Assembly (NCBI GenBank): GCA_021234155.1
Contig: JAJEKV010000011.1
Location: 1,922,001-1,986,000 of the forward strand
From: Isoetes taiwanensis
Lineage: Eukaryota; Streptophyta; Lycopodiopsida; Isoetales; Isoetaceae
Direction: 5' to 3'
Length of the DNA stretch: 64,000 bases
Shown here: positions 1 to 64,000 of the stretch, piece by piece
How positions within the stretch are numbered: the stretch's first letter is position 1
How the letters are laid out: each line of letters starts with the position of its first letter
Notes under the pieces: model-generated
Seen by the model: only the letters and a program-made list of their open reading frames with translations
Told to the model about the DNA's origin: nothing
Databases searched by the model: none
Translations under genes and position numbers: made by a program

Positions 1-367
1 CATTTAAAGAGGCACCGCCAACATTCCTGCAAATCGGGCCTCCTTCCGTCGAGTCGCACCCAGATCAGTCAGAGTGTCTATATTGGGCCCAAGGCCATTG
101 TACTATATATATGAGTAGAGCTAGCATATGATGGCTAGATGAGTTTTGAGTCTTGTCTCCTTTCAGTTTTTCTCTCTATTGCGAGAGCTCATGTATGTTC
201 ATCATTGATATCAAGGAAGCTTATCATTTTCCTCTCATTTGTTCTGTTTTCTTCTTCTTCTTCTCTTCTTGCAAATCCCGCGTGACATAGTCCCCCGGAC
301 TCTCCCCGATCCACGGGTCCTCACAGGGCTGTCTTCCAGGGAGTTCCCCGAACCCGGACCCCAAACA
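1..367 (+). repeat. 5' LTR, 3' portion only
   Basis: Positions 1-367 match 10508-10878 almost base for base. Both copies hold a TATATATA box (about 103-112 here), a pyrimidine-rich run of TTC triplets near 250-270, and end in AACA. Because the right LTR begins about 216 bases further upstream (10292), the window opens inside this LTR. The differences from the right copy are a few substitutions and 1-3-base indels. Confidence 0.9.
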
Positions 368-467
368 CCGCCGCCGCTGCGGGTCGATTCCATCCTACTT
401 TCTTACGTAGCCATGTTCGGTCCGAAATTTCACGCCCGGAAGAACTCCTTTCTCGAGACGACCTCTT

Positions 468-486
468 TGGGCGCCATCGGTGGGGA
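468..486 (+). other. Possible diverged primer-binding site (tRNA-Asp like)
   Basis: The stretch TGGGCGCCATCGGTGGGGA resembles the tRNA-Asp primer-binding site used by Athila/Tat elements, at about 13 of 18 positions. It lies about 100 bases downstream of the LTR end, whereas such sites normally abut the LTR, and nothing starting with TGG follows the LTR directly. It could be a displaced or degenerate primer site, or chance. Confidence 0.3.
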
Positions 487-487
487 A

Positions 488-2160
488 CCGTTTCATGACA
501 TGTATGGATCTGCTTATGACATAGAGGGAGGCCATCTTCGGTCTAGGGCTCAGTCAGCGCCACCAACCCCTCGTGTCCTGTCTCGTCCCAGTTCCCCGCC
601 CCAAGCGTGCAAACATTGCTCACAACCTCAGTCCCCTCATCACTATCAGGAGCCTTATCAGGCTCAACCTTCTCAACCGTACTTTCATACCCCTGAACAT
701 GCCTACATCCATCATTCTTCAGGCCATACGCCTCTTCCTTCACAACCATCATCTCCCCCGGGTGGGCAAGGATATCCACACGTCTCCTTTGCGCCTACCG
801 GGAATATCCTTTCCCCTCGTTTCCCCATTTGCCCTTCCTGTTTACAACCTTACGGATCTCAAAACCAATGCTCCGGCTACTTGGTTTCTCAACCGCGATC
901 ACCCCTTCATCGGGGTCCTTGGGGCACCATGCCACATCCAACTCAACCTCAATATCCTCACTATCTTTGTTCTGTCCCGCCCAAGCACTTTCACATCTAC
1001 CTTTGGACTAAACGGACTTATCCCACCTTTGGCAACATGAAAAGGCAAACCCTTAGACCAAAGTGCTCGGGCCCACATGGAAGAATTTGAGGCTCTAGCT
1101 GTCCTAAATGGTCATGCGCAACCTCAACTGAAATTCCACATCTTTTCCACCACCACCTGCGTGGCTCTCCTCATCAATGGCTCATGTCCAACAAAAGCCA
1201 TTGGAAACAAGATCGGGTCGAAATGAGAACGCTTTTACGTCTCATTATGGGACCACGGATGATGATCAACTTCATCTCAAGCAACTCAATGAACTTCAAC
1301 AAGAGCCCACGAGAGTGCGAGGGATTTTTGCGGATCGACTTCACATTCGCTAAGTAAGCTCAAGGAGTACCCCACCTGAGCCGATTTTTGGTCCGGTTTC
1401 TCCAAGGACTTCCTCCGGCTATTCGACTCATGATCAATACACTGCGTCCCAAGACTTTGGAGCAGGCTATCGACCTTGTCAATCACTCGATCAATGTTTC
1501 CCCCGAGGCTCTTCAAGAGCTCCCCGTTCATTCCACTGTCATGGTTCCACAAACGGCATTTCGGCCTCAACACGCTAATCCACAGTAGCGATCGGATCTG
1601 GTGCCATATTTGCAAATACCAAGGCCATTTGGCAAATGAGTGCAACTCCACCAATGGCCCGCCTCATTGCAAGCGATGCAACATGTGCAATCATGCCCGC
1701 GGAAGAGTGCACTCGCACTCATCCCACACCGTTCCGCAACAAAATGGTTTATCAAGTGCAAACCACACCTCAGCAACAATCGCTATCAGCGACCACCACT
1801 TCGGGTGCAACCCACTCAACTCTATCGACCAGGAGCAACAACGGGATCCAACCCACGTCCTCCTTTTGATCCTTCTAAAGCTCGGTGTTATCACCGTCAA
1901 GAATGGGGTCATACCACCACGGTGTGTCCTCAACTTCCACAAGTTCAGTGCGACTTCCCGGCACAAATCAGACCACATCGGTCCCCTCACGGCTTATCAA
2001 CTCTGGATTGCTAATGGCAAACAAGGCCCGACCAGTTCTTAAGAAGCCACCAAGAGCGCCTCGGCAATCACGCTATCAACCAGCTCCGGCAAATCAACCT
2101 CGGTTTGGATCAACAAGCACAAGAGGAAATTTTTCGGGCACTTAATCCTCCAGTCCGGTA
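488..2160 (+). pseudogene. gag: gag-like region of the retrotransposon, frameshifted
   Basis: Several overlapping short frames cover this stretch. The first part (to about 1090) is rich in Pro, Ser, His and Gln, as in Gag N-termini. Around 1388-1590 the frame reads like a Gag core with a 'RFLQGLPPAIRLMINTLRPK' stretch that resembles the capsid C-terminal region. A CCHC zinc knuckle (C-H-I-C-K-Y-Q-G-H-L-A-N-E-C) is intact at 1602-1643. A second knuckle, near 1890-1935, has lost its second Cys. Gag forms the particle that packages element RNA. The reading frame changes at least three times, so no full Gag can be made from this copy. Confidence 0.72.
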
Positions 2161-2209
2161 GTCAAATTGGGTTGGTTTAGTTTCACGCCGCATCAAGGCA
2201 TCACGTCCC

Positions 2210-3660
2210 TTGACCATTATTCCGAATGGCACGCAACCCCGCCCTTTGCGGTTGACACCATTCCTCATGAGGGCGAAAAAAAGGTTCACTTTGCCCCCGA
2301 CTTGGAAGCTCATGCCACATGTGATGCCAAAAGTTCGCCAAAGCATTTTGAACCTCATGCAAGTCTTTGAAGGCCGCACATTGGCAAATGTTCATGCCAC
2401 CACCAGAGCTCAACAAAGACAAGATACACCTTCCACATCTCAACCTCCACGCTCTCGGGCGTATCCCAATATTGCTGCCGAGGTTGACTTACTCAAAGAA
2501 GTTCTTTGCTTCACTACCACGCACTCCGGCACCGGTGGAACCAGCGGATCCTTTTTCTCATGTGCCTCTAGAACTCCAAGAGGAGCTAGCCAAGATCAAA
2601 ATTCCTTTAAGCTTGGCAACCATTTTGAAACTCTCGTCACGCTCTCAAGGACCGATTACCACTCCCAACCGCTTTTAGTTGGGGCTGTAGGTACCTCTAC
2701 ACCCACGGTCCATGCCACGATGGGTAATCGGCAAGTCAACCATGTTCAAATAGATGGAGGTAGCGCGGTCAATCTCATCACGGATAAACTCCGCAAAACA
2801 AATGGGCATCACACAACTCTTTAGTGCCCCATATGACATCAAGTTGGCTAATGGCCATATCCACGAGACCTCAAAGGCGTCACACCTCTTCTTCACATCA
2901 ACATCGGTGATCTCCGGCTTCCCCATGGAATTTGGAGTTTGGAAAAGCTGGCGAAGATCCGGTGACTATGAAATGTTGGTCGGCCCGGACCTTTTCTCCG
3001 CCGGGCAAAAGAGTATCCATTCTTGGGCCACGGACGGTTAGTCATCAATGATGGTCATCTCAATGCCACCATGGACTTGCAAACGGGGATCATTTCGTTG
3101 AACATGCGGAACCCTCTCTCTCGGAACCGCATTTAGAAGAAGCTCGAGAATATTTATCAAGTTCGAGCTCCACTGCGAAGTGCGCCTCTGTCATCCTACC
3201 CGAATATCTTGATCCTTGGGGAGAAATGACTCTTGATCGGGACCAGGCTGTGGCTGCTTTGCTTGACCCTTACGGCTCCTTGCAATCCGAATCCAACGTG
3301 TTGATCACTTTTCGGATCTTTGAACCTCCGCAACTCCCCGTTGATGTACACTTTGTCATGAAGCAACCTCTGGCGGATGAAACCGAAGCAACCCCTCTTT
3401 TCACCACGCAAAGTGCCACGCATCCGGTTATGCTCCAACCTCCTGCACACATTGTCCGGGATACTGAAGTAATACCCCATATTCGGACTCGAAGTCGAGA
3501 TTGTGGGCGTGGGCAACAATCAACTTTGTCGCATTCTTTTGCAAATCTTCCTACTTATATCGTATCGGGGCGTCAAGTTGTTCACAAAATTCAAACACAT
3601 TTTTCGCACGGAGTTACGTAGATCTTTGGGGAATCAACAAAAGCTTGGGGAACTCACCAT
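2210..3660 (+). pseudogene. pol protease region and linker, degenerate
   Basis: The frame through 2690-2830 ends in an aspartic-protease-like stretch with IDGGSAVNLI at about 2750-2780. The D-S/T-G active-site triad is read here as D-G-G, so the copy is probably inactive even where the frame is open. The following stretch has the character of the protease-to-RT linker, including an open frame at 3226-3621 rich in Pro, Asp and Glu. Frames shift near 2820, 3040 and 3620. The assignment comes from position between gag and RT and from the DGGSAVNL motif. Confidence 0.6.
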
Positions 3661-3759
3661 TCCTACCAAATCGATGCACGACCGGTTTTAGCAACGATGG
3701 TCTGCGGCTCAACCCCTAATTACCGTGATCGCCGTCAAGGCGGAAATTGACAAACTCCC

Positions 3760-4917
3760 TTGCTGCAGGGTTTGATCTATGAGGTCAAACATTACGAATG
3801 GGTGAGCCCCATCGTCATTGCCCTCAAACACAATGGTAAGATCCGGCGTCGTGTGGACTATCGGAACTCAATCGAGGCCACGGGCGTGATCATTTTCCAC
3901 TTCCCTTCACAGACCAGGTTCTGGAAGAGGTGGCTGGACATGAGATGTACTCCTTCATGGATGGTTTTTCTGGCTACAATGGGATCTCAATCAAAGAATC
4001 TGATCAACTCAAGACTACTTTCACCACCCCGTGGGGCACTTTTGCCTACAAGGTGGTTCCTTTTGGATTATCAAACTCTCCATCAACGTTTCAACATCAT
4101 GCTCTCAGTTTTTCATGATTTCATGAAGGAAAATCCCTTCTTGCAAATTTTTCAAGATGACTTCTCTGCTTACAGTTCCATGGCTGACCATTTGGATAAA
4201 TTGGAACTCGTCTTCCAGAAATGTGATGAGTCCGGCATTAGTCTCAATCCTGAGAAATGCACCTTTTGCGTCACCTCTGGTGTTCTGTTAGGCCATGTTG
4301 TCAGCAAAGCAGGTATCACCACAGATCCTGCCAAAATCAGTTGTGTGCTCAAGGCTCAAGCACCAGCCAATATCAAGGAGACACGCTCTTTCCTGGGTAA
4401 GGTCAATTATTACTCCACCTTCATACCTGGACTAGCAGCCATTGCAGATCCCATTCATAAACTCACGGGTGACGAATCCACCTGGGCTTGGAATTCCCAG
4501 GCGGATCTTTGCTTTCCAACAGCTGAAGCTTTTGCTTACTCAGGCACCGGTTCTTGTTCCTCCTCAATGGGACAAGCCCTTTCACGTTCATGTAGATGTC
4601 TCGGCGTTTGCTATTGGGCTGTTCTTTCTCAAGAATATGATCGCTGCCCGACAAACCAAATCGCTACGCCAGAAAAAACTCAATTCTGGCGGCGCCAACT
4701 ATTCGCCACCGGGCGTGAAGCTTTGGGTCTCATTTTTCTCGTCCAACGCTTCCGTCATTACCTTTTGGGCAGTCAAATCAAGTTCTTTGTGGACCACCAA
4801 GCACTCCTCTATTTGATCAACAAGTCCACGCCCACGGGCCGCATTGCTCGTTGGGTCCTTCTTCTCCAAGAATTTGCTCCTTTTGAAATCGTTCATAAGG
4901 CCGCAAATCTCATGTAA
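3760..4917 (+). pseudogene. pol: Reverse transcriptase-RNase H of Ty3/gypsy type, frameshifted
   Basis: The N-terminal part reads 'WVSPIVIALKHNGKIRRRVDYR', the usual gypsy RT block 1-2. The catalytic box occurs as FQDDF at 4150-4164 (YxDD type with Phe first) and is followed by the usual 'LDKLELVFQKC', 'LNPEKCTFC' and 'LLGHVVS' blocks. The RT/RNase H connection reads 'RSFLGKVNYYSTFIPGLA', and the RNase H end shows 'FFVDHQALLYLINKS' near 4780-4825. Between about 3930 and 4118 the true RT sequence (GFSGYN, TTFTTPWGTFAYKVVPFGL) is in another frame, so a pair of indels breaks the fingers/palm region. A further shift near 4500-4700 breaks RNase H. These domains would copy the RNA into DNA in an intact element. 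Confidence 0.85.
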
Positions 4918-5243
4918 ATCCCCGGATTATCTTTCACGCATCCACACGGATGATCCCTCAACCGAGTCTCGGGCGCCTTTCACGATGCTCGGCTCTTTTT
5001 AGTAACGGCAACACCACATTGGTTCCATGATTTTCAGCAGCATACCTCCTCACGGTGCTCTTCCACCGTAAGACGAGGCGGCTCTCTCACCTTGCGGCGA
5101 CAATCCGTGTCGCCATCAATTTCTCCCAGAGAGGTCCGCGTGACTACACCATGGTTGCGGGACATCTCTACAAAAGGGTAAGGACACCATCCTTCGACGG
5201 CGTGTTCTACCTCATGAAGTTCCGGATATTGTTCGAGAAAGCT

Positions 5244-6330
5244 CATCAAGGGCTAGGTAGTGGTCATTTTCATGGTGACACCACGGCGCAAAAATCCTTC
5301 TAGCTTGGGTATTATTGGCCCACGCTCTTCAAAGATGCTCACGCATCACGCCCCGCGCATCGTGTGGCGCTTGCCAGCGGGTGGGGCGCCCCCGGCCCGT
5401 GGCGGCTCTTCCCTTGGCGCCCGGTCGCCCGCCACTTCCCTTCAAAAATGGGGAATGGACTTTGTGGGACCTATAGATCCTCTGCGCGGCACCCGCGTTG
5501 CCCGTTACATTACGGTTCTCACCGACTCACGCTACCAAATGGGCGGAAGCTTGTGCACTTCCGCACAACAACTGCGGCAAGCACGGCTAGGGTCCTCTAT
5601 CAACAAATTATCACGCGATTCGGCTGCCCCACCTGGCTGGTCGGTGGGCGTGGTGTCCATTTCATCAATCATACTATCAAGGAGCCGGCGGATTATCTCC
5701 CCGATACATCATCACAAGAGCACACCTTACTATCCTCAAGGTAATGGTTTGGCGTAAAGCACCAACAAAACTCGGGTCACCATTCTCAAGAAAATTTGTG
5801 GCGCTTCCCCGCCCGATTTGGCGAGACAAAACTTCCTCTTGTTCTTTGGGCCTACAATACTTGTTTCAAGATTGCTACGGTCACACCTCCTTTTAAATTG
5901 GTTTATGGTCGGGAAGCTCTCATGCCGTTTGAATACATCCTTCCAACACTCCGCTTTCAACTGCTCTTGCTCATAATCCACCGCTACACTCAAAGAAAGG
6001 GTCTATCAATTAGAACAGTTGGATGAACTTGAAGGGATGCTTATATTCGTGTTCTTCATGGACAACGATTGCAAAAATCTTTACATGACAAACGTCCAAG
6101 ACAAAAACATTTAAAGAAGGCGATTTGGTTCTTCTTTATGATTCCGTGTACAAAAATTTTCGGGTAAACTCAAGTTTCGTTGGCTTGGCCCTTATCAAGT
6201 TGTTCAAGTGGTTAGACCCAGTTTTTCCAACCTGGCGAGTTAGATGGCACTCCATTACCTACCTTGGTTAATGGTTTTCGTCTCAAAACATTTCATCACC
6301 GTAAAGCGAAAATCAACAAACGGTCTGATT
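5244..6330 (+). pseudogene. Integrase of Ty3/gypsy type, multiple breaks
   Basis: Recognisable blocks in sequence are the zinc-binding end (GHFHGDTTAQK then YYWPTLFKDAH), the catalytic core start 'WGMDFVGPI' at about 5449, 'ITRFGCPTWLVG' near 5600, 'TPYYPQGNG' near 5730, and 'LPLVLWAYNTCFK' with 'TPPFKLVYGREALMPFE' near 5830-5940. The C-terminal part near 6115-6330 holds the 'GDLVLLYDS' type block and ends 'LVNGFRLK'. No chromodomain is seen. The parts sit in at least three frames with internal stops, including TAA at 5755. An intact integrase would insert the DNA copy into the genome. Confidence 0.8.
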
Positions 6331-6339
6331 CAAGAAGCA

Positions 6340-7300
6340 AACACCACGAGAAAGTGACTAGAAAGGCGGCATCTTATATTATAGTGGAGATTTTTTTACA
6401 AAATGTGGGCGCGCCCGGCTATTTCCGCTATAGGCGCGCCCTATATACAAAAAAAGGCTCGAGCCCTATCTACTAAGTCCTAAGAAGAAAAACCCTCTAC
6501 TCCGGGTTTGGAGCGAGGTGATTGCGAGGAGGTGGTAGAGGTTACGCTTTCGAGATCCCAGCGAAGGTGCGAGAACCACCTCCATCCCGTTGGTCTTGGT
6601 CTGGGATGTTCACCATCCCGCACACCGGCCGTCCATTCTCACGCCCGCGATTGTGGCGGCGCCCGAAGGTCCGGACAATTCATCTTGCGGGTAATCCACT
6701 CGGCGGTTCGTGGGCATAGTGCGGTCCTCGTTCAAACCAAAGAAGGCAGCCATCTTTGGCGCCATCGGATGCCTTCGTTACTCCCGGTTCGTCTTATATA
6801 GCCAATCGAGGAACTCCTTGTCGGCGTGGACCAATCACACAAATCGCCAGCGTGTTTTGCAATGCAAAGGCTGTTTCTAAAATGAGAATCTTTTCTCCCG
6901 CCGCATATCTAGCCATGGTACCTTGACACATTCCTTTTAATGATATCCCACTTCGAGTTGCCCGGCATTGAATGCCATTTCTTCTTTTCACGCCCGTCGG
7001 ATATTAATGTGTGTCCTTTGCCCACTGTCACATCCGATCCTTCTCTCCGTCTCATCCTCACCGTTCATTGCTTCTCCCCTTTACGTTTTTGGGGACTTAG
7101 CCAAATTTTTGCCTCTCAATACACTCCTTGGCATCTTTACGACACTGGCACCATCAAGCGGCTCGGTTTAAGCCCTCTTCATACCTCTTAGCCTCCGGTT
7201 ATTAAGCCCTAAAAACCTTTTTCTTCTTCTGCGCCTTTGTCCTCCGGTGCTTGACTTTTCGTCCTCAGCCTTTGAATCACTCTTCGTTTACGCAAATCGT
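6340..7300. other. Non-coding spacer between integrase and accessory ORFs
   Basis: No conserved protein is recognised. Two copies of GGCGCGCC lie about 25 bases apart near 6410-6440 in an inverted arrangement around a TA-rich centre. From 6500 to 6800 several short frames overlap with no support. The stretch probably serves as untranslated spacer before the accessory ORFs. Confidence 0.4.
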
Positions 7301-7304
7301 TACC

Positions 7305-8100
7305 ATGGCTGCCCCAAGATTTTCTACACTTCAAGCTCTTGCTCCCAAGGATCCGGCTCTTTTTTCGTCTGTATCCTTCTTGGCCCACTTTCCGTGTGAA
7401 GCCCTTGTTGGCCCAAATAAAGAAGTCATTTGAGCGACAAAAGCTTTACTGAATTCTCTCAAATGGAACTTACGGCTCCAAATCGACCCGGTGAAGCGGT
7501 TCATCGCCAATATCGTTAACGACCGCATGGCTACACCAGCACGTGGTCGATGGCACCACCATTTTAGCTGACTCAACATTTGATTTCTGAGGTATTTCAT
7601 ATTCCCTTGCACACCCCTTGTTTATCATGGTGCGCCATACGGGATCTAGATGTCCGCGAGTTTGGTGCACCTCCTTATCATGCCAATGTCCATCGTCGAC
7701 AAATATCGACAAGCCTCCACGAAACCTTTGTTAAATTTACGTGGCGCAAGTTCCTTTGGGTATTCTATCAAGAACACCCATATCAATAAGCCTTTCTATA
7801 ACCTGGTCATCACTGCTACACACTCCAACCACCACATAGATTGGCCCCAAATGATGTTCTATCGTCTTCTCCAAGAAGTGGACCGCCTTCGGGGTGCCAC
7901 TTCCATTTCTGAAGTTTCTGTGGGAGGCCACTTTCAAGCCCTCATCCGTCATTACTTCCCTCCCACACCACAAAATTCTCATAATTCCACTCAGCGGTCT
8001 CTTCCACTAACTAACCGAGCTGGCACTTCACGCCCTTCTTCCCCTGGTCATGTCCAAAGTCCGCACACCCATGTCACTGTCTCCTCCTCCGCTACACCAT
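7305..8100 (+). pseudogene. Accessory sense ORF A of the retrotransposon, broken
   Basis: A frame starting ATG at 7305 (MAAPRFSTLQALAPKDPALF) breaks at about 7430 and resumes as ATKALLNSLKWNLRLQIDP. After more shifts it continues from about 7650 to 8300, with 'HIDWPQMMFYRLLQEVDRLR' and then a Pro/Ser/Thr-rich tail. I do not recognise the family. Its place, downstream of integrase and before an antisense ORF, matches the extra ORFs known in Tat elements. Its 3' end converges on the 3' end of the antisense ORF near 8050-8100. Confidence 0.45.
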
Positions 8101-9319
8101 CAACAACTCTGAAGGTGATAAAGTCTGGATCGGCACAGTGTATGAGATCAAAGACCACAAGGGCACAGCACAACCCTTTGTCTTCAATGGAGAGTTCTGG
8201 CCAAATCCGAAGAAAATCTGCAGTGCTCAGGGGAATATCCACAGGTCCATCTGCCGCATGCCACTTCGAAAGGAAGAGGTGGCGGCGAGCAACCACATAA
8301 TCGTGATAGCAGGAAGGAACTGGGAAGTCAACAGGCATTCTGTTAAGAATGGCGGTATGGGCGTCAAGTTTTGCTTGAGCCTCATCAGCAGACTGAATAG
8401 CTTGCTGCAGCTGTTGTTCAAGATCACGGATCCGGTTGTCCTTTTCTAGCAGCAGGCGTGATTGGTCACGGGCCCGTTTCTGAGAAGTGTTGACCTGGGA
8501 GGAGGATTTCCCCGGAGTATTGAGACGAAGCACGGCAATCTCCGCGTCATCCAGTATCTTCTGTTTCTGCACCTCTGTAAGCTGATCTTGAAGAGAGGTG
8601 AGCTGAGAGGTCTGTGTAGAAAGCTGAGCCGTCAAGGAGGCAATTTGAGCGTCCCGTTCTGTAAGGTTTTGAACTTGAGTGCTGAAATTTTCACAAAGTT
8701 CGGAGTACAAGGCGTTGAGCTTAGCAATATCTGCGTCCTTGGTACTCAGGAGAGCTGCTTTGGACTTGTTGTGCTCCAATAAATTCTGAATTTCTGATTG
8801 GAGCTGAGCCTGTTGATCTGCAAGTTGGCTGACTTGATCTTGTGCACTTTTGAGATCTGTATGAGCCTGTAAGAGAGCTCCGTGCTTGTCTTGAAGTTTG
8901 GCCTCCAAAGTTGCAACTTGGGCAGTGGCAGCTTGAAGGTCCTGGTGTACCGCATCAGAGGCCTCTAGTGCCCGTTGAACCCCGCTCATAAGAGCGTCTT
9001 GGGATTCTTGTAACTTGAGAGCAGCAGCTTGAGCATCCTGCTGATACTGATACAACAACTGACGAGGGTGTTGTGGTGGTGGAGTCGGCTGTTGCCTGGT
9101 TTGTGATGTTTGGGAAAGATGGTGTGAACGCCCATGGCTTACATATTTCATGATTTCTATCTGGGTGATACACAGGAACACTTCGGAAATGGGCCACGCC
9201 AGCTCTTTCAGGGTGACCCCACTGTGCAATGGTTGCTTCAGGATAACAATCCATATTTTGCGGATCATGCTCAGACCCAAACTCTTCATCAGGAGTACAT
9301 GCCTGAGCTTGCCAATCAT
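8048..9319 (-). CDS. Antisense coiled-coil ORF inside the retrotransposon
   Basis: This is the longest undisturbed frame of the element, at 423 codons from the first Met. Methionine 57 (codon at 9149-9151, MKYVSHGRSHHLSQTSQTR) is the more likely start because the residues before it are the complement of an overlapping sense ORF. Residues about 75-300 are rich in Gln, Ala, Leu, Ser and Asp with heptad-like spacing, which suggests a long coiled coil. The C-terminal 100 residues look globular ('DFPVPSCYHDYVVARRHLFL', then a Trp/Asp-rich part). No enzyme motif is seen. Antisense ORFs of unknown function are known at this position in Grande and Retand elements. That this frame is intact while gag-pol is ruined suggests recent selection, or that low codon complexity spared it stops. 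Confidence 0.55.
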   Translation of the reverse strand: MIGKLRHVLLMKSLGLSMIRKIWIVILKQPLHSGVTLKELAWPISEVFLCITQIEIMKYVSHGRSHHLSQTSQTRQQPTPPPQHPRQLLYQYQQDAQAAALKLQESQDALMSGVQRALEASDAVHQDLQAATAQVATLEAKLQDKHGALLQAHTDLKSAQDQVSQLADQQAQLQSEIQNLLEHNKSKAALLSTKDADIAKLNALYSELCENFSTQVQNLTERDAQIASLTAQLSTQTSQLTSLQDQLTEVQKQKILDDAEIAVLRLNTPGKSSSQVNTSQKRARDQSRLLLEKDNRIRDLEQQLQQAIQSADEAQAKLDAHTAILNRMPVDFPVPSCYHDYVVARRHLFLSKWHAADGPVDIPLSTADFLRIWPELSIEDKGLCCALVVFDLIHCADPDFITFRVVDGVAEEETVTWVCGLWT

Positions 9320-10466
9320 TTATCTCTACGGCAAGCGGAAAGGCGGCTAATGCGAATAAGGAAGTATCTCGGACATCCCGAGGATCTTCCCTATGCACAA
9401 ATTTATATGCAGCACCTCGCCGGTTATAATCAATTACGAGCTCTGTTGGATAGCAAGACGGTCCCCACGGGATGGGATAGCCCTCCTGTCAACTCTCAAC
9501 TCTCTGCTTCTCTTTGGGATCGTTGGTGTCAAGCTCTTGATCCGGATCTTGTCAGTCAATTCAGGGAGACCGCTCAGCAACCCACGCCCACGGGCATGGT
9601 TCCTTCTCCCTATGCTTCCCTGGGCGTACCTCCACGCCCCAGGTTCCTGACTTCTGATTGGCGCCTCCCTTTTTGGACCAAGGTCATGGATGGTCATGCC
9701 GGATGGACTCCACCTCAGATCTCGACGGATCTCCGGTGGGATCCACGTTTTGTTCGCCGCTCACATTGGGAAGAAGGTGCCACTCTGGATACCACCACGG
9801 TGGATCTATATTGCTAATGAGCGTGGTTGGCAACGGCCGGCGGATGCGCTTCATGGTCTTGACACCTTCTTGCAGAATGCCACCACCTCACCTGATCCTT
9901 CAGTCCATCTTCAAGCAGGTTTTTGTGCTGCTCTCAAATGCATTTTGCTAAGCTCCTTAAATCGGCAGCGTCCCATTTTTCACTGCAATCCGAATGCCAG
10001 TGTCAGTGCCTTTGGCCTCCAGACCTGCCTCCTCATGGAATGTCAGTACATTTCTTCAGACGCCCATGCTGCCCTTGAAGACATGGTACGATCTCGCTTT
10101 CTTATTGATGCAGATCCTGCCCTTGGCCAAAACACTCCTCCTGCTCTTCAAACACGCCAGGATCTCATTGGCCAGTACCATAATGGTGCCCGTCCTCACT
10201 CCCGTGAGGATCACTTTCAGACAGATGGCTTCCCGCCCTCAGAAACCCTTCCTCCTTTTCTTCACTCTGAGTGTCGTTTGGTGGGGGGGAGTGTTAGTCC
10301 TGTGCCTCCTGGTACAGGACTATTCATGCATACGACAGACCAGGTCAAGCTCAAGGATCCTCAGTCAGCCACGGGTCAGCCATCAAAGGCTCAGCAGAAG
10401 ACCAAGCAGCAGACCACGCAGTCAAAGCCTGCGTCCGTCAACAAGAGGCGCCGCTCAGACAAGTGA
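9134..10466 (+). pseudogene. Accessory sense ORF B of the retrotransposon, one frameshift
   Basis: An open frame from ATG 9134 (MAYIFHDFYLGDTQEHFGNG) runs to 9817. A second frame, joined by similarity of composition near 9780-9800, runs on to 10466 (IANERGWQRPADALHGLDTF and further). Together they would give a protein of about 440 residues, broken by a single indel. The last 58 codons lie inside the 3' LTR and end in a basic tail, VNKRRRSDK, that resembles a nuclear-localisation signal. The ATG overlaps the likely start of the antisense ORF head to head by 18 bases. No known domain is recognised. Confidence 0.45.
10279..10291 (+). other. Polypurine tract
   Basis: The purine run GGTGGGGGGGAG directly precedes TGTTAG, the standard start of a plant LTR. 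This is where plus-strand DNA synthesis would be primed. It supports placing the LTR start at 10292. Confidence 0.75.
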
Positions 10467-10878
10467 TGACCCGTCACCGCCCGTATCAGCGTCAGCGCGA
10501 TTCTAGGCATTTAAAGAGGCACCGCCAACATTCCTGCAAATCAGGCCTCCTTCCAGGAGTCGGCACCGAGATCAGTCAGAGTGTCTATATTGGGCCCAAG
10601 GCCATTGTACTATATATATGAGTAGAGCTAGCATATGATGGCTAGATGAGTTTTGAGTCTTGTCTCCTTTCAGTTTTTCTCTCTATTGCGAGAGCTCATG
10701 TATGTTCATCATTGATATCAAGGAAGCTTATCATTTTCCTCTCATTTGTTCTGTTTTCTTCTTCTTCTTCTCTTCTTGCAAAATCCCGCGTGACATAGTC
10801 CCCCGGACTCTCCTGTTAGATCCACGGGTCCTCACAGAGGGCTGTCTTCCAGGAGTTCCCGAACCCAGACCCCAAACA
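10292..10878 (+). repeat. 3' LTR, complete (587 bp)
   Basis: The LTR begins TGTTAG and ends AACA, giving the short TGTT/AACA terminal inversion. Positions 10508-10878 match 1-367. The first 31 bases can fold as a hairpin (TAGTCCTGT pairing with ACAGGACTA). A TATATATATG box lies at about 10610-10620. Homology with the left copy stops exactly after AACA. The target-site duplication cannot be checked because the left flank lies outside the window. Confidence 0.85.
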
Positions 10879-11230
10879 CTTATCTTCATATGCTTACTTC
10901 ATCAAACCTTCTTCGGTCATATTATGATTGCGAATTATCTCACGTGGTGATACTGGATTGTATTTATTTACCAATCTCTCAAATATCTTGGGTATACTAG
11001 TTTTTCTTCACAGTGGCTTAAAAGTGTATCTATAACGTAACTATAAGGGAATGAAGTGAAGGTGATTTACAAATTTGTCTCTTTATTTCTTTACAATCCT
11101 TGGTCCATTTATAGATATTAGGCTAATGGCTAAGGCATCTTACTTTGCCCTCAAATTCTACCTATGTTTGCATTTATTAGGGCCCGAAGGGCCCAAAATT
11201 TTTTTGTTACTACCATTCACATTAATGTAT
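10879..11230. other. Unassigned flank of the retrotransposon
   Basis: No gene is seen. Near 11180-11200 there is a self-complementary GGGCCC-GAAG-GGGCCC motif that recurs near 28118-28135 and, changed, near 18870. It seems to mark the edge of a dispersed repeat. Confidence 0.4.
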
Positions 11231-11763
11231 AATCGCATCGATCCGAGACATCGGATCGCATTCTAGAATGGGACGAGCATGCATGTCATGCATGCATGCG
11301 GGCGGCGCATGCCCGTTTTGGTTGGGAGTTCGCTATTTCAGGCGCGTTTCTGCATCCATGTCTCATCGGCGCTTCCTCTTCTCTCAGCAGTACCTTATTC
11401 TCTTTGATTTATTTCCAGGCAGGGGAGGGGCTTCTTCCTGCCTGGTTTAGCCAATTTGGCGTATCTTGCATGCTATCCTTTACCGGCCGTTGGCCTCGTC
11501 CTGTGACCTTCGTCCTCGATCCTAGTTTGTAAGGAAGTTCTCTGGTAGTCGGGCGGTTTGTTGGTTTCTTGCGAGTCCCATTCTAGAATCGCATCGATCC
11601 GAGACATCGGATCGCCATTCTAGAATGGGACGAGCATGCATGTCATGCATGCATGCGGGCGGCGCATGCCCATTTTAGTTGGGAGTTCGCTATTTCAGGC
11701 GCGTTTCTGATCCATGTCTCATCGGCGCTTCCTCTTCTCTCAGCAGTACCTTATTCTCTTTGA
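11231..11763 (+). repeat. 356-bp tandem duplication with inverted ends; second copy interrupted
   Basis: The unit 11231-11586 starts again at 11587 and matches up to 11763, where the match stops abruptly. The missing far end of the second copy (40 bases, CGGGCGGTTTGTTGG onward) reappears at 18813-18852. Within the unit, CATTCTAGAATGGGAC at 11259 and its inverse at 11575-11589 form 15-16-bp terminal inverted repeats. The unit therefore holds a small TIR element of about 330 bp. About 7 kb of other DNA sits in the second copy. Confidence 0.75.
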
Positions 11764-11939
11764 ACCCACCCTCCCCCCCTTCTTTGTTTATTATATTTTG
11801 TACAAGTTCTGCATGTTTTTCCACCCGCTGGGTGATGCTTTTTTCCACCCATTGGGTGATGCTACCACCCCAATTCTGGGTCCACACTTAAAAACAACAG
11901 TAAAAGAAAAACCACATGTTGTTGTTCAAAAAACTCTAC

Positions 11940-12895
11940 ATGTGGTTATGTGGAGGTGTGGTTTATTAAGAAGACGGTGTAGGTTTTTTTTAAGGAGCTA
12001 TAGCTTTTTTTTTTGAAGGTGTGGTTTTTTTTTTTAGGTGTGGTTTCATTTTGCGAAAGTGTAGTTTTTTTTTTAAAGATGAGTTGTTTTTAAGAAGATG
12101 TTGTTTTCTGAGGTGTGGTTTATAATAAGGTGTTGTTTTTAAGTATCTATTTTTTAAGGAAATATAGTTTTTTAAGGTGTCGTTTATAAGTAGATGTAGT
12201 TTTTAAGTAGCTGTTTTCTAAGGAAGTATAGTTTTCTGAAGTGGTATGATTTTTTAAGTCTGGGTGTTGTTTTTTGAGGTGTGGTTTATAAGTGAGTGTA
12301 GTTTTTAAGCAGCTGTTTTGGAAAGAAGTATGGGTTTTTGAGGTGTGGTTTATAAGTGGGTGTAGTTCTTAAGTGGCCGCTTTTTATGGAAGTATGGTTT
12401 TCCAAGTGGTGTGATTTTTTAAGTTGAGGTGTTGTTTTTTGAGGTGTGGTTTATAAGTGGGTGTAGTTTTTAAGTAGCTATTTTTGAAAGAAGTATGGTT
12501 TTTTGAGGTGTGATTTATAAGTGGGTGTAGTTTTTAAGTGGTTGTTTTTTAATAAAGTATGGTTTTTCTGAAGTGGTGTAGTTTGTAACTAGGTACAGTT
12601 TTTAAGAAGCTATTTTTTAAGGAAGTATGGTTTTTTTGAGGTATGGTTTATATAATTAGGTGTAATTTTTAAGTAGTTGTTTTTTTAATAGAGTATAGTT
12701 TTTTAAGGTGTGGTTCATAAGTAGGTGTAGTTTTTAAGTGGTTGTTTTTTAAGAAAATATAGTTTTTTGTGTGGTTTATAATTACGCGTAGTTTTTAAAC
12801 ACTTGTTTCTTAAGGAAGTATGGTTTTTTCAGGTGTGTTTTATAACTACGTGTAGTTTCTAAGTAGATGTTTTTTTTAAGGAAGTATGGTTTTTT
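11940..12895 (+). repeat. Left subterminal T-rich tandem repeats
   Basis: Some twelve imperfect copies of a block containing GAGGTGTGGTTTATAAGTGG, GTGTAGTTTTTAAG and AAGTATGGTTTTTT follow one another at about 63-100-bp spacing. There are almost no other bases and no coding capacity. Subterminal repeats like these are common binding sites for transposases in plant DNA transposons. Confidence 0.75.
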
Positions 12896-12896
12896 G

Positions 12897-14992
12897 AGAC
12901 GCAACAATGCCAAGGTAGATCAAAGATGCCACGTAAGCTCCAACATGCCACCTAGGCTTCAACATGCCACCTAGGCTCCAACATGCCAAGGTGGCTCAAA
13001 CATGCGCCACGTGGGCACAAACACGCCACCTAGGATCCAACATGCCAAGGTGGCTCAAATATGCCAACGTGGCTGAAACATGCCACGCGGGCTCCAACAT
13101 GCCAAGGTGGCTCAAACATGATAAGGTGGCTCAAACATGCCACGTGGGCTCCAACACGCCATCTAGGCTCCAACATGCCAAGGTGACTCAAACATGCCAA
13201 GGTGGCTCAAACATGCCACGCGGGCTCCAACATGCCATCTAGGCTCCAACATGTCAAGGTGGCTCAAACATGCCATCTAGGCTCCAACATGCCACCTAGG
13301 CTCAAACATGCCAAGATGGCTCCAACATGCCACCTAGGCTCGTCCAACATGCAACTGAAATAACTGGATCTATTGGGCATCCCGAATGATCCCAAATAAT
13401 TTTGCTACTGCAAAACGCGCTCTTGATTTCTAACTGCCGCACTGGGAGGAGGATAAATCCAAACCCCATTCCGTCAGTTCCTATTGCTTCGTGTTTTCAA
13501 TTGCAGCTTCTCGGCCATGTCCCATGTGCAACCAACTAAAACTCGACCTCCATAATGTAAACCCTTCAATAACCTAGCAACACACAGGGTTTATGTTTTA
13601 GAAGCCATATCCTAGTCAGATTTGGCCAGGATCTTGCACAATGTCATGTCGTAGAGGGAGGGTGTTGAAGCCAAAAGACGGACCCTTAAAACCTTCTGGA
13701 AGCAGTTCGTCCCAAAGGTCCTCTCTCGAAGGTCCCAGACGGGCAATTCTCCCACTCCGGAACTGTGAACTGACTCTGCCAATGGACTCAAAAAGTCGAC
13801 ATTACCCTCGGGACCAAGTTTCGTGTGCAGAAGACCACCCCTTCTCCAAGAAGCGCCAAAGTGGCTCATCTCCAACACATTCGTAGTCAATTGGCCTAAG
13901 AGGTGGCTGCGGAATACTGCCATGTAGAGGGTTCTTGTTTCTTTCGTTACAAAAATGATTGTGTAACTTAGTCCCTAGGGTAATTTCACCAGACGACATG
14001 ACGAAGTCGAATCTCCATTCCAAAGCCTTTGTACTGCCCGAACGACAAAATACTTGGGTTTCTACACCGGCCGACGGGACGCTTCATGTTTGATAAGTTC
14101 TCCTGGACGGATCTTGGATTTTTTTGAACCTGCTCCAAATTGAGCCAAATCGTGTCATGGGCCGAAGAAGAGCACGCCTTCTCCAAGAAGTGCCAAAATA
14201 GGTCATGTCCAACATGCTCGCAGTCCATTGGCCTAGGTGGTGCCTGCAGGAATCTGCCTGCTCGTCTTACCTTGTCGACTATAGGCTCAAAACATGCCTC
14301 TAGGCTCAATGCCACCTTGGCTTAAACATGACAAGTGACTCAAACATGCCACATAGGCTCACACATGCCACCTTGGCTCAAACATGCCACATAGGCTCAA
14401 ATATGCCACATAGGCTCAAACATGTCACCTTGGCTCAAACTGGACACGTGGCTTAAACATGCCACCGTGGCGGCCTTAGGCTCAAACATGCCACATAGGC
14501 TCAAAGATGCCATCATGGCCCAAACTGGACACGTGGCCCAAACATGCCATCTTAGCTCAAACATGCCACATGCCACTAGGCTCAACACATGATACGTGGC
14601 TCAAACATGATATGTGGCTCAACACATACCACTAGGGTCATAAAAATGCTCTTTGAAATGATTTATTTTTTTGAAAGGATGAAATATAATTTTGTAGGTT
14701 TTTTATGGGTTGAAATGTGTGCGCTTAGGCTCAAGCATGTCCTTGGGCTCGAACATTTCCACCTTGGCTCAAACATGCCACGCGCGCAAATATGTTACAT
14801 TGGCTCAAACATGCCATATAGTCTCAAACATGCCACCTCGGCTCAAAGACGCCACATAGGCTCAAGTATGCTACCTAGGCTCAAGCATTGCCCCTAGGGT
14901 CAAACATGCTACATAGGCTCAAACATGACACATGGCTCAAACATGCCCCTAGGCTCAAACATGCCACTTGGGTGATAAAAATGGTCTTTCAA

Positions 14993-15029
<37 letters not shown>

Positions 15030-15690
15030 GGATGAAATATGACTTCCTATGTTTTTTTATAGTTGAAATGTTGTGCCGCAAAGATTCAAACATCCCCTAG
15101 ACTAGGATTTGCCACATTGGCCATAACATGACATGTGGCTCAAACATGCCACATAGGCTCAAATGTGACATGCATCTCAAACATGCTTCTAGGCAAAATA
15201 TGACACGTGGTCCAAACGTGCCACATAGGCCCAAACGTGCACCTAGACTTTAACATGCCCCTAGGCTAGAACATGTCACCTTCGCTCAAATATGACATGT
15301 GGCTAAAACATGCCACTAGGGCCATAAAAAAGCTCTTTCAAATGATTTTTATTTGGGATGAAATATGAATTTTGTATGTTTTTTTTTAATGATTGAAATG
15401 TTGTGCCCCTAGGCTCAAACATGCCCCTAGACTAAAACATGCCACCTTGGCTCAAATATGACCCGTGGCTGAAACACTAGGGTAAAAAAGAATGCTCTTT
15501 CAAATGATTTATTTTTTTTTTGGGATGGAATATGATTTCATATGTTTTTTCTATGGTTGCAATGTTGTGCCCCTAGGCTCAAACATGCCCCTAGGCTACA
15601 ATATGTCACCTTGGTTCAAACATGCCACATAGGCTCAAACGTGACATGTGGCTCAAACATGCCACAGTCTCAAACATTAAACACGGCCAG
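12897..15690 (+). repeat. 19-bp satellite arrays with a higher-order 100-bp insert
   Basis: The basic unit is 19 bases (AACATGCCACNTNGGCTCA) with variants that contain CCTAGG or CCACGTGG cores. Arrays cover about 12900-13355, 14290-14635, 14720-14975, 15080-15310, 15400-15475 and 15570-15690. A block of about 100 bases (ATAAAAATGCTCTTTCAAAT then a T-run and GGGATGAAATATGA) recurs at about 14636, 14976, 15322 and 15487, which creates a higher-order repeat. Since 19 is not a multiple of 3, open frames here only reflect the repeat. Confidence 0.85.
13356..14290. other. Unique insert within the satellite, with an internal duplication
   Basis: A stretch of ordinary complexity separates two satellite arrays. 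About 75 bases around 13845-13915 recur, diverged, at 14180-14250 (CCAAGAAG-GCCAAA, then CATTGGCCTA). Short frames on both strands give no recognisable protein. It may be a captured host fragment. Confidence 0.4.
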
Positions 15691-17222
15691 ATTCAACGGC
15701 CGCGATGAGCAGCTGAGATTGTAATCCAAGTCTTGTGATCCTTAATGGCCAAGATTAACAACCCAAATTTGATCCCTGCATTGTATTTTTTTATGCCGCT
15801 TCTATCTCCCTCCTTTCCCGCTTCTAATCTCTGCTTCCTTTTCTAAGTTGCAAAGGGCATGATTTGCAAAGGCAATGGCATAATTCGTTAAATTAGTGGC
15901 ATTTAAAGTTCGATTTGCTACGTAAGGAGTTTTAGTCTAAGAACAAAACAAACAAAGGAACCAGAGATTTACCATTGGAGCCAATTAGAGATTTACCATT
16001 GGAGCCAATTAGGAGCCAACTTTTTTAGTTGTTTAGCCAATGCATGGATGGCCGTTAGATCAAAGACAAATCAAGGGCTTGGATGTCGATCCATGCCCTT
16101 CTATCTCATTGGCCGTCTCTTTTTTTGGCGTAAATCTATGGCGCCTCTGTTCTTCTTGGCGGGAACAGACAGTTCATTGGCGCCCAAATCATTCATCTCC
16201 GCGCAGATGATCCCGCCCCGAATCAATTATTTGCGCCATGTTCTTGCCCCGATTGGCAGCCGTAGGGTCATTGTGCATGAAGTACGCCCAGGCAAATCCG
16301 GATAAGCCGGGCTAATACGTTTGAAGTGGGGCAACTCAACAACGGCAGCTGCTCTCTTACAAGTTTTATTTCAAAGACATTCCCCTTCTTTCTCCATTTG
16401 GCTCCTTTCCTAATCGATCCCTCTCGCCTAAGTTTTAGTTTTGAGTTGATTCTTCTTGAAAATTGATCTACGCTATAGGTGCATTATTAGGTTCTGAGCT
16501 TCCCTTGATTTCAATGATGGATTGCAAGGTATATAATTCTCGGTGATCGGTGTCTGAGAAAAACAATGGCGTGATCATGGCTTTCTTTGAAGCCTTCGCA
16601 TTCTAAAGCAATCATTAGATCTGATTCAAAGTATGAAAGTTACCATTGCCGCCACAGTGTTACGGCCATGACAAAAATCCAAAGCAGGTTCTTGAATATG
16701 ATTTGTCAAGTGTAAGAATGGTGCTCTCTGTGGAGCTACTCCGTTAGGAAAAGTTGTGGAAGATGCATTTAGGGAAAGGCTTCCAAATGCAATTCTAACT
16801 CTCAAACATTTATGTACGAGCGAGAATCTTTTGTCATTTTCCATGTTATTGCCTTTCCAAACATCTCGACAAAGTAGAAATTTTTGTGCGGGGTTATGGA
16901 ATGACGAGCGAGGGCCGATTATGGCCATGTCCATGGCGTTGCAGATATCCTCAACTCAGTAAAATCGGGCTCCTGCGTACGGTTATTCGAAATGCAAAGA
17001 TTAAAATTATAGATTTTGTGAAGTTCGTGAGGCTCCGTAAAGCTCGAGGCATTGTTTACGAAATGAAGCAAAGAAAACGCCCCCTTCTTTTTTCTTCCCA
17101 AATCTCCGCCTTTTCTTCCTCTACTCTGCAACCGGTTCTTTTCGCTTAGTTCTTTCAATCCTAGCTCCATCGACCCATCACTTCCACTCGCATTTCTATC
17201 ACGGATATCATGAATCGATCGG
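15691..17222 (+). other. Possible captured 5' end of a host gene in the TIR element
   Basis: The sequence changes here to normal complexity. Around 17085-17222 a pyrimidine-rich leader of the sort found in plant 5' UTRs is followed by ATG AAT CGA TCG and then GTATGA, a good splice donor. No downstream exon follows before the right subterminal repeats begin at about 17760. A frame at 16048-16305 has no known match. Gene-fragment capture is known for Pack-MULEs and similar elements, but here it is only an inference. Confidence 0.3.
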
Positions 17223-17759
17223 TATGAAGCTTTTTCATTTTTTCTAAACTTTCATTCATTCATTTTCTAGCTTCTTTTCAATCATCCAAATATTTCATTC
17301 ATTTAAAATCATCCCTTTTTTTTTTTCAGATTCATGCATTGGATTTATTCATACTTGGCTATTCTGCCTTCAACTTTCCTTATTTGATTCACAAGTTGAA
17401 TCAATGTATAGCAGTGTTGTGTGGTGACCGGTCCACCAGGAGATAATTACACATTCCTTAAGAAGAATCCAATCTTAAGAATCTAATGCAGTATCATATG
17501 TATATTCCTAAACCGGATGTGTAGATTACACAGTTTGACTCTGTAGATGCTGATTTTAAAGTTGAAATCCATGGAAATGATAGAGCCAATGAGAGTTTTC
17601 TTAAATTTGTGGAGTATTTTATCTCGATCTTGGCGATGATAGAAAAATTCAAAAAGAATGGTAAACAAAACAACAATTATATCAGAGCTAAAAACAACTT
17701 TAATAAGATTCCAACAATCGTGAAAGTAATAAAACAATGCTTAAAGACCATAGTTAATT

Positions 17760-18413
17760 TTAGATATTATGGTAAAAAATAATACAATTTTCAAATTTTC
17801 AACATATTGTTTTTTTTTAATGCCATGTCATTTAACCATGTTGTTTATTGAAGAAAACAACACTTAAAAATATTTATTTGACATGTTGTTTATTGAAAAT
17901 TCTATAAAACCACATGTGCATTTTATGTAAAATAATACTAAAAGACAACACCTATTTTTGAAAAAATACATTGCTTCTCAAAACCACATATCATTTTTTG
18001 AAGGACCAACACTTGAAAACAACATAATTACAAGATAAATCAGAAAACTACGCATAGTTTTTAGCAAAGTCGGACAAAATTCTATACATGGTTTTTTAGT
18101 GTTGCTTTTTGGCAAAACAATAGTTAAAAACAACATGTGGACCTTTTAAGTTTTATTATGAACCACATGTCTAATGTTGAAGAAAGCAACGCTTGAAAAC
18201 TACGGCTACTTTTAAAACAACCTGTAGAAATATCCGTTAATTCCTACGTGTAGATAATTTTGACAAAACTCTATGCGTAGACTTTTGGCAACAAAAACTA
18301 CATGTATAAAAATTTTGCTAAAAACTACACGTCATTTCTAGCAAATCCGGACAAAAAACAACACGTAGTTTTTTGGTGTTGTTTTTTTGCAAAAAAGACA
18401 CTGAAAAACAACA
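17760..18413 (+). repeat. Right subterminal repeats of the TIR element
   Basis: The stretch is AT-rich with many copies of AAAACAACA, ACATGTGG and TACATGTAG-type words, and it is inverted relative to the left subterminal region. It ends at the right TIR. No coding content is seen. Confidence 0.6.
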
Positions 18414-18570
18414 TGTGGACCCAGTTTTGGGGTGGTATATTCTCTGGTATGTTTTCTCGTTTGTCGTGTTGGTGATGTGCAGGTACAGGTTGGCGAGCGG
18501 CATCTGTTTCGACTTCTCCATGCGGGGGTTTTTGGGAGCGATTCTATGCCTTACGTTTGTCTAAGCCCCT

Positions 18571-18651
18571 TGCCGAAGGCTTATCACTAGGGTTTTTCCT
18601 CGAAAACCCGAAAGGGCGGGGTTTTTTAATCCCGGTGATAAGCTTTCGGCA
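18571..18651. other. 81-base strong inverted repeat (hairpin)
   Basis: TGCCGAAGGCTTATCAC pairs with GTGATAAGCTTTCGGCA with one mismatch. Inside the loop a second stem, AAAACCC with GGGGTTTT, can form. The stretch sits between the right end of the TIR element and the remnant of the 356-bp unit. It could be the hairpin of a small foldback element. Confidence 0.6.
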
Positions 18652-18918
18652 GGTACATCAGCCACTCATCTATTAGCATTGTATCTTTTTTGGGGTCCGA
18701 ATGATATAATTGGATTTTCCCTTTATTTTTCGTGGGTAGTTCGCATGTGTGCGGCTACCCACTGTCCACCATTGTAGAAAATCTGCTGAGATGAATGAGA
18801 AGCCTATCTATTCGGGCGGTTTGTTGGTTTCTTGCGAGTCCCATTCTAGAATGTAATATTTTTTGTTCGAGGCCCCGAAGGGGTCAAAACATTTTTAGCC
18901 CAAACCATTACATTACAC

Positions 18919-19273
18919 ACTTCAAAATTAAATCCCCCAAAACCCCTTAAACCCCTTTGGTTTGGGTGCTTATTCACACGAGGGGTGACGTACGGCAGCG
19001 AGAGTCCCTAAAATTATGTTTTGCATGTACGAAATCAATACGATGTAGTATATTACCTCAAATCTTATAGTATTTTGTAAATCTTGTTATACAGTATAGC
19101 AAATTTTGTACATGCATACCCCACAAATGAGGAACTTTATGTACGGTGTAGATTAAGGAATAAAGGGTGAATATGCCTATCCAACAGCTCTCGATGCCCG
19201 GAGTCACCCCTCGTGTGAATAAGCACCCAAACCAAAGGGGGTTTAAGGGGGGAGGGGGATTTAATTTTGAAGT
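18919..19273. mobile_element. Long-TIR MITE, copy A
   Basis: The left end ACTTCAAAATTAAATCCC is followed by CCCTTAAACCCC and TTTGGTTTGGGTGCTTATTC, and the right end carries the inverse of all of it, so each arm is about 85 bases. The core is about 190 bases with no ORF. It shares arms and core with copies at 26970 and 28143. An element of about 355 bp with long arms and no gene fits a MITE. The superfamily is not known. Confidence 0.75.
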
Positions 19274-19338
19274 CCACATCATCACCAAAGTACATCCACT
19301 TCATCATTCACGTGCCACCCACTTCATCACCACATCAA

Positions 19339-19460
19339 TATCTAGCATTATAACAGGGAGTTTCTTTTGTATTTTTGTATGTTTTTTCCTAAGGTTTTTA
19401 TATGATTTCATGGATGTATTTGAGGAGGTATACTAATTAGTATATCTAGAGTGTGCATAC
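19339..19460 (+). repeat. Dispersed repeat, first copy
   Basis: About 120 bases (AGCATTATAACAGGGAGTTT, then TATGATTTCATGGATGTATT and a TACTAAT-GTATATCTAG end) recur with small changes at 25820-25935. The two copies are in the same direction. The family is unidentified. Confidence 0.6.
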
Positions 19461-19663
19461 GCTTAAACTAATTTTGATGCCTAATTCCAATGGTTTAGAC
19501 CCATATGTCATATATTTCTTTATTATATTATTGTATTTTCTTGTAGTATCATATTCCGCTCGACATGCAAGCCTCAAGATAACCCATTTTAGGGTTATGT
19601 GATGGCAAAACATTGTTGGATCTGTGGTGCCAGACTGGATCAGATTTTTAGCAAGGACCAGAT

Positions 19664-19813
19664 TTGCATAATGAACTAGAGGGCCCTGTTGATGCCATGG
19701 TTCCTCCAGGATTTGCTGCTCAACATCAATCTCTCTTAGCTCTAGATCTTGCTGGCCATGTGAAGGAAGAGTTTCATGTTTCCTTGCCTAGTTCTGAAGC
19801 CCAACCTGCAAAA
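19664..19813 (+). other. Unidentified exon-like segment
   Basis: A frame with protein-like composition (HNELEGPVDAMVPPGFAAQH, then LLALDLAGHVKEEFHVSL) ends at AAA followed by GTAAGT, a perfect plant splice donor. Further exon-like text follows near 19960-20195 (VADLAYTGLKCIFG and IEFWEQTPHELG), broken by stops. I do not recognise the protein. It may be a decayed host gene or a captured fragment. It is in the same direction as the TRAPPC4 exon downstream but does not look like part of it. Confidence 0.35.
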
Positions 19814-20324
19814 GTAAGTTTATTCTCTTTTTGTTTCATCTGCTTTGGGCATTACTTTCAGAGCATAGTTTTCGTTTGTGTTATAGTTAAATATGCCTTC
19901 TTTTCTTTGCAGCTCTGTCTTTTCCTGTTTTGTTTTGTACTTTGGTAACCCTGTAGAGAACCTGACGCTACTGTGGCCGATTTGGCTTATACAGGCCTAA
20001 AATGCATTTTTGGATTTGCCATCTATTGAATTCTGGGAACAAACTCCCCATGAGCTTGGTCGGTAGAGCTTGGTTCTTGATCCGGATTCAGCAAAAAATG
20101 AAAGCCATATATTTTATTGAAGGTGGGAACTTGCCGATTTGCTCTAAGAAGCAGTTATTACCATGGATTTGCTCTGAGTTGGAGCTTTACAGGTATTTTT
20201 TACTCTAGCATAAATAGCTAAGATAGAAATCATGTTTGTTACAGCCATATCATAACAGCAAATGGTGGCTCTATTTGGCTTTATTATGCTTATTCTGTTT
20301 TACCATGTGGCCAAAAATCTTATT

Positions 20325-20520
20325 TTTTAGTTGCCCCCAGGGGGGCAAACCCTTGTTTATGTGGGTTTTTGGCATATTCTAGGTATATGCTAGAATATCC
20401 CTAGGATATGCCGATGACTGCTCCAAACCTCCTATTTTCTGTAAACTCTCGGTCAGCTGGTAAAGAACTCCATCTTGAAGCCAACCGGGTAACTGGCAAG
20501 GCAGGGATCGGGGGCTTCAA
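20325..20520 (+). repeat. Dispersed repeat with SINE-like look, plus-strand copy
   Basis: The stretch TTGCCCCCAGGGGGGCAAAC, CATATTCTAGGTATATGC, GACTGCTCCAAACCT and GTAAACTC-CGGTCA recurs in inverse direction at 51640-51840. A CGGTCAGCTGGTAAAG word resembles a tRNA A box and GGCTTCAATCC resembles a B box, so a tRNA-derived SINE is possible but unproven. Confidence 0.5.
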
Positions 20521-20732
20521 TCCGACGAAGAATAAGAAGACATCTTGGTTCAAAAATGGTTAGTTAAGAACCGACCTGCTTAGTTAAGAACCGACCTGGT
20601 ATAAGCTGGAAATGATGATGTTGGAGCGGTCTGATCTACTATAAGGTTACTTCCTTTATCTTTAGATGAATTATCTCAGTTATGCCGTCCTTAATAGGTT
20701 GAATCACAGTAGATTTTGCATGATTGAATCAG

Positions 20733-20901
20733 GATTATGGATCAGCGGGCAGGCTCGACACAAATGACAACCTTAGGCCAGCAAGTTTATGGCATTCGAT
20801 GCATGCTATTTCGCAGCAGTTGTCCCCAACACCTGGCTGCACCGGCATTGAACTTCTGGAGGCGGATACGTTTGATCTTCATTGCTTCCAGTCTCTTACA
20901 G
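20733..20901 (+). pseudogene. Solitary exon of TRAPPC4 (TRS23), a TRAPP complex subunit
   Basis: The translation from the CAG acceptor at 20732 reads [20 protein letters not shown], then [12 protein letters not shown] and [19 protein letters not shown]. This is the conserved second exon of plant TRAPPC4/TRS23, a core subunit of the TRAPP tethering complex that acts as a Rab/Ypt1 exchange factor on ER-Golgi vesicles. The exon is 169 bases with an acceptor before it and a GT (GTTACT, a weak donor) after ACA-G. The N-terminal exon (the start of the longin-like fold) and the downstream exons (the KFFVVCEPG part) are not found in the surrounding 4 kb. I therefore call it a gene fragment. It shows no stop and little decay, so it may have been copied or captured recently. 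Confidence 0.85.
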
Positions 20902-20999
20902 GTTACTTTTGTAACTTTCTACTTCTCAACGTAATGTTCTATGAAGTGTTTGTAAAATTGCTGGTCTTAACCCTAATATGCCTAATTTATGTATTTTGA

Positions 21000-22160
21000 A
21001 ATTGACGAACTTGCTCCCTGAGAAAGTTAGAATCGTGTCTTTCATAGTACCATTTACTTGATTGTCAGGTGTAAAAAATTTTGTTTGATATATTTTAAAA
21101 TGGTCAACCTAAGGATTGTAAGTGATGAGAATTATGCCCCAGCAAGGAGCAATTTCCCCCATGTTTGGGATTCCATAAAAACACTCTAGCCTCCTCCTCT
21201 CAAAGTAAAGGGGTGCCACACACAAATGCATTTATGCAAAACATGATTTGGAAATCTTACCCTATTGCTTATCTTGTTATCATCTTTCGTTGATAATCTG
21301 CTTATTATCATAGAGTCCATCTCGGTCTCCTTCTCATTGAGAATCCTCCTTACCTCCTTTACCTGTTGACCTTCTTGATTTGAGGGGTGTTGGGATAACA
21401 GGTTTATAGACATTTTACTCTTATTAGTTAGGTAGGCTAAGGTGCTAAGAGCATTCAGCATTTCTGTTGTATCTTGGCCACACCAAAGAGGGCAAACACA
21501 CTGTTTTGACTATCGACTCCTTGTTACTTGAGCTCAAAGAAAGAGGCAGCAGTAAGCTCAAAGTTCTTAATGGAACTCAAGGGATGTGTATGCTTGTTCA
21601 TTTGAGATGAAATTGCTCCAGCTTGGTTCATTCGGATGCTTCAGGTGTAATTGACATAAAAGAAGAAGAAAATGACAACCAGGCCCCTGCCACCAAGCGT
21701 CTCATGGGCAACCAAATAAAGTTGGGGGCTTGTAGCTTCTGTAGCATTCTACCACTTCGTAGTTCTAAGTAAAGTGGTATTTTGGATCAACTGCTGAAGC
21801 TAAAAGAGAGATAATAGTTAGTCATCATTGGTTAACTCTCAATATTCTGTTTCAGGGCATAATCAGATCAACATAAGGTGTGAATCTTAACAGAGATAGG
21901 AAATTGTGCTAATAGTACCTTTGAATGTCTCCGCAAGAGATAATATGCCACCCTTTTTTACCCTTCTCATCCATCCTCCAACACTTACTTCCAACTATCT
22001 ACTTCTCTCAACCCAACTATCTTCCTTAAGTGACCTTTCACTAGTCCCTAGAAAGGGCCCAAATATTAGCTTTTGTGCATCCGGATTGCACCATGCACTT
22101 GCACCAGAATATATAAAGAAACAATGAGCTTGCACGTCAAAACATGTATAATTCAGTTTG
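21000..22160. other. No recognisable gene
   Basis: AT-rich sequence with scattered short frames on both strands and no protein that I recognise. It may be intron or intergenic DNA around the TRAPPC4 fragment. Confidence 0.4.
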
Positions 22161-22329
22161 GATAGATGCCATGGGAATACTCGTGGTCAAGGGGTCACAA
22201 TCGCATTGAGTGCTTTTGGTGAAATCTGTAGCAGTCCTTTGCTGTCAAAGTTTGACGCTCGTGTTACAGCTCGGTTGCAGCCTCATGACTACTGGAGTTA
22301 GACATCGCTTGCGGCGTTGGATTATTAAA

Positions 22330-22803
22330 TGGGTCTGCTCCATGTCCTGCAAGGCTTACAGATCTGATTGCGCTTGGCAGTAGCCCTGTTGATATGCATG
22401 CCAAATCTGAGGAGATAGAATTTGCAGAGAAGGCCTTCAGCTTGTAGATCTGTAGAAATACTGTCTCAGGATAATTGGCGCATATGCCCAGCATGGAGAT
22501 GGAAATGCTGCTCTTAAAATGTACGATCAAATGCAGAACGTTCCTGCGTTAGGTGATATAGACATGTTGAGGGCCTGTTAATAGCACATGTAGTTAGAAC
22601 ATGACGTCTATTTGCAAGAGGCTTCTCGACAGGAAGGACATGTCTTGAACTATGCAATGCAGCATATCGTCGCATTAACATTGCTTCATAATCAGTGCAC
22701 TCCTCCTACTGTACATGGTGATGTGAAGCCTAATTTAGTTCTTTTGATGCAGGCCGCCAAGAATGAGGACATTGTTAAATGGGTTAAAAGACTGCCAAGG
22801 TAG
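22330..22803 (+). other. Unidentified exon-like segments
   Basis: One frame shows LTDLIALGSSPVDMHAKSEE then IEFAEKAFSL, and another shows QEASRQEGHVLNYAMQHIVA and LTLLHNQCTPPTVHGDV before stopping at 22801. The composition is that of a helical cytosolic protein, and the pieces look like one gene with stops and shifts between them. I do not recognise the family. It is probably a decayed host gene on the plus strand. Confidence 0.35.
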
Positions 22804-23194
22804 ACTCTGGAACATCAGCCATGAGATTGAGAAGATATCTATGATATTTGCCAGCAATTTATGCATCAATATGTTCCAATAATATTGGATGGTTTGGAAG
22901 GGAAAAAATGCTGACATTCTAGTTTGTTGCAGCTAACAGAATATTGGATCTCTTTAGCTACTGATCTTGGGTATGGGCCCTCACACAATGTGTTTTATAA
23001 AGTTCATAAGGTCTAGCACTTTGATATGCAGCAGAGTTGGTTAAAAAAGGCAAGACATCAATAGAAGAGTTTTGTTCCGCTCATATCCACTGCTCATATT
23101 AATTCATGTCATATTCACACCATGTGTTTTCTATGCCTTTGCTTCTTCTCAAAGCTGGGCATGCGTAATTAAAGATGGGGACCCCGTCCAATGT

Positions 23195-23740
23195 CTATGG
23201 TAACAAAGAATGAAGAAACACTCATTCAAGCAGAACAGAAATATGAAGACCAGCTGCTGCAGAAGCATGAAGAGAAATATTTTGAGGTTAGTTTTTCTAG
23301 TTTTAGCTTTATAAGTTTCTTTTTGATATATTACATCAACAGTAAGTGGTTATGATTTTTGTTGGTTCTAGGAATGGCCTTTGGAGCTGTTAATGTTTGT
23401 ATTTCCTTACCACAACAAGTGTTTCTGCCCAGTAGGTTTTGTAAGTGATTTTTTGTTAAGCCTTGTCTAATTTGGAGGTTTTTGCATGTGCATTAGATAG
23501 ATACATTTAGACATGCAGGCATGATGCTTAAAAGATTATGTCTGAACAAGAACAATTATGTCTTTGGTATTATATATTACTACAGCTGAGAATGGACAGA
23601 ATTGCAATGCCATCTGGGAGGAGGATCCGCTCTACTGCATCAAAGAAATCTCCAGAAAGTTGGAAACATGTCTAGTTAGTGAAAGATCCAAAGACGTGGC
23701 CCAGCAGGGGATTGCAGAGTCTACTGTTCTTTTTTCCTAA
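23195..23740 (+). other. Unidentified exon-like segments, coiled coil
   Basis: At 23205-23286 a frame reads EETLIQAEQKYEDQLLQKHE and ends before GTTAGT, a possible donor. At 23585-23740 another reads ENGQNCNAIWEEDPLYCIKE and continues to a stop. The first is charged and probably a coiled coil. Neither is recognised. They could belong to the same decayed gene as the segments at 22330-22803. Confidence 0.3.
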
Positions 23741-25800
23741 ATGAGAATACATTTTCAAGTTCCCATGAAGACTTTGTGCGCATGGTATTAGACTACGAAG
23801 TTTGTTGTAAGTAAGACAATGGTTCGCTTACAAGTTGCGTTATGTATCTACTCAATAATCTCAATTGTGATTCACATGCTGCTTATGTTCATACAGGTTG
23901 ACTCTAATTGGGATCTGTTAAGTCCACAGAGGCACTATGGCCATGCTCAAGTTGCAAATATTATGTTGGAACATTATACAACTTAAGTGTAGGGTATCCA
24001 CTAGTATTTCTTTTTAGAAACATTGTACTTGATTTGTTTGTAGAGCTGGATAGTGGTGCAGAAGTAGTTGGTAGGCTAGTATGGGCTATGACTTTTTTTT
24101 ATTTTAGCACCTCCATGCTTGCAAAAAACCTCTGAAACATGTCACGTCAGCTGCCAATGTGTTGGTCCTTCAACCATTCTTCAATGGAGAGATATATGGG
24201 TCCAACTTTCTTAGCGACAAGTAGTTTTATACATAATAGATTGCAAAGTTTTCTTTTAAATTGTAAAATTTATCTGGCAAGGCAGGAAATTTCTGTAAGA
24301 ATGTCTAATATATGCCGTTGTGATTGGCAATATATTGTAGGGATACAAAGCATTCAATCGTTTGTTTCGAGTGCACTAATTTTGAACTAGTGGGGAAAAA
24401 GAGGAAGGCCATGGTATCTTCTAGAGTCAGTATATTTCTCGTGCAAGGATGGTAGATAGAGATATAGCAGGAGCTGAAATAATTGTTTGGCCTCTCAAAA
24501 AGTATCAACAAGGATGTACATTTTTTTTACATCGACACTGGATCCAACACGCTACATGTCACAATGGTAGGAGCATTGCTTGATAAATTCCTCGATTACC
24601 CATTAGGAGGCGCATTAGCTACAATGAAAGCAGATCCTCGATCATTCCTCCAAAGCATACTGAAGAGCCGGAGTAAATGCATATTTGAGCTCAACCACGG
24701 ACTCCACATCATTGCCTTCGACAGGATCTAGGCTCAAAACATGATCCATAACTATACAACAACAAAAGACATCCCTTCATATTTTTAAACAGCTTTACTT
24801 GGCTTACAACTTCCATGTATTCCATGCTGTTAAATTCTTAGCAACCTTCTTCACTTTAAAGTATTGAATTCTTCCTTCATACCCTAAACAAAATTCACAT
24901 GCAAAACAATTCATAATTCTTAACATCTTTTGCACACACCCACCCCCAGTCTCTTGTTCCTCTATGTCGATTCTTCATAAATTGTTTCGTATGTTATCAA
25001 CTATCAAGTACTCCAATGTATATCATCCTATTAATAAACTCATGGTTTCAAGTACTCTATTGTCTAAAACTACCAATTTCAATAAAATGTCAAAACATAA
25101 CTTTCAACTACGATTTAAGCCACTTCACAAAACATGTACATCCATTCTCTCCTTTATTACACTTCTCCTTATGCTTCTGCCATCCTAGTTCCATACCAAG
25201 CACCAAACACCAATACCTTGCGCTCAAATCCCAAAGTCCATGTCCAACTACATCCTAGTCCAACAACACCTCAACACCTAAGCAGAACTTAGTAATGCAA
25301 ATGCGTATCATCACCTTAACAAAAAGTCAATGTCTTAAAATAGCAATTTCGATTCAAACACTCCATTGTCTACAACTACAACTTAAGTCACTTCACTCTC
25401 CGGCCATGGAGGGCAACCCTCCGTGCGCAGCACCTTGTTCTTTTTATCTTTGTTGTTGAGGAAAGCTTTAAAAGCATTTCTTTAATGGAGCACATGCTCT
25501 CAATCCAGTGCAACCTTCTATTTGCATATTTGATTTTGTCTTTAGAATATACCTCTTTGAATTTGTTAAAGACAAATCCAGACAAAGGAAGGAAAGATGG
25601 ATCTTGATAAGATTCACAACATACTTTCTTATCTCTCAACAGCCTTATGCCACTTGCTTAAAGTATGTTAAATAGTCAAAAGATACTAATTTTTCTGTCA
25701 ATGACCAATGGGAGCAGTGCCTGATAATATTTTACTATTTTATAGGTTGAGGCAAGATAAGGATGGAAAAGCCCTAAACATTCATATGTTTTGCGCTTGA
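23741..25800. other. No recognisable gene
   Basis: AT-rich DNA with frames below 85 codons. A frame at 24483-24731 has protein-like composition (FYIDTGSNTLHVTMVGALLD) but no known match and no clear splice context. The rest shows nothing that I can support. Confidence 0.4.
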
Positions 25801-25814
25801 CGGCCTGGAATTCT

Positions 25815-25935
25815 GCTATCAATATGTAGCATAATAACAGGGGGTTTTCTTTGTATTTTTGTACGCTTTTCACTAAGGTTTTCCTATGATTTCGTGATGT
25901 ATTCAAATGGATGTACTAATGCGTACATCTAGCGT
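25815..25935 (+). repeat. Dispersed repeat, second copy
   Basis: This copy matches 19339-19460 in the same direction with scattered substitutions. It lies just before the 204-bp tandem repeat. Confidence 0.6.
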
Positions 25936-26059
25936 GCACCATTTCCGAGCCATTGATTTTAGCCTTTTTTTTTTCAATGGTCAATAACCAATGGCTCACA
26001 ACAAAAGCCCCTTTTTTGTGCGTGTGGAAAGCCCTCTTTTTGTGTGTGTGGTGCATAAT

Positions 26060-26470
26060 GGGCACATGAAGGGCTTGAAGGGCGCATGTAGTGCAGTTTC
26101 CCCACCGGCAACACATTTCTTATCATAACTTTTGATCTAGAGCTCTGTTTCAGATGATTTTTATTGCATTAGAAAGCTCTCTCCGAGATCTTTTTGATAG
26201 TGTATAATATGGATATGTTTAGTTAAGTTATCTATGCTAAAACAACAATTTTTCGGTCGGGTTGGGCACATGAAGGGCTTGAAGCGCGCATGTAGTGCAG
26301 TTTCCCCGCCGACAACACATTTCTTATCATAACTTTTAATCCAGAGCTCTGTTTTAGATGATTTTTATTGCGTTGGAAAGCTCTCTCTGAGATCTTTTTG
26401 ATAATGTATGATATGGATATGTTTGATTAAGTTATCTATGTTAAAACAGCAATTTGTCGGCCGGGTTTGG
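26060..26470 (+). repeat. Two tandem copies of a 204-bp unit
   Basis: GGGCACATGAAGGGCTTGAA starts at 26060 and again at 26264. The copies stay alike (about 93 percent by eye) through CATTTCTTATCATAACTTTT, GAAAGCTCTCTC and ATATGGATATGTTT to about 26470. There is no ORF. Confidence 0.8.
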
Positions 26471-26636
26471 TAGGCTTTCATATCCTACTAGTTGATTAAT
26501 ACATGATTGCGCTATTGGATATTGTTTTATGGCTCATTCCGAATGAAGCTTGCAAAAAATTACCATGCATTTTTAGATTTTGAGACAGTTATTAAGTAAA
26601 TTCCAAGGCTTCTATAGATCCGTGTGCTAACAAGCA

Positions 26637-26718
26637 GAAAAGTTTCCCACTTTGGTTTCTCACCACAAGAATCCATGGAAAGTTTCCCACTTTGGTTTCT
26701 CACCACAAGAATCCATGG
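26637..26718 (+). repeat. Exact 40-bp tandem duplication
   Basis: The block AAAGTTTCCCACTTTGGTTT CTCACCACAAGAATCCATGG occurs twice in direct succession without a difference. An exact copy implies a very recent slippage or duplication event. Confidence 0.85.
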
Positions 26719-26969
26719 AGGCCAAAGGCTGCTGTTAAATTCTAGTTGAAAAATGTTTGTGTATGGGTGTTGCAAACTTTATGACTTTCAGAATAATGGG
26801 ATCAATCTGGTCTATCTTTATGGTAACTTTTAATTATGTTTTATTTGTTTTATTGTGATGAAATTCAAAAGCTACAGGCGATGAAAGCTTCAAATGAATT
26901 CTAGTTTTTTTCTGGTTTGAATTCATAAAATTTTTGTCACACCCGGGGGGGGGATGACGTCCCTAGAGC

Positions 26970-27424
26970 CAACAACCAATACATAACTACCATTGAAATT
27001 AATTAACACAACCATTGGGTTCAACACATTTAAATTAAAATCCCCCTTAAACCCCCTTTGGTTTGGGTGCATATTCACATGGGGGGTGACTCCGGGCAAC
27101 GAGAGCTGTTGGATAGGCATATTCACCCCTTATTCCTTAATCTACACCGTACGTAAAGTTCCTCGTTTGTGGGGTATGCAAGTACAAAATTTGCTATATT
27201 GTATAACAAGATTCGCAAAATACTATAAGATTTCAAGCGGAATACTATATGGTATTGATTTCTTACGTGCAAAATACAATTATGAGGGCTCTCGCTGCCC
27301 TACATCACCCCCCATGTGAATATGCACCCAAACCAAAGGGGGTTTAAGGGGGATTTTAATTTAAATGTGTTGGACCCAATGGTTGTGTTAATTAATGTCA
27401 ATGGTAGTTATGTATTGGTTGTTA
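26970..27424. mobile_element. Long-TIR MITE, copy B
   Basis: The left arm AACAACCAATACATAACTAC then CATTTAAATTAAAATCCCCC and TTTGGTTTGGGTGCATATTC is repeated inverted at the right end, arms about 130 bases. The core is that of copies A and C but lies in the opposite direction relative to copy A. A short slipped duplication of the terminal word (GTCAATGGTTGTTATGTGTT) follows the right end. Confidence 0.75.
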
Positions 27425-28142
27425 ATGTCAATGGTTGTTATGTGTTGGTTGTTATGTGTTGGTCGATGGACTTGGTTTGGATGTGCAACAAGTTGTAATT
27501 AGCTGCTTCAATGGATTTGCACTCGATGTCTTTCGCGCAGAGAAGTATTTGTGGCAGGCAGGCTAGTGGCGGAGATACTGTGGAGAAGTATCTGTGACGA
27601 AGATGGAGGTGCAAATTTGAAGATCATCATTTTTTCCTGAGAAAAAGCCAGTTCATTTGAAGACGCCTGATCTGTTGGAGTTAATCATTTAGAAACTAGG
27701 AACCAATTGTCTGATAAAGCAGGAGACTGCAGTTGAGGTCTTAGTGGAGGATATGTTTCGCTTTGTGCAAGTTGTCAGCAGAACATTATCCCATTGAAGC
27801 GCCGTAGGTTTGATTGTTTCATATATTAAAAAACTACTTATATGGTGTATTACATTAGAATATTTGGTTGCAGCCCAATGGCGATGGCTGGAGAATATAT
27901 TTTGTCATTTGTTAAAATTATGGATTATACGTATATACATACTTGGTTCCAATTTTGTTGTGCTTCAATAAGTGGCTCTTCTAGCAAATTGGGACTAAAA
28001 GCACAAGCCCCAAGTAGTGGCAAATGTCGTTGCCATTAGTTTTACTAAACTGCTGTTCATACGAGTAGGTTGTTTAACGATTTAGGCCCTTAAAGTTTAT
28101 CTACGTTTGCCTTTGTTAGGGCCCAAAGGGCCCAATTTTTTT
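27425..28142. other. No recognisable gene
   Basis: Short frames only. Near 28118-28135 the GGGCCC-AAAG-GGGCCC motif also seen at 11180 directly precedes MITE copy C. Confidence 0.4.
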
Positions 28143-28614
28143 TTTAATATAACAATCAACACACAACTACCATTAACACTATTAACACAAACCATTGCAT
28201 TTAACACATTTAAATTAAAATCCCTCTTAAACCCCCTTTGGTTTGGGTGCATATTCACACGGAGGGGTACGTAGGGCAGCGAGAGCCCCGAAAATATATT
28301 TTCAATACGTGTATAAAATTAACACCATTAAGTACATTCTCTCAAACCTTATAGTATTTTGTAAACCTTAATATACAGTATATAAAAACTTGTACATGCA
28401 TACCCCACAAACGAGGATCGCTATGTACGGTCCAGATCTTGGAATAAAGGGCAAATATGCCCATCCGACAGCTCTTGTTGCCCGGAGTAATCCCCTGTGT
28501 GAATATGCACCCAAACCAAAAGGGGTTTAATGGGGATTTTAATTTAAATATGTTAAATGCAATGGTTTGTGTTAATAGTGTTAATGGTAGTTGTGTGTTG
28601 ATTGTTATATTAAA
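28143..28614. mobile_element. Long-TIR MITE, copy C
   Basis: Arms of about 130 bases begin TTTAATATAACAATCAACAC and end with the exact inverse, with the same inner words as copies A and B (TTTGGTTTGGGTGCATATTC). The length is 472 bp. The outermost bases differ from copy A, so A may lack the outer arm sequence. No ORF. Confidence 0.8.
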
Positions 28615-29870
28615 TATGTTAAATGTGTGAAAAAGTTTTGACTAGGAAAAAATTGTTTTGCCACCTTGCTTGCCACATTAACATCCCATTGTGCCATGTC
28701 ATCACTCATTTTCCACATCACCAACTTAGATCCTATTTTGTATCCAAAAATCAATTTTTTTTTTTTTTGCAAAAAGATTCACCGATCTTAAAGAGTATAA
28801 AAAAAGGATGCTATTTGAGAAAACGAAATTTTCAAAAAGACCTAGTTATGAACTTTAAATTCCATTTCTTGGAGAATCGTGCCATATTTGATAAAATAAA
28901 TTTTTTTCCTATCTACCCCCCTCCCCTGCCCAGTCACCAATTTCTTCCAATCACCCCTTGCCATGTGGTATCTTTGGGCATGTGGGGTGGCAACGGGCCA
29001 GCATCGACTTGGGAATAGGCCATTCCTCATATAACTTGAGCTTCTAAGATGACTTCGGCCTATGGAATATATCAAAAATTTTGAAGTAACTTTAAAAAAT
29101 AGAAAGAAAGAAAAAATGATTTATAGAGAAGGCCAAGAAACGGATTTTCTGTCAGATTGGGAGCGTTAATCATAGTCTAAGGAAGCTAAATGGTCTGGTT
29201 CATGCCAAGAAAGCCTAAAGAACACTAAAAACAAAAGAAGACCTTGGATCTCTACAAGAAAGAACCAGAAACGTGGGATTTTGAAAGGGGCTTTTTGCAA
29301 TGGAGGATTTCGAGGGCTTTGGGGTGATCAGATAGAGTTGGATATCTGTAACAGCTGTCGAATTGATCTATTATTGATTAAATCTGCCTTCCTTGCCTCA
29401 AAAAATGAATGTATGAGGCAAAATTGTTGAAGAATCTTATTTTATTCGTACTTGACCCTGTGTCCAAGACTTGAGAGCTTGGGATCAATTAAAATTTTGT
29501 TGTATGATGTCCTGATTCACTGAAAATCCATATCTTGATAAGAATTCTGCAATTTTTATGCTAAGGATAACTAAAGAGGGAGAAATTTTGGCTAAAAGCA
29601 AAAGCTTAAGGTAAGAAAACTCTGTATCTCTTCCAGAAGCTTTGGATCATTGGGCAATGTAGCATTACACAAAAACAAGAAAAAATAGGCATTGTGTTTT
29701 CACCAGGTTAGACAAGATAGAGTTGGATTTGTAAACATCCATCAGATTTGGCTATTTCTAAGGTCTAAGACCACATTCTCTCTCTAAAAATAAAACTAGA
29801 GAGAGAAACTGCACATTTATTGCCATACATTTTGAAAAGGCAAGAATTTGCCAATGTGATGCAAAAAACC
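28615..29870. other. No recognisable gene
   Basis: AT-rich sequence with a frame at 28623-29018 of no known family. Nothing else can be supported. Confidence 0.4.
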
Positions 29871-29871
29871 C

Positions 29872-30110
29872 TAATGTTTTTTTTTTTTTTTTTTTTTTTT
29901 GAAGGATGAAATTAAGTAATATTAATATAGAGTAAGTACAGAGAGTACAAGAAGAGCGATACTAGGGTACCCTTGCCCAAACATGAGCGAGCACCCACAC
30001 AGCACATGTACCTATCTACGACTCATGGGATAAATCTGCCTTAAACTGCTCCTTCCGAGGAGACGCCAGGTAAGAAGAGGAGGAGGAGGAGGAGGAGGAG
30101 GAGGAGATTT
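29872..30110 (-). mobile_element. 3' end of a minus-strand LINE with poly(A) tail
   Basis: Read on the minus strand, a Ser-coding TCC run leads into a short coding end (YLASPRKEQFKADLSHES then stop), then a 3' UTR ending TACTTAATTTCATCCTTC and a run of about 22 A. That ending is typical of plant L1-type LINEs. The TCC run at 30072-30105 matches in kind the Ser-coding run at the other break near 38785, so both pieces seem to come from one LINE split by an insertion. Confidence 0.6.
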
Positions 30111-32493
30111 TGGGATATGGAAATAGACGAGGGGTATGATGGGAAAAGAATCTGTAAAAGGCTATGCAAGATATATGGATATAGGAAGTGGGTGGTTTTT
30201 GTTTTTTGGAAAAAAAGGGGCATGATTATAGCATTAAGGAATGTGCAGTTTGTGTAAGAACATATGATGTGGAAATAAGATATAAGGAATAGTATGGAAT
30301 ATATGTAGTATGGTTATTGTTTTATTGCAGACCTAGATAAAGAATGGGTATAAGTGAATGGTGGATACGGGAGTATGAATACAGGAATACAAATAAAATA
30401 AGGTACGTAAAGATAGATTCATGTATTTATTGAAAAAGTTAAAGGTCTGGGTAAGATATCTTGGGACTGCTGGTGAGTTATGTCCGCCGGCCTAGCTAGT
30501 AAGGGCGCCGGATTATGGTCAAGGCTGCTGCAGGTGAGCCGCTGGCATTCAAGGCATATTTGGTGGGAAAATCTATCCAGAATATATGCTTGCATACGTG
30601 GTAGTTCTATTTATACAGAAGGGCGATTATTCTAAAAGGCCCGCTCTGATTATTTCGTAAGCGCTGGTGCTGAGCATAGGCAAACTGCTTGAAGATCATG
30701 CCTAGAGGTGTCTATGCTAGAGGGCCGGGAAAGAAGAGCAAAGCTCAAGAGGCGGGCAACGGACCTCCACGAAAATTTGGGAAGGCAAACTTTGGAAAGA
30801 AGATTAACAACAGTACGGTGTAGCAAGCTGGGCCTGGAGGCGCTAACAAACAGGTTTTTATATGGATTTGTCATAAGTCTGTTGATTTTAAGAGGTTAAA
30901 TTGACTGTTGGAACTATAAAATATGGGTTGTAGTCAGGATAAGTAGAATAAAATATGATGGGATCTTACATGGCTTGTAAGGAATAAACAGTAGCTAATA
31001 CCATAATATAGTCCAGAGAAGAAAGCTGTAATCGCTTGGAATGTTGATACATAAAATGATAAAATCGCTGAAGAATATGATAGCATTTACATGTAGCAGT
31101 TGTAGGTCTGCTTTGCAGTATTTGTTGAAGCTTCTTTAAATTAGAGGGTCTGTTTGAGGGAGTTGCAACTTTGGCTCAGCTTTGGTTCCTTTATGCTAGA
31201 TGGAGATAGAGTTTGCACTTGGCTATTGCCCTTTGCTTTGCTTTGCTTAAGGTTGCACAGGGCTTTGCATAGAGTTCTGATAGTGCTTAGATTTGAGTTT
31301 ACATAGGGCCATATATAGCGTTTATGTAGGTCAGCTTAAAGGGATGGTTATTAAGTCATGGTAATGTGTTTATAGGTTTCTTAGGTTGCTCGGATTGTCG
31401 CTTTGTTTTCTTGCTGCTTGTAGATAGCTTAGGTGGCTGCTATAGATGCTTTGTGTTGTTTTACTGAATGTATATTGCTATACTGAAGGCATACAACATG
31501 GATTGCGGTTATAAAATATGGATATGATAATGTAAATCCTTCCATGATCTAAAATTTGCTGCTAAAATAATCGTGGTAATTGATAAATCAGATGAATAGT
31601 TTGCTGGGGCTGATCCCTTATATAGTAGAGATTGAATATGAATTCATTTAGAGAGCTGTGGCAAGCAGCCACATAGTCTTATGGCTGCTACAAATGATAA
31701 TAATATAGGATTTGGCTAAAGTGTTTTAGCTGATTTACATGAATATTATGATGTAACCACCAATAGGTGAAGGGCGATAAGCCATGTAGTTTTATTGCTT
31801 ACCTGACACTCCTTACCTTGTTACCATTCTGATGCTAATATTGGTATTGCTTGGGTGCAGGTAACCAAAACTACATCTCCTAGTTAATTGGTGCATTTGC
31901 CCATCTTGATACATATCAAGATCAAGGGTTCAAGATCAAGGGTTGGAGAAAGATTGGAAGTGGAGTGCTCGAAACGTTAAGATTCTTGGGTGAGATCAAT
32001 CCAATAAAGTTGAAGGGCTTAAATTTCTGGATTATATGAAATAATGTTTTCTTTCATATGCTGATTTGTGAGGAATGTTCTTCTATAAAATACATAGTAG
32101 TGAAATCATTGACTATATCACGTGTAATATTGCTGAATTTTGAAATTTGCTAAAATTCTGAAATTAAAAGATATGGAAGGAGATATTATTTGAAACTTTG
32201 CTGGTATATATCAAATCAAATTTATTTCTATATGGACGTTGAAGAGTGTGTCCTCGGTTGTGGCCTGGGTAAAACCAGGGTGGATATGTGTGTCTGTCGT
32301 CTTTGCCTTGAACAAAATCCATAATGTAAACTAGTTTTGCATAATGTGGAAAGTAATCCTGGTGAAGATAATCCGAAGAAGAAGAAGAAGAAGAAGAAGA
32401 AGAAGAAGAAGAAGAAGAAGAAGAAGAAGAAGAAGAAGAAGAAGAAGAAGAAGAAGAAGAAGAAGAAGAAGAAGAAGAAGAAGAAGAAGAAGG
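30106..32493 (+). mobile_element. Non-coding unit 1 with (GAA)n tail
   Basis: No ORF above 80 codons. The unit ends with TGTGGCCTGGGTAAAACCAG, GGTGGATATGTGTGTCTGTC and CTTTGCCTTGAACAAAATCC at about 32259-32325, then about 40 GAA triplets. The ending recurs in units 2 and 3. A tRNA-like stretch (CTAGCTAGTAAGGGCGCC, 30495-30515) lies in its first part and may be a polymerase III A box, though this is uncertain. Its left end abuts the LINE fragment. Confidence 0.5.
32375..32493 (+). repeat. (GAA)n microsatellite, about 40 units
   Basis: An uninterrupted GAA run at the 3' end of unit 1. Long Lys or Arg frames through it are artefacts of the repeat. Confidence 0.95.
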
Positions 32494-35400
32494 GAAAATT
32501 CTCTTCGGATCTTCTCTTCTTTGAGATGATAAAGAGTTATAAATGCAAGCTCATGGAATATAGCATGGGACTTTAGGAAACAAGGATGGTTGGTACCTTG
32601 GGGCCATCATAATGCTGTGTTTATTATCTTTGGATCTTCATATCACTAGAAAATTCTGTGGGGGATTGACAAAAGATATGCAAAAGGTGCAACAAAGATA
32701 TTTGACAGGTTCATACATTTGTGTATTTTCACAAAAAACTAGGAAACATAGTGGAAGATATATTGGACTTATTTTATGGTCTCATTTTATTCAAATAAGA
32801 TGGTTGATAGCCATGTTAATTGCAACTTGATGCTAAATGGGTTAAATGATGATTTGGTCCATATGACAAAAACTTGCATATGATATACAACAAAAATCCA
32901 GTAGACATGAATCTCTAACGATGAAACATGAATGGTCTTAATATTTACAAAGAGAATAAGTTTAAAATGTTAAAGTTTTACAATATGTACATTGGAAACG
33001 ATGGAAGGTTGATTTAATTTATTTGGCACTTAACCTAAAAGGCCGATTTTCCCTTTACATTGCATGGCTTAGACATATATTGGAAAAATTATTTTTAGGG
33101 CTATGCTCAAAGGAAACTATGGCGCCAAAATGGCCGCCCATAGAGCTAAGCCGGATGGGTATTCATGCTGGAATCAGTGGTGGAGGAGATGGCATATTTT
33201 TCTAAAGCTAAATCTAGCCATGAAACCGTGATCTAGCTTTATCCAGCTTATGTTGATACAAAAGAGCTATGGCAGTTTGAACTGGTCTATTTACTCTGCA
33301 AATAGGTATTCCATTCTTACTCAAACTAGTTCGAAAATATCACAGTGGTTATAGATAACAGATATGGAAAATCAAGTTCTACAAATGAATCCGATTTCCT
33401 TTGAGGATAATCCTGGCATCAGGGCTGTTATGTGGATATGTAACCCTGATTCTATATTTCTCAGAGCTAAATGCATAGCCGTTGGAGCAATTTAGCGGTT
33501 CAAGGTGTTAACTGGATAAAGCATTTCGAAATGGAAGTCTCTCTACAAATATGGCTGGACAAGAGCATTTCGAAATAGATAGTATGCATAGGGAGGAGAT
33601 CTTGATTTGCTCTGACTCTTATTCTAAAGATCGTCCATTGTGGAAGCCGAGAATCCTCCGTTCCATGAAAAAGAAGCAGTGGTAAGTCATGCCTTTCATA
33701 ATGATATCTTACATTTATATTTCGGTTACGTAACAGAGAATCTTGGATTGGCTTTGTGTTCAAAGCATCGAGAAGAACTGCTTGAATCTTAAACATTGCT
33801 TACATAAATATGGTATGGCAGTTGTGACTTCGTTCTTTCATGCAAGCTGTGGAAGATTTGCTGTAACTACCTTATCTGCGGCAAGCTTGATGGGCTTAAG
33901 GAGCAAAACGAAATTCCTTGTGACATGATTCTACATTCTGCAAGACACTCTATGATGATACAAACAAGAAACAATCTTTAGAAGAGCTCCAAATCAGGTT
34001 TGGAAAGTAAATATATCTGATTTCACTTTCAAATTTTCTATGGCCATGTTCTATGGCTATTTGTCTCATTTAAACATACTTAGACTAGGAATTTGGAAAA
34101 TGTCCGCCTAGCAATACTTTTAGGCATTTGATTTAGCTTTCCGATGCCTGATGTTTCAATGCAAACAAAGATATGGTCTATTAGATATGGTCATTTCCAT
34201 AATCTGATATTAATTCAGAACAAGTAACTATTTGTCATGTTTAGACAAAGTTAGACTACGATTTTGAAAAAGGGTCACCTAGCACTAATTTTAGGCATTT
34301 GTTTAAGCTCTATAATGCCTGTTGTTTCAAGGCAAACAGAGATACTGTCTAGTAGATATGGTCATTTTTGCAATATGTTGTAAATGACTGTTTCTGAAAA
34401 ACTCTAGAGAGATATATTTAGGAAGTTAAAATTCTAAGAATATATTTGGGAAATTAAAGTTCTAAAGCTATATTTGGTTTTGCAAACACTAGTTATGGAT
34501 TTACGCATGATTTAAATTGTTCCTCTATTCTATTCTAAAGCTGAAATAATATGTTTGAGATCATAGTGACCAGCTAGACATGGGACTAAAAATTAGTTCT
34601 CGTCTAATGGTTATGATTGAGATCAATTAGAAATTTTATATTGCTAAATAGTTTAATATTCCAGTTTCATTTCTTGTTAACTGTCACCTCAGGGCAAAAG
34701 GATACAATTGGTGATCAGTGATAAACTGAGAGACCCAATGTACCTTTTGGCCCTTGCACATTTACCGTTTTCACGCTAATTGTGTATTGATTGGCTGCAG
34801 GTACGGGTTCTCTCCTCTAATTGTCTCTGTTTTGCTGTTAGAGTTGGCGTTGACGTGGAAATGGAACAACTGAAAACGTAAGAGATGGAAGAAGATGCAC
34901 TTTGATAGCGACACATATGAGATATGTATACAAATGTGGTTTATATAGGAATTCAGTTGAAAACTCTATACATTATACTGAGTACTTAAATTGATTAAAT
35001 GAAAAGCTTTATGCATTGTAAATTATTGCATTTTGATATCTTATATTCTAGATGCTAAACCTGGAAATTGATTAAACTAGAAAAACTTTATATTTGAACT
35101 TAATCTTGAATACTTTATGTTTTTACATTATACGTTATATTTGATTATCTATAATAAGATGAATTTATGCAGTTGGTGTGGTTGTGGCCTGGGTAACACC
35201 AGGGTGGATATGTGTGTCTGTCGTCTTTGCATTGAATGAAATCCTTTCATATAAACTAGTTTTGTATGTTGTGGAAAGTAATCATTGTGAAGATAAATCG
35301 AAGAAGAAAATGTGACTTCCACTTGCTAGAGATATCTGGCAAACACAACTACGCTTTAGGATTTACGCTTTAGAAGAAGAAGAAGAAGAAGAAGAAGAAG

Positions 35401-35502
35401 AAGAAGAAGAAGAAGAAGAAGAAGAAGAAGAAGAAGAAGAAGAAGAAGAAGAAGAAGAAGAAGAAGAAGAAGAAGAAGAAGAAGAAGAAGAAGAAGAAGA
35501 AG

Positions 35503-35532
<30 letters not shown>
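32494..35532 (+). mobile_element. Non-coding unit 2 with (GAA)n tail
   Basis: It starts just after the first GAA run with TTCTCTTCGGATCTTC. An internal block of about 150-175 bp is duplicated (about 34075-34195 and 34245-34380). A block at 34540-34862 (GGTGATCAGTGATAAACTGA, GAGACCCAATGTACCTTTTG, GGCTGCAGGTACGGGTTCTC) matches unit 3. It ends with the GGCCTGGGTAACACCAGGGT hairpin word and about 53 GAA triplets at 35373-35532. No protein is encoded. Confidence 0.55.
35373..35532 (+). repeat. (GAA)n microsatellite, about 53 units
   Basis: An uninterrupted GAA run at the 3' end of unit 2. Confidence 0.95.
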
Positions 35533-35533
<1 letters not shown>

Positions 35534-38500
35534 TTTCTCTTCGAATCTTCGAATGGATGAAAGCTATTAATTTCTGAGGATTTGGTCATAAGTTAGTACA
35601 TATTTGCTAAGGTTTCTAAGGTTTTAGATCTTGCCTAAAATGCTAACGGTGTAGTTTAGGGACTCAATAATCCTTATTATGGAAGGTTTCCTAAGCCTAT
35701 AATGTGCCTTGTCAAAGGCGTGAATGTGAAACATATGTTTGGCAAAATACATGGCCAATATGATAGGCAGATGCTTAAATTTTGAGCTTACATATGAGTT
35801 ATGTCCATAATACATTTATGGCCAACTTGGCCTTTGGAAATGCAAATTGCCTTAGTGCATAGTACAATTTTGGCTGAGGGCATCTATGGAGCCGTTAATG
35901 CCAAAATACTAGATGGGCTACTTGCTTGTGGTGCCTTTGGTTTAATCTCGCTTATGGTTAAAGAAAGGCAAAATGCAAAACAAGGGCATTTATTTATTTA
36001 TGTAGAACATCACCATTGTTTGGTGGAAATCTCACTTATGAAAATTGATTTATAAGCATACAAACTTAACAAATGTTGGCTAAGACAGATAGTTTTCTTG
36101 AAAGACGATTTGCTTCATATTTGGAATATGATATTCTACAAGATGGCAGGTTAAAAGAATTAAAGGTTCTAACTTTTCACATGCTAACAATATGCATGGT
36201 CATTTTATGTAATCCGAAAGCTATGGTAGTGGGTCTTATATGGTCCATCTAAAAATGCAAAAAGGCAAAAAGCAAGCTTGATGATTATCTTTAAATTGAC
36301 ACAAGAATTTATGGCACAATAAATGCTTTTTGATGATGGTGACTTCTTGGATCAATGTCCAAGGAGATGGTTTTGCATAACTTAAAGATATTTTAATAGT
36401 TGCCTCGTTGATATGAAGCTTGTGAAAAATTTAAAGGCAAAACAACTATGGCTTAGGTTTTTTATTTCGTCTCAAAGTAAAGGAATAATTTCCTTAGGGA
36501 TTTTCCCTTACGGATTTTGGACTTGGAAATGCCGACAATGGAATGGCATGCAACAACATGCATATTTCGTTTCTCCTTTTTACATATATTTAGCTTATAT
36601 GCAAAATAAGTTAAGGCATTTTGGAAACCAGTTTAGGGCTTACAAACCCTGGTTCCTTACGAGTATTGTGGCCGAAATGCTTGGCGCCAAACTGGCCTCC
36701 TGTATGACTTGGTGCAGCATAAAAATATGATGCTGGATCTATTGCAATACAGAGTTTGGAACGGTAATCTCACCTTGTTCCTTATAGAAGGATAATGGCA
36801 GCGGATTTGCTCCCTGTGAATACAATACAGTGCTCTGAATAGAAGCCAGAATGATTGCAGCAAACCGATATGCTCTGCAATCATTGCAAAATGGTGATTT
36901 TACCTTTAGAAGTTCTGAGCTTTGTGCTTTGAGTTTCGATTTAGGTAAGCATATGTTTTTTAGATATGCTTCCTGCTTGTTGGATCGCATCACACTCTTG
37001 ATGCCGTAACTGATATATGCAGAAGCTAATCTGGCTTATAAATCTTTATCCCTGATGATATATTTTGGCAGAGCCTACTGGTTATTATGCTTCGGATATA
37101 TGGAAGCCTTGGCTCAGCGTCAAATAAGCGGAACCTTGGCTCAAATTCGAATTTGTGAAAGCAACTATTGCAAATAATCAACTGCAAGCTTATGATATTT
37201 GGTGGACGTAAATCAGGTTAGATAAGACCTTGTATTCTTTATGTTGCCTTAGCGTATGAAAATGCAAAGGCATAGCTAATATTATTCTAAATAGAAGGAT
37301 ATAATTTTGAGCACAGATATGAATCCAAAGTGAGGGTTTTAATCTGGAATAAGAGATGCCAGTACGGTGACACTTCTTATTAGCTTGGTTTCCCTTTCAA
37401 TTTATTTAGATGTGTAGCTTAAAAGTAGCCTTCCACATAAAAGTGGTGTTTTTGATAAACTATTGGTGGAGATAAGAAGTCTCAAGGAAAAGATAAGCAG
37501 TCCAATGGAGCCAATAAAAAGCTGATGTTAGAAACAAATAAAAAGCTGATCTTAGAAACAAATAAAAAGCTGATGTTAAAAATGTTCTAAATCAAGTTTG
37601 ATGATGTAAGAAGATGCAAGATCAAGCTCTCATGCTTCAGATCATGGATGAGCCATATGGTTAGCTACCTTGTTATTCAAATGCTACTGGATATGACATG
37701 CTTAAATTATTATATTCAAAAGTTTATATATTCGATTGTGATACATTTTGGAAGTGATTATGATGCCTGAAAAAATCTGAAATAGGTTGGAAATGCTTAT
37801 ATAAAATGTTGAGATGGAACTGAGGAAGTTAAAATGTTAAATATTTTATGATATGCTATGAAACTGACTATGTTGATCAAGGCTAAAATCATATTTTTGA
37901 GATCATAATAACCAGCTAGATTTGGAACTAAGAAATTAGTTCTCGTCTAATGGTTATACTTGAGATAAAATGGAAAGTCTATAATGCTAAAAACGTTAAT
38001 ATTCCAGTGTCTTTTCTTGTTAAATGTCACCTCAGGGCAAAAGGAAAAGGATACAATTGGTGATCAGTGATAAACTGAGAGACCCAATGTACCTTTTGGC
38101 CCTTGCACATTTACCATTATCATGCTAATTATGTATTGGTTGGCTGCAGGTACGGGTTCTCTCCTCTAATTGTCTCCATTTTGCTGTTAGAGTTGGCGTT
38201 AACGCGGAAGAGGATGGAATATCTTATATCAAGATTCAAAGTTTATTTTTACACTGTATACTGCCAAATTCAAAACTTTATAGATGTAAGATGTAAGAAA
38301 TTCAAAACTTTATAGATGTAAGATGTAAGATTTATGTTTATAGTTGTAAGTTTATATGACAAGAAGTAAGATTTTTCAAGTTTAAAATTGTAAAATTATA
38401 TGACAATATGTAAGATTCTTCAAGTTTTTATGGAAGATTATTTGGCAAGTTATATGGGCTTTGGTTTGGAGAGTGCCTGATGTGGCCTGGCCTAAAAAAC

Positions 38501-38785
38501 CAGGGTGGATATTGGGATAAGTGATCTTGCCTTGAACAAGGTTCTTTTAATATAATTGTTTGCATAACTCAGACGGATCAGAAGTCTTGGCAAAGAACAT
38601 GAAGAAGAAGAAGAAGAAGAAGAAGAAGAAGAAGAAGAAGAAGAAGAAGAAGAAGAAGAAGAAGAAGAAGAAGAAGAAGAAGAAGAAGAAGAAGAAGAAG
38701 AAGAAGAAGAAGAAGAAGAAGAAGAAGAAGAAGAAGAAGAAGAAGAAGAAGAAGAAGAAGAAGAAGAAGAAGAAGAAGAAGAAGA
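35533..38785 (+). mobile_element. Non-coding unit 3 with (GAA)n tail
   Basis: It starts after the second GAA run with TTCTCTTCGAATCTTCG, matching the start of unit 2. The block 37880-38212 matches unit 2 at about 90 percent by eye. A tail word (GGCCTGGCCTAAAAAACCAG, then CTTGCCTTGAACAAGG) is at 38485-38540, then about 60 GAA triplets at 38601-38785. Short frames near 36413-36730 are not convincing. The three units lie head to tail. Confidence 0.55.
38601..38785 (+). repeat. (GAA)n microsatellite, about 61 units
   Basis: An uninterrupted GAA run at the 3' end of unit 3, directly against the LINE reading frame on the minus strand. Confidence 0.95.
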
Positions 38786-39490
38786 TTTTAACGTCACGCC
38801 ACAAGGCAGCGTCCTATCAGACATGTACAATTTGTACCTTAACTGCGGGATCAAAACCCGGGGCTGTATCTCCTCATTCCGGAAGACCTTCATGCGCCGA
38901 TGCTTCCAAATAAGCCACACTAACCACGCTTTACACAAATGGAAGGCCAGACTCTGGGGCTGGGACCACCCACTAGGATACACCCCCAACAACACATGTT
39001 GACACTGAAGCGAGGTGTGAAAGAGGCGCTGAACCCACTGCCATGCCGGCTGGATGTCCGCGCAAAGAAACATGCAATGTTCCAAGGTCTCCGCACATGC
39101 ACCACACATTGGACACTTGTCATCCGATCCGGGGTTGATCCCCTGGCACCCACGTGTTCACCCTCAAGGACCAAGGTGCACTATCCGCCATAGCAAAGAC
39201 CCGAATCTTAGGGGCTTAGATTGGGTTCCATACCCACCTCCAAATGTTGCCCCAGCCATCTCCCCGGCACCTGAGACTCCATTCCGTCCAGAAGGGCAGC
39301 TCATCCCGAATAGCCAAAAGCTCATAGCGGGACCCGCGAAATTGAGGGGTCAACTTTGGATGACAACTCCACACCCATGCCTCGACCGCATGGGGATTCA
39401 GGGTAGAGCATTAGCCACCCGTGCTCGATAGCGCAAGTCCCGCTCCTCGCAAATTTTAACTTGTGGCGGAAAAGTTGCCAGGGTGCGAGC
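38786..39490 (-). pseudogene. LINE ORF2 C-terminus with zf-RVT domain, broken
   Basis: On the minus strand the sequence reads, with shifts, PKIRVFAMADSAPW, then VNTWVPGDQPRIG, then CGACAETLEHCMFLCADIQP and AWQWVQRLFHTSL. This is the zinc-binding zf-RVT segment that ends the reverse transcriptase protein of plant L1-type LINEs. The frame then reads SDRTLPCGVTLK and runs into Ser codons of the GAA/TTC tract. Stops at several places show decay. The element's tail is the piece at 29872-30110. Confidence 0.8.
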
Positions 39491-39876
39491 TGCCCGTCAA
39501 TATACTACTCCCCCACTGTCAGAACCCCACATGTGCCCATCTACGCTGGACACGGGGATCGACGGATGCGGCCAACACCAGAGGTGCTGCACCCGGGCCA
39601 ATCGGGATCCACCATGGTGATGCCTCTAACTGAATACAACTGGCGGCGTCAATGGCAAACAAATGGGCGGACTCTGCCCCGGGCCGCAAAGAGCCCCCTT
39701 CGTGAAGGGAGAACCCTAAAAGTCGCATTTAATTAAAGTGGGACAAATCTCGAAATTTGAGACTCGGGCTGAAAATGGGACTCGTGCAAACAAAAAATAA
39801 GTTGCCATTGAATCATTAATAGATTTTTCTTTCATAAAATAAGATGAACATTTTCACATGACAATCCGAGAAAATG

Positions 39877-40195
39877 AAGGGGGGTGGTGGAGAAAGAAGA
39901 GTAGGAAGGAAGGGGAGACAGAAGGTAGGGAGGGAGGGGGGAAAGGCAAAGGAGCACGAGGAGGGCAAAGGGGAGGGGTCGAGCAAATGGGGGGGAGGGG
40001 GGGGCGCCAAGGGGAGGGGGGGGAAGGACAAAGGGGAGGGGAGGGGCAGGACATGGGGAAGAGGAGGAGGGGCAAAGGGGGAGAGCAAAGAGGCAAAAGG
40101 GGCAAGAGGGGCAAAGGGGGAGAGCAAAGAGGCAAAAGGGGCAAGAGGAGTGGGATATGGGAAGGGGAAAAAAAGGAGGGAGGAGGGGTTCCATG
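39877..40195 (+). repeat. G/A-rich polypurine tract
   Basis: More than 300 bases of almost pure purine (GGGGAGGGG, AAAGGGGGAGAGCAAAGAGG repeated twice near 40072-40145). G-runs of four and more occur many times and could form quadruplexes. Open frames on either strand come only from this composition. Confidence 0.85.
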
Positions 40196-40309
40196 GCTAA
40201 ACAACCATTTGACAATTAATAAATGTAATTAATTAAATAATATAATTCAATCACTTAATAATATAATTAATTAATTATAAACAATAAATAATTAACAAGA
40301 GATATTTTT

Positions 40310-40329
40310 TCTCGCCTCATGAGGCGAGA
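40310..40329. other. 20-bp perfect palindrome
   Basis: TCTCGCCTCATGAGGCGAGA is its own reverse complement. It resembles in style, but not in sequence, the larger palindrome array at 42.6 kb in the same element. Confidence 0.8.
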
Positions 40330-40949
40330 ATGGGCACCGCTCACTAACATTTTATCTCGGAAATCTTTCTTTCGCCCGGTTCTGCTCTAGATTTCTGTCC
40401 TAATACACGGTGCATAGGGTTATAAACAGAGCAGACAGTGCATAACTCAAATGAATTATCACAATCTCACGGAAATGTGGAATATGGGTCATCGGCAGCC
40501 TCGCCACAACGCTTTCAATGGCTTTCATGTCACGGCATGATTTAGCAGAGTGCGAAAACACAGGCTGCAAATTATCATCCTTTTGTTTCGACTCGACTCT
40601 GTACATCAGAAGCAATCCAAGCACTAAGCGACCACTCTTTTTGCCCTGCCTTATGGATTTTATTTTCCCTTTTTGGCTCTGTTCTTCCACATCACCGCTT
40701 TATTTGGGCAACACAAACACAGTATTCTTGGCTTTGCGAATTCACAGGTCCCCTCTCTCTCCTTACTCAAATGTCTGCAGATTGACAGAAGCTTTCCCGG
40801 CCCTGTGTGCACAGCTTGGAAATCCGGTAAAGAACGCCCAAAGGCCAGAAAACGCCCAAAGGCTTCCATAGATCTTCGCTGTAGGCGACCTCTTGCCATG
40901 CAGTGCAGGCGCAGGCGCAGGCCGTCATGGCATATTATTCAAGCAAGGA

Positions 40950-41633
40950 GTGTTATTCAAACAAGGATTTACCTGCGGGATTTTCGGAAGATGTTCCGAT
41001 GGAGTTCTAAGTCCTCGAACTCCACCACAGATGCAGAGATGCAGATTCCACAGGATCTGGCAATGGCTTCTTGTACTGCAAAACAAGACCGGACCATTTC
41101 TGTTCTTACCGAGATCATAGATTTGATCATAGTAGGTACGCAGTGGGATTTTTCTTTCAAGCAAGAAGATAGATCCTGCATCAAGAATGTGGGCTTTTAG
41201 ATCTGCAAGGAAATGGCAATATCGCCATGGCGGGCTCTGCGACAAGCTCTAGATATGAAGCTTCCATTTCATTTATCAAAAGTTTGAGATCTTTAGCTCA
41301 AGAAAGCGCAAGCGAAAAGCTGAGGATGGTTGAAGAAGGATTGCCTGCGAAGCTTGTTTCCACACCTATTTCCGGTGAAACTAGTAAAGCTAATCCGTCA
41401 ATCAGAGACGCCAAGGCTTGTAAAGGCATAAAAGCTCTGTTAGGTTTGTGCCTTTCAAAAGAAAACAGAGGCGTAGATGTGAAGGCCGGAGCTGTGGAAG
41501 CTGTGAAAACAGAGGCGTAGCTGTGAAGGCCGGAGCTATGGTAAGCATGATTTTAAGCATTTCTGATCGCGAAACAGAGTATGCTGCCGAAAGAAAAAGC
41601 TATGGCATACCTGTGCCTTTTTTGATCTAAGGA
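40950..41633 (+). pseudogene. U-box/ARM-repeat E3 ligase-like fragment
   Basis: Around 40993-41075 a frame reads FRWSSKSSNSTTDAEMQIPQ D, like the start of plant U-box proteins just before the U-box, but the Cys-Pro-Ile core of the U-box does not follow. At 41227-41520 a second frame (EASISFIKSLRSLAQESASE, then NPSIRDAKACKGIKALLGLC and LSKENRGVDVKAGAVEAV) has the look of armadillo repeats from the same family. A 43-bp tandem duplication at about 41460-41545 adds a stop. U-box proteins attach ubiquitin to targets. This copy lacks the U-box and cannot do so. The family call is tentative. Confidence 0.4.
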
Positions 41634-41639
41634 GGAACA

Positions 41640-42535
41640 GAGCCGGAGAAGCAATACTGCGGCTTCAACAACGGCGCTCTTCAACAACGACTTCGCCATA
41701 GCCAGTCACGATTTTGTAAGTGTACCAAATTTCTTCTTCTCAAAAGGTATGTACCAAATCTCCCCCCTTTTTAATTTCAAATTTCGAAAATCTCCCCCCG
41801 TTTTCAATTTCAAATTTCTAACTTAAGAGGTGGGAGAAAAAAAAAGCCAAAGATTACGAGAAAAAAGCAGAATAATAATAGAGTGTACGTAAAAAAAAAA
41901 AAAATACGGATAGTGGACAATGGGTTATTTTTCTAAGGTTAATGGGTTATTTTTCTAAGGTTAATGGGAAAAAAAAGCTGGTTACATTAATATATTATAA
42001 ACATACCATTAATTGGGCTATAATTTTATTAGTGTCGCCCATGTAAATATTTGAATTTTTGTCGCAAATTGATAGCATGGTTGTGTTTATATGTGTGCTT
42101 GTATAATCATACTTTAGACCTTAGATAAAAATTTAACTTTGTGAAGATCATGATATAATTTACACCTTGTTTAACCCATTTTGAAGGTTCTTGACACAAA
42201 ATGGGGACAAGTACATATTAATATATAGGTCTAATGCTTATTAATAGATTTAATGCATAGGTATAATAGGCTCTCGTAGGTTATAATGTGCATTATAGGT
42301 GCATATGTTGCTATTTACATGTGCATTAGGCATTACTCTTTACATAGCTAAATATGAGTCCAATGGTCCCCTCTTCATATAGCTATATGGTATGGTCCAT
42401 TAGAAAGGGGGAGGGTCCATTGGATATGTGTCCATTAGATAATACATGGGGAGGGTCTATTTTTTATGGAAAATACGTAGGAAATTTATGGGGAGGGTAT
42501 TTTTTCATAGAAAATACATAGGATGTTTGAAGGTT
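41640..42535. other. No recognisable gene
   Basis: AT-rich sequence with short direct repeats (GGTTAATGGGTTATTTTTCT twice near 41925-41960, GGAGGGT and ATACATAGG words near 42410-42520). No coding content is seen. Confidence 0.45.
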
Positions 42536-43255
42536 ATTCATTTTCGACCTTCTCGGACTTTGAGCTTTGAAATTGCCCTTTTTTTACTCTGAGTTGCCTT
42601 TTTCGACTTGCGAGTCGAGAAAGGCCCTCAAACACAAGTTTTATGGATCAGAAGGCGAGAAAGGCCTTCTGATCCATAAAACCTGTGTTTCTGGCTTTGA
42701 GCTGCCTTTCTCGACTCGCGAGTCGAGAAAGGCCTCCTGACCCATAAAACCTGCGTTTCTGGCTTTGAGCTGCCTTTCTCGACTCCAAGTCGAGAAAGGC
42801 CTTCTGACCCATAAAACTTGCGTTTCTGGCTTTGAGCTGCCTTTCTCGACTCGCGAGTCGAGAAAGGCCTTCTGACCCATAAAACCTGTGTTTTTGGCTT
42901 TGAGCTGCCTTTCTCGACTCGCGAGTCGAGAAAGGCCTTCTGACCCATAAAACTTGCGTTTCTGGCTTTGAGCTGCATTTCTCGACTCGCGAGTCGAGAA
43001 AGGCCTTCCGACCCATAAAACCTCGCATTTTTTTTGCTTGAGCTGCCTTTCTAGACTTCGCGAGTCGAAAGGCCTTCTGACCCATAAAACCTGCGTTTTT
43101 AAGCTTTGAGCTGCCTTTCTCGACTCATGCGAGTCAAGAAAGGCCTTCGACCCCTAAAACTTGCATTTTTCTTTGAGCTGCCTTTCTCGACTTCGTTGAG
43201 TCGAAAAGGCCTTCCGACCCCTAAACACTGTTTTTCCCTCGAAATGCCTTTCTCA
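42536..43255. repeat. Array of about 9-10 palindromes at 66-67-bp spacing
   Basis: Each unit holds CTTTGAGCTGCC, then the half-site TTTCTCGACTCG joined to its exact reverse complement (24 bases, 28 when the flanking CC/GG pairs are included), then CCTTCTGACCCATAAAACCT. Units in the left half are nearly identical and those after 43040 are decayed. The text between palindromes is the same in every unit. Frames that translate as MGQKAFLDSRVEKGSSKP and its like are products of the repeat, not genes. Confidence 0.95.
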
Positions 43256-43393
43256 TGCCCGTATTTTCCAAAATTGCCCTAAGAACTATGTTTTATTTTA
43301 TTTTTTTTGCATGTAGCATCACTTGACTAATTTGATTTTGTCTCTTGCAGTCCTTATCTCGACCAAATAGTACATGCTTGGGAGCAATGAAAA

Positions 43394-43858
43394 GATCAGT
43401 TCATTAAAGAAAGGTGCCGAGAAGAGGGTGGTGACATCAGTTGGACATACAAGCACGTGGCCCATAAAGGAACTCATACAAATTTCTATCGTCTGTAAGT
43501 TGCTCCATGACTAGGAAAGAGCTCCACGCGCCCTTTGCACTAGGTGGTTCATGTGTGAAGAGGGTGTAATGATTGTGCCCATAATGACCACTATGGTCTC
43601 TTCACCCAATCGTAATATATATTAAGATCAGTTCATTAAAGAAAGGTGCCAAGAAGAGGGTGGTGACATCAGTTGGACATACAAGCACGTGGCCCATAAA
43701 GGAACTCATATAAATTTCTATCATCTGTAAGTTGCTCCGTGACTAGGAGAGAGCTCCACGCGCCCTTTGCACTAGGTGGTTCATGTGTGAAGAGGGTGTA
43801 ATGATTGTGCCCATACGACCACTATGGTCTCTTCACCCACTGTAATATATATTGTAAT
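43394..43858 (+). repeat. 233-bp tandem duplication, exon-like content
   Basis: The block from ATCAGTTCATTAAAGAAAGG to GTAATATATATT occurs twice in succession at about 97 percent identity. Its first 110 bases translate FIKERCREEGGDISWTYKHV AHKGTHTNFYRL and stop, and a good acceptor (TCTCTTGCAG) lies upstream at 43341-43350. It resembles the BED-type N-terminal segment of hAT-like plant transposases, but this is a guess. Confidence 0.6.
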
Positions 43859-44224
43859 GAGCCCATTTATAAATATAAGGTATCTCAAATCTAGTATTTT
43901 TGGGTGATTAAGTAAACGATTTGCATAATTTTTGTTGGAATTTGTGATCTATTGTCTACCCACCTAAGAAAATAGAGCCAAAATGTTCAACTAAGAATCT
44001 TTTTCAATTAGAACTTGATAGGTCTAATGCATGTTTGTGTTGCATTGTTCTTGTTCTCGACAGGCTATCCAAGAAAACTGGAAGAAAAGCTTGGATGCAC
44101 ACTAATAGACAAAAATTCCAATTATGGCCAGTTTTTGGGTCGGGGTGCTTCTTTTTGTGTAAAGTAACAGGGTTCCGAAAAAAAATGGGAATGGAATGAG
44201 TCCCACTTTAATTAAATACGACTT

Positions 44225-44810
44225 ATATGTGATTCTTAGGATGGGTCCTAGATCAACATATATCAGCCGAAGTGAAGTGGTATTCTCATTGAGCTCTCTG
44301 GAAAATTATTGAGTACAAATTGGCTTCCCCCCACTAGGGTAAGGAATTTGAAAACCATTGATATATAAAAAATGCTCCGAAGCTAGACAATCATCGAGAG
44401 CATATCAAATGATAATAAAAGGTAAAAGTATAATTCATCTGCTATAAATATCGGCAACGGTGGTGGCAAAGGTCAACCTTCTTTATATGTCAACGGATAG
44501 GCCTTCACGAGCCCTTTGTACAATACTGTCACGACCCCATATTCATGTTTGTGAGGAACATATATATGCAAGTAGAGAGTTCTCATCTTGTCACAATTTT
44601 CAAAGGGTGTGACAACAAACGCAAAGTGCTAATTGAGATCCACTGAAAAACCTGCAAGCTCAAAATTGCTCCCCAGTTAAATGTTAGTAAGCGATTTAGG
44701 GACTTTCATGATATAGCCAAGTAGAAAAGATATCCATGAGTCATCCACTCGAATAGAGACTAGAAAACCAACATAAAGAAACATCGCTGAACTCGAAAGA
44801 ACATCCATAT
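44225..44810. other. No recognisable gene
   Basis: Only short frames. Nothing can be supported here. Confidence 0.4.
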
Positions 44811-45000
44811 GATGCTACCTCGGAGGCTACAATGCCACGCCGAGAAAATAAATAACAAGTAGCTAACACATTGGGGCATGACTCCCGATAGGTGTCCCAG
44901 AGGCCATCAACTGCCACGCTGAGAAAATACACAAAATAGACAGCCGACCAATTCCAACTGGTGCTGCCTCGGAGGCTATAACGCCACGCCGAGAATATAT
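44811..45000. repeat. Three short tandem repeats with hairpin potential
   Basis: CTCGGAGGCTATAACGCCAC GCCGAG and two relatives occur at about 44818, 44890 and 44966, roughly 75 bases apart, each followed by AAAATA-type AT-rich text. CTCGG and CCGAG at the ends can pair. Confidence 0.6.
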
Positions 45001-45230
45001 ATAAAATTTATAATCCAAACCTAGATGGCTGATCATAAACCTCAAATCTTGCTAGTCAGAGGATGCAATCCTACCTAAGAGATAAAGTCCACAAATACCA
45101 AAATTGAACAAACATCTAACTGTTTATAGCATGAGTCCTAGATCAACACATAGGGGAGGGTGGGATGGGACACTAGAAGGCAAGAGAAGATGGAGCAACC
45201 AAGGTAGGAGCTCAAGAGAATGCCGATAAC

Positions 45231-45715
45231 CTACCATAGCATAATGAGGCTATAAATAGGGCCAACATGAATAGGCGTCCCCATCCAAAGAATGTTGGTT
45301 CTATTGCTATCGCAATAGAACCATGGCATTATATTTGGCGTTACATAATGAATTTGCATCCTGGCATAACACTCCAATGCTCCATGGCCTAATCCATGCG
45401 CAGCATATCCCGCATTAAAGAAATCCAAGATACTATGTTTCGATCTGATAATTTGTTGAAGATCTCCTGGGAGTCTGCGAATGAGCCACATTTAGCATAC
45501 ATGTGAACTAATGCATTAGCAACAAGAATCTCTCTCTCAAGACCCTTATGAACAACCTTGACATGTATTTCTTTGCGTTTGTCCAGGGATCTTGTACTGC
45601 TACAAGCTTTCAAGATGCAAAAGGTAACAGCATAGCATCTGGGATTATGCCTTCCAATTGCACCTCCCGAGCACATCCATGTTGAACGTATCCTCCAATC
45701 AATGCCAGAAAGCAA
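45231..45715 (-). pseudogene. Pentatricopeptide-repeat (PPR) protein fragment
   Basis: On the minus strand the sequence reads AVTFCILKACSSTRSLDKRK, EIHVKVVHKGLEREILVANA, LVHMYAKCGSFADSQEIFNK and LSDRNIVSWISLM, then after a frame change AGYAAHGLGHGALECYARMQ. These are PPR motifs of the PLS class (ILKACxSxRSLxxGKEIH, LVxMYAKCGSxxxAxExFxKL). Such proteins edit or process organelle RNA. The style is the one abundant in ferns and mosses. Only about four repeats are present, with a frameshift and no start or DYW domain, so it is a fragment. Confidence 0.85.
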
Positions 45716-46986
45716 CTAGCCCCTACACTATTTAGAGACTTCATAATTTGTATGTTCTTTTATTAGACATGTCAAATTAAATACCTCGATGATTGTGTAT
45801 TTAACACAAACTTCAATAGAAGGCGGACTATTCTCGAACGCAGGATAAATATAATACCTCCACTATAATTGTATCTATGCATATTTGAAGTCCTTTCAAA
45901 GCAGCTCCTTCAGAATTTGACATTGCTGTTGCCATTTCCTCATAACATGTAGCATGAGCCCCGTCAACAGGTAGCAACAATCGAGCTATAGTGTCGACAA
46001 AATACTTTACAAGAAACAATCACCCAAGTTATAAGGATCTAGAAATACAAGAACATTTAAGAATTTCAATGAACATTTTTATAAATACTACTAGACTAGA
46101 CGTGGATGGAGTTCTATATGCATTTTAGAACATCCCAATAAGTCCATAATTCTTGAGAAAGTTTCAGACGAATGGAAGGAGAGATCAGATTGTTTCCTTG
46201 GGCTTCTGACATCAAGGATCTTCCTTTTAAAATCAACAAACTTATAAGCAGCAACATGATTAATCATAACCAATGTCTTGTGTTCGAATCCCTGACAGAT
46301 TTTACTGCAGGATATGTAGAATAGTGGTGGCTAGCTGCATTTTACGAAGAAACAAAGTCAAACTCTGCACCCGGGGGTTTCACCTAGGCATATGGGGATA
46401 CCACATCTGCGTGCAAGGGGTCCAGAGAAAACCCCTGTATACGACTTTTTGGAGGTGGAAAACCCCTACATACGTAAATAGGAAAAGCCAGTTTTCAAGC
46501 CCCTTTCCGTAGATGTACTTTCGAACTATCCTAATTTTTACATACCCCTACCCGATCTTGTACTTGAGTTTGTGCTTATGCACCCTACCCCTATGTACAG
46601 AATAAATAAAATTTCAAAATATTTTTAATTGACATTTCTCGCATCTCGGTCTCACATTTTCTTGTGGTTCTTACATGCATGCGCAATTACAAGGGTAATT
46701 CTAAGGAGCCTTTGCAAATTATGAACACGTATTTAGGAGCCCTTGCGAAGACAATACCAGGACAATACGGGGATAATACATGCTAATGACAATACATGGA
46801 ATACATGCTAAGGACAATACATCATGGTAAGATCAATACCTCAAATTATACATCTATAATATACTACACCCTAAATAGATGATGGTAAGAAATGAATGTT
46901 ACAAAACTATGGGTTTTGATGAGGTCCCATTTCTCATTCAACGATTTTTTATGTTTCTGCATGTTGATGCAATACAGTGATAGTAG
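45716..46986. other. No recognisable gene
   Basis: Several short frames without support. GTGTTCGAATCCC near 46270 resembles a tRNA B box but no tRNA fold is seen around it. Confidence 0.4.
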
Positions 46987-48202
46987 CTATGCATTTGGGT
47001 TCTGTGCAAATAGACAAGCTTGTTGTAACATTATAGTGTACCAGAAGAGCATCATAACAAAGACAGCATTGCGATAAAAGTTGTATAGGACCATGTAGGC
47101 TAGCCACTGATAGTTCCAATGACCATGAACCAAAAGTAATCGCTTGAGAAACCTAAACTGTGCAATTGCGAAGTCTGATGCCATGACTGCTTGACGGCCT
47201 TCTTTACTGCTTATCCCGACACCAACATCTACACCAACATCTGCCATCTGGATCATTGCAACATCATTTGCACCTGATAAAGCCAAAATACAAGTGGATA
47301 AGAATCCAAAGCAATCATTTTAAGTAGCAAATCTCCATCCATACATACCATCTCCAATCGCTAAAGTCATTTCATTGGCCCGTTCCTTGACTAGTGCCAC
47401 TATGCCAGGGTGCAACTCTACAGCATACAACAACTTGACCTGTTAATCACAGAGCTTATCACCTGTTAATACCCATAGCTTCATGCCAGCTTCCCTTAGC
47501 GAAGCTATTGTTTCTGGCACCCCCTCCTGCAGCTTGTCCTCAATATCAGTAGCTCCTATAAGTGTCAGGCTATGCTCTACGACATTTGCAGCTTCCCTTA
47601 ACTTATCCACACGATCAATCAATGCAACGCTAGCTTCCTGATACTTGAACTGCCAGTTCTCAAGTTCTATTTCACCAAGATCTCTTGATGCAATTACAAG
47701 AGTTCGCAACCCTGCTCTAGCATATACATCTAAGTGGTTAATTGTGGAGTCCCAGACTTGTTCAAGTTTCTCAGTTGAAAGCACATTATCTGGTAAATCA
47801 AATGCATCTGGTTGACGGACAATGTCCAAGACAGTTGCATCTGCTCCCTTCAATAAGACTTTAATTGTTTTATCAGGGCACTGAACAACAACTGACATAC
47901 GCTTGTGCACACTGTCAAACTCATGGATTCCAAGTAATTCATACCTAAGCACCGAAGAGTTTACTAGTTAGTAATTTCAAGAGAGTCTAAGATGCCTGAA
48001 TGTTAACAACATACCGTTGTGTTTCACCAAATACGTTAATAACAATCGCAGCTGACGATCTTTCAACCAGTGTATCTCCATGAGCAGCCGCTGCACTAAC
48101 AAGTGCTTGTTCATCTGGAGATTCATCTGCTTGTGCTATAACTAAAATGGCATAGTCAAGATCTTTAACCACTAAAGTCACAAACACTGATTGCTGCGGC
48201 AT
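46987..48202 (-). pseudogene. P4-ATPase (phospholipid flippase, ALA1-like) fragment, exons missing
   Basis: Minus-strand exons in order: 48177-48015 (ADESPDEQALVSAAAAHGDT and on to FGETQR), 47944 to about 47450 (YELLGIHEFDSVHKRMSVVV, then LLKGADATVLDIV and LREAGMKLWVLTGDK), 47440-47349 (HPGIVALVKERANEMTLAIG DG) and 47273-46987 ([20 protein letters not shown], then [23 protein letters not shown]). These are the ATP-binding, TGDK and GDGxND blocks of plant ALA1-type lipid flippases, which move aminophospholipids across membranes. About 150 residues between TGDK and the GDG block are absent. The DKTGT phosphorylation exon and all the N-terminal membrane segments are also missing. [10 protein letters not shown] holds a small in-frame duplication. 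Splice sites are largely preserved, which suggests a recent fragment. Confidence 0.88.
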
Positions 48203-48900
48203 TATGAAATACGTACCTTATTATTCAAGTATGTGTGTGAAACAGAAAAGTATGTTGCTGCAGGCATATGACATAAATGGCTCCACTTCAAACATAAAAG
48301 TATGTTGCTGTCAGGCATATGACATAGATGGCTCCACTTAAAACTATTTTTATGTACATTAAGAGACAGCAACCTGCTTAAGCCATTCTTCTAGCAAAAC
48401 ACGCAACTAAGATTGGCACATTTTCTACTCATAAAGTTTGCCATCCTTGCAAGCTGGCTTTTAACATAAAGTATCCGAAAAATGTGTCATGTAATACTTG
48501 AGAGAACTGTGTGAACTGAACCTTCATTGTTACCTGCAAACCGTGACAAAACGCAATGGCTCTATAGAGCAAGCTAAATGTTAGTCTCGTATATAATCCT
48601 GCCAACCCCTTGAAAGAAAAGATAGCTATAGATCTGTAACCATTAAGACCATACGAAAGTACTCTTGCAGTATGACAGAATGTACCAAGGTCAATCAGAG
48701 GTTTGCAATAAAATTATAGTACATGTAATTTAGCAAAACATCCAAAATCACAAAGAAAACCACAAAGTGATGACTGCTATAACTAAAAGATTGATTCTGA
48801 CGCTCGTGGTAGCTTAAGGACTGTAAACAGACCTATGGCCACAAGAACTTTGAGGCTTTATGCAGTCCAAATTATCATATATTCCTGGAAGTATATATAC
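48203..48900. other. No recognisable gene
   Basis: AT-rich, intron-like DNA between two minus-strand exon fragments. A 50-bp direct duplication (AAAAGTATGTTGCTG-AGGCATATGACATA) lies at 48246-48340. Confidence 0.45.
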
Positions 48901-48990
48901 CTCGTGAATGAATAAAATTGACTGTGCAGAGCACTTTTGGCCACTGCATGCATACGCATCCTGGTCACAGACCCATGCAACATATTCTGC
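48901..48990 (-). pseudogene. Single exon of ALDH12 (P5C dehydrogenase)
   Basis: The 90-base exon translates to 30 residues, AEYVAWVCDQDAYACSGQKC SAQSILFIHE. It is bounded by a TTCTTTCGCAG acceptor and a GTATAT donor. This is the catalytic-cysteine exon of plant mitochondrial delta-1-pyrroline-5-carboxylate dehydrogenase (ALDH12A1), which oxidises P5C to glutamate in proline breakdown. The nucleophile lies in the G-Q-K-C-S motif. No other ALDH12 exon is visible within the neighbouring 1 kb, and a different gene (the flippase) follows in the same direction. The exon is therefore a displaced or captured fragment, or one exon of a gene with very long introns. Confidence 0.85.
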
Positions 48991-49725
48991 CTGCGAAAGA
49001 AAGAGCAAAAGATTTGATGGATGTGTCTCAGAACATGTGCAGATCAAACTTACTATCAAAAAGACGAATTCTTAAATAACAATCCAAGCATTTCAATAAT
49101 GAACTAGACTGAAACAAATCACTGTTGGGAACAAAAACAACTCCAGTTAGTTCAAACACTAAGAAACCTGTACCATGAGCAATCACTACCATAAATTAAC
49201 TGTAACTATAAGAAATACGATGAAGTACCCAAACAGCATATTGTTTTCATGCGCCATGTTACATAAATTGCTAAAAGAAAACCAAACAATGCTGGCATCC
49301 AAAGGCATCAAGCCTATGTGACCCAAGGATAAATCCCTGACCACCTGCCAGACATATCTAATAGTAGTGACATGGCATCCATGTCCAAAAAGTTCATCCA
49401 GTTAACTTTCAAAGGCAGGAAGGAAGAGAATCAGGAACTAGCAGAAGGAATATCATCATTTTCCACCCTAGCACCAAACAGACACGAATATTAAGATGGT
49501 GACAATGTGGCAACCATTAGCATGGCATCATTAACAAGTCAAGAGTCTTTACATGCATTAATGCGTTTAGCTATTTTTTGCCATATCTCATGCACAATAA
49601 TTCTACCCAGCTTATGTTAGATCATTGAATCGACTTCTAATACAGCAAAATGCCATTATTTATCAGCATATTTGGATGTCAAACCATAGCCTGCAAATCA
49701 ATCAGAATTTTGAAGACTATCTAGA
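48991..49725. other. No recognisable gene
   Basis: AT-rich, intron-like DNA. No further ALDH12 exon is found. Confidence 0.4.
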
Positions 49726-49729
49726 GCAT

Positions 49730-49921
49730 TCAAGCGAATTGAACAGCAGGATCATGAAATCCAAGGGGCTTGACAATGATCCTGGAACCTCTAAGTCCTG
49801 AAGCTTCTGATTTTGCAAATACTTGTTTACCAACCACGTGAGCAAAAGCAGTTGCAGGTTCCCAGAACTTTTTGGCCATACAGGGCCTAAAGAGCGACGA
49901 CCTGCCAATGCCACCATCGCC
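49730..49921 (-). other. Possible terminal exon of unknown gene
   Basis: After a good acceptor (TTCCTTACAG) the frame reads DGGIGRSSLFRPCMAKKFWE, PATAFAHVVGKQVFAKSEAS and GLRGSRIIVKPLGFHDPAVQ FA, then stops. The composition is protein-like. I do not recognise it. It lies head to head with the kinase-like gene. It could be a true exon, or the start of a mitochondrial targeting region if read in another frame (MVALAGRRSL). Confidence 0.3.
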
Positions 49922-50116
49922 CTGTAAGGAATTCCAGATAGCAAAAGACGTAATCCAAATGGCAAGAACATGTAATATACATAATAGATGTAATAGATGG
50001 CAGATGAGAAGATTTAGAACAGGAGCCGGAGGCCTAACGTATGAGACGGATTGGCGCTTCCCGCCCAACTCCCCCTTCTCGACCACCTACCGGAAGAATG
50101 GGGCCAAGCCGTATGA

Positions 50117-51490
50117 GTGACCAGTCCGTATACGGACGTTTCAATTTTGAAAAAACCCCTATCCAGTCACGCACTTGGGTCATACGTCTACAAAACGGTG
50201 AAACCCCCGGGACTCTGCAGATGCAGTGGGGCTGGAGCTGGTGAGAGTTTTGAGAAGGGGCATGCAACTTTTTCTCTATTGCCTGGATGCAGATTCTCCA
50301 GCTGTGCTGCCATCATTCTAGGAAGTTCTGGTGAGTTTCGTGAAATAGTCGATGATGTTAGAATATATGCGCAGATGATGAACCGCTTAATCGCTCGTAC
50401 TCTTGAATCTTGCGTCTTAGATGTTGTTACGCAGCAGATTCTTGAACAGCTTAGATACAAAGTGGATTCTGACTGCTGTATTTTGCAAACCACTCTTACA
50501 TGGGGTTGTGAACAAGACAAGCTTAAATTGCTACATAGGCTCAAATATGAGAATCTGAAAATTGAAAATTTATCCAAGTGGCAAACCCTATCTAAATGGG
50601 TTTCTGAGTCTAGGAATAAAGTTCTTAGAAGTTTTCCTGGAGTAGTTATAAGTTTAATTCCAATGTTAGAAGCAGGCTTATTGTTGCTACCAACTGAGCA
50701 CAATATTGAATACTCAGATCTGGAACAGGGAAATGGAGGTTATGGAGATGTAAAAAGAGCAGTATGGTGCAACATACCTGTGGCAGTGAAAGAGTTTCCA
50801 ATTAAATCCTGGACAGCTGAGTTTATAAGTTTCATAATATTGCTTCAAAATGATTCTGCTCACATAGTGCAGATATTAGGGCACACAAAAGATAACAAAG
50901 GAAAAACATGCCTGGTTCTTGAGCCCATGGTAACTGATCTTGGAAGGTTTATAACTCCAGATTCTCCATCTCCTCTATCCCTTTCACTTGATATCATGAT
51001 CCAGATTGCCAAAGCTATGAGGTATATGCATAAAAGCGGTTTAATTTACCGACATATGAAGCCATCTAATGTGCTGGTGAAGAACACAGAGGATGAATGC
51101 TTGCTGGTAAAGCTTGCTGATATTCATGTGTCTGCATCAAATACAAGCACAGTAGTTACATACACGGCTCCAGAACTGCTAGAAGGAAAATACCAATACA
51201 CATGCAAAGTGGACGTTTATAGTTTTGGCATGCTCTGTTCTGAGATTCTTACAGGAAATGCACCATTTTCCCTCAGGCTTTTTCCACAAGAAATAATAGA
51301 ACTCCTGAAGAAGGGAGAAAGGCCGCCTTTACCTGAAGGCATTCCAATTGCTCTTAAGGCAATGGTCATGAGTTGTTGGGAATACAGTGCCCATCTACGA
51401 CCTAGCTTCACGGAGATATGTAAAGAACTTTGGCTTGTGAAGGAAAAGATTTTGATTTCAGATCCGGCTGAAGAGTTATATTCAGAATAA
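50117..51490 (+). CDS. Intact kinase-like (TKL type) gene lacking the catalytic Asp
   Basis: A single open frame of 457 codons without an intron. The first Met is used, but residues 1-57 have weak composition and the real protein may start later. A splice acceptor near 50290 could instead join an upstream exon. Residues 70-195 are helical. The kinase domain runs from about 198 to 445. It has a glycine loop GNGGYGDV (205-212), VAVK with Lys225, APE at 351-353, DVYSFG at 366-371 and a late RPSFTEI block. The catalytic loop reads YRHMKPSN (311-318), so the HRD Asp is His. The DFG motif reads D-I-H (335-337). Known kinases need that first Asp for phosphotransfer, so this is probably a pseudokinase acting as a scaffold, or a gene just beginning to decay. 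It is the cleanest gene in the window. Confidence 0.75.
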   Translation: MTSPYTDVSILKKPLSSHALGSYVYKTVKPPGLCRCSGAGAGESFEKGHATFSLLPGCRFSSCAAIILGSSGEFREIVDDVRIYAQMMNRLIARTLESCVLDVVTQQILEQLRYKVDSDCCILQTTLTWGCEQDKLKLLHRLKYENLKIENLSKWQTLSKWVSESRNKVLRSFPGVVISLIPMLEAGLLLLPTEHNIEYSDLEQGNGGYGDVKRAVWCNIPVAVKEFPIKSWTAEFISFIILLQNDSAHIVQILGHTKDNKGKTCLVLEPMVTDLGRFITPDSPSPLSLSLDIMIQIAKAMRYMHKSGLIYRHMKPSNVLVKNTEDECLLVKLADIHVSASNTSTVVTYTAPELLEGKYQYTCKVDVYSFGMLCSEILTGNAPFSLRLFPQEIIELLKKGERPPLPEGIPIALKAMVMSCWEYSAHLRPSFTEICKELWLVKEKILISDPAEELYSE

Positions 51491-51639
51491 CTTAAAGAGC
51501 ACGAAGAACTTTACCTTGTTGTGTAAATTTACAAGACAGATCAAGAATCAGCAAATAACTTAGCAGTGACGGGCAACTCTTTTCAAGATTTTATCCATGG
51601 ATTTTTGAGCCTGGGAAAAGTGCAGTCATCAGATCAGAT
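51491..51639. other. 3' flank of the kinase-like gene
   Basis: No gene or clear polyadenylation signal stands out in this short stretch. It leads straight into the dispersed repeat. Confidence 0.4.
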
Positions 51640-51840
51640 TGGAGCTTCAGTCTGCCGGTTACCCCGGCTGAAACATCCTCGATCCAGAACCTAGGTGACC
51701 GCGAGTTTACGGGAAATAATAGGTTTGGAGCAGTCACTAGCATATTCTAGGTATATTCTAGCACATACCTAGGATATGACAAACCCACATAAACAAGGGT
51801 TTGCCTCCCTAGGGGCAACCCAAAAAAGAAAAGAAAAAAT
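51640..51840 (-). repeat. Dispersed repeat with SINE-like look, minus-strand copy
   Basis: The inverse complement of 20325-20520. GGTTTGGAGCAGTCACTAGC, CATATTCTAGGTATATTC and AACAAGGGTTTGCC-CCCTAGGGGCAA are shared. It lies directly 3' of the kinase-like gene. Confidence 0.55.
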
Positions 51841-52516
51841 TGTCACGCGTGAATTATGGTGCACTCGTGACAAATTGCTTTTGTCACCCGGGACAAAACC
51901 TATAATTTCGTCGTGACAAAGTTTGATTCAGATTCGGTGGAAGCGGAAAATTTTTCTTGCGTTTCTTGCATTCTCTGGCGCCCAATCTGGGATGAAAACA
52001 ACTCTCGGTGTAATTGACTGTAAGTAGAGTAGGCATTAGCAATTTTCTATCTTTCATGGTGGTAGTCGCGTGCACATGTTACTTGTCTATGATTTGTCCA
52101 GAAGTTTACCGACATGCTTTGCCCGCTATAAGAACGTTCAGACATCTAGAACAGTTTCTGAATTCTCAACATACTGCTTAATTCTCAGGAATCATACTGT
52201 TTCTGAACATACTGCTTAATTGTCAGGAATCAGTTTCTAAAGACAATTTTGTAGTATGTAAGGCTTCAAGCTGGGGTTGGGACAAAATTTTCCTGATTAA
52301 TATAATCTTCATGGTATCTGTATTGTCTTGCGGTAAGGCCGGAAACAAGGTTCAGGGTGAAAACATTTTTGTGTGACAACATTCTTTAGTTTAGCTATAC
52401 GTTTCCTGCAATTTTTACTGATATATTCCATTTATATAGGTAAAAGTTCGATTGCGAACATATCAGTCAAATGTCAATTCCGTAATCTCTGTCTATGAGG
52501 ATGTTATAAAAGGGGT
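51841..52516. other. No recognisable gene
   Basis: AT-rich sequence. TTTCTGAA-CATACTGCTTAATT words are duplicated near 52150-52230. No protein-coding support. Confidence 0.4.
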
Positions 52517-52580
52517 AAGTCGTATTTAATTAAAGTGGGATAAATCTTGAATTTTGGGACTCGGACTGAAAATGGGACTC
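52517..52580 (+). repeat. Third copy of the AAGTCG-type transposon terminus
   Basis: AAGTCGTATTTAATTAAAGT GGGA, then GGGACTCGGACTGAAAATGG GACTC, match the left end of the 39720-44224 element over about 64 bases. Here the terminus points into the DUF7869 gene. The matching right end is not found by 57 kb. Confidence 0.75.
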
Positions 52581-52701
52581 ACACACCATCTGAATTGATT
52601 GCTTGAATAGAATTACACATGACACACAAAGAATTGGGTTACTTGTTTTCCTCATAAATTTTACAAACCACTAGTTGAGAAAGTTTTCAAACTTCTCAAT
52701 A

Positions 52702-55650
52702 TTATGTACCCTCATACAATGATATAGCATGGAGGTTGCTCATGGCTTTGTCCATCTCCCTTTTTGGGATCTTGTGTGTGTTGTCCTTTGCAATGTGAGA
52801 ACTTGGATATGACCATACCACACACTCCACCAATTCCCTCCTTTGAGGATCAGCATAATTTGCCCTCCACTTCTTCTCCCAACAGTCAGTGTATTGCTCC
52901 TTCAAGTTGCCCTTCTTGTGTCTCCCAATGGGCTCCCAATATTGAATTTGGAATCCAGGACGCAACTCCTCTCCATCAGGCATAGTGGTGGTTACATCAG
53001 AGAGTGCCACCCCTAACCATATTGGACAGTCCTCATCATCAGGCCTTACTAGCACAAAGTATCCTTCCTTGATGTCCTCAAAGGGATCCCACTTCGGAAG
53101 ATCAAACCACTTCGGCTTTGAGACCTTACTTCCCACAAACCACTTGGAACCCTTGTTAGGGACCCAAGTGAGCATTCTTAGACGTGCTTGCACCTTGAGA
53201 ACCCTCCCATCTTGACTCGGCAAGAACCCGCCTCTTAGCTCCCTCCCACATGGTTGTTCGGTTTCTAAGCATGTCACAACTTTCTCCCAAAGACTTGATT
53301 AGGGAGTCCATTTGATTTTTCTTAAGAGTGGAGGTGTGCTTTCCATTTCAACATCATCCCAAAGTCGCTTATGTAATCCTTGATGCCCTTCACTAGTTGG
53401 CTAGAGTCTTTGACAGCCTTTGAAGGGAGGTAGTGGTTTTGGCTGCCCTTTAGGAATGAGAACTTCACCAAAGAAGACCCCTTTGCCACAACTCGATACC
53501 TTGTACAGCATCCACAACTTGTCACCTGGTCTCCACTTATATTGCATGATTGGTATTCCATCCCTAACCCAAAACTTGAACTGAAGTGGCTTTGTGTGTC
53601 CCATCCAACCGGTCCTTACCATCTAGCAAGTATCCCTCTACAAATGATTTCCAATCTGCAACCTCATCCATCAAGAAAGCCATTGGGTTGGGGTCAATGC
53701 AGCTCTCATACACATCCATTAGTTCAGGGAGAGTGGTCACGTTTTCTCTCTTGAGCTTGGTGGAGAAAGTTCCAAAGAATCCATCTATATCATCATGCGT
53801 ATGCCCAACCATCATGAATCCCACTTTCACAACTTTGAATACTCCCACCGGCCGTCAAAGTATGACATTGCCCCAAACATCTATCTATTCTTGTTTTCTT
53901 TCCAACAGGTTGTCCAACTCAACACATAGCTCCTCAGGCAGTGCTTTCTCAAGTAAGGGGAAATCATCCCAAGTCCTCCTTGATTCACTAGACACCTTGG
54001 ATGTGAGCTTTTTATCCGCCTTTGGTAACAAAGCGGTTGATCATCCATCAAAGCCTCAAAATGGGTGCTTGAAGGGGAATACCTCCTCCCTTCTATCGAT
54101 CATTTCTCTAGTGTTCTCAAGCACTTGAAAATAGAGCTCACATGGAAGTTTGGATCATCCCTCCATAGATCAAGCACAAAATGACCATATGTTCCAGTTC
54201 CATGACCATGTGTTAATACACCCGCCAGACTTACTTTCATCGAAAAAGCGTTTTGACAACGCTTGGGTAAAGGATCTAGCTTTGGCAAGAAAGTCTTGTG
54301 TGTTGGTCCATCTTATCATGAATTATACACAAAAATTTGTCCCACGCATCTCGGAAAATGTTCTCCACCGCCAATACAACCGCTGTCTACATGATATTTG
54401 GTCCCTTTGGTGATCTCGCAAATTGCTCCCCTAATTGCCATTCTTTCTTTCTCTATTGCAGCTTGATGCAAGTGTATCCTTGAGTTGAATGCAAGTGTTG
54501 CACTTTGAGAATGGCATGTGTTGTAGGACACTCACGCCCGAGAAGTGAGTGCTCCATAACTTGCTGAAATGTGATTGAGAAAGAGGCCTACCTCCAAAGA
54601 GGTTTCCGGGATGGAGTTGACCTCTTTAAGGCACTCCTTTTGGATATAGTGTTGTGGCAACACTTTTTGCACCACTCGCACACCGTGCTCGTTCACCTTC
54701 TCGACTTGTGGGGCATAGATTGAGACATGTATCTCACAAAGCTCTCAAGACCGCAATGGCCTTGAGAGTATTTGCTCTAGGTTTCAAAGTGAGTGCATTA
54801 CCATGTTGGAACAAACTGTGCCCTTTTCTAACCTGCTCCCATTATCTATAGAATGAAGACTTGCTCACCCCAAGAATCCATCTCAATGCTCTCATACATA
54901 CCTTCATGCCCCTCAATTGATATAGTAGCCTTCCTGTGTTTTCATCATAGCTGGAATTCCTACACAAGGAGTAAATGAAATTAATCCTATCTTTTGAAGT
55001 CGTCCCAATGTATTGGGACCTTATCTCGCATCGAGGTCATCCACATTTTTTCGCCTTTGTGCAATCTAGGTTGCAACACTCTTGTCCCCTAATTGCCTCT
55101 AGGTTTTCTCTGGTTGGTGCCATACTTTCCATCCTTTCTAAATATTTGTCACTTCTAGGCCTCTTGGGCACCCTTGGCTGCCTTTTATGAAAAACATAGC
55201 GTCTCTTCCTTGTGATCAAAGGATGCTCATCGACCACCAAATCTTCCACATGGCCTTGGGTGGGCCTTGGGGTATGTAGTTCAGTAGGGCATTCTAGACT
55301 ATCACCATTCTTGTGTGTAATATATCTAATTGGCCATCTCAACTGAGCTTGGGACTCCAGTAGCCCAGAGCACACAATGCAATCACTAGAGCTTCCCTGG
55401 GACATGATTGTATCAACTTCGATAAGAAGCTTCACAATGCCAACTCCAAGATGTTCATCTCCCAGCCTTTCATCATTCACACTATCAAAAGGATCAACTG
55501 CAGTTATTATGCCCTCTGCAAATACCGTCTGGTTGCAAGGGTGCAACAACAAGCAACCCATCTTCCTCCATTGGAGCCTAGGGCAATGGCCTATGCTGGA
55601 CTTCCTTGGCTCCATTTTACTCATCTCACATGCTCCCTGAATGAAAAAGC
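52702..55650 (-). pseudogene. DUF7869-type protein gene, multiple breaks
   Basis: On the minus strand, in order: a region about 55620-55050 (WRKMGCLLLHPCNQTVFAEG, ending in a basic stretch and CCNLDCTKAKKCG), then 54288-54100 (VSLAGVLTHGHGTGTYGHFV), then LPEELCVELDNLLERKQE, then 53848-53564 (VGFMMVGHTHDDIDGFFGTF STKL), the hallmark of DUF7869, and further C-terminal blocks at 53622-53401 and 53277-52702 (WFDLPKWDPFEDIKEGYFVL). DUF7869 proteins are widespread multi-copy genes in green algae, mosses, ferns and some animals, often with a Cys-rich N-terminus, and their function is unknown. Stops and shifts split this copy into at least six frames. The terminus at 52517 hints that the gene belongs to a TIR element. 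Confidence 0.75.
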
Positions 55651-56470
55651 ACACATTAAAACCATATAGTTTCAAACACCACAAATATGACCATATAAAC
55701 CATATAAAACCATACAAACATATTAAATATAAACCATACAACCGTATATAACCACTAAAATCATATAACCATATTAAACCATACAACCATATTCAATGTA
55801 AACCATATGTAAACATTAAAACCATATATAACTATTGAAACTATTTAACCATTGAAACCATATTAAATATATAACATAACATAACTATTAACCTCCTCAT
55901 AACATATATAAACATATAACATAACCTTTAATATCTTGTCATGGCCACGTGGCGCCTCCTCAGAGGCTGATAGCGTGGCCATGTCAGCAACCCGCACTGC
56001 CACGTCATGGAGGGCATGGCCCACACGTGACAGATATTTATTATTGCACTTTTACGAGGTTCGAGGGTACAACCAGAATTAACTGCACCCTCTTCCTCTC
56101 CCCCCCGACCATTCTTCCTCCCCTGTTTTCTCTGATCACTCTTCGCGCTCTCTATTTTCCTTAAGTGCCCGGTTTTCCCATCAGGCGATCGAGCGAACCG
56201 AGCCATTCCAAGGCCATCTTATGACAGCAGCTTGGTCGACGGATCAGGACGCTTCCAGCGCCGAAGTTTTCGCGCAGATTGAGTGTTCGAGCGGGCGTTA
56301 CTGCCTGAGAAGAAAGTGAGGTTCTTCTCTGTAAGTTTTAGGCCTTTTTTACTGCTGCTTTTTAGTTTTCTGTAAGTCCTTTACTGCATTTTTACTTATA
56401 TTCTGTTGTTAGAGGCTCTTGATACAATTTCCAGCCCGACAAATCCTTATTCACGCTTTGCGAACGCCTG
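55651..56470. other. Non-coding stretch; AT-rich then GC-rich
   Basis: 55660-55930 consists of short repeats of ACCATATAAAACCAT-type words. From 55940 the sequence turns GC-rich (GGCCACGTGG, CCTCAGAGGCTGATAGCG), which could be a promoter or leader for the small exon that follows. No TATA box can be supported. Confidence 0.4.
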
Positions 56471-56477
56471 TACCCAC

Positions 56478-56772
56478 ATGGAATCGAACACGGGAGCTTC
56501 CTCCTCATCCAACAAATTTCCAGGTATGTTTTTGTAATATCATACCCTTTTTTAATCTCATTTGTCTCTATTGTTCTCTGTTTTCTCATTAATCTCATTT
56601 GTCTCCACTGTTCTCTGTTTTCTCATTAATCTCATTAATCTCTCTGTTATCTGTTTTCCTTTTGTATTGTTTTCTGTTTTTGTTATATTTTTCTTGGTTG
56701 TTATTGAATTGAATACATTGTACAGGCACAAGTGAGAATAGTGGTAAGAGTAGTAGCAAGCAACCGAGATAG
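56478..56772 (+). other. Possible two-exon small reading frame
   Basis: ATG at 56478 opens MESNTGASSSSNKFP and meets GTATGT after CCAG at 56523. A matching acceptor (CATTGTACAG) at 56716-56725 would continue TSENSGKSSSKQPR and stop. The product would be about 31 residues, Ser-rich and without a domain. It may be the start of a larger gene that has lost the rest. Confidence 0.25.
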
Positions 56773-57244
56773 AAATCATCAGAGACAGGTGTTAGGAAGT
56801 AAGATATTGCAGAGCATTAACAGAACATTACTAGGAATGATTCACAAAAGAAATAGCTAAACTGTCTATGAATGTTTCATAACAGAACATAACTAGGAAT
56901 GTTTTTTTCTAACTATCAATTAAGAATAGGAATTGCTTCACAGAATCTGCAATTCTAAGTCACAGCATATCCTCCACTGCAGGAGAGATGCAGAAGGGAG
57001 TGGCGAGTTGAGAATACCTCAGCTTGCCAACAATCCAGAAGTGAGTGCCTTCTTCTCGACTCTCGCTTTCGAGAAGAGGGAGTGTACACTCCGACCGCTG
57101 GCTGGTTGAGGGATTCTCGACTTCCTTGATCCGAGATTGCACCACGACTACCCAACGTCTTCACATTCTTTTTAAGCCTGCTGCAGCCTTCTCGACTCGT
57201 GAGTCGAGAATGTCATACCCTGTCAATGGCCCTTTGTGCGGTCG

Positions 57245-58650
57245 CAGGTGCCTCCACCCAGTCCGAGCCACTCTTCTCCGAACCATCCTCATCGAATATT
57301 GCGAAGAGGACTGGCTCCGACTGGGTGGAGGCCTCAGCGACTAACCACAGAGGTGCTGGCTGCTTTCTCGACTCGTGAGTCGAGAAAACGCAGGCTCTAG
57401 TGCATTCTACAGGTGCCTGCAGACAGTCTTAACCACTCTCCTTCAAACTATCTTCCTCGAATATTGCGAAGGGAAGTGGTTTTGACTGTCTGCAGGCCAA
57501 CTCTTAGCAACCCAATTCTCCTGTGTGTGGTCGCAGTGGCCTCTACCCAGTCAGAGACCGTCTCCTTCGAACCATCTTCGCCGTAATATATTGCGAAGGG
57601 ATGGGCTCGACCGGGTGGACGCCTACAACTAACCACGAAACCCTGAGCCTTGTCAGATTCTCGGCTCAAGGAGTCGAATGCCTTTACCAGCCCGGCACTC
57701 CATGTGGAGTTCCCTTCGATGGCTAAGGCATTCGACTTTGCGAAGTCGAGAATGTAGAACAAAGATACTCTACGCATTCCCTCGACCGCAAAGTCGAGAA
57801 CCTTTAGTCACCATAATTCTCCGCAGACTTACCTGGCCAGAGCCACCTCCTCTCAACCACCCCGCCCACAAGTGAGGCCCTAATCGGTGGAGGCCCCTAC
57901 AACCAACCAGCTGAAACCATGTAGCTCATTGCCCTGCATTCCCTACTGGAGTCTGAATCTTAAATCCAACAAAGACTCCATGTACCTATCCTGAGTTGAT
58001 GAGTTAATCTGGCTTCCTACCTATGAACAGAATGTGTAGACGTGCGCCACACGACTTTCGGACTCGCAGTCGAGAATCCCTTAGCCACCAATTCTCCTGT
58101 ATGGTCGCAGTGGCCTCGACTCCGCCAGAGCCACTCTCCTTCAACCATCTTCGCCGAATATTGGGGCGAGGGGCTCGGACTGGGTGGAGGCCTCTACAAC
58201 TAACCACAGGGAAACCACAGAGAGGAAGCCAAGGCTTGCATTCTCGACTCGCAAGTCGAGAATCCCTTAGCCCGATCCCACATAGCAATGCCCGCTCCCG
58301 TGCATTCTCCAGGTGCCTGCAGACAGTCTGAGCCACTCTCCTTCAAACTATATTGCTCGAATATTGCGAAGGGAAGTGGCCCTGACTGTCTGCAGGCCTT
58401 TGGGTCTTAGCACAGGTCTCTACAACTACGCACTTTGTATTCTCTTGTTTTTAGTACCAAGTGCCTCTAGCCTGTCTGAGCCACTCTCCTTCGAACCATC
58501 TTCCTCGAATATTGCGAAGAGGAGTGGTTCCGACTGGGTGGAGGCCCCTCCGACTAACCACAAGAGGATGCATTTGAAGCGCATCTCCTGGGCCTTAGAC
58601 CTAGCCTGATCTATGTACAACATTCCAAGAAAACATTCCAAGAAAAAATA
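57245..58650. repeat. Seven hairpin-forming repeats mixed with palindromes
   Basis: Units of about 85 bases at 57249-57334, 57413-57499, 57536-57625, about 57831-57895 (decayed), 58106-58195, 58312-58398 and 58459-58547 each carry arms such as GCCTCCACCCAGTC and GACTGGGTGGAGGC around a centre TCGAATATTGCGAAG. Arms differ between units (GCCTGCAGACAGTC in two) yet each arm still matches its own partner. TTCTCGACTCG-type palindromes or half palindromes lie between them (about 57190, 57365, 58240). Confidence 0.85.
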
Positions 58651-59427
58651 CACCTAAAACGGAACTGTTCTTTACCCCCGATCCATTGTTTCCTTGCCGA
58701 GCATCTCTCAACCCAGAGAGTAAATCATCTCTTGAAGCTGAAAAATGCTGGACAAGGAAACGATAAATCCGTCGAGCTTATGAGCAGTTCCATTATTTAA
58801 ACACAGACGGCATGTTCTACACGCGAAATAACACAGGCATCTCTGAAACTCACCTCTTCACGCTAGCAATTCCTTGGGCCATCAGATCACGGATCCCGCA
58901 GCCTCACCGAGAGTCTTTGCTTCTTCGTTTGGTCTCATCAAGAGTGCATTCGCATCTAATACTTGTATCATCGCGATTCTCGTATATCCCCGCTCCATGG
59001 CGCAAAGAAGTAGAGTTCCCGGTCCGGCGGCTCCTCTCCACTTCCTACCTTAGCTCGCGCTCATCGATCAAATCAACGCTGCGGTCAGAAAAATACACGA
59101 GCAAGGTGTCGTGGAGGAGCTTACCGCCGTCAAGGTGCCATTCCGAAGTCGCATACGATGCTTTCGCCCCAACTCAAAAGTCGCCAATGCCGCAGTGAAG
59201 ATAAACTACACTCAGCCACTAAGTCCCCGGATGTGATTCAATTTCGAAATAGTGTTTGGGCGGCTAAAGGCCGCCGTCTTTGTACCCTTAGCCCGCTTTT
59301 TTTCTTAAATGATTGCATGTCCTTAAATTCAAATTAAAGAACACGCCCGATCTTTTTTACATGCAGTCCTAAAACTTACAACGCGCGGAGGAAACTTAAT
59401 TTACAGAAGGGTTCGAGCAGGAAGAAG
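58651..59427. other. 5' flank of the ParB-HAD gene
   Basis: Frames at 58812-59198 are Ser/Arg-rich and unlikely to be real. In another frame near 59060-59200 INAAVRKIHEQGVVEELTAV K looks protein-like but follows a stop, and I do not recognise it. No promoter motif can be supported. Confidence 0.35.
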
Positions 59428-59589
59428 ATGAGGGGGCATACAGACATGGCGACTCCGTCCAAGAAGCGAAGCGCCGTAGCAGAAGCTGGTTCTAGCGGCA
59501 TCAAGAAGAAAAAGACAGGCGCCTCAGGTGAGCTCTGAGGTTTTTCTTTGGTCGGAATACCTTTACTGATCCATCCTTTCGTCTTGCAG

Positions 59590-60330
59590 CATTCACCGCG
59601 GACTCACTAGTGATCACTGGCCGAACTCCGTTCTTCGTCATCGAGGGACTGGAGACAGAGCTTCTTGACACACCAGCAGATTCTTGGTGGTATGTCGAGG
59701 TATCAGCAAGTGGGAAGGAGAAAGATTTGTTTCTCCACCAAAGGGACAAGAAGAGCTCCGGAGACAAGTACAAGAAGGTCGGTGTTGTGCTCTCCGTCTC
59801 AGCGCCAGATTCGAAGCATCTAACACTTCATGTCGAAGACTGCCAGAAGAGTAAGTTCTACCACACGAAAAAATTATCAGTTTCAAATTATTCTCACTCT
59901 TCCATGAGCAAGGCGAAGGGCATCGACAAAAGGCCGGCGCCTTTAAATTGTCAGAACCTTGGGTGGAAGGATCTGGAAGGGATGAAGGAGGCCGGAACCC
60001 TAACATCCAGGGAGCTTGGAATGGAGATTTCCAGAGTCAGGGAAAAACTGTTCAACACGGGGAGCTTCACTTCCACTGTGCTGAAGACTCTACAACACTC
60101 GGTAGTGGGGAGGGAAGTTGTGGTTCATAAAGAAAAAAGTTCGGACAAGACCAAAGATGGAGAAGATGACACCACACGGGAGGAATCGGATGATGAAGCA
60201 GACGAAGATATGGTCGACTCCCAATTAATGGATCCAGACGAGCAGATCAGGATTTCACAGAGAGGGGCACAGAAAATGGAGCGGCTGGCTCAGTATTATC
60301 CGTTGGGAATAGCACACAAGCTGCTCTTGG
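59590..60330 (+). pseudogene. N-terminal region of the ParB-HAD gene, unknown domain
   Basis: Exon 2 opens with FTADSLVITGRTPFFVIEGL, DTPADSWWYVEVSASGKEKD and KVGVVLSVSAPDSKHLTLHV, a beta-rich stretch of about 100 residues with no family that I recognise. A Lys-rich linker (SKAKGIDKRP) follows, then a helical part and an acidic run (DGEDDTTREESDDEADEDMV) near 60150-60215. Helices (MERLAQYYPLGIAHKLLLDI RR) lead into the ParB-like part. The frame is unbroken up to about 60405. Confidence 0.45.
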
Positions 60331-61130
60331 ACATCAGACGCCTGAAGGTCTGCACGGGAGATGCCGTCTTGTTCAACCACAGGGAATTTAATCCAGATGC
60401 TGGAGATTCTAAACCTGATGGTGCGACATCCTGTTGCAGATCCAATGCCTGCGGATGTCATACCTTTCAGCAGATCGACCGGTCAGTTGTTCAGCTGGAA
60501 GTCTGAGGAAGACCTGAAGGGAAAAGACGTCCGGTTCTGGGTAGTGGACGGTCAGCATTCAGTGAGAGCGGCGCAAGTCTTGCAGACGGAGAAGGAGGTG
60601 CCGCAAAGGATCAAGGGTATATATGCCAAGCGAGAGTGCAGAGTTCTTTCAGTGGAGACGCCAGCAACCGAACTGGCCAGCATTAGCCACTGCCAGAACA
60701 CAATAGCAGCGAGTGCCAGCTACGTAAGGTAAATAACTCTCTGATTCTTTCCATTCTCGACTCGCGAGTCGAGAAAGCCCTACCATCCTAACATTTCCCG
60801 ATTATCACTGGGGTTTCTCGACTTGCGAGTCGAGAAAGCCAAGGGAACACAGAAAATCAAAGGATGCAGAGCTTTCTCGACTCGCGAATCGAGAAAACCC
60901 AGAGAAGTAAAAGACAATTAGACATTCAAGGGACTTTCTCGACTCGCGAGTCGAGAAACCCCGGGGCTACTATTTAGTGTTTACTTCGGGTGTTTGTAAA
61001 TACTTTCATGCTCTGACATTGGGACATTGACTGAATGCAGCCCGTATCCTGACCAGATCATACACGCTCGGCAACAGTGGAAAGCATTGGGTTGTGTCCT
61101 CAGCGTCCTAAAGGAAACAGGGCTCCCTCG
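60331..61130 (+). pseudogene. ParB/Srx-like domain of the four-exon gene
   Basis: Following RRLKVCTGDAVLFNHREFNP, the frame changes and reads MPADVIPFSRSTGQLFSWKS, then VRFWVVDGQHSVRAAQVL, then VPQRIKG, ECRVLSVE and ATELASISHCQNT. The DGQHSVRAA motif (about 60548-60575) and the spacing to a later Q-N pair match the ParB N-terminal fold, where DGxHRxxAA binds nucleotide and an N-x-x-R segment follows. The Arg of DGxHR is Ser here. Intron 2 falls at SASYV, and exon 3 continues SPYPDQIIHARQQWKALG before a frame change. ParB-like domains clamp on DNA using CTP or, in phage proteins, sit in front of methyltransferases. The residue matches support the fold, not an activity. Confidence 0.5.
60754..60958. 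repeat. Four palindromes inside intron 2 of the ParB-HAD gene
   Basis: TTTCTCGACTCG joined to its inverse (22-24 bases) occurs at 60754-60775, 60814-60837, 60873-60896 and 60935-60958. The second and third have one mismatch in the core. The spacing is about 60 bases. They fill most of a 312-base intron. Confidence 0.95.
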
Positions 61131-61382
61131 GATAAGTGGAAGACCTTTGAGAAACTCTGCAGATATGTTCTGCTGGAGGGCCAGGAAGATGATGAGGGAG
61201 AGGATGAAGAGGAGAAGAAGAAGAGAACACTAAGGAAGGGCAGGGAGTCTCTCTCAGACCAATATGACCTCATTCTTAGCACTGAGGCGGTCTGGGAGAA
61301 ATGGACTGAGATATGAGCTCAATGGACAAGAGGCAAGCTGAAGGACAGCAATGGAGAATTTCCAAGCAGGCCGGACCCCAAG

Positions 61383-62653
61383 TTGTTCGACAAGCAGTTC
61401 ATGAAAAGGATACAGGGCCTGACGGACAAAGAAACGCTTGACCTACAAGGCAGAACCTTGGATGGAACAATCCTGCTAAGGAAGACTAGGAGTTCTAAAA
61501 TGCAGGACGCAAAGGATTATGCCACAGTCCTAAAGAGACAGCGTGCGTTAGAAGAAGGCATCACGGAGTTCTGCAATGTTGCATCTAATGAATACCATAA
61601 CTTTAATTATTACAAGGAAAAGGCTGCCCTTGATGAGGAAGACATGAAGGAATTGAACCGTCTATGTCAACCCTACATCAACACCAAGCTAAAGCATAAC
61701 GTCAAAACCCTTCCCTTCCCTGAACGTGCTATGGCAATTCTGAAGAGGAAGCTTGGATTCGGGGTGGTCCCATTTAAGGCCGATGATAGCTCCCCTCCAT
61801 TTCTGGTAACTTTGGGACACAAGGGATTTGGTGGTCTGGAACTGGCACCTGGACCCGTGGCACGATTTGCCATCAATATGATCGAAGACCCCACCATTTT
61901 TTATGACAAAGCTGACATAGAGCAGTGGTACAAGACGTGTCTGGACATGACCGACCTGGATACTTTCAGTTTCCTTGTCTTTTGCATGCCGGGCAATCAG
62001 ACAACTGCTGTCTCCCAATGGGCAGCTGATATTAACTTCACCAACAAGATCATGTACTCCATATACGAACTTGAACATGAGTGTAGACTTGGCTTGCCGA
62101 AGGCACCAAGCTTTGCCAATATAGTTTTGGTTTTGATTTCAAGATCGGCTATAGACCTGGATAAGTGGTGGTCTAGCGAACATCATTATCTCGACAGGTT
62201 CATGATCTCTCAAGAGCAGATGGAACCCTGGAAGGGCGGCAGATTTATGGAGGATGTGCCATCGATGGACAAAGTCAGCAAAGATGGTGTGACAGGTCCT
62301 ATACATAGAATTCCTATCCGGCCAAGAGTTATCAAGTACTTCATAACCAGCTTGGTCGAGGAAGATCAAATTGTATGCGAGTGGTACATGAATGGCCTGT
62401 TCTCTCAGGGGGCTATGCTTTATGGAATGAAACCTATATCCGTGGTTGGAAATAAGGACATGGTTGAAACCATTCGGTCATACCTAGATCTGCTTCATGA
62501 GCATTTCAAAGGGAGGAAGACAAATGGAAGAAGTAAAGACGACGAGGACGAAGACAAACCTGGGAGCGAGGGAGACAAAGCTGACGGAGACGAGAATGTC
62601 GAAGGTTTAGACCAGAATGCTGCCGAACACATTCTTGAGAATCTGAGATTGAG
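61383..62653 (+). pseudogene. Middle region resembling a degenerate beta-class DNA methyltransferase
   Basis: The frame runs unbroken from the TGA at 61314 to the donor at 62653. IEDPTIFYDKADIEQWYKTC lies where a DPPY-type motif followed by a helix would be expected, and FLVFCMPGNQTTAVSQWAAD follows like a catalytic-domain strand and helix. Then IHRIPIRPRVIKYFITSLVE, then DQIVCEWYMNGLFSQGAMLY and GMKPISVVGNKDMVETIRSY L are laid out like the C-terminal AdoMet-binding part of CcrM-type enzymes (K-P-x-x-L-I, then D-P-F-x-G-S-G-T, then a G-x-D/E strand). The key residues DPPY and FxGxG are not conserved, so any methyltransferase here would be inactive. The fold assignment is a pattern match by eye. 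The region ends in an acidic tail (KDDEDEDKPGSEGDKADGDE). Confidence 0.35.
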
Positions 62654-62678
62654 GTGAGTTTACTTTGCTCTATCGGTG

Positions 62679-62755
62679 TTTCTCGACTCGCGAGTCGAGA
62701 AAACTCGTTTCCTTTCAATACTTTTTCTTTCCATTCTCGACTCGCGAGTCGAGAA
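62679..62755. repeat. Two palindromes inside intron 3
   Basis: The same palindrome is present at 62679-62702 and 62734-62755, each followed by the identical ACTCGTTTCCTTTC word. They make up over half of a 138-base intron. Confidence 0.95.
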
Positions 62756-62791
62756 AACTCGTTTCCTTTCTGACAGATGTCATCATTTCAG

Positions 62792-63629
62792 GGAGTTCCA
62801 TGTCAACGACTCCAGATCATTGTTAATATCTAGCGGTGGTTCACGTCGCGAGGAGGACAATGCACTCCACAAAGACAATCCAGAGCAAGACACTGCTCAC
62901 AGCCAGAAAGGACCTGAAAAGATAATGATCCCGCATATGGATCCCGATGAACTGGAAATATGGTCAGAGCCAAACTCCAGCTGGTCCCGCCAAGCTTGTA
63001 ATATTTGACGTCAATGGAGTATTAGCTGCAGTATACCACGATAAAAACGTCCCCGAGCTTAACACCTCGCAGATCCCGACGAAAACGGAGCATAAAATAG
63101 TGTATCCGAGGCCTAGAGCAAAGGAAATTGTTGAATGGTGCCTGGAACGGGGATTCGAAGTGGGCATATGGTCTTGTATGGCAAAGAAAAATATTGTCAA
63201 TGTTCTTGGTGTTCTCGGCCTTCCAGTTTTGAAGTTCAAGTTCGTTGGGGAAACGAAAGGGTCGAGCATGTGTCGGACCTCGATCCAACCATCACAAAGG
63301 GGAAGCCTATTATGGTGAAAAGGTTGGACAGGGTTTATGAGCAATTCCCGGACTATGGCAAACACAACACGCTGATCATAGACGACTCCGCCTACAAGTG
63401 CTATCATAACTCGCAAAATACAATCCTTGCTAAGGCATATCGACCTGAAGAGTATGAGACGGATAGGTGGTTGTCTTTCGGACTTTGTCCTGTCTTGGCG
63501 GAATCCCTCTTTGCCATTCTTGTCGCCGATGTGATTAGGAACTATCCGACCCTCACGGAACCCGATCCAGAGAGCAAGGCGATCATGAAAGCTATGGACG
63601 GCAAATATTTTGGTGATCAAGAAGAGTGA
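62792..63629 (+). pseudogene. FCP1/NIF-type HAD phosphatase domain
   Basis: Exon 4 starts REFHVNDSRSL and, after a frame change near 62975, reads AKLVIFDVNGVLAAVYHDKN. The HAD motif I is therefore D-V-N-G (Asp codon at 63007-63009) instead of D-x-D. Plant FCP1-homology proteins with a D-x-N-G motif are known. Motif II follows as VGIWSCMAKKNIVNVLGVLG, a Lys occurs in TKGKPIMVKRLD, and motif III reads LIIDDSAYKCYHNSQNT (DD codons at 63381-63386). The order and spacing fit FCP1/CTD small phosphatases, which remove phosphate from RNA polymerase II or other proteins. A second frame change lies near 63255. The exon ends with FGDQEE and stop at 63629. Confidence 0.82.
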
Positions 63630-64000
63630 CCTCTGCTTTCAGATAGTCAAATTGTGTGAATATTGTAAACAAACGTGAACAAATGTATTAAACATGTTGT
63701 AATGAATATACTTGTATATTGAGTTTTCGCTGGCTTTCTCGACTCACGAGTCGAGAAAGGCATGCTTGTCCTGTTGATGAGACCATTTGTATGTTTGATT
63801 GTGTGACTGGATGCAACCACAATCTACTATGATAATGATTGTACATTGCGTTTCCTGGGCCTTTCTCGACTGAGTCGAGAAAGGCACTGGTTGTCTCGTT
63901 GACGAAACCATTTGTATGCTTCCGTGTGTGATTGGATGCAACCATATTCTAATGAGAATGGTTATACTTTGACTTTTTCGGGCCGAGTCGAGAAAGACAC
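63630..64000. repeat. 3' flank with palindromes in a tandem repeat
   Basis: Palindromes occur at 63735-63758 (one mismatch) and 63860-63884 (shortened centre), and a partial copy is at 63975-63996. They lie in units of about 120 bases that also repeat ACCATTTGTATG and GATTGGATGCAACCA-type words. The repeat runs off the window edge. Confidence 0.9.

Follow-up and report, generated by a model that had tools for sequence, protein, structure and literature searches.

The gene at positions 59428 to 63629 of the window, the 64,000-nucleotide stretch of Isoetes taiwanensis DNA analysed here, is part of a 12.4-kb DNA transposon of the cut-and-paste type, in which a DUF7869-type gene runs in the opposite direction, and it is almost certainly an accessory gene of that transposon. 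Its product probably joined three domains, as named: a ParB-like, a methyltransferase-like and an FCP1-like HAD domain. The initial annotation had described four exons on one strand and about 1,230 codons, which agrees with the exon calls, with introns that are all GT-AG (phases 1, 2 and 2) and with a spliced length of 3690 nt, or 1230 codons. Its suggestion that the gene might belong to a mobile element is now established by terminal repeats and target duplications. The features are listed in Table 1.

Table 1. Coordinates of the transposon, its genes and a shorter copy in the window.
Feature	Position	Strand	Description
Second, shorter copy	39720..44224		4,505 bp, ends matching the 12.4-kb element (left end with one mismatch)
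Complete DNA transposon	52517..64000 in window, right end at 64906		collinearity, inverted ends, 4-bp duplications
Left terminal inverted repeat	52517..52540	+	24 bp, perfect partner ending at 64906
Degenerate DUF7869 (PF25273) gene	52705..55792	-	Pfam E 3.4e-28, joined pieces
Subterminal-type repeats	57054..58568		inverted units of ~83 bp and palindrome variants
Exon 1	59428..59527	+	N-terminus rich in lysine
Exon 2	59590..60728	+	N-terminal region, acidic linker, then ParB-like (DGQHS) domain
Intron 2	60729..61040	+	palindrome n=4 (18-bp core, <=3 mismatches)
Exon 3	61041..62653	+	end of ParB-like region, helical region, methyltransferase-like domain
Intron 3	62654..62791	+	palindrome n=2
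Exon 4	62792..63629	+	linker, then FCP1/HAD domain (DVNGVL ... LIIDDS)

The transposon reaches 906 bp past the end of the window, its right end falling inside locus L077. Sites matching its terminal repeat with at most one mismatch numbered 1333 + 1362 in the genome, against 0 for the reversed control. Another copy, C968, is collinear with the window over 52516-58234 (91.0%) and 58332-64906 (94.6%) and no further. Both copies have 4-bp target duplications, as do seven of 10 more end pairs (exact matches), the others having 5 bp (one) or none (two); well over a thousand transposon ends are left in the genome, with target duplications that are mostly of 4 bp. Target duplications of this length are not unique to the Sola superfamily. 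They are given as the rule for Sola elements in PMC10741241, and the window element has one as well. Only DUF7869 could be assigned as a transposase candidate, and its gene is presumed to encode the transposase. In the shorter copy lie a palindrome array, at 42.6-43.2 kb, and the opening codons of exon 3, at 43349; no target duplication was seen. The idea that one element spans 42.6 to 64 kb was rejected, because the 42.6-kb array sits in this separate 4.5-kb element.

Relatives of the gene are present in the same genome. Exon 3 gave at least 97 matching rows, the window copy included, with identities of 73-97% among those listed other than the window copy. Two of the nine other copies fetched, C968 and L082, cover all four exons, while in the remaining seven stretches exon 1 and a portion of exon 2 are missing. 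More distant are six loci termed group D (L064, L075, L076, L092, L093 and L094), which diverge from the window family and share its domain layout. Single-pair alignment with group D gave z 3.3 for the N-terminal part (3/500 shuffles) and z 1.4 for exon 3 (49/500 shuffles), and hhalign between the two families gave a probability of 2% (P 0.021), in the helical region only.

The FCP1/HAD domain that the initial annotation had placed in exon 4 is confirmed by a Pfam NIF (PF03031) match on the read-through sequence (E 1.4e-10, 41.6 bits, above the curated cut-off of 21.8). The unjoined halves scored just under the cut-off (19.1 and 21.5 bits; E 1.1e-3 and 2e-4), and group D matched with 74.6 bits; phmmer of the HAD part against the PDB returned no relevant match. 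The canonical FCP1/SCP motif is DxDx(T/V), in place of which the window copy (DVNGVL) and all nine other copies read D-V/A/I-N-G. The gene has the full domain and the first aspartate, a residue fixed in our search pattern, in common with FCP1/SCP phosphatases, but differs from them in having N in place of the second catalytic aspartate and in its fusion to ParB-like and methyltransferase-like parts. The later DD is kept in 9/10 copies (DN in L086).

For the DGQH region, weak matches to a PHROG ParB family (0.026), DUF6551 (0.066) and TIGR03187 (0.12) involve identical residues in all three. A DGQHS-type motif occurs in three of the 10 copies searched, namely the window copy, L083 and C968 (as DDQHS), and the pattern search found none in the other seven. 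The alignment of the window region with a viral DGQHR protein (z 8.1) is inflated, since that protein was fetched for containing a query peptide such as FWVVDGQH; the group D region reached z 1.3 against the same protein, and a search for relatives of the protein found only itself. It is because this match was picked by its motif that the three-domain reading is held at probable. The ParB piece also drew nine Pelagibacter phage records at E 2 and one viral contig, while no relevant match came from phmmer against the PDB or from Pfam and PHROGs on the group D counterpart.

The reading of 61383-62653 as a permuted DNA methyltransferase stands by way of the related group D, whereas the window region on its own had no sequence match. 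The group D structure model (mean pLDDT 55.5) has the fold order of a beta-class (permuted) DNA N6A/N4C methyltransferase, and CcrM, which reads GANTC, is among its closest folds. Single-sequence prediction for exon 3 of the window copy gave pLDDT 35, and moderate profile scores support carrying the modelled fold over from group D to the window family. In the reverse profile test the window copy, at 6.3, stayed below the highest shuffle score (6.9), and 4/6 group D cores were not above shuffles. Neither phmmer of exon 3 against the PDB nor Pfam and PHROGs on the group D methyltransferase part gave a relevant match. Likewise, when exon 3, its C-terminal part or group D was compared by hhalign with 18 phage ParB-methyltransferases, nothing was significant; one of these comparisons scored 15.0, against a column-shuffled control with mean 12.3 and maximum 22.0. 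The DPPY and FxGSG motifs are needed for catalysis in this class; neither is seen in the aligned window family, and group D has VHTQ or THTD at the aligned DPPY stretches. The initial annotation would have been contradicted had the DGQH region and 61383-62653 turned out to have unrelated folds; this was not encountered, the one fold modelled being that of the methyltransferase in group D.

A 24-bp palindrome containing GACTC and GAGTC has 2686 exact sites in the genome, and palindromes cluster in the introns and subterminal regions of the element. Palindrome columns mismatched at 0.386 in intron 2 (0.278 in neighbouring columns) and at 0.157 in intron 3 (0.214), which gives them no clear advantage in conservation. 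A palindrome-like site at 40311 has four mismatches and hence lies outside the count made with up to three.

In our literature search on transposons with a ParB-methyltransferase gene, PMC12477816 alone turned up. It describes genes for such proteins as accessory cargo of DNA transposons in brown, green and red algae, with similar green and red algal proteins credited to its refs 50 and 51 (the latter Petroll et al. 2025) and a role that is suggested. ParB and methylases are mentioned together in other papers, for instance PMC5512222 and PMC3089641. The Ectocarpus element Sola1-1_Ec32 is, like the window element, a large DNA transposon with its accessory gene opposite the transposase, a layout which the window element shares with respect to its presumed transposase. 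The Ectocarpus protein has ParB-like and N4/N6 methyltransferase domains, with probable counterparts in the window product; it has 1104 residues against 1230 codons, and the element measures 21.5 kb against 12.4 kb. No HAD domain, such as the window gene has, is mentioned for the Ectocarpus protein, and its methyltransferase is predicted to make N4mC or N6mA. The ParB-N6/N4 methyltransferase of phage WO (L002:15672-16886) has ParB_N followed by N6_N4_Mtase, an order like that proposed for the window gene, but no HAD match. DPPY and FxGSG are invariant in all 10 aligned phage relatives but missing in the window family, and phage ParB-methyltransferases have no significant sequence similarity to the window gene. 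A recent phage or giant-virus insertion was rejected, exon 3 having no match in phages by tblastn and no confirmed one in viral contigs.

The initial annotation had presented a three-domain protein without known plant precedent. The three-domain reading holds, but this framing does not, as algal transposon ParB-methyltransferases were already published (PMC12477816); our literature searches found no precedent for an added HAD domain. What is new beyond the algal cases is a genome holding thousands of ends of the element, a layout shared by two divergent families, a methyltransferase part that is selected but catalytically degenerate, the addition of an FCP1-like domain, and the palindrome as a candidate DNA target. 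Combined, these features make a helper function testable.

We infer that the protein would be a non-transposase helper. Its ParB-like part may bind the palindromes of introns and subterminal regions and so load the protein onto the element that encodes it. The methyltransferase-like part would keep hold of DNA with catalysis absent or altered, and the HAD part could have as its substrate or binding partner a phosphoprotein involved in transcription or chromatin, for example the tail of RNA polymerase II; the element might thereby escape silencing, or have its ends brought together. These roles are tentative and held at well below even odds; for the whole, accessory gene, three domains and mechanism together, we lean slightly towards acceptance. 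More speculative still is a plant transposon with its own partition-like system, in which a ParB-like part, a methyltransferase-fold DNA clamp and a pseudo-phosphatase recognise parS-like 24-bp palindromes. If true, the protein would use palindromes that the element spreads in introns, subterminal regions and short derivatives to keep the element expressed and mobile.

A captured fusion gene hitchhiking without helping the element appears unlikely. Plant transposons are reported to capture genes (PMC8903248), and end pairs listed are 3-6 kb apart in 13/35 cases and 10-15 kb in 14/35, the former indicating that short copies spread too. However, exon 3 has a dN/dS of 0.14-0.46 (45 pairs among 10 copies, which were picked for being stop-free), the layout is shared with the divergent group D, and ParB-methyltransferase cargo is also reported for algal transposons (PMC12477816). 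The exon 3 copies and their dN/dS argue that the gene is more than chance, and its methyltransferase part is, judging from sequence, under selection yet catalytically degenerate. This degeneracy also bears on an active accessory factor that binds and methylates its own element, as proposed for the Ectocarpus protein in PMC12477816, writing N6-methyladenine or N4-methylcytosine perhaps at the GANTC sites of the palindrome. The activity predicted for that protein, the CcrM-like fold and the GACTC/GAGTC sites favour it, but the lack of DPPY in both families and of FxGSG in the window family makes it rather improbable here.

Within its family the window copy is a damaged one, and the breaks that had been noted are real: frame changes lie near 60400 (exon 2), 61130 (exon 3), 62975 and 63255 (exon 4), and exon 3 has a TGA at 61314. 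One frame change adjoins a GGGG run, as assembly errors in a copy intact in the plant might, but C968 and L082 are likewise broken and stops fall within the stretches that hold the HAD motifs in L080, L081, L082, L085 and L086, as expected of old transposon copies, so such errors are a poor explanation. A host plant gene with a transposon inserted into or around it, for which the exon/intron structure typical of a nuclear gene could speak, is ruled out for practical purposes by the high copy number, the gene's position inside inverted ends with target duplications and its collinearity with C968, which has its own target duplication. A first look at DUF7869 gave 9903 candidates.

The gene read by the initial annotation as a fusion of ParB-like, methyltransferase-like and FCP1/HAD domains lies in a DNA transposon. 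Comparison of its best genomic copy with flanks, C968, with the window and 8 kb past the window's end showed that both are collinear across window positions 52516-64906 and that collinearity stops outside. A perfect 24-bp inverted repeat was found at each border of the window copy; in C968 the left repeat carries a single mismatch. Target duplications surround both copies (GGGT/GGGT in the window, CTTT/CTTT in C968); ten additional end pairs showed an exact 4-bp duplication in seven cases, a 5-bp one in one and none in two, with agreement in 0 of 90 mismatched end pairs as control. In the window's own genome (1,658,258,908 bases, 1110 contigs), the end repeat occurs with at most one mismatch at 1333 forward and 1362 reverse sites (reversed control, 0), and 35 plus-then-minus neighbour pairs among the first 100 places listed were spaced 3-6 kb (13), 10-15 kb (14) or otherwise (8). 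Exon 3 has at least 97 genome matches, the window copy included, a lower bound because only 95 of 4107 first-look candidates were scored. A degenerate DUF7869 gene located about 3.6 kb upstream on the opposite strand (E 3.4e-28, pieces joined) is taken, from its position, as the presumed transposase. Genome-wide, DUF7869 (PF25273) gave 9903 first-look candidates, and the 150 of them that were scored reached about 167-187 bits and were mostly stop-free. The left end of the transposon has a neighbour roughly 1 kb away, an open gene that encodes a protein kinase of 457 residues (PK_Tyr_Ser-Thr, E 5e-33).

Features of the window
Feature	Coordinates	Basis
Exon 1	59428-59527	frames and splice sites
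Exon 2	59590-60728	frames and splice sites
Exon 3	61041-62653	frames and splice sites
Exon 4	62792-63629	frames and splice sites
Short element, inside window	39720-44224	palindrome array and first codons of exon 3 retained
Tandem duplication	43392-43853	232 bp, 96% matches
Protein kinase gene	50117-51487	open frame
Retrotransposon remnant	3751-4914	RT_RNaseH, RVT_1
GAA/AAG arrays	38593-38785, 35372-35532, 32375-32492	39 to 64 copies, 97-100% matches

Examination of three reading frames and the splice sites bore out the annotated gene, with GT-AG introns of phases 1, 2 and 2 in order, as well as its breaks, which comprise four frame changes and one TGA. Among nine other copies with flanks, the two that span the whole set of exons, C968 and L082, each carry breaks; the remaining seven stretches begin within exon 2 or lack exon 1. 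Ten stop-free exon-3 copies, including that of the window, gave dN/dS values of 0.14-0.46 in all 45 pairs, a choice of copies that may favour low values.

Exon 4 encodes a complete NIF (FCP1/HAD) domain once read through (E 1.4e-10), its unjoined halves falling slightly below the curated cut-off (E 1.1e-3 and 2e-4). The NIF family motif usually carries a second aspartate. This position is asparagine in the window copy (DVNGVL) and in all nine others. The DGQHS stretch matched ParB-type families weakly in three libraries, at the same residues each time, and aligned with a viral DGQHR protein at z 8.1 (0/500 shuffles), a value inflated because that protein was selected by short query peptides, FWVVDGQH among them. 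By pattern search, the motif was detected in three of ten copies (DGQHS in the window and L083, DDQHS in C968) and not in the remaining seven. The 61317-62654 stretch alone gave no family match in sequence searches.

Among 20 NIF-exon loci taken from the many in the genome, three (L064, L075 and L076) have an upstream exon and a middle region in common with the window gene and belong to a divergent multi-copy family, group D (at least 104 matches listed, 88 of 3047 candidates scored). The motif reads AGQHS in L075 and ADQHS in L064, while L076 keeps the upstream exon and misses the motif-bearing stretch. The ParB regions of group D and the window are homologous (score 178, z 31.5, 0/500 shuffles), and the group D HAD domain scored E 9.5e-21. 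For exon 3, a single-pair alignment of the two was not significant (z 1.4). Against six group D cores, the window-family profile scored L064 (19.0 bits) and L075 (7.2) above the shuffle maximum of 6.1 (n=1800), and the other four did not exceed it; in the reverse test L086 (19.7), L085 (18.1) and L087 (11.2) passed the maximum of 6.9 (n=1200) and the window copy (6.3) did not. The profiles moderately support exon-3 kinship, and these scores, with the position between two clearly homologous parts, suggest that the window family has the middle domain as well. Five of the other 17 loci, inspected further upstream (L057, L060, L070, L071, L073), have different exons, cysteine-rich or coiled-coil-like by eye. 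NIF/FCP1 is massively amplified in this genome: there are 3261 first-look candidates, and scoring 150 of them gave at least 151 matches, whose scores form a long, nearly level plateau and whose frames are mostly stop-free. By eye, the loci read include at least four DxNGVL-motif families.

A 24-bp palindrome, TTTCTCGACTCGCGAGTCGAGAAA, has 2686 exact sites genome-wide (reversed control, 0). In the window and the sequence just right of it, all 15 sites of the 18-bp core (≤3 mismatches) lie within the transposon and the short element, and the remaining 55.1 kb is free of them; 17 core sites lie in the C968 element, and none was found across loci L049-L076. An end repeat lies within 13 kb of 28 of the 50 palindrome sites listed, and of 21 of their 33 clusters (chance expectation about 4%). 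The exon-3 fragment of the short element is weakly recognizable (10/15 residues alike, E 0.01, search within the window) and directly followed by the tandem duplication; no target duplication was seen at the element's ends.

The gene is of a known kind, the ParB-methyltransferase gene in a DNA transposon, as described in PMC12477816. Relative to the genes described there, the window variant differs by its HAD domain, lost catalytic motifs and linked palindromes, for which no report was found in a literature search judged from listings. Transposon context, copy number, exon-3 selection and domain relations are established; beyond them we infer a mechanism that is the most likely one and still rather doubtful in full: the ParB-like part would bind the element's own palindromes, the bound protein might aid expression or pairing of the ends, the methyltransferase-like part could serve as a DNA clamp, and the HAD part may bind or modify a phosphoprotein. 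Palindrome columns in the introns showed no clear excess of conservation over the other columns, which counts against function.

Elsewhere, the window holds long GAA/AAG triplet arrays and a remnant with reverse transcriptase (RVT_1, E 1.2e-5) and RNase H (RT_RNaseH, E 1e-12) matches that looks like a Ty3-type retrotransposon.
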